Positions 1 through 33,724 of a stretch of 33,724 nucleotides of DNA are shown in pieces. The position numbers were made by a program, and so were the translations under genes. The stretch comes from Gemmatimonadota bacterium (GTDB taxonomy: Bacteria; Gemmatimonadota; Gemmatimonadetes; Gemmatimonadales; Gemmatimonadaceae): NCBI GenBank assembly GCA_021324635.1, contig JAJPIS010000125.1, positions 1-33,724 on the forward strand, written 5' to 3'. How positions within the stretch are numbered: the stretch's first letter is position 1; each line of letters opens with the position of its first letter. The notes under the pieces were generated by a model that saw nothing but the letters and a program-made list of their open reading frames with translations, made no database searches and was not told the origin of the DNA.

Positions 1-5
1 GCCGC

Positions 6-1727
6 TCAGTCGCTCCGCGGGAGCGCGCGGAGCTCGGCGGTGAGCTGATCGACGCGGCGCGCGGTCGCGTCGTCCAGGCAGCGGGCCCGTACCGGCGCCC
101 AGAGGGGCGGCACGATCCCGCCGGAGTGCCAGCACCGGAGGTCCCGGGCGGTGACCCACGCCGCCTGCTCCTCCCGCAGACGCCGAAGGGCCGGCGGGTC
201 CAGCCCGCCGAACCGCACGGGAGCATCCCGGCGGAGCGCCTCCACCAGCGTGTCGTACGCCCGGCGAAGCGATGCCTCGCTGCCCCCGACCAGGGCGTAG
301 AGGCAGACCTGCTGATCGTTCGGCGTGGGTGAGCCGCACCGGCTCAGACTATCGTCATGCTGACGCGATGTTGCTCCGATCGTGCTATCGATCGGCTCGG
401 ACGACGCCCCCAGCAACGCGACTGCCCCCGGTGAGAGCTGCGGGCCGGGCGGGGACGGGCGCCGAGTCGCTCGGCCCGACACCGGTCCCGCGGCGGTACC
501 GAGCGACCCCGCGGCGGTGTCGATGCCCGCGCTTCGCGCGGTGCGACTGCCGGTGCCGATCGGTTCGGGTCGGGCCGGGCGCACGATCGAGTCGCCCGTG
601 CGTTCGGGCGCGGGTGCGGCCCGATCCACCGCGCCAGGGTGATCCGCCATCGATCGAACGTGGCGGAGCACGGCGCCGCCGCCCGCGAGCGCCAGGACGA
701 GCGCGCTCACCTGGGCGGCGCGGCGCCCGCGCCAGCGGCGCTTCGCCACCGCCGATCCCGTGCTGGTGACGGCGTCGGGGGAGACGGCGAAGACGGCTTC
801 CGCCGGCCCGCCGGGCACTTCCGCTGCGTCGGATGCGGCGGGCGTGAGCACGCGCGAGGCGCGGTCGGCGCGCGGGGAGTGCGGTGTCCGGGCCGGCTCG
901 ACGAGCGCGGCCGCGAAGGCGTCGGCCGTGGACCACCGGAGATCCCGGTCCTTGGCGACGGCCCGCTCGATCGCCCGTTGCACGCGCCGCGGGACGTCGG
1001 CGCGCACGCGCCCGAGCGACGGCAGGTGCTCGTACTTCTGGTTGTAGATGATCGTGTAGAGCGTCTCGCCGGACCACGGGCGTCGGCCGGCCAGGATCTC
1101 CCAGCCGACCATCCCGAGGCTGTAGATGTCGCTCCGCGCATCGACATCCCGCCCGTCCACCTGCTCGGGCGACATGTAGAGTGGCGTCCCGATCGCCGTG
1201 CCGGTCAGCGTCAGCCCGGTCTGCTGGCGCAGCAATCGCGCGACACCGAAGTCGGCGAGGAGGGCGCGATCGACGCCCGTCTCCTCGAGGAAGATGTTTT
1301 CCGGCTTGACGTCGCGGTGGACCACGCCCTCGCGGTGCGCGTAGGCGAGCGCACTCGCGACTTCGCGGAGGATCCGTGTCGCCATCGGGACCGGCAAGGC
1401 CGGTTGGCGATCGAGTCGCGCGCGCAGCGACTCGCCGGCAACGAGCGGCATCGTGTAAAACAGGTGTCCGCCTGCGCGGCCCGCTGCGTAGACCGGGAGG
1501 ATGTGCGGGTGGCGGAGTCGGGCGCCGAGCAGGATCTCCCGGCGGAAGCGCTCCACGGCGTCATCGGAGACGTGATCGGCGGGGAGAACCTTGAGGGCGA
1601 CCTCGCGACTCAGCGCGAGGTCGGTCGCCACGAAGACACGACTCATCGCGCCACCGCCGAGCTCGGGCCCGAGCGCGTACGCGCCATCGAGGGCGGTGGC
1701 TAGCCGATCGCGGAGTGAGTCGGTTAT
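6..1727 (-). CDS. Membrane Ser/Thr protein kinase with C-terminal LprI-like (DUF1311) domain
   Basis: Hanks-type kinase of 573 residues if read from the ATA codon at 1727-1725. Visible kinase elements are the glycine-rich loop ELGGGAMSRVF (residues about 22-32), Lys46 in VALKV, the HRD catalytic loop (Asp139), DFG (Asp159) and MSPE (Glu188). One hydrophobic helix lies at about 339-355, followed by a Pro/Ala/Gly-rich linker. The last ~115 residues carry four cysteines and the spacing C-x10-C...EEQAAW-x3-RD-x2-C...CLDDATARR, which matches LprI/DUF1311 domains. The kinase should be cytoplasmic and the LprI-like domain periplasmic. The first in-frame ATG (1646) would remove most of the glycine-rich loop, and no in-frame ATG, GTG or TTG lies between it and the Shine-Dalgarno sequence at 1736-1742. 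Kinase identity is certain, the DUF1311 call is likely, and the start codon is unusual. Substrates are unknown. Confidence 0.9.
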   Translation of the reverse strand: MTDSLRDRLATALDGAYALGPELGGGAMSRVFVATDLALSREVALKVLPADHVSDDAVERFRREILLGARLRHPHILPVYAAGRAGGHLFYTMPLVAGESLRARLDRQPALPVPMATRILREVASALAYAHREGVVHRDVKPENIFLEETGVDRALLADFGVARLLRQQTGLTLTGTAIGTPLYMSPEQVDGRDVDARSDIYSLGMVGWEILAGRRPWSGETLYTIIYNQKYEHLPSLGRVRADVPRRVQRAIERAVAKDRDLRWSTADAFAAALVEPARTPHSPRADRASRVLTPAASDAAEVPGGPAEAVFAVSPDAVTSTGSAVAKRRWRGRRAAQVSALVLALAGGGAVLRHVRSMADHPGAVDRAAPAPERTGDSIVRPARPEPIGTGSRTARSAGIDTAAGSLGTAAGPVSGRATRRPSPPGPQLSPGAVALLGASSEPIDSTIGATSRQHDDSLSRCGSPTPNDQQVCLYALVGGSEASLRRAYDTLVEALRRDAPVRFGGLDPPALRRLREEQAAWVTARDLRCWHSGGIVPPLWAPVRARCLDDATARRVDQLTAELRALPRSD

Positions 1728-1735
1728 CGAGATCG

Positions 1736-1742
1736 CTCCTCC
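1736..1742 (-). promoter_or_regulatory. Shine-Dalgarno sequence that fixes the kinase start
   Basis: On the minus strand this reads GGAGGAG, followed by 8 nt and then ATA ACC GAC TCA. The sequence after it (TDSLRDRLATAL) matches the usual N-terminus of kinases of this type, which normally reads MTDxLRxRL. The site therefore marks 1727 as the translation start even though the codon is ATA. Confidence 0.6.
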
Positions 1743-1882
1743 GGCCGGTGCCTGGGAGTGCGGGGCGGCGGTGGACGCTGTGGCATGGACGAGTTCGCCG
1801 TACGAGGGAGCGCAAGGCCTGCGCCAACCGCCGGCACAGCGCCGGTCCCACGTTCTACACCGGGCCGGCCGTGTGGTGTCGA

Positions 1883-1936
1883 GCGGGTCTGGCGGGTCGC
1901 GCGGGTCGGCCGGGTCGGGCGGGTCGGGCGGGTCGG
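1883..1936. repeat. Six tandem 9-bp units (GCGGGTCGG type)
   Basis: Six adjacent 9-bp units, GCGGGTCTG, GCGGGTCGC, GCGGGTCGG, CCGGGTCGG, GCGGGTCGG and GCGGGTCGG, lie in the 296-bp gap between the divergent kinase and permease genes. Because 9 is a multiple of 3, the tract is open in several frames and creates spurious ORFs. No convincing -35/-10 promoter was seen in this gap. Confidence 0.85.
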
Positions 1937-1947
1937 GCGCGCGACGC

Positions 1948-1983
1948 GAGAACGGCCACGAAAACGGTCACGAGAACGACCGC
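1948..1983. repeat. Three imperfect tandem 12-bp units
   Basis: Units GAGAACGGCCAC, GAAAACGGTCAC and GAGAACGACCGC follow one another just after the 9-bp repeat tract and about 40 bp before the permease start. They may be a simple expansion or protein-binding direct repeats; the sequence does not decide between these. Confidence 0.6.
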
Positions 1984-2023
1984 AGGACCAATGGTGAGGC
2001 CCAGCACGTAGCTTCCTGAGCCC

Positions 2024-3529
2024 ATGCACGACGGCACGCGATCGCAGCAGCTCGTCCGTGGACTCGGTCCGGTACAGGCGACCGCGTTGGTCGTTGGCAT
2101 CGTCGTCGGGACCGGCGTCTTCCTCAAAGGCGCCATCATCACGCAGCTCACCGGCTCCCCGGGGATGGCGCTCGCCGCGTGGACCACTGCGGGACTGCTG
2201 TCGCTCGCGGGCGCGCTCACGTACGCGGAGCTCGGCGCCATGCTGCCGTCGGCGGGCGGCGAGTACGTGATCCTGCGCGAGGCGTACGGCGACCTCGTGG
2301 CGTTCGGGTTCGGGTGGATGCGCATCATCGTCGGCGCGACCTCGACGGCCGCCGTCGCGACGAGCTTCGCCACCTTTCTCGGATCGCTCACCGGGGCACG
2401 CCCTCCCTGGGTCGTCGTCGACGGCCGGCTGCTCGGGCATCTCGCGCACTGGCAGTTCGGGCCGCCGCAGGTGGCCGCGATTGCCGCGCTCGCGGTCATC
2501 ATGTCGATCAACTGCGCCGGTGTGGTCGCCGGCGGTCGCACCCAGGTCGTGTTGGCGACGGTGAAGGTCGCGGCGGTTCTGGTGATCATCGGCGGCGTGC
2601 TCGCGGTCGCGCCGATCGGGCGGTGGGTGAGTGGGCTCGCCGGCACGCTCCCCACGGGATCCGCACGGCACACGCTGAGTGCGGTCGCCACGGCGGGCGG
2701 CACGGGGCCGGCCCCCGGCGCCCCCGTCCCCGGCTCACCGGCGGCGTTCGGCGCCGCCGTCGTCGCCGCCCTCTGGGCGTACACCGGGTGGAGCTATCTG
2801 CCGAATTCGGCCGGCGAGATCCGTGACCCGGGGCGCACGCTCCCCCGGGCAATCGTGAGCGGCACGGTGCTCGTGATGGTGCTCTACGTGGCGCTCAACG
2901 CCGCGTACTTCATCGCGCTCCCGGTCGACGCGGTCGCGGCCGCCAACTCGACGCGCTATCCCGATGCACCGGCGCTCGCGACTCGCGCCGTGGCCACGCT
3001 CCTCGGCACGGGCGCCGGTCGGGCGATGACGATTGTTTTTCTCGTCTCGGCACTCGGCACCCTGAACGGGGCCATGCTCACATCCCCGCGTGTGCCGTTC
3101 GCGATGGCGCGGGCCGGTCAGTTCTTCCCGGCCTTCGGCAGTGTCGGGCGGCGCTCGCGGGCGCCCACCTTCGCGATCGTGTGCATCGCCGCGTGCGCCG
3201 CGCTGATGGCGGCGAGCGGAACGTACGACCAGTTGACGGATCTCGTGGTCTTCACGTACGCCGTCTTCTATGCCTTCACCGGGCTCGCGCTATTCGTGCT
3301 GCGTCACCGGATGCCGGACCGGCCGCGGCCGTATCGGGTCTTCGGGTACCCCGTGGTGACGCTCGCGTTCGTGATCGCGAGCGTCGGCCTCATCGTCGCG
3401 ATGCTGCGGGCCAACCCGCTCGTGGCGTGGCTCGCGCTCGCCCTCCTCGCCCTCGGCCTGCCCGCGTACGGCTACTTTCGCCGTCAGATGATCGGCCGGG
3501 ACGCGTATGTCAGTACTTCCAGCTCGTGA
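2024..3529 (+). CDS. APC-superfamily amino-acid permease
   Basis: Integral inner-membrane transporter of 501 residues with about twelve hydrophobic segments. The N-terminal VVGTGVF stretch (near residue 30) is the glycine-rich unwound TM1 motif of APC transporters, and YAELGAMLPSAGGEY (about 68-82) is the conserved TM2-TM3 region of the LAT/amino-acid antiporter branch. PRPYRVFGYP near residue 430 is also typical of that branch. The substrate is probably an amino acid but cannot be named. The family's usual length is 430-500 residues, so the gene is complete. No clear Shine-Dalgarno sequence precedes the ATG. It converges on the esterase gene with a 20-nt overlap of 3' ends. It is not closely similar to the second APC permease at 22316-23824. 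Confidence 0.9.
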   Translation: MHDGTRSQQLVRGLGPVQATALVVGIVVGTGVFLKGAIITQLTGSPGMALAAWTTAGLLSLAGALTYAELGAMLPSAGGEYVILREAYGDLVAFGFGWMRIIVGATSTAAVATSFATFLGSLTGARPPWVVVDGRLLGHLAHWQFGPPQVAAIAALAVIMSINCAGVVAGGRTQVVLATVKVAAVLVIIGGVLAVAPIGRWVSGLAGTLPTGSARHTLSAVATAGGTGPAPGAPVPGSPAAFGAAVVAALWAYTGWSYLPNSAGEIRDPGRTLPRAIVSGTVLVMVLYVALNAAYFIALPVDAVAAANSTRYPDAPALATRAVATLLGTGAGRAMTIVFLVSALGTLNGAMLTSPRVPFAMARAGQFFPAFGSVGRRSRAPTFAIVCIAACAALMAASGTYDQLTDLVVFTYAVFYAFTGLALFVLRHRMPDRPRPYRVFGYPVVTLAFVIASVGLIVAMLRANPLVAWLALALLALGLPAYGYFRRQMIGRDAYVSTSSS

Positions 3530-5240
3530 CGTCGGCCCCGGGGGGCGCGGTCGCGGTGATGCGTGCGGCCATCGCCGGGAGCACGCGGTGGAAGAAGGTC
3601 TCCCCGGGGCTCGAGGGTGTTCCCGTGTAGCAGTGCGGCTGGCGGCGGCCGATGTCCCACGTCGCGTCGGAGTGGGGGTTGGTCGTCCCGTCCAGGAAGT
3701 CCTTCATGAGGAACGCCGCCTCCTCGAGGTAGTAGCTGTCCTCGTCGCCCACGAACAGGTGCAGCTTGCCCTGGAGCTTGGGGCCGAGGGTCGCCCAGTC
3801 GCGCTGGAGGATGTGATTCAGGTCGTAGTGGTCGCGCCAGAAGTCGATCACGCCTTTATCGATCCGCCCCGTCCACTTGTCGTACAGCAACCGCGGGTAT
3901 CCGTCGGCGCCAGCCGGGCCGAACACATCCATGAAGATGTCCATCTGGTCGCCGGATCGGCCGCGCGAGCCGTAGATGGCCTCGAGATGACTGGCGTCCA
4001 TCTCGTTCATCAGGCTCTGGTTGTCGGGCGTCCGCTCCCACCCCCGCACATCGGTCGTCTTCCACGGGGCATTGGGCCGGAACGCGTTCGAGTCCTGGTA
4101 GATGTCGACGAGCTGGAAGTAGTGGAAGTCGACCGGATCGGGGCAGGCGGTCCAGGTGCCGTTCAGCGAATCGGGATAGAAGATCTGCCAGGCAAGTGAC
4201 TCCCACCCGCCGGTCGATCCGCCGAATGTCACCCGGGCCCAGGGCTCGGCGATGACGCGGAAGTCGTGCTCGATCCGCGGCACCATCTCACTCCAGAGCG
4301 CATCGCCGTACGGGCCGTTGTTGGCCGAGTTGACGGCGTAGGAGTCGTCGTAGTAGGGCGTGGGGTGCTGGAAGCCCACGATGATCATCCGCGGCAACTT
4401 GCCGCTCTTCCAGTCCTGCGTGAATCGATACGCCGCCTCGGCGTTGGCGCGGGCCCGCCCCGTGAGCGATGACTCCGGTGGACTCTCCTGCCATGGCGAG
4501 AACGTCGGCTTGAAGTGATCCTGGTAGTACGCCACGGGGTAGTGCGCGCTCGGGTGCTCGTCGTAGCCGTCGGGGAGGAGCACGTACGCACCGAGGTAGA
4601 TGTCGTGTCCCCACCACCGGCTCAGGATCGCCGAGCGGAACTTGATGTGGCGGATGTATTTCGTATCCTTGGGTGGCTCGATCGGCGGGATGCGCTGCGT
4701 CAATTGCACGCGGATCGTGCGCGCGGCCGGCCCCAGCGTCACGCGCTGCGGCGTGCTGTACAGGTTGCCGGGAGATCGATTCCAGTGCTGCCCCTCCCAC
4801 TGGTCCATATGCGCCTTGATCGTGTGACCGTCCGCCCGGTGGAACGTGGTGTAGACGTTCAACACCGCCTGCACCCAGTAGTCACCGGACGGGATGTCCC
4901 GCAGGCTGGCGACCGGCCAGCCGTGTGTCCCGGCGTCGATCACCGCCGGCTCACCCGGGCGCAGCCCGTCGACGTCGACGCCGTAGAGCGGCTGCGAGGT
5001 CAGTCCCCGCCCCACCTGGAAGCGGGGCTCGGGGTCGTTCGCCCGCGCGATGACGAGGAGCATGCGGCCGTCCACCGGCCGCGGCTCGACGCTCGCCGGG
5101 ACGACGATCTCGAACCGTATGCCGCTCGTCCGTGCGGGCGTGCGGGCGGGCGACGCACCCTGAGCCGCCGCGCGCTGGACACCCCACGCAGCCGCGGCCG
5201 GCGCCAGTACTCCGATCAGTGCCCAGTGTCTCGCTCTCAT
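3510..5240 (-). CDS. Secreted alpha/beta-hydrolase, putative esterase (PF00756-like)
   Basis: Protein of 576 residues with an N-terminal signal peptide (hydrophobic VLAPAAAAWG, cleavage probably after AAAQ near residue 27). Residues ~40-190 form a beta-rich N-terminal domain. The C-terminal part is an esterase-D-type alpha/beta hydrolase: nucleophile elbow GGSTGG with Ser342, a likely acid Asp in VGDEDSYYL (about 499-501), and His536 in QPHCYTG. An esterase or peptide/carbohydrate-ester hydrolase acting in the periplasm or outside the cell is expected; the substrate is unknown. I chose the ATG at 5240 because it begins the signal peptide and has GGAG 11 nt upstream. The frame stays open to 5465, but that extension lies over the next gene and lacks features. 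Its 3' end overlaps that of the permease. Confidence 0.85.
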   Translation of the reverse strand: MRARHWALIGVLAPAAAAWGVQRAAAQGASPARTPARTSGIRFEIVVPASVEPRPVDGRMLLVIARANDPEPRFQVGRGLTSQPLYGVDVDGLRPGEPAVIDAGTHGWPVASLRDIPSGDYWVQAVLNVYTTFHRADGHTIKAHMDQWEGQHWNRSPGNLYSTPQRVTLGPAARTIRVQLTQRIPPIEPPKDTKYIRHIKFRSAILSRWWGHDIYLGAYVLLPDGYDEHPSAHYPVAYYQDHFKPTFSPWQESPPESSLTGRARANAEAAYRFTQDWKSGKLPRMIIVGFQHPTPYYDDSYAVNSANNGPYGDALWSEMVPRIEHDFRVIAEPWARVTFGGSTGGWESLAWQIFYPDSLNGTWTACPDPVDFHYFQLVDIYQDSNAFRPNAPWKTTDVRGWERTPDNQSLMNEMDASHLEAIYGSRGRSGDQMDIFMDVFGPAGADGYPRLLYDKWTGRIDKGVIDFWRDHYDLNHILQRDWATLGPKLQGKLHLFVGDEDSYYLEEAAFLMKDFLDGTTNPHSDATWDIGRRQPHCYTGTPSSPGETFFHRVLPAMAARITATAPPGADVTSWKY

Positions 5241-5353
5241 GTCGGTGACCGCTCCGGGGGTCGGGCGTGGCCCCGTGCGCGTCGGAGCGCACGGCTCGCG
5301 ACGGAAGCTACGATCCGCCGGGCAGGTCGCCAGACCTCCGATCCCACCCCACC

Positions 5354-6019
5354 ATGCCAGCAATGAGACGCTCGCTTCTGCCCGAGGCGGTCGAGCGATA
5401 CGCCTCCGAGGAGATGGTGCACGAGCCGCCCATCCTGGCCGCTCTGCGTGAAGAGACCGCGACACTCCCGCGCGCGCGGATGCAGATCGGCGCCGACCAG
5501 GGTGCGTTCATGGCCATGCTCGTGCGGCTCATCGGCGCGCGGCGGTGCCTCGAGATCGGGACCTTCACCGGCTATAGCGCGCTCGTCGTGGCGGCGGCGT
5601 TGCCGCCGGATGGGCGCCTCATCGCCTGCGATGTGAGCGAGGAGTGGACGCGCATCGCGCGCCGCTACTGGGCCCGCGCCGGGGTGGCCGACCGCATCGA
5701 CCTGCGACTCGCGCCGGCGCTCGATACGCTCGGCGCGCTCCGGCGCGAGGGTGCCGCCGGCACGTTCGACTTCGCGTTCATCGACGCCGACAAGACGGGG
5801 TCCGATGCGTACTACGAGCACTGCCTCGTGCTCGTCCGCCCCGGCGGCGTCATCCTCCTCGACAACGCGCTTCAGGATGGGGCCGTGGCCGATCCCGACG
5901 TCCATGACGCCGACACGGATGCCATCCGACAGATCGATCGGAAGATCCGCGATGACCCGCGAGTCGAGGCCGTGCTCCTGACGGTCGGCGACGGGATCAT
6001 GATGGCGCGGAAGCGGTAG
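5354..6019 (+). CDS. Class I SAM-dependent O-methyltransferase (family 3, CCoAOMT-like)
   Basis: Protein of 221 residues, the usual length for bacterial family 3 O-methyltransferases (PF01596). The SAM motif I is LEIGTFTGYSAL (about 66-77), followed by an acidic strand ACDVSEEW. Metal and active-site residues are visible as FIDADK (Asp144) and LLDNAL (Asp170, Asn171). The family methylates catechol-like hydroxyls in the cytoplasm using a divalent metal; the natural acceptor here is unknown. The start could be 5354 or 5363 (MRRSLLPEAV); neither has a good Shine-Dalgarno sequence. It is divergent from the esterase and 25 bp upstream of a VOC gene, so those two may be co-transcribed. Confidence 0.88.
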   Translation: MPAMRRSLLPEAVERYASEEMVHEPPILAALREETATLPRARMQIGADQGAFMAMLVRLIGARRCLEIGTFTGYSALVVAAALPPDGRLIACDVSEEWTRIARRYWARAGVADRIDLRLAPALDTLGALRREGAAGTFDFAFIDADKTGSDAYYEHCLVLVRPGGVILLDNALQDGAVADPDVHDADTDAIRQIDRKIRDDPRVEAVLLTVGDGIMMARKR

Positions 6020-6044
6020 GACGAACCCTCCCATACCCACTCCC

Positions 6045-6413
6045 ATGACCAACACCGACGCCGCCGCCCCGAACGCCGCCAACGATCGGCGCATCGACTA
6101 CATCGAGATGGCCGCCACCGACATCGCCGCGACCAAGCGGTTCTACGCCGACGCGTTCGGTTGGAAGTTCACGGACTACGGGCCCGACTACACCAGCTTC
6201 GAGGATGGGCGCCTCACGGGCGGGTTCCGCACGGACGCGACGGTCGGGCAGGGTGCACTGATCGTCATCTACGCCGTCGACCTCGCCGCCGCCGAAGCCC
6301 GGGTGCGCAAGGCCGGCGGCCGAATCGTCAAACCGATCTTCGCGTTCCCCGGCGGCCGCCGATTCCACTTCGCCGATCCGAGCGGGAACGAGCTCGCCGT
6401 CTGGGGCGAGTAG
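6045..6413 (+). CDS. VOC (glyoxalase/bleomycin-resistance fold) family protein
   Basis: Small cytoplasmic protein of 122 residues with one VOC module pair. IDYIEMAATDIAATKRFY (about 18-35) is the first beta-alpha unit, AFGWKFTDYG follows it, and the last strand FHFADPSGNELAVWGE (about 107-122) carries the typical DPxGNxxxVW signature with the terminal glutamate used as a metal ligand in many members. This subgroup is usually annotated as a glyoxalase-like protein, and no substrate can be inferred. It follows the O-methyltransferase by 25 bp on the same strand and may share its transcript. No distinct Shine-Dalgarno sequence is seen. Confidence 0.85.
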   Translation: MTNTDAAAPNAANDRRIDYIEMAATDIAATKRFYADAFGWKFTDYGPDYTSFEDGRLTGGFRTDATVGQGALIVIYAVDLAAAEARVRKAGGRIVKPIFAFPGGRRFHFADPSGNELAVWGE

Positions 6414-6624
6414 GACCGCCCACGCAACCTCAGCCAGACATCCGTCCAGGGTGCGGGCAGGGGCGGCATGAAGGCCGGGCCAGGCATTCGTGCAGATGCG
6501 GTCACCGGGCGCCATGAACGCCCGCCCCGGCATTGGTGCGGGATGCGGGTCGCGCGGAATGCCGGGGCAGGCATCCGTGTGGGGCGCGGGTCGCGGGCGG
6601 CATGAATGCCGGGTCAGGCATCGG

Positions 6625-6667
6625 TGTGGGATGCGAATCGCGGGCGGCATGAATGCCGCCCCTACGG
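6625..6667. repeat. 43-bp dispersed repeat with palindromic core, copy A
   Basis: This block is identical over 43 bp to 6813-6855. Its core at 6642-6661 is the inverted repeat GGGCGGCATGAATGCCGCCC (9-bp arms, 2-bp centre), followed by CTACGG. The same core occurs inverted at 32757-32780. Confidence 0.9.
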
Positions 6668-6704
6668 TGCGCCACCACGGTACCGCCCCGCCGTTGTCGT
6701 TCCC

Positions 6705-6745
6705 GGTACCAGGGGGCAATCGCGAAGCGATTGCCCCCTGGTACC
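6705..6745. repeat. Perfect 19-bp inverted repeat with GAA loop
   Basis: The left arm starts GGTACCAGGGGGC at 6705 and the right arm ends GCCCCCTGGTACC at 6745. The arms are exact reverse complements over 19 bp with a 3-nt GAA loop. A run of seven A follows at 6749-6755. It lies between copies A and B of the 43-bp repeat. As RNA it would be a very stable hairpin in either direction. It could be a bidirectional terminator after the VOC gene or part of a repetitive element. Confidence 0.85.
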
Positions 6746-6812
6746 ATCAAAAAAATCGTTCCTTTGGTGGCCGCGGGACGCGGTGCACGCGGAATGCCGG
6801 GCCAGGCATCCG

Positions 6813-6855
6813 TGTGGGATGCGAATCGCGGGCGGCATGAATGCCGCCCCTACGG
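6813..6855. repeat. 43-bp dispersed repeat with palindromic core, copy B
   Basis: Exact second copy of 6625-6667, with its palindromic core at 6830-6849. The sequence just upstream (GGAATGCCGGGCCAGGCATC) also resembles that before copy A and a further degenerate copy near 6556-6580, so the duplicated unit is larger than 43 bp but has diverged outside the core. Confidence 0.9.
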
Positions 6856-7119
6856 GTGGCCGCGGGACGCGGGCCGTTCCGGCCCCGGCATCGGGTGCGG
6901 GATGCATGCACGGATGCGGCATGAACGCCACCCATAATGTCATCGTGGCCCGCCCGGCGGCCGCCGCGGGCCACCCGGGCAGGCCCAGGGCGGGTCGGTG
7001 TGTCAGATTGGCAAATTTCCCCGGTACGCCGGATGCCAGGAGTGTCCGCCGCTGCCGCCCATGCTCCGGGCCGGTGTGCGGTCCAGCGGCGGGGCGGCAG
7101 CGTGAGTGACAGATGCTCA

Positions 7120-7134
7120 CCGCCATCGTGGCGG
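7120..7134 (+). promoter_or_regulatory. Small hairpin in the hsp20 leader
   Basis: CCGCCATCGTGGCGG can fold as a 6-bp stem with a 3-nt loop, 36 nt before the Hsp20 start. Just upstream, GTGAG and CTCAC (about 7102-7120) form a second small inverted repeat. Structured leaders occur on small heat-shock genes as RNA thermometers, but here the hairpin does not visibly pair with the Shine-Dalgarno sequence, so a regulatory role is only a possibility. Confidence 0.25.
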
Positions 7135-7170
7135 CATGTCCTTGTCCCATTTCGTTGAGGAGGTGTTGCT

Positions 7171-7668
7171 ATGACGACGTTCGCTCCCATTCTCGACCGG
7201 GTGATGACCCTCAGCCGTGCGTTGGACGAAGTCGCCGGCGTGCCGGAGGGGACGACGGGCTCCGGCTGGACTGGCACGAGCCGCGGGCTCTGGTATCCGG
7301 CCGTCGATACGTATGAGACGAGCAAGGCCTTCGTGATCGAGTGCGACCTGCCGGGTGTCAGCGCCGACCAGGTCGAGCTCAACTTCGAGCGCAACACGCT
7401 GACGATCTCCGGTACCCGCGGCATGCCCTTCTCTCAGGATTCCGACACGGGGTCCGGCGAGTCGACGGTGCGCGACGATCTCCGCGTCTATAGCGCCGAG
7501 CGGCTGTGGGGTCCGTTCACCCGGTCGATTCGGCTCCCGGAGCATGTCGACGGGGACCACATCGCCGCGAAGTTCCATCAGGGCGTGCTGACGGTGACCG
7601 TCCCCAAGGCACCCAGCGCCGTTCCGCGTCGCATCCAGATCAGCGCCTCGGCGCACGACAAGCAATAA
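7171..7668 (+). CDS. Hsp20/alpha-crystallin family small heat-shock protein
   Basis: Cytoplasmic ATP-independent holdase chaperone of 165 residues. The alpha-crystallin domain spans about 40-155: WYPAVDTYETSKAFVIECDLPGV begins it, and the conserved AKFHQGVLTVTVPKA (A-x-x-x-G-V-L signature) lies near residues 132-146. The C-terminal RRIQI could act as the I-x-I/V-like tail that docks subunits in oligomers. A strong Shine-Dalgarno sequence GAGGAGGT (7157-7164) sits 6 nt before the ATG. The gene is isolated by the repeat region upstream and a strong terminator at 7677-7704, so it is likely monocistronic. Heat induction is expected from the family, but I found no clear sigma-32 or CIRCE site. Confidence 0.95.
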   Translation: MTTFAPILDRVMTLSRALDEVAGVPEGTTGSGWTGTSRGLWYPAVDTYETSKAFVIECDLPGVSADQVELNFERNTLTISGTRGMPFSQDSDTGSGESTVRDDLRVYSAERLWGPFTRSIRLPEHVDGDHIAAKFHQGVLTVTVPKAPSAVPRRIQISASAHDKQ

Positions 7669-7676
7669 CCTGAGCG

Positions 7677-7704
7677 GGGCCCGCCGGCGTACGCCGGCGG
7701 GCCC
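7677..7704 (+). terminator. Strong hairpin terminator after hsp20
   Basis: The 28-bp perfect palindrome starts GGGCCCGCCGGCGT and continues with its exact complement, beginning 9 bp after the Hsp20 stop codon. Only a short TT follows, so it is a GC-rich hairpin rather than a classic U-tract terminator, but position and stability favour termination. Confidence 0.7.
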
Positions 7705-7952
7705 GCCTTCCCGCCGGTTCGGCTCGGCTCCGGCGGACGGCGGCCATCGCCGGGCCGCGGCAGGCACGCGCGCGCGGCGACCCCCCTTACTTTACGAGTG
7801 CGCGGCGGTCCGGAGCGGCCGCGCGGCTGGCCGACGGGCGCGAATCCGGCGGCCGCATGGCACGGCTGTGGCGCTGGTCAGCGAATGGCGCCGGAGCACC
7901 TGTGCCGCGCGTCGGGACTCGGACGCGCTTGCCGCTTGGCAGGGGGGGATCC

Positions 7953-8240
7953 ATGGAGATGCTGGAGCTCGAGGTCTTCAGCCAGGACCGGAACATGGCG
8001 GTCGTTCGCCTGCCCGGGCGCCGAACGCCGGGGTCGGTGGTGCCGGCGGACTCGCTCCGTCACCTGTGCTTCCTCGCCGAATCGATCCGGGACCGCGTGC
8101 GCGAGGATCACGACCGCGACCTGGGCGACGATGCCCAGGAGTTGTACGAGCTGCTCCTGGCCCGACTCCGGGCGTTCGAGGAAGCGACGCGCGATCTCAC
8201 CTACGCGCCGAGTGGCACGTTCCCGCGGTTCCCGGGGTGA
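7953..8240 (+). CDS. Small conserved protein, DUF6959-like
   Basis: Protein of 95 residues starting MEMLELEVFS. The stretch NMAVVRLPGRRTPGSVVPADS (about 12-32) resembles a family of small bacterial proteins of unknown function that I recall as DUF6959, characterised by AVxRLPGRxxPGxxxxxDSL. The C-terminal half is an acidic amphipathic helix region. AGGGGGGAT lies directly before the ATG at 7953 and selects this start; the frame is open upstream to 7857 but without conserved features. Its stop overlaps the next gene's GTG start by 4 nt, so translation of the two is probably coupled. No function is known. Confidence 0.7.
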   Translation: MEMLELEVFSQDRNMAVVRLPGRRTPGSVVPADSLRHLCFLAESIRDRVREDHDRDLGDDAQELYELLLARLRAFEEATRDLTYAPSGTFPRFPG

Positions 8241-9016
8241 CGGCGCGCGACGGCGCGCCCAGCCCGTTCGCGGACTGCTTTTCCGGGCTGGCGTCGACCT
8301 ACGCCGAGGCTCGGCCGGACTATCCGGCGGCCCTGTTCGACTACGTGGCCGGCCTGGTCGATCGTCGTGACCTGGCCTGGGACTGCGGGACGGGGAGCGG
8401 GCAGGCGGCCGTTGCGCTGGCCACGCGGTTTGGCCGGGTGATCGCGACCGACGCGAGCGCCGCCCAGATCGCCCATGCCCGGCCCGCGCCGGGTGTGGAG
8501 TACCGGGTGGCGCCGGCCGACGCCAGCGGCATCGCCCCGAGCACGGTCGACGTGGTGACGGTTGCCCAGGCGCTCCACTGGTTCGACCTCGATCGATTCT
8601 ACGCCGAGGTCCGCCGTGTGCTGCGCCCGGACGGCGCCCTCGCCGCCTGGTCGTATGGGGACCCCACGATCGTGGACGATCCGGCGCTCGACGCGTGCCT
8701 CCACCGCTTCAACACCGGCACCCTCGGCCCCTACTGGCCGACCAACCGCCGCGCGGTCGGTGAGGGGTACCGGCGCCTCCCCTTTCCATTCGCCGAGCGG
8801 CCCGCGCCGGCGATGGTGATCGAACGACACTGGTCGCTGCACGAGCTGGCCCAGTATCTCCGCTCCTGGTCGGCCCGCGCGCGCTACCTATCGATCCACG
8901 GCACCGATCCGGTGACCCCATTCGAGCTGGAGCTGGCGCGGAGCTGGCACGATCCCGCCGAGCGGCACCTGGTGCGCTGGCCGCTCACCATTCGTGCGGG
9001 TCACCTGAACGGCTGA
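8237..9016 (+). CDS. Class I SAM-dependent methyltransferase (Methyltransf_11 type)
   Basis: Cytoplasmic methyltransferase of 259 residues read from GTG at 8237. YAEARPDYPAALFDYV (about 18-33) is the N-terminal signature of the small trans-aconitate/Tam-like methyltransferase group. Motif I is AWDCGTGSGQAAVAL (about 42-56), motif II VIATDASAAQI, and VTVAQALHWFDLDRF (about 99-113) is the motif IV/post-I region of this group. The acceptor is unknown; the eukaryotic and yeast homologues include trans-aconitate methyltransferases, so a small carboxylate is one option. The GTG overlaps the upstream TGA (GTGA), implying translational coupling. Its 3' end overlaps the convergent SGNH hydrolase by 16 nt. 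Confidence 0.88.
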   Translation: MTARDGAPSPFADCFSGLASTYAEARPDYPAALFDYVAGLVDRRDLAWDCGTGSGQAAVALATRFGRVIATDASAAQIAHARPAPGVEYRVAPADASGIAPSTVDVVTVAQALHWFDLDRFYAEVRRVLRPDGALAAWSYGDPTIVDDPALDACLHRFNTGTLGPYWPTNRRAVGEGYRRLPFPFAERPAPAMVIERHWSLHELAQYLRSWSARARYLSIHGTDPVTPFELELARSWHDPAERHLVRWPLTIRAGHLNG

Positions 9017-9633
9017 GGGGGGTCTCGGCTACCGGGTTGGAGGACGACATCGGCGATCGCGTCGGCGAGCCTGGCGCTCCCCCTGGCCGAGGGCTCGATC
9101 TGGTTCGTGTAATCCTCGGGATCGGAGCACACGACCCGCAGGTCGAGGATCGGCAGCCGGGCCGCCCAGGCCGCACGGATGATGGCATCGTTGAAGACGG
9201 CGAGCGCGACCCCGGTGATCGACTGGAGCGAGGGATCGAAGTTGCCCTGGTAGATCGTGCACACCGTCGTCGGGAGCCGTCGCGCCCTCAGCCGCCGGAC
9301 CATCGCGCGATAGCGACGCTCGAAGCGCTCGGCGATCTGCGCGAGCTTCCAGAGCGCCTCACCCACCGATCCGACCCGCTCGGAGAGCAGCCCGCCCTCG
9401 CTGAGCGCATCGTTCCCCCCGGTGCTCACGACGAGCTGGGTGGCATCGGGGGGCACCTCCAGCAACTGGCGCGTGACTTCGTCGATCGTGCTCCCATCCT
9501 GCGCAAGGAGCGTGACGCGCCAGCCGTCGGGAAGCCGCGCCTGGAGCGCGTCTCGGGTGGCGCGTCCGGGCGGGACATAGCTCTGGTTGTCGAACACCGA
9601 GTCGCCGAGCAGCACGATGTGCCCCACGGACAT
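9001..9633 (-). CDS. SGNH/GDSL-type hydrolase
   Basis: Protein of 210 residues without an obvious signal peptide. Block I is IVLLGDSVFDN with nucleophile Ser12 near the N-terminus, and block III is VVSTGGND (Gly73, Asn74). The usual block V DxxH is replaced by DYTNQIEPSARGSARLA (about 174-190), where the catalytic-His position appears to be occupied by the Glu of IEPS. I recall this IEPSxxGG-type ending in other bacterial GDSL proteins, so it may be a subfamily feature and not a defect. Esterase or acyl-hydrolase activity is possible but uncertain. It converges on the methyltransferase and lies 43 bp downstream of a barrel protein gene on the same strand. Confidence 0.8.
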   Translation of the reverse strand: MSVGHIVLLGDSVFDNQSYVPPGRATRDALQARLPDGWRVTLLAQDGSTIDEVTRQLLEVPPDATQLVVSTGGNDALSEGGLLSERVGSVGEALWKLAQIAERFERRYRAMVRRLRARRLPTTVCTIYQGNFDPSLQSITGVALAVFNDAIIRAAWAARLPILDLRVVCSDPEDYTNQIEPSARGSARLADAIADVVLQPGSRDPPQPFR

Positions 9634-9676
9634 CGTGTGCTCGGCGGGCGGTGCGTCAGCCGAGCGTCGGCGGCTG

Positions 9677-10297
9677 TCAGCCGAGCGGGTAGCGGACGCC
9701 GAATTGGAAGGGGAAGAAGGGGGCGTTGCTCAGGCTTCCGGGGGCGGTGAGCGGCAGTTGGTACCGCAGCTCGAAGAAGACCTGGAGCGTGCTGATCGGG
9801 TAGCGGACGCCGCCACCGAAATTGATTCCGAGTCCGGTGCTGCCGGAGCCGCAGGTCACGGGGTTCCCGAAGGCGTCGAAGCCGCAGATGTCGGCCGTGA
9901 CCGAGACGTGGTAGAGCCCGAGCCCCGCGAGGGCGTAGACATTGAGCGGCGTTCCGGAGAGCGGGAAATCATACAGGCCGTCGGCATCGAAGCGGAGGAT
10001 CGTGGCGTGGCCGCCGCCGCCGCTCGCGCCGAAGTGCGTCCAGCCGACCTCACCGCGGAAGTAGAACGGCCCCGTGCCGACCGGGTGGTATTCCACCGCG
10101 CCCATGAGATCGATACCCGTATTCAACCCGTTGCCGAAGTTGCCGACCGGTACGGCGAATCCCACTGACCCATCGACCGCCCACTGTCCCGGGGCGAGGT
10201 GCGCGCTCGAGGCCGCGGGTTGTTGGGCGACCGCGGGACGAGCCAGCGCGAGTGCGCCCGCGGCGAGGACGAGAGCCATCGAGACGCTCGATTTCAT
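9677..10297 (-). CDS. Outer-membrane beta-barrel protein with signal peptide
   Basis: Protein of 206 residues. A clear signal peptide (MKSSVSMALVLAAGALALA, cleavage after AVAQ) is followed by alternating amphipathic strands and turns typical of small 8-stranded barrels (OmpA/OmpW-like or the OMP_b-brl class): WAVDGSVGFAVPVGNFG, FYFRGEVGWTHFG and INFGGGVRYPI. The last strand FFPFQFGVRYPLG is a plausible barrel C-terminal strand. Two cysteines (CGFDAFGNPVTC) probably form a loop disulfide. The start at 10297 has AGGAG 9 nt upstream (GGAGCAAGCACACATG); the frame remains open to 10384 but without signal character. Function unknown; possibly a structural or porin-like barrel. Confidence 0.75.
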   Translation of the reverse strand: MKSSVSMALVLAAGALALARPAVAQQPAASSAHLAPGQWAVDGSVGFAVPVGNFGNGLNTGIDLMGAVEYHPVGTGPFYFRGEVGWTHFGASGGGGHATILRFDADGLYDFPLSGTPLNVYALAGLGLYHVSVTADICGFDAFGNPVTCGSGSTGLGINFGGGVRYPISTLQVFFELRYQLPLTAPGSLSNAPFFPFQFGVRYPLG

Positions 10298-10576
10298 GTG
10301 TGCTTGCTCCTGTTCGGCGTGAAGTCGGCACGCGGTGAGGGTGGCGCCGCCCCGCGAGGTCACGGGTCGACGCCAGGGGAACACTGGTCACGATGCCCCC
10401 GCCCACTTGCACGAATGATGCGCGCGCGGCGGCCGAGCCCGGGGATCGGCGGCGTCGCGACGCGAATGGTATGCAATCCGAGGGGGCATTGTCGAGGCCG
10501 AGCCAGGGCAGCGCACCTTCCGGGCCGCCCGCGTGTCCGACGTGGTACGTCCCTCGACGATCGGTTACCATAGCGC

Positions 10577-13069
10577 GTGCGCCATCCCACCCCGAGCTCG
10601 CCACTGCGTCCTCCGTACCCCACCGTTCTCGCGCTTCTGGTCCTGGGCGCGGCCGGCGTTGCATCTGCCCAGGCCCCTGCCCCCGTTCGCGATTCCGCGG
10701 CCACCGATTCGGCGCCGGCCGTGGCGGGGGCCGCGACCTACGCCGGCCGGGACAATCGGGTCGACGTGCGGATCCCCCGGATGGAGGCCGACATCCCGGT
10801 CGACGGAGACCTTCGGGCGCCGGCCTGGCGTCGAGCTGCGGCCCTGACCGGCTTCTCCGAGTACCAGCCCATCGACGGCGTGCCGGCGCGGGACTCGACC
10901 CGCGTCCTCGTCTGGTATTCGCCGCGCGCGATCTATTTCGGTATCCAAGCGTTCGAGGCGCACGGCCCGGTGCACGCGACCCTCGCGAACCGGGACAAGA
11001 TCGACGCCGATGACAACATCATGCTCGTCCTCACCCCCTTCGTGCGCGGCCGACACGCGTTCGTCTTCGGCGTCAACCCGCTCGGGATCCAGGAGGATGG
11101 GACGATCACCGAGGGCGTGACGAACTCGGGGTTCGGCGCGACGAGCCAGACCGGACCCCCGCCGCTCGACCTGAGCGCCGATTTCGTGTACGAGTCCCGG
11201 GGGCATCTCACCCCGTGGGGGTACGAGGTCGAGGTCCGGATCCCGTTCCGGAGCATCAAGTACCAGGCGAAGGATCCGCAGGACTGGGGGCTCAACATCG
11301 TCCGCAGCGTCCAGCACGCCGGCGAGTTGGACACCTGGGTGCCGACGCGGCTCGCCGCGGTCTCGTTTCTCGCGCAGTCGGGCGTCCTCACTGGCCTCAC
11401 CGGGTTGGAGCGGGGTCGCGCCGTCGACCTCAACCCCATCATCACGCAGCGGGCGATCGGTGGCCCGGCGGTCGGACAGCCGGCCGGGTGGCACTACGGG
11501 GTCGAGCGCCCGCAGGCCGGGGGCAATGTCCGGTGGGGCATCACCAACAACCTCATCCTGGACGGGACGTTCCGTCCCGACTTCGCCGAGGTCGAGTCGG
11601 ACGCGACGCAACTGCGCTACGATCCGCGCCAGGCGATCCAGTATCCGGAGAAACGCCCCTTCTTTCTCGACGGCATCGAGCAATTCAACGTCCCCAACAA
11701 CGTCATCTACACCCGGCAGATCCTCGCGCCGATCGAAGCGACCAAGCTGACCGGAAAGGTCTCCAATCTCAACGTCGCGTATCTCGGCGCGCTCGATGAC
11801 GAAGGATCGCCGCGCGCCGGCGGCCTTGGCCATCCGATGTTCACCATCCTCCGTGTCCAGCACGACATCGGCGAGGCCTCGCAGATCGGCGCCGTGGCGA
11901 CCGACAAGGAGGCGGGCGGGTCGTACAACCGGGTCGGCGGGATCGACGCGCGGTTCACGTGGGACCGCATCTACTCGTTCGGCCTTCAGGGCGTCGCCAG
12001 CGAGACCCGCGCTCCGGCCCCGGTGCTGCTCGGCAGCCCGACCCCCGGGAAGCGGACGGGCGCCGGCCCGCTCTGGGAGGCGCGCTTCATTCGGGGCGGG
12101 CGGACGTTCGGGATGTTCTACGACCTCCAGGGCATCGATCCCGAGTACCAGCCGGACGCCGGGTTCATCGGCCGCGCGGGTGTCGTCAACCTGAACGTCG
12201 ATCACCGCTACACGTTCTATCTCCCGTCGGGATCGTTCCTCCAGGCGTTCAACGCCGACTTTCTGTTCGTCAACATCTGGCGCTACCGCGACTTCACCAA
12301 CGCCGGCGCGACCGAGGACCGGAAGTACCATTTCACCGGCGTGGCGACGCTCTTTGGCGGGTGGACGCTGACGGGCGGCATCTTTCTCGAGCACTTCGGC
12401 TACGACCCGTCGCTCTACGCCAACTACTACCTCGGCCACATCACCGGTCACGACACGACGTTCACCCATTATGTCGGGACGTCGACGATCCCCAACACCG
12501 ACTGTCTGGTCACGCTCCAATCGCCGCAGTTCGCGAAGTTCGACTTCCGGGTCAACTACGTCACCTGCCGCGACGAGAACTTCTTCGAGTGGGCCTCGGC
12601 CGACATCAGCAACACGTCCATCACGCTGGACTGGCGCCCCACGCCCCGCCTCCGCTCGCAGTTGACCTACAACGCGCAGTTCTACCACCGGCGGAGCGAC
12701 CACTCCCTGGTCGCCAACACGCGGATCCCCCGCCTCGACGTCGAGTATCAGCTCTCGCGCCCCATCTTCGTCCGCATCGTCGGCCAGTACGACGCGACCT
12801 ACCGGGACAACCTGCGCGACGCCTCGCGGACCGATCTGCCGATCTTCATCCGCGACCCGGTGACGGGCGCGTACGCGCGCGCGACCCGCTTCGCGAGCAA
12901 CCAGTTTCAGGCCCAGGCGCTCTTCGCCTACCAACCGATCCCCGGCACGGTGGCGTTCGTCGGCTACGGCAACAACCTCACGGAAGCGGACCCCTTCCGC
13001 CTGCTCACCCTCCGCCGGACGTCGGACAGCTTCTTCGTCAAGTTCAGTTACCTCGTGCGGATGCAATGA
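10577..13069 (+). CDS. DUF5916 outer-membrane protein with CBM9-like N-terminal domain (paralogue 1)
   Basis: Protein of 830 residues with a signal peptide (TVLALLVLGAAGVASAQ). The N-terminal domain (about 65-230) is carbohydrate-binding-family-9-like: ADIPVDGDLRAPAWRRA, VWYSPRAIYFGIQAFE and SIKYQAKDPQDWGLNIVR. The rest is DUF5916, with the hallmark YPEKRPFFLDGIEQFN (about 357-372) and a long series of amphipathic strands ending FFVKFSYLVRMQ, a typical outer-membrane barrel terminus. The role is not established; the architecture suggests surface binding or processing of a polymer. A TAG stop six bases upstream in frame means the start cannot be earlier than GTG 10577. No strong Shine-Dalgarno sequence is seen. 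The stop overlaps the ATG of the paralogue (ATGA). Confidence 0.88.
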   Translation: MRHPTPSSPLRPPYPTVLALLVLGAAGVASAQAPAPVRDSAATDSAPAVAGAATYAGRDNRVDVRIPRMEADIPVDGDLRAPAWRRAAALTGFSEYQPIDGVPARDSTRVLVWYSPRAIYFGIQAFEAHGPVHATLANRDKIDADDNIMLVLTPFVRGRHAFVFGVNPLGIQEDGTITEGVTNSGFGATSQTGPPPLDLSADFVYESRGHLTPWGYEVEVRIPFRSIKYQAKDPQDWGLNIVRSVQHAGELDTWVPTRLAAVSFLAQSGVLTGLTGLERGRAVDLNPIITQRAIGGPAVGQPAGWHYGVERPQAGGNVRWGITNNLILDGTFRPDFAEVESDATQLRYDPRQAIQYPEKRPFFLDGIEQFNVPNNVIYTRQILAPIEATKLTGKVSNLNVAYLGALDDEGSPRAGGLGHPMFTILRVQHDIGEASQIGAVATDKEAGGSYNRVGGIDARFTWDRIYSFGLQGVASETRAPAPVLLGSPTPGKRTGAGPLWEARFIRGGRTFGMFYDLQGIDPEYQPDAGFIGRAGVVNLNVDHRYTFYLPSGSFLQAFNADFLFVNIWRYRDFTNAGATEDRKYHFTGVATLFGGWTLTGGIFLEHFGYDPSLYANYYLGHITGHDTTFTHYVGTSTIPNTDCLVTLQSPQFAKFDFRVNYVTCRDENFFEWASADISNTSITLDWRPTPRLRSQLTYNAQFYHRRSDHSLVANTRIPRLDVEYQLSRPIFVRIVGQYDATYRDNLRDASRTDLPIFIRDPVTGAYARATRFASNQFQAQALFAYQPIPGTVAFVGYGNNLTEADPFRLLTLRRTSDSFFVKFSYLVRMQ

Positions 13070-15666
13070 TCGGTCTCCCTCCGCGGCCCGCTGTCCGCAT
13101 CCCGCCTCCCGCGCGCGTCGCGCGCATGCCGCGCCTCCTGGTGCTGGCCGCGCTGGCGGCCGCGCTCGCCGCGGTGAACATGGCGACGAGTGCCGCCGCG
13201 CAGACTCCGGCCGCGCCCGGACAGGGAACCGGCGGGACCGATAGCGTCCACGCCGGGACGCCGGCGACGGCCGCTCCCGTTCCCGCGCCCCCGCCGCCCC
13301 CCGAGCCGTCGGCGACCCGGAGCACGGAGGGTGGGATCTACAGCGGGCGCGAGCACCAGACGATGGTCCGCGTTCCGCGCCTGACGGCCGACGTGCCGGT
13401 CGATGGGACGCTCGACGCCCCCGCGTGGCAGCGCGCCGCGCGGCTCACCGGGTTCTCGGAGTACACTCCCGTCGATGGCGCGCCGGCCGAAGACTCGACG
13501 GATGTCCTCGTCTGGTATTCACCGCAAGCGATCTACTTCGGCATCCGCGCGTTCGAGGGGCACGGCACCGTGCACGCGACCCTCGCCAACCGCGACCAGA
13601 TCGACGGCGACGACAACGTGCAGCTCATCCTGACGCCGTTCCTGCACGGACGGCAGGGACTGGTCTTTGCCGTCAACCCGTTCGGCATCCAGGAGGACGG
13701 GACGATCACCGAGGGGGCGGCCACCGGCCAACAGTTCGGCGTCGCGACGCACGACCAGCGTCCACCGACGGATCGAAGTCCCGATTTCGTGTACGAGTCC
13801 AGGGGGCACCTCACGCCGTGGGGGTACGAGGTCGAGGTCCGGATCCCGTTCCGGAGCGTCAAGTACCAGGCGAAGGATCCGCAGGACTGGGGGCTCAACA
13901 TCATCCGCAAAGTCCAGCACTCGGGGCACGAGGACGCGTGGGCACCGACGCGGCTTGCCGCGTCGACCTTCCTCGGGCAGTCCGGTACGCTGGCCGGGCT
14001 CACGGGGCTCTCGCGCGGACTCGTGCTCGACCTCAACCCGTTCGCGACCCAGAAGGCCCTCGGCGGACCGGCCGTCGGCCAGACGCCGGGCTGGCACTAC
14101 GGGGTCGAGCGTCCGCAGCTCGGTGGCAACGTCCGTTGGGGGATCACGAACAATCTGCTGCTCAACGGGACGTACCGGCCGGACTTCGCCGAGGTGGAGA
14201 CCGACGCGACGCAAGTGCAGTTCGATCCCCGAAACTCGATCCAGTATCCCGAGAAGCGGCCGTTTTTCCTGGACGGATTGGAGCAATTCAACGTCCCGAA
14301 CAACATCATCTACACCCGGCAGATCATCTCGCCCCTCGTGGCGACGAAGCTGACCGGCAAGCTCTCCGACATGACGGTCGCCTACATGGCGGCCCAGGAC
14401 GATGAGGGGTCCCCGGCGCTGGGCGGCGGCGGGCACCCGATCTTCAACATCGTCCGCCTGCTGCGCGACGTCGGGCAGGGGTCGCAGGTCGGAGTCGTGG
14501 CCACCGACCGCGAGGCGTCGGGCACGTTCAACCGCGTGGGCGGCGTCGATGCGCGCTTCACGTTCGCCAACATCTACTCGCTCGCGCTTCAGGCGGTCGG
14601 CAGCAGCACGCGCCTCGCCGGCCCTGGCACGAACGGCATCGCGACGCGCGGCGTCCAGGGCGCCGGGCCCTTCTGGGAGGCGCACTTCGTCCGGGCGGGA
14701 CACACCTTCGGCGTCGACTACAACGCCACCGGGATCGACCCCGAGTTCGTCGCCGGGAGCGGGTTCATCTCCCGGGCCGGGATCGCGAATCTGAACCTCG
14801 ACCACCACGTCACGCTCTACGGGCCGCCCAACGCCTTCGTCGAGACCTTCACCGCCGACGTCGCCCTCATCCACACCTGGGTGTACCGGCATCTGACGGC
14901 CGCCGAGGCGCCCGAGGACCGGCGCTACCATCTCACGGGCACGGTGACCCTTCATGGCGGGTGGCAGCTTGGCGGCGCCGTCTACGCCGAGACCTACGGC
15001 TACGATCCGTCTCTCTACGCCAACTACGCGCTGGGCCACATCACGGCGCACGGCACGACGTTCACGCCGTTCGTCGGCCAGGCGATCATCCCCAACACCG
15101 ACTATGTCTTCGTCCTGACGACGCCGCAATTCTCGACCCTGTCGGCCTCGATCCTCTACATCTCGGGCCGCGACGAGAACTTCTTCGAGTGGGCGTCGGC
15201 CGACATCGGCAATACGGCCATCACGATCAACTGGCGGCCCACCGAGAAGGTGCGGTTGAACGCGACCTACAGCGGGAACTTCTACCACCGCCACAGTGAC
15301 GGCTCGCTGGTCGAGCGGCAGCTCATCCCGCGGCTGGTCGCCGAGTACCAGCTGTCGCGTCCGATCTTCTTCCGGCTCGTCGGGCAGTACGAGGCGACGC
15401 ATCAGGACAACCTGCGCGACGACTCACGGACCAATCTCCCGATCTTTTACCGGGACCCCTCGACGGGCACCTACACGCGTGCGACGGCGTTCACGACCAA
15501 CCAGTTCGGCGTCCAGGGGCTCTTCGCCTATCAGCCGGTCCCCGGCACGGTGGCGTTCGTCGGCTACGGCAACAATCTCACCGAGCCGGTCTCCTTCCAC
15601 TTCCTGACGCTCCGGCGGACGTCGGACAGCTTCTTCGTGAAGTTCAGCTACCTGTTTAGAATGTAG
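13066..15666 (+). CDS. DUF5916 outer-membrane protein with CBM9-like N-terminal domain (paralogue 2)
   Basis: Protein of 866 residues and the tandem paralogue of the preceding gene. It keeps the same order: signal sequence (MPRLLVLAALAAALAAV, cleavage near SAAAQ), a Pro/Ala-rich linker, a CBM9-like domain starting ADVPVDGTLDAPAWQRA, the DUF5916 motif YPEKRPFFLDGLEQFN, and a barrel ending FFVKFSYLFRM. Long runs of protein and DNA are almost identical to paralogue 1 (for example around 11215-11270 and 13815-13870), while the N-terminal linker and extracellular-loop-like segments differ. I chose the ATG at 13066 because of the 4-nt overlap with the upstream stop; 13126 is a reasonable alternative that begins exactly at the signal peptide. 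Confidence 0.88.
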   Translation: MIGLPPRPAVRIPPPARVARMPRLLVLAALAAALAAVNMATSAAAQTPAAPGQGTGGTDSVHAGTPATAAPVPAPPPPPEPSATRSTEGGIYSGREHQTMVRVPRLTADVPVDGTLDAPAWQRAARLTGFSEYTPVDGAPAEDSTDVLVWYSPQAIYFGIRAFEGHGTVHATLANRDQIDGDDNVQLILTPFLHGRQGLVFAVNPFGIQEDGTITEGAATGQQFGVATHDQRPPTDRSPDFVYESRGHLTPWGYEVEVRIPFRSVKYQAKDPQDWGLNIIRKVQHSGHEDAWAPTRLAASTFLGQSGTLAGLTGLSRGLVLDLNPFATQKALGGPAVGQTPGWHYGVERPQLGGNVRWGITNNLLLNGTYRPDFAEVETDATQVQFDPRNSIQYPEKRPFFLDGLEQFNVPNNIIYTRQIISPLVATKLTGKLSDMTVAYMAAQDDEGSPALGGGGHPIFNIVRLLRDVGQGSQVGVVATDREASGTFNRVGGVDARFTFANIYSLALQAVGSSTRLAGPGTNGIATRGVQGAGPFWEAHFVRAGHTFGVDYNATGIDPEFVAGSGFISRAGIANLNLDHHVTLYGPPNAFVETFTADVALIHTWVYRHLTAAEAPEDRRYHLTGTVTLHGGWQLGGAVYAETYGYDPSLYANYALGHITAHGTTFTPFVGQAIIPNTDYVFVLTTPQFSTLSASILYISGRDENFFEWASADIGNTAITINWRPTEKVRLNATYSGNFYHRHSDGSLVERQLIPRLVAEYQLSRPIFFRLVGQYEATHQDNLRDDSRTNLPIFYRDPSTGTYTRATAFTTNQFGVQGLFAYQPVPGTVAFVGYGNNLTEPVSFHFLTLRRTSDSFFVKFSYLFRM

Positions 15667-15701
15667 GGACCCAGATCTCTCGCCTTCCGTCCCGGACTCG
15701 C

Positions 15702-16382
15702 ATGGACGCACCCCCTGACACGCCCGCCGCTTTCGGTCCGACGCCCCGCACCAAGGTCAAGCGGTATCCGGATCGCGGCGCGTACGACCGCGAGGTCGTG
15801 TATAGCATCCTCGATGCGGGGCTCATCTGCCACGTCGGGTACGTGATCGAGGGCCAACCGTTCGTCACGCCGACGGCCTACTGGCGCGAGGGGGACCTGT
15901 TGTACTGGCATGGCTCGGCCGCCAGTCGCATGCTGCGCACGGTCGGCGAGGGCGTACCGGTCTGCGTCACGGTCACGCATGTCGATGGGATCGTGTTGGC
16001 GCGCTCCTGGTTCGACAACTCGATGAACTACCGATCGGTGATGGCGTTCGGGCGCGCCGAGCCGGTGCAGGATGCGGAGGAGAAGCGGCGCGTGCTGGCG
16101 GCCTTCACCGACCGCGTCGCCCCGGGGCGCACGGCAGAGACGCGGCCGCCGACGGAGCAGGAGCTCAAGGCGACGTTCGTCATGCGCATGCGGCTCGCCG
16201 AGGTGTCGGCCAAGGTCCGGACCGGGCCACCCCGCGATGAGGAGGCCGACTACGCGCTTCCCTGCTGGGCGGGTGTCGTGCCGATCCGGCTCGTGCTGGA
16301 CGAGCCTCAGGCGGACCCCCTCCTGCCACCCGGTGTACCGGTGTCGTCAGCCGTCCGGGCCATCCGGCTCGGCACACCGTAG
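15702..16382 (+). CDS. PNPOx-fold flavin-binding protein (pyridoxamine 5'-phosphate oxidase family)
   Basis: Cytoplasmic protein of 226 residues. The N-terminal KRYPDRGAYDREVVYSILDAG (about 21-41) and VTPTAYWREGDLLYWHGS (about 56-73) match the split-barrel flavin-binding family (Pyridox_ox_2, NimA-related), and SWFDNSMNYRSVMAFGRA (about 105-122) matches the conserved HHSMNYRSVxxxG region. Members bind FMN or related flavins; some reduce nitro-compounds, and most have no assigned substrate. The ATG follows the DUF5916 stop by 35 bp, so read-through is possible, but no functional link is apparent. No clear Shine-Dalgarno sequence was found. Confidence 0.85.
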   Translation: MDAPPDTPAAFGPTPRTKVKRYPDRGAYDREVVYSILDAGLICHVGYVIEGQPFVTPTAYWREGDLLYWHGSAASRMLRTVGEGVPVCVTVTHVDGIVLARSWFDNSMNYRSVMAFGRAEPVQDAEEKRRVLAAFTDRVAPGRTAETRPPTEQELKATFVMRMRLAEVSAKVRTGPPRDEEADYALPCWAGVVPIRLVLDEPQADPLLPPGVPVSSAVRAIRLGTP

Positions 16383-16462
16383 GGGCGGCGCATGAGGGCG
16401 ACGTCACCGGGCCGGACACCACGCGCGACAACGGGACTGCGCACGGCACGAGGGAGCGAACC

Positions 16463-17020
16463 ATGACACGGCGCTACGTGAGCAGGACGCTCGTCGGAGG
16501 GCTGGTCGCTGCGATCGCGGCGGCCGGGGCGTTCGGCCCAGGCGCGTGTCCCGCCGCCGCGCAGGCGGCGCTGCTCGTCGGCGGCGGCGGAGTGGCGGGC
16601 AACCAGATTCCCAACGCCGCCCACGTGGGGAGCCTCGGGTACAACGCGCTCGTCGGCATCGGGTTCGACTTGCCCTTCATCCCCCTCGCCTTCCGGGTCG
16701 ATGGTCAGTTCGACCAGTGGGCCTCCCCGGCGGGGCTGTACCGGTTCCGGGTCCTGAGCGGAACGGCGAATGTCGTGTACTTCATCCCCACGGCTGTCCT
16801 CCAGCCGTACGTGGTGGCCGGCACCGGCTACTACCACCTGATCCCGAGACGGAACGGCATCGACACACCGAGCAATGGACTCGGCGTCAACGCCGGCGTC
16901 GGGGTCAAGGCCGGCCTCGGCGCGCTCGGCGTCTTCGGCGAGTGGCGATATCACTACATCCCCAACACGGGGGCGGGTCATACGTCGTATGCCCCGTTCA
17001 CGTTCGGCGTGAGTTTTTGA
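16463..17020 (+). CDS. Small outer-membrane beta-barrel protein
   Basis: Protein of 185 residues with a signal peptide (LVGGLVAAIAAAGAFGPGAC, likely cleaved near AAAQAA). The mature part has regular amphipathic strands separated by glycine/asparagine turns: NALVGIGFDLPF, FRVDGQFDQW, ANVVYFIP, LQPYVVAGTGYYHL, GLGVNAGVGVKAG and VFGEWRYHYIPN. It ends APFTFGVSF, with the aromatic last residue used as the assembly signal by outer-membrane barrels. This is the OMP_b-brl pattern common in this kind of genome. GAGGGAGCG before the ATG is a good Shine-Dalgarno sequence and fixes the start. Function unknown. It resembles the 9677-10297 protein in type but not in obvious sequence. Confidence 0.8.
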   Translation: MTRRYVSRTLVGGLVAAIAAAGAFGPGACPAAAQAALLVGGGGVAGNQIPNAAHVGSLGYNALVGIGFDLPFIPLAFRVDGQFDQWASPAGLYRFRVLSGTANVVYFIPTAVLQPYVVAGTGYYHLIPRRNGIDTPSNGLGVNAGVGVKAGLGALGVFGEWRYHYIPNTGAGHTSYAPFTFGVSF

Positions 17021-17025
17021 CGGCG

Positions 17026-17041
17026 GCCGCCCACGGGCGGC
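17026..17041 (+). terminator. Possible terminator hairpin
   Basis: GCCGCCCACGGGCGGC folds as a 6-bp GC stem with a CACG loop 5 bp after the barrel-protein stop and before the P1 peptidase. There is no U-tract, so termination is uncertain. Confidence 0.35.
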
Positions 17042-17075
17042 AGATTGTACCGGCCGATCATCAGGGAGGGCCGGG

Positions 17076-18365
17076 ATGCACGCCGGGATGGTGCTGTCGC
17101 TGTTGGTGCAGGTACTCGCGGCCGGAGGTTCACGGGCCGCGCTGATCGCCGGGGCACGGGGGAGCGCCGCGCCGCCGCCGGCGCGACTCCAGGGGGCGAC
17201 CGTCCGCGCGCGCGACCTGGGGGTGCCGTTCGAGGGCACGCCCGGCCCCCACAACGCGATCACGGACGTGCCAGGGGTCGCCGTCGGCTACACCACCCTC
17301 ATCTCGGGTGACGGCAAGGGTCCGCTCGTGGTGGGGCAGGGCCCCGTCCGAACCGGCGTCACCGCCATCCTCCCGCGCGGCAAGGGCTCGAAGGACCCGG
17401 TGTTCGCGGGGTTCTTCTCGCAGAACGGCAACGGCGAGATGACGGGCAGCGAGTGGCTTCAGGAGGGTGGCTTCCTCGAAGGGCCGGTGATGATCACCAA
17501 CACGCACAGCGTCGGGGTCGTCCGCGACGCCGTGATCGCCTGGGAGCTGGCGCATCAGGCGGAGCAGGAGCCCAGGGGAATCGCCGAGTACCCGTGGTCG
17601 CTGCCGGTCGTGGCCGAGACGTACGACGGCGGCATGAACGACGTCAACGGCTTTCACGTCCATCCGGACGACGTGTTTCACGCGCTCGACGCCGCGGCCG
17701 GCGGGGCGGTGGCCGAAGGCAATGTGGGCGGCGGCACGGGGATGCGCTGCTTCGGCTTCAAGGGCGGTACCGGGACGGCATCGCGGGTTCTCCCCTCGGC
17801 CCAGGGGGGATACATCGTCGGCGTGCTCGTCCAGTGCAACACCGGCTCGCGGAGCCAGCTCCGGATCGCGGGCGTCCCGGTCGGACAGTTGGTGACCGCG
17901 CCGCCGACCCCCGTCGGCCAGGGCTTCCCGACCGATCCGGAGCGCGACGTCGGGTCGATCATCATCGTGGTCGCGACCAACGCGCCGCTCGTCTCCCGCC
18001 AGCTCGACCGCCTCTGCAAGCGCGCGACCCTCGGGCTGGGCCGGGTGGGTGGCACCTCGGGGGACGGGTCGGGGGACATCTTCGTCTCCTTCTCGACCGC
18101 CAATCCACTGGCTGACGATATCGGGATCAGCACCCCGGGCGGGACCAGCGACCACGCGAGCCCTGTGGCGCACATCGACATGCTGCACAACGACGCGATG
18201 GACCCGCTCTTCCTGGCGACGATCGAGGCGACCGAGGAGGCGATCATCAACGCCCTCGTCGGCGCCGAGACGATGGTCGGCCGCAACGGCCGTGTCCTCG
18301 CCGCGCTCCCGCACGATCAACTGCGGGCCCTCATGCAGCAGAAATTCCCGCCGACGCCCTGGTGA
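17076..18365 (+). CDS. P1 family (S58, DmpA/BapA-type) aminopeptidase
   Basis: Self-processing Ntn-type aminopeptidase of 429 residues with a short hydrophobic N-terminus (MVLSLLVQVLAA) that may export it. Family landmarks are ITDVPGVAVGYTTL (about 62-75), FFSQNGNGEMTGSEW (about 113-127), ITNTHSVG (about 140-147) and GNVGGGTGMRCFGFKGG (about 215-231). The chain should cleave itself before Ser294 in DVG-SIIIVVATNAPL, which would become the N-terminal nucleophile of the beta subunit. Known members release N-terminal D-, L- or beta-amino acids from peptides; specificity cannot be read here. The Shine-Dalgarno sequence GGGAGGG precedes the ATG. Its stop overlaps the next gene's GTG (GTGA), so it heads a three-gene peptidase operon. 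Confidence 0.9.
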   Translation: MHAGMVLSLLVQVLAAGGSRAALIAGARGSAAPPPARLQGATVRARDLGVPFEGTPGPHNAITDVPGVAVGYTTLISGDGKGPLVVGQGPVRTGVTAILPRGKGSKDPVFAGFFSQNGNGEMTGSEWLQEGGFLEGPVMITNTHSVGVVRDAVIAWELAHQAEQEPRGIAEYPWSLPVVAETYDGGMNDVNGFHVHPDDVFHALDAAAGGAVAEGNVGGGTGMRCFGFKGGTGTASRVLPSAQGGYIVGVLVQCNTGSRSQLRIAGVPVGQLVTAPPTPVGQGFPTDPERDVGSIIIVVATNAPLVSRQLDRLCKRATLGLGRVGGTSGDGSGDIFVSFSTANPLADDIGISTPGGTSDHASPVAHIDMLHNDAMDPLFLATIEATEEAIINALVGAETMVGRNGRVLAALPHDQLRALMQQKFPPTPW

Positions 18366-19810
18366 CCGGTATGTCGACCCGGTACCGGTCCACCGTCCGC
18401 CCGCACGTCGTCGTCGCCCGCACGGCGTGGACGATCCTGATCGCGGCCGCGGCCGCCGGGGCGCAGCAGCTCCAGCCCGGCCCGGCTCCCGCCCCCGGGA
18501 GCTTCGAGTCGCGCATCGCGCGGGTCGTGCGCGACACGGTCCTCGCCAACGGGCTCGCGGTCGTCTCGATCGAGAATCACGCCGTCCCGCTCGTGACGGT
18601 CGAAGTGGCCGTCCGGACGGGCGCGTTCACGCAGGAGCCGGGCGACGAAGGGGTGCCGCATCTCTTCGAGCACATGCTGTTCAAGAGCTACACGGGTCCG
18701 CGCCGGTCGTGGGGCGCGACGATGGGGGAGCTCGAGGCGGCGAGCTACAACGGCGAGACCGGCGACGAAGCCGTGCGCTATTACATCACGCTCCCCTCGG
18801 CGAGCACGGAGGGCGGGCTGCGGGCGCTCGCCGAGCTGGTGCGGGACCCCGACTTCACCGACGACGACCTGGCGCAGGAGCGGCACGTGGTGTTCGACGA
18901 GTTGGACCGCGATGCATCGGATCCGATCCGTCACATCTACAACGCCGTCGGGCAGCGGCTGTGGACGACGGCCTGGGGCCGGAAAGATCCGGGTGGCGAC
19001 GGGCAGGCGCTCACGCGTGTGACGGCCAAGCGGCTCGATGCCGTCTTCCATCGCTACTACGTTCCCAACAACTCCTTGGTCATCGTCAGCGGCGACGTCA
19101 CGGCCGCTCAGGCATTCAAGTTGGCGGACGAGCGGTTCGGGCACTGGAAGCGGCAGCCCGACCCGTTCGCGTCGTTCGTGCCGCTCGCGATTGCGCCGCT
19201 CCCCCACCCGGTCGGCATCATCGACCAGCGCACGGGATTGGGCGATGTCCTCCTGCTCGCCGAGTGGCAGGGGCCGAGTGTGACCACCGACCCGGACGGG
19301 TCGTACGCGGCCGACCTGCTGTCGACGATCCTCGACGATGCCGGATCGACGTTCCAGGCGCGGCTCGTCGACAGCGGTCTCTTCACGTCCTGCACGGTCT
19401 CCTATCTGACGCGCGCCAATGTCGGGCCGATCGTGCTCACTGCGCACACGAGCCTCGACAGCCTGCCGCACGCACTCGCGGCGCTCCGGGACGCGCTCCA
19501 GCGTCTCGACGCGCCGGAGGCGTTCACGGACGACGAGCTGCACGACGCCCAGCAGTCGCGGCGGGTCGAGACGGCGCTGATGCTGGAGCATCGGACGGCG
19601 ATCGCCCACGAGCTCGCGGAGTTCTGGGGGAGCGCCGGGCTTCCGTACTTCCGGACCTATGCCGACCGCACGGTGGACGTCAGCCGCGTCCAGCTTGCGG
19701 CGTTCGCCCGGCGCTATCTGGTGCGCAAACCATTCGCGCTTGGCCTGCTCGTGCCAACCGGTTCCGGCGATCGCGTCCAGCCGTCGGTCGTCGCCTTCAT
19801 GGGGATGTGA
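18362..19810 (+). CDS. M16 family zinc metallopeptidase, catalytic subunit
   Basis: Protein of 482 residues with a signal-like N-terminus (TAWTILIAAAAAGAQQ). The inverted zinc motif HxxEH is present as HLFEH (His100, Glu103 base, His104), and the third ligand Glu180 in VVFDELDRD lies 76 residues beyond His104, the canonical spacing. AYNGETGDEAVRYY-like sequence (about 127-141) and the FHRYYVPNNSLVIVSGDV region (about 223-240) are also typical. M16 peptidases degrade peptides inside a two-half chamber. The partner half is most likely the next gene product. GTG at 18362 overlaps the upstream stop; ATG at 18371 is an alternative start. Periplasmic location is likely. Confidence 0.92.
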   Translation: MTGMSTRYRSTVRPHVVVARTAWTILIAAAAAGAQQLQPGPAPAPGSFESRIARVVRDTVLANGLAVVSIENHAVPLVTVEVAVRTGAFTQEPGDEGVPHLFEHMLFKSYTGPRRSWGATMGELEAASYNGETGDEAVRYYITLPSASTEGGLRALAELVRDPDFTDDDLAQERHVVFDELDRDASDPIRHIYNAVGQRLWTTAWGRKDPGGDGQALTRVTAKRLDAVFHRYYVPNNSLVIVSGDVTAAQAFKLADERFGHWKRQPDPFASFVPLAIAPLPHPVGIIDQRTGLGDVLLLAEWQGPSVTTDPDGSYAADLLSTILDDAGSTFQARLVDSGLFTSCTVSYLTRANVGPIVLTAHTSLDSLPHALAALRDALQRLDAPEAFTDDELHDAQQSRRVETALMLEHRTAIAHELAEFWGSAGLPYFRTYADRTVDVSRVQLAAFARRYLVRKPFALGLLVPTGSGDRVQPSVVAFMGM

Positions 19811-21156
19811 TGCACGCGCGCCCGCGCCCCGTCGCGCTCGCGGCGCTCGCCCTCACGACCGCCCCGCCCGGTCGGCACCCGGCGGCCGCGGGCGCCGGGC
19901 GGTTCGCCGTGGTGGCGCCCGATACCATGACGACCGAGTACGTCGTCTCCGGCGTGCACGTGATCCAGCGGTGGACCCCGAACGACGACGTCATCGCCCT
20001 CGACCTCTACCTGGCCGGCGGCGTGCAGCAGTTGTCGGCGGCCAACGCCGGAGTCGAGGAGCTCGCGCTGCGCGCCAGCGAGTACGGGTCCGCGCGCTAC
20101 CCGCTCACGCGGGCGCGACGTGCGTGGGCGCACACGGGAAGTCGCTGGGTCGTCGACCCGGAGGCCGACTGGTCGATGGTGGGCTTCCGGAGCACCGGCG
20201 ACCAGTTCGACTCCACGTGGTCGGTGTTCGCCGACCGCATCGTGCACCCGACGCTCGATTCGGCGGCCGTCGGCCCGGTGCGAGCCCGCATGATGGGCGA
20301 GCTACGCCTCCGCCAGCTCACGCCGGAGGCGGCGGTCTACGATCTGGCGGACAGCCTCGCCTTCATCGGGCATCCCTATGCACTCCACCCGTCCGGAACC
20401 GAGTCGGCGCTGGCCGGGCTCACGGCCGGATACGTGCGCGAGTACGTGCACGACCAGTTCGTGACCTCGCGCATGCTGCTCGTGGTCGTCGGCAACGTCT
20501 CGCGTACGCACCTCGAGCGGCTCGTCGCGTCGACGCTCGGCACTCTGCCGGCCGGCTCGTACACGTGGAGCCCGCCACCGCCCGTGCCGCGGCGGCCGAC
20601 ATCGCTGTCACTGGTGCAGCGGGTGACGGCGACGAACTACATCCTCGGGTATTTCGCCGGCCCGTCGGTCTCGAGTCCCGACTATCCGGCGTTCAGGGTG
20701 GCGATGCTCCTCCTGAGCGGCGGGCTCGCCGGCGCGATCCGCGGGCGGACGAGCCTCTCGTACGCGGCCTACGCGCCGTACCAGGACCGGGCGGTCGCCT
20801 CCGGCGGGATGTACGCGACCACGGCCACCCCGTCGCTCGTGCTGGCGCTCATGCGCCAGCAGCTCGAGTTCCTCAAGTCGGCACGGTTCCCGGGGTATGC
20901 GCTCGACAGGTTCATCAAGGAATTGACCGGCCAGGCGCTCCTGGAGCGGGAGACGAACGCCGCCCAGGCGGCTGCCCTGGCTCGCGCGCAGCTCCTCGAG
21001 GGGAACTACCGCAAGGCCGATGGCGTGCTCGCCGGCCTCCGGCACGTGTCGCCCGACGACGTGGCGCGCGTCGCCAAGGCGTACATGCGCGACATCCAGT
21101 TCGTCTACGTGGGCGACACGACCCGGGTGCGCCGCGACTGGGTCAAGTCGATGTGA
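19810..21156 (+). CDS. M16 family protein, non-catalytic partner subunit
   Basis: Protein of 448 residues with M16 fold features: LYLAGGVQQLSAANAGVEELAL aligns with the zinc-helix region but lacks HxxEH, and FVTSRMLLVVVGNVSRTHLERLVASTLG plus NYILGYFAGPSVSSPDYPAFRVAMLLLSGGL match the inactive-domain and interface regions of M16 proteins. A short hydrophobic N-terminus (PVALAALALTTAPPG) suggests export. Heterodimeric M16 enzymes pair one catalytic and one inactive chain, and the TGATG overlap with the preceding gene favours equal synthesis. The chain is therefore inferred to be the structural or substrate-binding half. The same frame is open far upstream through the catalytic gene, but that is a shadow of another frame. 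Confidence 0.88.
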   Translation: MHARPRPVALAALALTTAPPGRHPAAAGAGRFAVVAPDTMTTEYVVSGVHVIQRWTPNDDVIALDLYLAGGVQQLSAANAGVEELALRASEYGSARYPLTRARRAWAHTGSRWVVDPEADWSMVGFRSTGDQFDSTWSVFADRIVHPTLDSAAVGPVRARMMGELRLRQLTPEAAVYDLADSLAFIGHPYALHPSGTESALAGLTAGYVREYVHDQFVTSRMLLVVVGNVSRTHLERLVASTLGTLPAGSYTWSPPPPVPRRPTSLSLVQRVTATNYILGYFAGPSVSSPDYPAFRVAMLLLSGGLAGAIRGRTSLSYAAYAPYQDRAVASGGMYATTATPSLVLALMRQQLEFLKSARFPGYALDRFIKELTGQALLERETNAAQAAALARAQLLEGNYRKADGVLAGLRHVSPDDVARVAKAYMRDIQFVYVGDTTRVRRDWVKSM

Positions 21157-21259
21157 TGGGTGCCGCCCTCGCCCGAACACCCACATGTCGATCGAGCGCG
21201 ACGCCGCCGGCCGGGTGGTGTCGGCCGACGGCACCGAGATCCGCGGGTGACCGGCTGCC

Positions 21260-22174
21260 CTACGGAGGGCCGTCGCGACCGAAGGCGGCGACCAGTCCTG
21301 CGACGAACCGCTTGAGGGTCAGGTCGTCGGGCTCGCCGTGATCCGGGTTGAGCTCCGTGATCGTGAGGGCGCGGACGCGCGAGTCGTTCAGGAAGACGCC
21401 CAGAGCCTCCATGGCCTGATCGAGCGTGAGTCCGATATTCCGCCCGGTGTTTTCCGATAGCGGCGCATCGGTGAAGTCGATGACGTCGACGTCGAAGTGG
21501 ACGAGCAGGCGCTCGCGCCGCGCACCGAGGCTCGCCAGCGCGTGGCGGGCCGTGCCCGACGGATCGCGGGCGACCGCCTCGAGCGGCGTCCGAGCAATTG
21601 CATAGCGCTCGATGCATTCGAGCTCCCACGGACGGGCCTGATCGTGGCGGTGCGCAAAGAGATGCACGTCCTGGGGCAAGAGCATCGGATGCCGCGCGCC
21701 CACGCGCGCGAGACCGTCGATCGTGTCGGGGACCCCGAGCAGGTGTGCCATCCCCATCCAGTCGAGCGCGCCGGGCGGCGCGCTCGCGGGCGTATTGAGG
21801 TCGGCGTGCATGTCGAAGTACAGGAGCCCGAGGTCGCCCCGGCCATCGAGATGACCGGCCACCGTCCCGACCCCGACCGTGCAGTCACCACCCAGGACGA
21901 TCGGCATCTCGCCGGCGGCGACGGCCTCCCGCACACGATCCGCGACGTGCCGCGCGATGTCGGTCACCACCCCCGCGTGTTGGACCGACGGATGATCGCG
22001 GTCGGGACGCCACCGATACAGTGGCAGGTCGCCGCGATCGCGGGCGGCACGCCCCAGGCCGCACAGACCGGCGATGAGTCCCGCCCGTCGCAGCGCCGCC
22101 GGTGCCTGCTCCTGTCCGGGCGCGAACGCCCCCGCGCTCGACGGCGCCCCAATGATCGCCAGTGGTCGCGACAT
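21260..22174 (-). CDS. Arginase/agmatinase-family ureohydrolase with Cys at one Mn-ligand position
   Basis: Protein of 304 residues, the usual length for the family. IIGAPSSAGAFAPGQEQAPAAL (about 7-28) is the N-terminal signature. Metal motifs are YFDMHADLN (Asp121, His123, Asp125) and HFDVDVID (Asp228, Asp230). The normal GGDHS is replaced by GGDCT (Cys98), so one of the six Mn ligands is Cys instead of His. The family hydrolyses guanidino compounds (arginine, agmatine, guanidinobutyrate, formiminoglutamate); the substrate here is unknown and a metal-site change could alter activity. The gene follows the APC permease by 141 bp on the same strand and could belong to the same catabolic locus. 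The ATG overlaps ATGCATG, so the exact start is reasonably but not absolutely fixed. Confidence 0.88.
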   Translation of the reverse strand: MSRPLAIIGAPSSAGAFAPGQEQAPAALRRAGLIAGLCGLGRAARDRGDLPLYRWRPDRDHPSVQHAGVVTDIARHVADRVREAVAAGEMPIVLGGDCTVGVGTVAGHLDGRGDLGLLYFDMHADLNTPASAPPGALDWMGMAHLLGVPDTIDGLARVGARHPMLLPQDVHLFAHRHDQARPWELECIERYAIARTPLEAVARDPSGTARHALASLGARRERLLVHFDVDVIDFTDAPLSENTGRNIGLTLDQAMEALGVFLNDSRVRALTITELNPDHGEPDDLTLKRFVAGLVAAFGRDGPP

Positions 22175-22315
22175 GCATGAAGATAAATCGAGGACGGCTT
22201 CGGCCTCGCCGCTGGTGCAATGATCTCACCTCCGGCAATCGCGCAAAGGTGAGGCGCTTCCGCGCCCGGCGCCGAGCGCGAATGGTCGGACGGAGCCGGC
22301 CGGTTGACCCGCGAC

Positions 22316-23824
22316 TCAGCCCTCGCCGAGGATGATCTGGCGGCGGAGCGCCTCGGGGATACGGCGGCGGTGGGCGCGAGCGGCGACCCAGAAGACGAGG
22401 CCGAGCCCGAGCCAGGCGCCGAGCAGGCGCCACTCGAGCGGAACGCCACCGCCGGCGCCCGTCCAGGGCTCGTAGAGTGAGAGGATGAACGAGCCGGCCG
22501 CCCCGGCGCTGGCGACCCAGGCGGTGACGCGGCCGCCCGGGGCGCGGAAGGGGCGGGGAGCGTCCGGCACCCGCGTGCGGAGGCGGATCAGGGCGAGGCA
22601 GGTGAGCAAGTAGGCGATCGTGAGGCAGGTCGCCGCGGCGTCGACGATCGGGATGATCGCCGTGCGGCCGAGCAACGTGCCCAGGGCGCCGGCCGCGCCG
22701 GCGAAGACGATGGCGAAGGCCGGCACGCGGTGTCGGGGATGGACCGTGCCGAACCGTGACGCGATGAACCCGGCACGACCGAGCGCGTAGAGGATCCGCG
22801 TGCTGGCGAGCAGGACGGAGTTCCACGTGCTCAGGAGCCCGAACAGGGCCGTCACGAGCACGACCTTGGCCAGCAGCGCCGACCCGAACGCGGCCTCGAA
22901 GGCCGCGGCGACCGGCACCGTCGCGCGGGTGAGTGCCGGCCATGGCATGCTCATCGACGCCGAGATGATGACCAGCGCCTTGAAGACGATCCCGACCACG
23001 ATCGACAGAACGATCGCCGTCCCGACACGATGGAGCGTCGCGCCGGCCGTCTTCTCCTCCATCGCCTGCGTTCCGACGTTGAAGCCCCCGAACCAGAACG
23101 ACGCCGTCATGAAGAGGCCGACCATCCCTGGCCAGATCGAGCCCGTCGCGCTCCGCTGAAAGTATGGCACGAGGTTCGACGCATGCCCGCGCACGAACCC
23201 GGACACGATGAAGAGCCCGGCGAGCGCGAGCACCGCGATCACGAGCCAGTCCTGGAGTCGTGTCGCGGCCCGCGCGCCGCGATAGTTCAGGAACGTGAGC
23301 AGCGCCATGCCGCCCAGCCCCAGGGCCAGGGCGCCGGCGTGCACGTCGCCACCGAGGATGCGATAGACGGTCGGCCCGTCGAGCCCGGGGACGAGCGCGG
23401 CCAGCACCCAGCCGATCGAGATCGCCTCGAACGCCGCCACGGCGACGTACGTGAACGCGAGCAGCCACCCGACGAGGAAGCACGTCCGCTCGCCGAACAC
23501 CTCGTACGCGTACGCCACCTCGCCCCCCGAGACCGGGAGCAGCGTCGCGACCTCGCCGTAGCACAGGCCGATGAGGATGACCACGGCGCCACCGGCACTG
23601 AGGCCGATGGCGGCCCCGACGGGGCCCGCCTGCCGGAGCCAGTCGCCGAGGACGACGGCCCATCCCGCACCGACGACGGCCCCGAAGGCGAGGGCGAAGA
23701 ACTGGAACGAGCCGAGCTCGTGCCCCAACCGCTCCCCCTGCGTGGGGGGCGGATGGGAGCCGCCCGGGGCGCCGGCCGCGTGGCGGCCGGGGGCGCCGCG
23801 GGCCGAGCCGGTGACGGTCGTCAT
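22316..23824 (-). CDS. APC-family amino-acid permease
   Basis: Inner-membrane transporter of 502 residues with about twelve hydrophobic helices. FFALAFGAVVGAGWAVVLGDW (about 42-62) is the TM1 region, and CYGEVATLLPVSGGEVAYAYEVFG (about 88-111) is the TM2-TM3 motif. A polar Pro/Gly/Ala-rich cytoplasmic tail precedes TM1. Its ATG overlaps the stop of the BKACE gene (ATGA), so it is translationally coupled to a catabolic enzyme and probably imports that pathway's amino-acid or amine substrate. It is clearly distinct from the permease at 2024-3529. The specific substrate is not readable from sequence. Confidence 0.9.
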   Translation of the reverse strand: MTTVTGSARGAPGRHAAGAPGGSHPPPTQGERLGHELGSFQFFALAFGAVVGAGWAVVLGDWLRQAGPVGAAIGLSAGGAVVILIGLCYGEVATLLPVSGGEVAYAYEVFGERTCFLVGWLLAFTYVAVAAFEAISIGWVLAALVPGLDGPTVYRILGGDVHAGALALGLGGMALLTFLNYRGARAATRLQDWLVIAVLALAGLFIVSGFVRGHASNLVPYFQRSATGSIWPGMVGLFMTASFWFGGFNVGTQAMEEKTAGATLHRVGTAIVLSIVVGIVFKALVIISASMSMPWPALTRATVPVAAAFEAAFGSALLAKVVLVTALFGLLSTWNSVLLASTRILYALGRAGFIASRFGTVHPRHRVPAFAIVFAGAAGALGTLLGRTAIIPIVDAAATCLTIAYLLTCLALIRLRTRVPDAPRPFRAPGGRVTAWVASAGAAGSFILSLYEPWTGAGGGVPLEWRLLGAWLGLGLVFWVAARAHRRRIPEALRRQIILGEG

Positions 23825-24855
23825 CGACCGGCGGCCGTTCCCGGCGCCCGGGCCGCCCCGATCGCGGCGCTCGAGGCGCTCGAGACGCTCGAGGCGCTCG
23901 AGGCAGGCGCCGGCGGGAGCCCGAGCATCGCGCGAGCCTGCCGGGGCGTCGCCACCTCGCGGCCGAGCTCGTGGGCCAGCCGCACGGCGCGCGACACGAG
24001 CTGGGCGTTGCTCGCCGCCAGCTCACCGCGCCGGTAGTAGACATTGTCCTCGAGTCCGACGCGCACGTGGCCGCCGAGCAGCATCGCGAGCGTCGTCATC
24101 GGGAGCTGGTGGACACCGAGTCCGCTACAGAGCCAGAGCGAGCCGTCGGGCAGCTCGCGCACGAGCTGGAGGACGTTGTCGACCGTCGGCAGGCTGCTCG
24201 TCTGGTACCCCATCACGGTCTGGATCCAGTAGGGCGGCTCGATGAGCTGCTGGGCGATGAGATCGCGGATGACCCAGCCGCCGCCCGTGTGGTAGGTCTC
24301 GAGTTCCGGCTTGACGCCGAGCGCCTTCATGCGCCGCGCGAACGACGAGACCAGGTGATAGCTGAACGGGACACACTCGTCGTAGACCACCTCGGGGTGG
24401 GGGTCGGGCAGTGGTGCCGGCCGGGCCCGGAGCCGGAACTTGCTCATGTCCGGCGTGAGATTGAGCGATGCCACGTCCGGGCGGGCGGCGAGGCACTGGA
24501 GGCGTTCCTCCATCGTCATCCCCGGGCCGCCGCCGGTCGTGTCGTTGACGATGATATCGGGGCACCGCGCGCGGACCGCGGTGTTCACCGCGAGCCAGAC
24601 ATCGGTGGTCGTCGCCGGCCGTGTCTGGTGGGCCGGGTCGCGGGCGTGGATGTGCACCATGCTCGCCCCCGCGCGGTACGCCTCGTCGACGGAGTCGGCG
24701 ATCTCGTCCACCGTTTCGGGGAGCGCCGGGTTGGACTCCTTGCCCTGGATGCCGCCATTGACGGCGCAGCAGATGATCACGGGCGGCATCTTGCCGACGC
24801 GCTCGAGGTACTCGAACGCGTCGGCGTAGCGCCAGCTGGTGGGTAGCGTGGTCAT
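23821..24855 (-). CDS. Beta-keto acid cleavage enzyme (BKACE, DUF849 family)
   Basis: Cytoplasmic enzyme of 344 residues. Known BKACEs, such as 3-keto-5-aminohexanoate cleavage enzyme (Kce), condense a beta-keto acid with acetyl-CoA to give acetoacetate and a new acyl-CoA. Zinc ligands appear as His68 and His70 in MVHIHARD and Glu269 in VRVGLED; Arg265 matches the catalytic Arg. NDTTGGG (about 104-110) and ETYHTGGGWV (about 186-195) are further family motifs. The start at 24855 has AGGTG 6 nt upstream; an extension to 24954 adds no conserved sequence. The last ~30 residues are Ser/Ala-rich and encoded by a 9-bp repeat. The ATGA overlap with the permease gene indicates shared expression. Confidence 0.88.
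   Translation of the reverse strand: MTTLPTSWRYADAFEYLERVGKMPPVIICCAVNGGIQGKESNPALPETVDEIADSVDEAYRAGASMVHIHARDPAHQTRPATTTDVWLAVNTAVRARCPDIIVNDTTGGGPGMTMEERLQCLAARPDVASLNLTPDMSKFRLRARPAPLPDPHPEVVYDECVPFSYHLVSSFARRMKALGVKPELETYHTGGGWVIRDLIAQQLIEPPYWIQTVMGYQTSSLPTVDNVLQLVRELPDGSLWLCSGLGVHQLPMTTLAMLLGGHVRVGLEDNVYYRRGELAASNAQLVSRAVRLAHELGREVATPRQARAMLGLPPAPASSASSVSSASSAAIGAARAPGTAAGR
23866..23901. repeat. Four tandem 9-bp units inside the BKACE 3' end
   Basis: GGCGCTCGA, GGCGCTCGA, GACGCTCGA, GGCGCTCGA in tandem. On the coding (minus) strand they specify the repeating S-S-A/V tail of BKACE. The tail lies outside the family core, so the repeat probably arose by slippage. Confidence 0.85.
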
Positions 24856-24895
24856 GCGGTGCACCTGGCCGCGAGCGGATGCCGCGCCGGCGATC

Positions 24896-26341
24896 TCATG
24901 ATCCGGGAAGGGGCGGGAAGACGCCGCCCGTCGGTCGCGGCGTGAGCCACACACCCTGCTTCATGCGCAGGCGGATCCGCTCCGTGTTGGCGAAGTCCTG
25001 CGTCGGGTCGCCGGTGAGGACGAGCAGGCTCGCTTCCGCGCCGTCGGCCAGCCGCCCGATCTGGCGATGCGGGAAGATGAACTGGGGTGTCGTCTGGGAC
25101 CACATGTGGAGGAGCGCGGCCGGGGTGAACACGCCGGTCGCCGCCAGGGCGCGCGCCTCGTCGGCGGAGCTGTGGCGGAACTGATCGCTCCCGACGAGCA
25201 GCTCCACTCCGGCATCACGGAGGAGTCGAAGGTTGGAGCGGACGACATCGCGCGCGCTCCGCCGCGCCCGCGTGGTGTCGTCGGGCCCCTGTTGTGCCGT
25301 CTGGTTGATGGTCGTGGAGACGGGGACGTGGCGCGAGGCCGCGAGCCGAGCGTCCGCGGGGTCGATGCGGAAGGTGGCCGCGCCGGCGGAGTCGAGGTAG
25401 AGGGGCAGGTGCGCGATATCGTCGACGCCGGCGAGGAGCGCGTTGTGGAAGTCGGCCGCGGTCTCGATGTGCGCCGAGACGTGCAACCCGGCCGCGTGCG
25501 CCCGCTGGACGATCCCGGCCACGAGCGTCGGGTCGATGCCGCGCCGCGCGCCATAGCGATCGTCGTCCCGCCGGCGCGCGTACTGCTCCGAGTAGCAGAG
25601 GAACACCTTCACCAGGTCCGGGTGATCGGCCATGAGCTTCGGCCAGACGCGGGCGATGTCGGCCGCGTTCCGCACCACGAAGACATACTGCTCCTGCTCG
25701 TCTCTCGTGGTCGGCTTGGCGATCGCTCCGATCGCCGCCAACTGGTCGATGACCTCGAGCGGGTGCCCACCCGGTCCGGTGAACCCCGGCCCGGCGGCGA
25801 TGAAGTCGACCGACGTCGGCCGATTGACGAGGCTGTCGACCGCCGGGCGAATGAGCGGAGAGTTGCTCAGGTCCCGCACGTAGAAGACGCCATCGAGCAG
25901 ATACCGCTCGACGTACGTGGGCACGAGCGTGCGCTCGAGCCAGTGGTTGTGCGACTCGCCATACGGCGGCACGACATATCCGCCCGCGAGATCGACGACC
26001 GAGTCGATGTGCGCCGGGCGGGTCAGGCGGAAGACGCTGTCGGCCACCCAGACGGTCCGGTCGACGAACCGGCTGCCATCGTCGGTCAGCCACCGGCCAC
26101 CACGGAGCTCGTACACGTGCGCCGCGCCGCCGCCCGCGGCGGCTGTCGCGCCGGCGTCCGCGTTCCCTCCGCCGCCCGCTCCGGAGCGCGACGAGCAGCC
26201 CAGCGCGAGCATCGTCAGTGCGACGACAGCCGTCAGCGCCGTCAGCCATGCCGCGGGTGCGATCCCCGCGGGCCCGCCCGCCGTCTCCGGCCCGGAGCCT
26301 GACCGCGTCTCGGTGGTCCCGCGCTGCGTGCCCGTTCTCAT
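24896..26341 (-). CDS. Lipoprotein amidohydrolase (metal-dependent hydrolase family)
   Basis: Protein of 481 residues. A polar N-terminus is followed by a hydrophobic helix and the lipobox LALGC (Cys49), so it is probably a lipoprotein facing the periplasm. Amidohydrolase metal motifs are ESHNH (His131, His133), LVKVFL (a likely carboxylated Lys), SAHIETAADF and DDIAHLPLY (two His), and LLVGSDQF (Asp). This set is complete for a binuclear site. Relatives include imidazolonepropionase-like proteins and periplasmic peptidases or amidases; the substrate is unknown. Its ATG overlaps the stop of the upstream aminotransferase gene (ATGA), and the BKACE gene starts 40 bp after its own stop. It therefore belongs to the catabolic operon. 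Confidence 0.87.
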   Translation of the reverse strand: MRTGTQRGTTETRSGSGPETAGGPAGIAPAAWLTALTAVVALTMLALGCSSRSGAGGGGNADAGATAAAGGGAAHVYELRGGRWLTDDGSRFVDRTVWVADSVFRLTRPAHIDSVVDLAGGYVVPPYGESHNHWLERTLVPTYVERYLLDGVFYVRDLSNSPLIRPAVDSLVNRPTSVDFIAAGPGFTGPGGHPLEVIDQLAAIGAIAKPTTRDEQEQYVFVVRNAADIARVWPKLMADHPDLVKVFLCYSEQYARRRDDDRYGARRGIDPTLVAGIVQRAHAAGLHVSAHIETAADFHNALLAGVDDIAHLPLYLDSAGAATFRIDPADARLAASRHVPVSTTINQTAQQGPDDTTRARRSARDVVRSNLRLLRDAGVELLVGSDQFRHSSADEARALAATGVFTPAALLHMWSQTTPQFIFPHRQIGRLADGAEASLLVLTGDPTQDFANTERIRLRMKQGVWLTPRPTGGVFPPLPGS

Positions 26342-27747
26342 GACAGCTCGCCCCCGGTGTGAAGCGTGACATCCGCGGCATTGGTGGCATCCGCGACCGC
26401 CGCGGCGGCCTCGCGGAAGGTGTGGATCACCAGATCGACATCGGCGTCCGTCATCGCCGTCGACAGCGCGAGCATCCCGCGCGGCGCGATGAAGACACCG
26501 CGCGTCAGAAGCCCGAGGTGCAGGAGGGCCGAGATGCGACGTGAGGCGGCGGCGCTCGCCGATCGGTAGTCGGAGACGCGGGCTCGCGATGGGTGGACGT
26601 GACCGAGTGAGCCGACGCCGGAGACCCGGGCTGGCAGTCCGACGGCATCGGCGGCGGCCTGCATCCCGGCCCGCAGCCGATCGCCCAAAGCATTGATGCG
26701 CGCGATCTCCGGGCCGGTCAGCAGCTCCAGCGCGACGCGCCCGACGGTCATCGTCCCCATGTTGCCGTTGAACGTGCCGGAGTGCGAGATCGCCTCGGGG
26801 TGCCGGGCATCGAAGGCGGCCATGATCGCGGCGCGCCCTCCGAACGCCCCGATCGGCAGACCGCCGCCGATGACCTTGCCGAGCGTCGTCAGGTCGGGCA
26901 CGACGCCGTACAGCTCCTGCGCCCCCCCGACCGCCAGCCGGAAGGTCACGACTTCGTCGAAGATGAGGAGCACGCCCGCGTCGCGAGTCGCGGCACGGAG
27001 CCCGCGCAGGAACGACTCGGTGGCCGGGATCACGCCCGCCGCTCCCATCACGGGCTCGACGATCACGGCCGCCAGCTCCTGGCGATGCCGCTCCACGAGC
27101 GCGCGCGTGGTCGGGAGGTCGTTGAACGGGGCGATGAGCACCTCGCCGGTCAGCCCGGGGGAGAGCCCCGCGCCGTCGGGCCGGCCGGCCGGCCAGGTCG
27201 GCGGCGCGGCCCCCGGGTCGACGCTCACCTCGGCGGCATCGTAGCTCCCGTGGTAGCCACCTTCCATCTTCAGCACTTTGGGGCGTCCCGTGTACGCGCG
27301 CGCGGCGCGCACGGCACCCATGACGGCTTCCGTCCCCGAGTTGGTGAAGCGCAGCCGCTCGATCGACGGCAGGCGGCGGACGATCGCCTCGGCGAGCGCG
27401 ATCTCCGCCTCGACGGGCGCGCCATGCGCCGTCCCCCGCGCGCCGCAGGAGGCGAGCGCCGCCACCAGCTCGGCACGCGCGTGCCCGTGCACGAGGGACG
27501 TGTAGTTGCCGAGGCAGTCGATGTAGACATTCCCGTCGACGTCGGTGAGCCGGCACCCGGCGCCGCGCTCCATGTAGGCGGGATAGGGCGAGTAGTAGGT
27601 GGCCGTGCGGGTGCTCCCGCCCGGCAGGGTTCGCAGGGCGCGCTCGTACAGGGCCCGCGACCGGGGTGTCCGGTCGCGGTGCGCGCGCTCGAGCGCCGCC
27701 GCGAGGGTCTCGAGCGTGGCCCCGGGGGCCGATCCGATCGTCGTCAT
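26338..27747 (-). CDS. Class III PLP aminotransferase, GSA-aminomutase/beta-amino-acid transaminase type
   Basis: Cytoplasmic PLP enzyme of 469 residues. PLP-binding elements are NSGTEAVM (about 136-143), IFDEVVTFR (Asp264) and TTLGKVIGGGLPIGA with Schiff-base Lys291. The N-terminus LPGGSTRTATYYSPYPAY (about 41-58) is like bacterial (S)-beta-amino-acid transaminases as much as glutamate-1-semialdehyde aminomutase. A housekeeping tetrapyrrole role is unlikely because of the peptidase/BKACE setting. Transamination of a beta-amino acid would yield a beta-keto acid, the substrate class of the BKACE encoded two genes downstream. The ATG at 27747 has GGAG 6 nt upstream; an open extension to 27858 overlaps the upstream gene and lacks motifs. 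Specificity is inferred. Confidence 0.88.
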   Translation of the reverse strand: MTTIGSAPGATLETLAAALERAHRDRTPRSRALYERALRTLPGGSTRTATYYSPYPAYMERGAGCRLTDVDGNVYIDCLGNYTSLVHGHARAELVAALASCGARGTAHGAPVEAEIALAEAIVRRLPSIERLRFTNSGTEAVMGAVRAARAYTGRPKVLKMEGGYHGSYDAAEVSVDPGAAPPTWPAGRPDGAGLSPGLTGEVLIAPFNDLPTTRALVERHRQELAAVIVEPVMGAAGVIPATESFLRGLRAATRDAGVLLIFDEVVTFRLAVGGAQELYGVVPDLTTLGKVIGGGLPIGAFGGRAAIMAAFDARHPEAISHSGTFNGNMGTMTVGRVALELLTGPEIARINALGDRLRAGMQAAADAVGLPARVSGVGSLGHVHPSRARVSDYRSASAAASRRISALLHLGLLTRGVFIAPRGMLALSTAMTDADVDLVIHTFREAAAAVADATNAADVTLHTGGELS

Positions 27748-27805
27748 GACCGCTCCGAGTGAGAGTACCGTGAGTCGACGGGCGCCGGCATCGGCGTGGC
27801 CGCGC

Positions 27806-30800
27806 TCATTGATGATCCCAGCTGTCGACCGGGCGGCGGTCCGACCGGAGGGCGTCATCGTTGGCCCAGGGCCGGGGACCGTAGGGGCGCCGATCGGGCC
27901 AGATCTCGTCCAGCGTCGCGGCGTCGTACAGCCGGCCGGCCTTCATCACGTCGCGGACCTGTCGCGTGTTCCGGATGTCGTCGAGTGGATTGGCGTCCAG
28001 CACGTCCAGGTCCGCGATCTTGCCGACGGCGAGCGACCCGATATCGTGGTCGAGTCCGACGTACGACGCGCCCTGACAGGTGCCGACCTCGAGGGCTTCC
28101 ATGGGCGAGAGCGCGAGCCCGTCCGACCAGAGATCCCACAGGGCGTCGATGCCCGGCCACTCGCCGTGCCCGCCGATCGCGCCCCGGGCGCCGGCGTGCA
28201 GCATGTCGGCCATCCCTTCGGCGAGCATCGGCACCGCGTACTCGGCCAGCGGTCGGCGCACGTCGTACCGCGCGAGCGCGAGCTCGCGCCAGGGCACGAA
28301 CCGCCGTTGCCGGGGGTCCGGCCACAGATCGCTCTGCACGAGCCAGTACTCCTCGGCCCGAAGCTGCGGGCTGCTCACCGTCAGGGTCGCCGAGTACTCG
28401 ATCCCGGCCTGCCCGAAAAAGCGCGACGCGTCGGAATAGAGGGGGGAGTACGGGAGGTTGTGCTCCCATCCCGGATGTCCGTCGATGATGAACGCGAGGT
28501 CGCGAAAGAGGTCTTCACCCTCGGCGGTGGTCGTCACGCCGGCCTCTCGCGCCGCCTGGGCCAGCATCTGCCGCTCGACGCGCGACGGTTGGTGATAGTC
28601 CTTGATCGTGACCGCCCCCCACTCGACGAGGCGCCGCACGATGTCCTGGGCGTCGCGGTAGCCGTGGATGTCGCTCGACGGCCCGAAGCCGATGACCGGG
28701 TCGCCGGCGCTGTAGGTGCGCGGCCCGATGATCTCGCCTGCCTCGATCAGCTCGGCGATCGGGAACGCCGGGTCGGACTCGGTCGCCGGGTCGAGGACCG
28801 TCGTCACGCCATAGGTCAGATAGCGCGCCGACTCCTCGCGGTGGCGCTCGATCACGCCACCCACGCCGTGCAGGTTGTGGGCGTGCATGTCGACGAGCCC
28901 CGGGATGATCGTCTTGCCGGCCACATCGATGACGCGATCGACTCCCGTCGTGTCGCAGCTCGCGACGTCGCCGACGCAGGCGATCCGGCTGCCACGGACG
29001 ACGATCGTTCCGCGCTCGATCACCCGCCGCGCATCGAGCGTGACGAGTCGCGCACCGACGAGTGCCACCGATCCCCCGGGCGTCGGCCGCGGCACCCGAA
29101 CATGGATGCGGAGCGTGTCCGACCGGCCGGAGACCACGTCGGTCACGTAGTAGCGGTTGCCGCTCACGTACTCGACCGTGCGGGCGTCCCGCCAGTGCGG
29201 GTAGAGGCCGCCCTGATGGGTGAGTCGCCGGACGGCGGGGCCGTCGAGCCTGATCGTGTCGGCCTGGGTCGTATCGGCGGGCAGGTGCCGACGCCGCGCG
29301 CGCGAGGCACCGAGCGGCGCGACATAGAGGTCGAAGTGCCGCGTGAAGGCGACCCAGCGGCCATCGGGCGAGAGCGCGACGTCGCCCCCGGGGGTGACGA
29401 CGGCGCGCGAGTCGGTGCCACCCGTGGTGCCGTGGGCCGGGCCATCCGATGCGCCGTCGACTCGCCGCACGCGCCACGCCTCCCGCGGGATCTCGCCGTG
29501 CCGCGAGGGGGCGAGGAGATCCGGCTCCGGCACCTGCTCGGCGACATAGATGCCACCGTCGCGAGTCACGCTCGCGCGCGTCAACTGATCGATCTCCGTG
29601 AGCGGCACCGCCGGCCCGCCGTCGCGCGGGACACGGGAGAGCTCCCACCACTGGTTCGCGCTCCAGGGCTCGCCGCGCGCGGTCGCACCGGTCCCCCGGG
29701 TGACGAGGATCGAGCGCCCGTCCGCCGCCCACACCGGGTAGTGATACTCGCCGGGCTCGGACGTCAGGCGGCGCGGGGCCCCGCCGTCGGTGTCGATCCG
29801 CCAGACCGCCCCGCGCGCGACATCGTCCCAGGTGGCGACCGCGAGCGCGCGCCCGTCCGGGGACCACGCGGAGGCGAGCGCGAACGGCCGCTGCGAGTCG
29901 GCGACCGGCGGGGCCGCGAGTGCCGCGACGGCGTGCGGCGTGCCGTTGGGAAGGTCCATCGTCCACAGCCGGCCGAGGGCCTCGAAGGCCAAGCGCTTGC
30001 CATCGGGCGAGGAGGCCGGCCAGCGGATGAAGTGGGATTCCACCGAATCGTCGGTGAGCCGCACGCGGGACCGGACCGACTCGGAGATCTCCCGGTGGAC
30101 CCGCGCCGTGAACGGGATCGTCTCGACCCGTCCCGTCGCCACCCAGAGCCGCCGGATCTTGCCGCCCTGCGGGACGATGAGCGATCGCCCGTCCTTCGCC
30201 CACCGATACCCGGGGATCACCTTCATGTGCCGCACCGCATTCCCCTGCGTCGCGTCGCTCTCGATCGGGTCCATGGCGAGCCGTTCGGCGCCCGTGTGCA
30301 GGTCCCGCAGCCACAGCGCGGTCCGCACGTTGTAGGGGTGCCCGCGATACTCGATCGATCCGCCCGGGAGCCGCCGGCCGAAGGCCAGCCACCGTCCGTC
30401 GGGGGAGACCTCGGGCGCGAACTCGACGACGTCCGCGCCGCGGTAGAGGTGTGGGCTGGACGGCGGCGAGAGGTTGCGCACCCGTCCGGTGGCCAGCTCC
30501 AGCCGCTGAATGGCCTGCCCCTCCGTCACGCCGTCGCCGTCGCGCAGCATTGACGACCGGTAGAAATAGAGAAAGCGTCCGTCGGGGGATGGCGCGGGCC
30601 AGTAGTACTGAGACTCCATGGACGAGAGGAGCTCGTGCGCCCTGCCCACGGCCACGGTCGCCGGTGCCCGGTCCAATCGCGCGCGGATGTGGGGGCCTCC
30701 GGCGGCGCCACGGCTCGCGATCGGCCCGGCGGCGCCGGGCGCGACGTCCACCGGGAAGCTCGCGATCGTGGTCCGGTGGAGCTCCCAGTCCAGCACCGTC

Positions 30801-32716
30801 GGAAAGACCCGGACGGCGACGATCGTCCGGCCGTCGGGCATCCAGGCGGGCTGTCGGATCCGGGATCCGCGGTCGAGAAAGACCGGACGGGGGTCGGATC
30901 CGTCGGCGTTCATGACCCACAGGTTGTCCTGGCCGCCGATGCGGTCCGACACGAAGGCGATGCGCGAGCCGTCGGGCGAGTAGCGCGGGTGGTAGTTGAG
31001 GGCGGCGCCGCTGCTCTGCGTGAGGCACTCGGCGCTGCCGCCGGTGGCCGGCACGCGGTAGATCTGGCCCAGGAGGTCGAACACGACCCACCGTCCATCT
31101 GGTGCGATGTCGACCGACTCGAACGTCGCCTCGCTCGTGGTGAAGTCGATCGTGCGGGTCCGGCCGCGTGTCCGTGTCACATCCCACGCCGTGTCGGCCC
31201 GCGTGGTCAGGGAGGGCGGCACCGTCCGCAACCGCAGGGAGAGGCGCTCGGTGCCCCGCAGCACGGTGAGCGCGATCGGCTGCCCGCGGGTCGCGTCGAG
31301 CATGTGGTGGAGCGTCCGCGTGCCGGCGCTCCGCGGGAGCGGGCTGCCGTCGGCCGCGATCACGATGTCGCCGGGGCGCAAGCCGGCACTGTCGGCCCCG
31401 AGGCCGGCGACGACGGCCAGGACCTTGATGCCACCGTGTGCCGCGTCGAGGTGTGCGACGCCGCGCTCGGCATCGGTGAGTGTCGCCGCCTCGAGCCCCG
31501 GATCGAACGGCGACGCGCAGCGCGAGTCGAGGTCCGCGATGCGCGTCCCGTTGCGACAGAGCGGCCGCGACCCACGGGGCGGGGGAGCCGAATCCTCGGT
31601 GAGCTGGAGCAGGAGCGCGAGGGCGAAGCGCGCGCGGGCAGTGTAGGCCGGAAAGTCGAACTTCTGCCACTCGTCGGACGGCAGGTGCATGTCGTCGTCA
31701 CGATTGACGCCGAACACGATCGCCGGGAGCCCGCGCATGGCGAACCCGAAGTGGTCGCTGTCCTGGATCACCTCCCGGGTGAGCACGTGCACGTGCACAC
31801 CGGTCGCGGCGCCCGCGCGGGCCAGCAGGGCCGGCCAGGCGGGACTCGTCCCCACATCCATCGCGATCGGATCGGTCTCGGGGTGCCGCCCCATCTGCTC
31901 CATCGTGAACATCGCCACGTGCCGGGCCCAGGGGAGCGGTGGCGCGGCGACGTAGTGGAGTGAGCCGAGCAGCCCCGGCTCCTCACCACCAAACGTCGCC
32001 AGCACGACCGTGCGCCGGAGGTGCACCCCCGACTGCGTGAGCGCGCGCGCGATCGCCAGCACGACGCCCACGGACGAGGCGTTGTCGTCGGCGCTGTTCC
32101 AGATGCTGTCCCGCAGCGGTCCCTGGCCGGGCGGCATGGCGCGTCCGGGGTCGGCCTCGCCGATCCGTCCCTGCCCATCGTGGTGCGCGCCGATGACGAC
32201 GACCTCGCGGGCGAGCCTCGGGTCGCTGCCCGGGATGACCGCCAGCACGTTCTCGGACTCGAGGACATCGCCGGGGTGCACCGGGTGCGGCGGCGCGAAC
32301 GGGAAGCGCTGGAGGTACGATCGCCCGGTCGGGGTCGAGTCGCCGAGCGGCTGGAGACCGAGCGCCGCGAACGCGCGCGCCACGTACTCGGCGGCCTGGC
32401 GCTCGCCCGCGTAGCCGGCCCCGCGGCCGCCGTAGGCATCGCTCGCGAGCTCGGAGACGTCGCGCCGGAGCCCCTCGGCGGTGATCGCGGGCTCGGCGGC
32501 CCGGAGCAGCGAATCGACGTGCGCCGACACGCGGCCGCCGCCGGCCGTGTCCCGGACGGCCGGGGCGGCCGGGGCGGCCCCGGGCGTTCCCGGGGCGACC
32601 GTCACCCCGCCGCCGCCCCGCCGGTCGGCGTGCCCCGCGGCCCCGGTCAAAGCGGCGGCGAGTGCCAGCGCCGCGAGTCCCGGCCGCCTTCCGTTTTTGG
32701 ATCCAGAATCCGACAT
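27806..32716 (-). CDS. Exported M28 peptidase-PDZ-TolB-like propeller-amidohydrolase fusion
   Basis: One uninterrupted chain of 1636 residues with a signal peptide (LAALALAAALTGAAGHA). Residues ~60-375 are an M28 zinc peptidase: AHHDG (His178, Asp180), SADDNASS (Asp211), GGEEPGLLGS (Glu245, Glu246), MEQMGR (Glu273 where Asp is usual) and DMHLPSD (His344). Residues ~415-500 form a PDZ-like domain (GLRPGDIVIAADG). Residues ~525-1205 contain many SPDGR-type blades of a TolB-like propeller. Residues ~1215-1600 are an amidohydrolase: DMHAH (His1278, His1280), TIKDYH (Lys1372), GHPGWEH and GAIGGHGEW. Both metal sites look complete. It probably degrades peptides in the periplasm. It lies 58 bp upstream of the aminotransferase gene. 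An ATG at 32731 would add five residues. Confidence 0.9.
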   Translation of the reverse strand: MSDSGSKNGRRPGLAALALAAALTGAAGHADRRGGGGVTVAPGTPGAAPAAPAVRDTAGGGRVSAHVDSLLRAAEPAITAEGLRRDVSELASDAYGGRGAGYAGERQAAEYVARAFAALGLQPLGDSTPTGRSYLQRFPFAPPHPVHPGDVLESENVLAVIPGSDPRLAREVVVIGAHHDGQGRIGEADPGRAMPPGQGPLRDSIWNSADDNASSVGVVLAIARALTQSGVHLRRTVVLATFGGEEPGLLGSLHYVAAPPLPWARHVAMFTMEQMGRHPETDPIAMDVGTSPAWPALLARAGAATGVHVHVLTREVIQDSDHFGFAMRGLPAIVFGVNRDDDMHLPSDEWQKFDFPAYTARARFALALLLQLTEDSAPPPRGSRPLCRNGTRIADLDSRCASPFDPGLEAATLTDAERGVAHLDAAHGGIKVLAVVAGLGADSAGLRPGDIVIAADGSPLPRSAGTRTLHHMLDATRGQPIALTVLRGTERLSLRLRTVPPSLTTRADTAWDVTRTRGRTRTIDFTTSEATFESVDIAPDGRWVVFDLLGQIYRVPATGGSAECLTQSSGAALNYHPRYSPDGSRIAFVSDRIGGQDNLWVMNADGSDPRPVFLDRGSRIRQPAWMPDGRTIVAVRVFPTVLDWELHRTTIASFPVDVAPGAAGPIASRGAAGGPHIRARLDRAPATVAVGRAHELLSSMESQYYWPAPSPDGRFLYFYRSSMLRDGDGVTEGQAIQRLELATGRVRNLSPPSSPHLYRGADVVEFAPEVSPDGRWLAFGRRLPGGSIEYRGHPYNVRTALWLRDLHTGAERLAMDPIESDATQGNAVRHMKVIPGYRWAKDGRSLIVPQGGKIRRLWVATGRVETIPFTARVHREISESVRSRVRLTDDSVESHFIRWPASSPDGKRLAFEALGRLWTMDLPNGTPHAVAALAAPPVADSQRPFALASAWSPDGRALAVATWDDVARGAVWRIDTDGGAPRRLTSEPGEYHYPVWAADGRSILVTRGTGATARGEPWSANQWWELSRVPRDGGPAVPLTEIDQLTRASVTRDGGIYVAEQVPEPDLLAPSRHGEIPREAWRVRRVDGASDGPAHGTTGGTDSRAVVTPGGDVALSPDGRWVAFTRHFDLYVAPLGASRARRRHLPADTTQADTIRLDGPAVRRLTHQGGLYPHWRDARTVEYVSGNRYYVTDVVSGRSDTLRIHVRVPRPTPGGSVALVGARLVTLDARRVIERGTIVVRGSRIACVGDVASCDTTGVDRVIDVAGKTIIPGLVDMHAHNLHGVGGVIERHREESARYLTYGVTTVLDPATESDPAFPIAELIEAGEIIGPRTYSAGDPVIGFGPSSDIHGYRDAQDIVRRLVEWGAVTIKDYHQPSRVERQMLAQAAREAGVTTTAEGEDLFRDLAFIIDGHPGWEHNLPYSPLYSDASRFFGQAGIEYSATLTVSSPQLRAEEYWLVQSDLWPDPRQRRFVPWRELALARYDVRRPLAEYAVPMLAEGMADMLHAGARGAIGGHGEWPGIDALWDLWSDGLALSPMEALEVGTCQGASYVGLDHDIGSLAVGKIADLDVLDANPLDDIRNTRQVRDVMKAGRLYDAATLDEIWPDRRPYGPRPWANDDALRSDRRPVDSWDHQ

Positions 32717-32756
32717 GGTGGGACCGAACATACGGCGCCCGCCCCGCCGGGGCAAG

Positions 32757-32780
32757 GTAGGGGCGGCATTCATGCCGCCC
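32757..32780. repeat. Inverted third copy of the palindromic repeat
   Basis: This is the exact reverse complement of the core plus CTAC seen at 6642-6665 and 6830-6853: GTAG followed by GGGCGGCATTCATGCCGCCC. It lies 41 bp upstream of the fusion gene, in the divergent intergenic region with the GntR gene. A degenerate half-copy is visible at about 16379-16392. Confidence 0.85.
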
Positions 32781-32820
32781 GTGGGGGACGTGCGCGACCG
32801 TAGGGGGGGCGGCGGGGTGC

Positions 32821-32859
32821 TTGCGGAATCGCTCGCCCGAACGGATTTTGTATCCGCAA
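32821..32859. promoter_or_regulatory. Inverted repeat, candidate operator for the divergent GntR regulator
   Basis: TTGCGGA at 32821-32827 is exactly mirrored by TCCGCAA at 32853-32859, with centres 32 bp apart (about three helix turns). It lies between the divergent gntR-type gene and the catabolic operon, 34 bp before the regulator's ATG. The right half overlaps TTGTATCCGCAA, which loosely resembles FCD-type operators. Suggestive only. Confidence 0.35.
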
Positions 32860-32893
32860 TGACCAGCCTGTTGCCAACACGCGCCGACCGCCG

Positions 32894-33724
<831 letters not shown>

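Follow-up and report, generated by a model that had tools for sequence, protein, structure and literature searches.

A Gemmatimonadota gene uniting an M28-PDZ module with a propeller-amidohydrolase, and its possible role in the breakdown of beta-amino-acid peptides

Results

The window analyzed here is a 33,724-nucleotide stretch of a Gemmatimonadota draft genome (127 contigs, 96.8% complete). On its minus strand, positions 27806..32716 hold an uninterrupted open reading frame of 1636 amino acids with no internal stop. An earlier note on this DNA, made from the sequence alone, had described a four-module chain here, and we could substantiate each module within the single frame, together with a signal peptide. 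In order of the chain, and all on the minus strand, these are the signal peptide (MSDSGSKNGRRPGLAALALAAALTGAAGHA; residues 1-30, 32627..32716; from sequence and hydrophobicity), a Peptidase M28 domain (residues 156-367, 31616..32251; from Pfam and ligand alignment), a PDZ domain (residues 426-496, 31229..31441; from Pfam), a beta-propeller region of the PD40/TolB-like kind (residues ~520-1205, 29102..31159) and an amidohydrolase domain (residues 1218-1600, 27917..29065; from Pfam and ligand alignment). The fusion junction (residues 497-510, 31187..31228, minus strand) leads from the end of the PDZ domain to the point where the mature propeller protein starts.

Pfam assigned Peptidase_M28 to residues 156-367 (E 4e-28), with nearly the whole of PF04389 covered (1-191 of 193 positions; 98.8 bits against a cut-off of 21.3), PDZ_2 to residues 426-496 (E 4e-6), PD40 repeats to the middle of the chain (E 7e-30) and Amidohydro_1/_3 to residues ~1218-1596 (E 1e-11). 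A tentative count of PDG-type motifs gives ~12-13 blades in the propeller region, which would probably make two propellers rather than one. Although the reading frame is open further upstream, the ATG at 32716, with a divergent regulator gene 177 bases away, is followed by a hydrophobic stretch scoring 2.33, like the signal peptides of relatives; the chain is probably exported. The M28 half is a predicted aminopeptidase. AlphaFold models, built from 10-11 sequences, had mean pLDDT values of 52 and 60 and were too poor for metal geometry or the distance between the sites; Foldseek searches with them returned general propeller matches only.

The fused gene heads a cluster on its strand. It is followed by genes for a class III, beta-transaminase-like aminotransferase (26338..27858, true start probably near 27747), a second amidohydrolase that is a probable lipoprotein (24896..26380, start not fixed), a beta-keto acid cleavage enzyme (BKACE; 23821..24954), an amino acid permease (22316..23824) and an arginase-family protein (21260..22174), all on the minus strand. 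Divergent from the fused gene, on the plus strand, is a GntR/FCD regulator gene (32894..33724) that enters low-complexity sequence at the contig end, where a long proline/glycine-type run, near-pure C on the plus strand, occupies the window from ~33600 to 33724. This run distorts the end of the GntR gene and probably marks a limit of sequencing or assembly.

The BKACE gene product matched PF05853 over its full length (1-274 of 274, E 2e-85). For the aminotransferase, the best solved relative was 6k8h (381 bits, versus 300 for glutamate-1-semialdehyde (GSA) aminomutase), an enzyme from Sphaerobacter that acts on beta-amino acids (PMC10589169). Arg36 of 6k8h, like R41 of a Variovorax enzyme, is the residue proposed to bind the substrate carboxylate (PMC10589169, PMC9850050); alignment showed that the window aminotransferase keeps it, whereas GSA aminomutase has a different residue there. 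We take the aminotransferase to act probably on beta-amino acids, although beta-transaminase and GSA aminomutase sequences are closely related, which makes substrate calls uncertain. The second amidohydrolase aligned with the profile of the fusion's amidohydrolase in its C-terminal part only (hhalign).

Peptidases of the S58 DmpA/BapA type are known as beta-aminopeptidases, and a gene of this kind lies at 17076..18365 in the window. Though nearby, it is 8 kb away and on the opposite (plus) strand, a position that counts against reading the cluster as one for beta-peptides.

The earlier note had also held that both active sites keep their ligands, a claim that stood for the first site and failed in its simple form for the second. 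In the M28 domain the set of metal ligands is complete (H178, D211, E246, E273 and H344, with E245 as the base), with a single change, from Asp to Glu, at E273. H178, D211, E245, E246 and H344 are invariant across 26 homologues, and position 273, which is Glu in the fusion, is Asp in 23 of the 26 and Glu in three.

The amidohydrolase half belongs to a family with which it aligns over its full length, a PD40 propeller coming first and the amidohydrolase after it. Ligands were mapped by aligning a profile of nine members with solved enzymes. Canonical residues are kept at H1278 and H1280 (the HxH motif), K1372 and H1419, each in 51/51 relatives, but the canonical six-ligand set (HxH, Lys, His, His, Asp) is not present in full: the profile alignment places E1399 at the position of the canonical beta-5 His (compare HAHG of 9kov) and H1517 at that of the canonical beta-8 Asp (compare GTD of 2qs8). 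Among the relatives the beta-5 position is Glu in 50 of 51, with Asp in the other, and the beta-8 position is His in all 51. Since these replacements are conserved throughout the family, the site appears altered rather than decayed. Glu1399 and His1517 may bind metal. With such a non-canonical metal set, the activity cannot be read off the solved relatives.

Members of this family occur in other arrangements as well. In seven proteins of ~1500-1600 amino acids (L049-L055, from genomes G192, G147, G170, G156, G178, G160 and G164), the C-terminal 400-450 residues form a serine beta-lactamase-type domain (PF00144), assigned at E 2e-73 in L051, by eye in L052 and L053 and by length in the others. 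The L052 protein (G156, ORF 6544-776) has, by eye, two NTF2/SnoaL-like repeats between a signal peptide and its propeller. Locus L041 carries a tandem pair of propeller-amidohydrolase genes (5056-13365) from different clades of the family.

Several lines of evidence confirm that the gene fusion is real and make a chimeric join unlikely. The junction is in frame and falls precisely on domain borders: a lone M28-PDZ protein from a Pyrinomonadaceae MAG (L047) stops 3 residues past the equivalent of residue 497, and the mature part of the lone amidohydrolases starts at about residue 508 of the fusion. GC3 is 0.82-0.98 in each full 60-codon block of the gene and flat across the junction. In 45/51 lone amidohydrolases a hydrophobic signal lies just upstream of the mature start; at the fusion junction we found no signal peptide (hydrophobicity 0.64). 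Had a stop codon simply been lost, such a signal would still be there, so its absence counts against that origin. Finally, GntR on one flank and BKACE and permease on the other are arranged as at a related locus (L127), placing the M28 half inside a conserved cluster. As the sign of two separate genes, the earlier note had named relatives in which a stop and a start codon fall between the two halves; relatives proved instead to lack the M28 half altogether at that place.

Both halves are found as separate proteins in other genomes, lone M28-PDZ and lone propeller-amidohydrolase alike, as the earlier note had stated. With the whole protein and its N-terminal half as queries, 288 genomes of the order yielded no other case of both in one frame, and no second fusion emerged from 374 genomes of the class (junction segment as query) or from 150 of the phylum (M28-PDZ half as query) once doubtful long frames had been fetched and excluded. 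A pattern scan of 84,980 species, an insensitive method, found the halves only separately. Plasmid searches gave partial matches, none covering 80%, and no paper describing a fusion of M28 with an amidohydrolase turned up in the literature searches. The earlier note had known of no such fusion, and no other genome searched has one.

The long frames that we excluded were of several kinds. Near other amidohydrolase homologues, the frames of 1400-2126 amino acids owed their length to spurious open sequence upstream in GC-rich DNA, to the C-terminal beta-lactamase fusions or to N-terminal NTF2-like repeats (these judged by eye); none had M28. Apparent matches extending into the PDZ part in G320, G328, G430 and G409 lacked the M28 half, and long frames near M28 homologues in G125, G258, G196, G117 and G112 lacked the amidohydrolase.

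In the two other species of the genus, the amidohydrolase domain had distant matches only (40-41%) and the M28 half had no match. A tree placed the amidohydrolase half, on its own long branch, in a clade whose other members are lone proteins of Gemmatimonadota and of Alphaproteobacteria (support 0.997). Given this clade and the searches that returned no second case, we regard the fusion as a derived state that is, to the extent of these searches, unique. Each half is of a known and ordinary kind; it is the combination that is unusual.

Related loci share parts of the cluster. At L127 (G092), a divergent GntR gene (47%), a lone amidohydrolase with its own lipoprotein-like signal (beginning MRAKIIGVIGALLTVSLGC), a 3-hydroxyacyl-CoA dehydrogenase (3HCDH), BKACE (73%) and a permease follow in succession, and genome G088 has the order aminotransferase (62%)-permease-3HCDH-BKACE. 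The aminotransferase is present in 12/14 BKACE genomes (hypergeometric 4e-13, not corrected for kinship). An S58 peptidase gene lies within ~8 kb of the aminotransferase gene in 6/14 loci and directly beside it in two (L106, L114), although four of the six loci come from one genus and are not independent. Locus L106 (G088:C139, 1-5007) carries on one strand genes for an acyl-CoA synthetase, a beta-transaminase-like aminotransferase, an S58 peptidase and an alanyl-tRNA-editing-like protein. In other genomes we found no lone M28-PDZ gene within the aminotransferase/BKACE clusters, and at L127 and L101 we found no counterpart of the arginase-like gene or of the second amidohydrolase.

A penicillin amidase gene lies beside or near the lone amidohydrolase gene at L091, L093, L039, L113 and L127, and at L091 an M20/M28-type peptidase gene comes directly after it. 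From this handful of loci, the propeller-amidohydrolase family seems to tend to adjoin a second exported amide hydrolase, and the fused gene may be the covalent form of such a two-hydrolase partnership.

Discussion

We favor, at a probability of about 0.55, the view that an M28-PDZ protein and a propeller-amidohydrolase have fused into an exported two-headed hydrolase that feeds the catabolism of beta-amino-acid peptides. An M28-PDZ module would have been set before a propeller-amidohydrolase, its signal peptide taking the place of the one that the propeller protein had borne, and the resulting gene would belong to a GntR-controlled catabolic operon. Outside the cytoplasm, the M28 head may trim N-terminal residues from peptides, and the amidohydrolase head, which is prolidase/carboxypeptidase-like and would be gated by the propellers, may cut the leftover short peptide or N-acyl amino acid. 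The permease would import the freed amino acids, the aminotransferase would convert a beta-amino acid to a beta-keto acid, and BKACE would split this with acetyl-CoA to give CoA esters. Our analyses show the fusion, its domains and ligand residues, the gene context and the co-occurrence; we infer the place of export, the activities, the substrate and the order of the steps, and the channelling of a peptide between the sites that the earlier note suggested is speculative.

A different reading, which we find rather doubtful yet worth weighing, accepts the fusion and makes it a general scavenging peptidase for alpha-peptides, its neighbors handling ordinary amino acids, as in arginine or lysine breakdown. 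Consistent with this, the order is rich in M28-PDZ and propeller-amidohydrolase proteins, the cluster includes a gene of the arginase family as well as a general amino acid permease, and lysine breakdown is another process in which the BKACE family acts. Such a role fits less well with an aminotransferase that is nearest to a beta-transaminase and keeps the proposed substrate-binding Arg, or with the recurrence of S58 beta-aminopeptidase relatives beside that aminotransferase. It is unlikely that one head alone is active and the other serves as a binding or structural domain: the missing beta-8 Asp and beta-5 His of the amidohydrolase would suit an inactive head, but their replacements are kept in 50-51 of 51 family members, as expected of a functional altered site rather than decay, and the M28 ligands are complete. 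That an assembly chimera or a lost stop codon created the gene is extremely improbable, for although the fusion is known from a single genome in 127 draft contigs, the halves meet in frame and exactly at their domain borders, no signal peptide is left over at the join, GC3 is flat and conserved cluster genes lie on both flanks.

For the two-headed hydrolase of beta-amino-acid peptides, a bolder version would make the protein a dedicated exported enzyme, the entry to a complete pathway from peptide to beta-keto acid, with an undescribed type of metal site (HxH, Lys, Glu, His, His); we put this forward only tentatively, as somewhat unlikely. A fusion confined to one lineage naturally hints that both activities serve the same substrate and, with the neighboring genes, points to a testable pathway for the breakdown of beta-amino-acid peptides, a process that has seldom been investigated in microbes (PMC6150868). 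The fused gene also brings into view a large family of amidohydrolases whose non-canonical metal site is conserved.

Several known systems come close to parts of the locus. The closest solved relative of the window aminotransferase is the beta-transaminase of Sphaerobacter thermophilus (6k8h), Arg36 being common to both. Tricorn protease (1k32) likewise unites propellers and a PDZ domain with a protease; it gave a weak fold match to the fusion's propeller region, from a poor model, and its catalytic domains are unrelated to those of the fusion. Xaa-Pro dipeptidase, arginine carboxypeptidase and the phenylurea and molinate hydrolases (2qs8, 3mtw, 4whb, 4ub9) share with the amidohydrolase half a profile match, the HxH motif and the position of the carboxylated Lys, but differ at beta-5, where the fusion has Glu for His, and at beta-8, where it has His for Asp. 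M28-PDZ aminopeptidases of ~450-570 amino acids (such as G177:C33 and L047) have the same domain order and M28 ligands at 37-41% identity, whereas the fusion has Glu273 for one ligand Asp and runs on into a second enzyme. That second enzyme, residues ~505-1636, can be aligned over its whole length, at 42-47%, with dozens of propeller-amidohydrolases that stand alone (PD40 and Amidohydro_1, ~1100 amino acids) and has the same altered ligand set; these proteins usually bear their own signal peptide before the propeller (45/51), whereas in the fusion the propeller has none and sits behind the M28-PDZ module.
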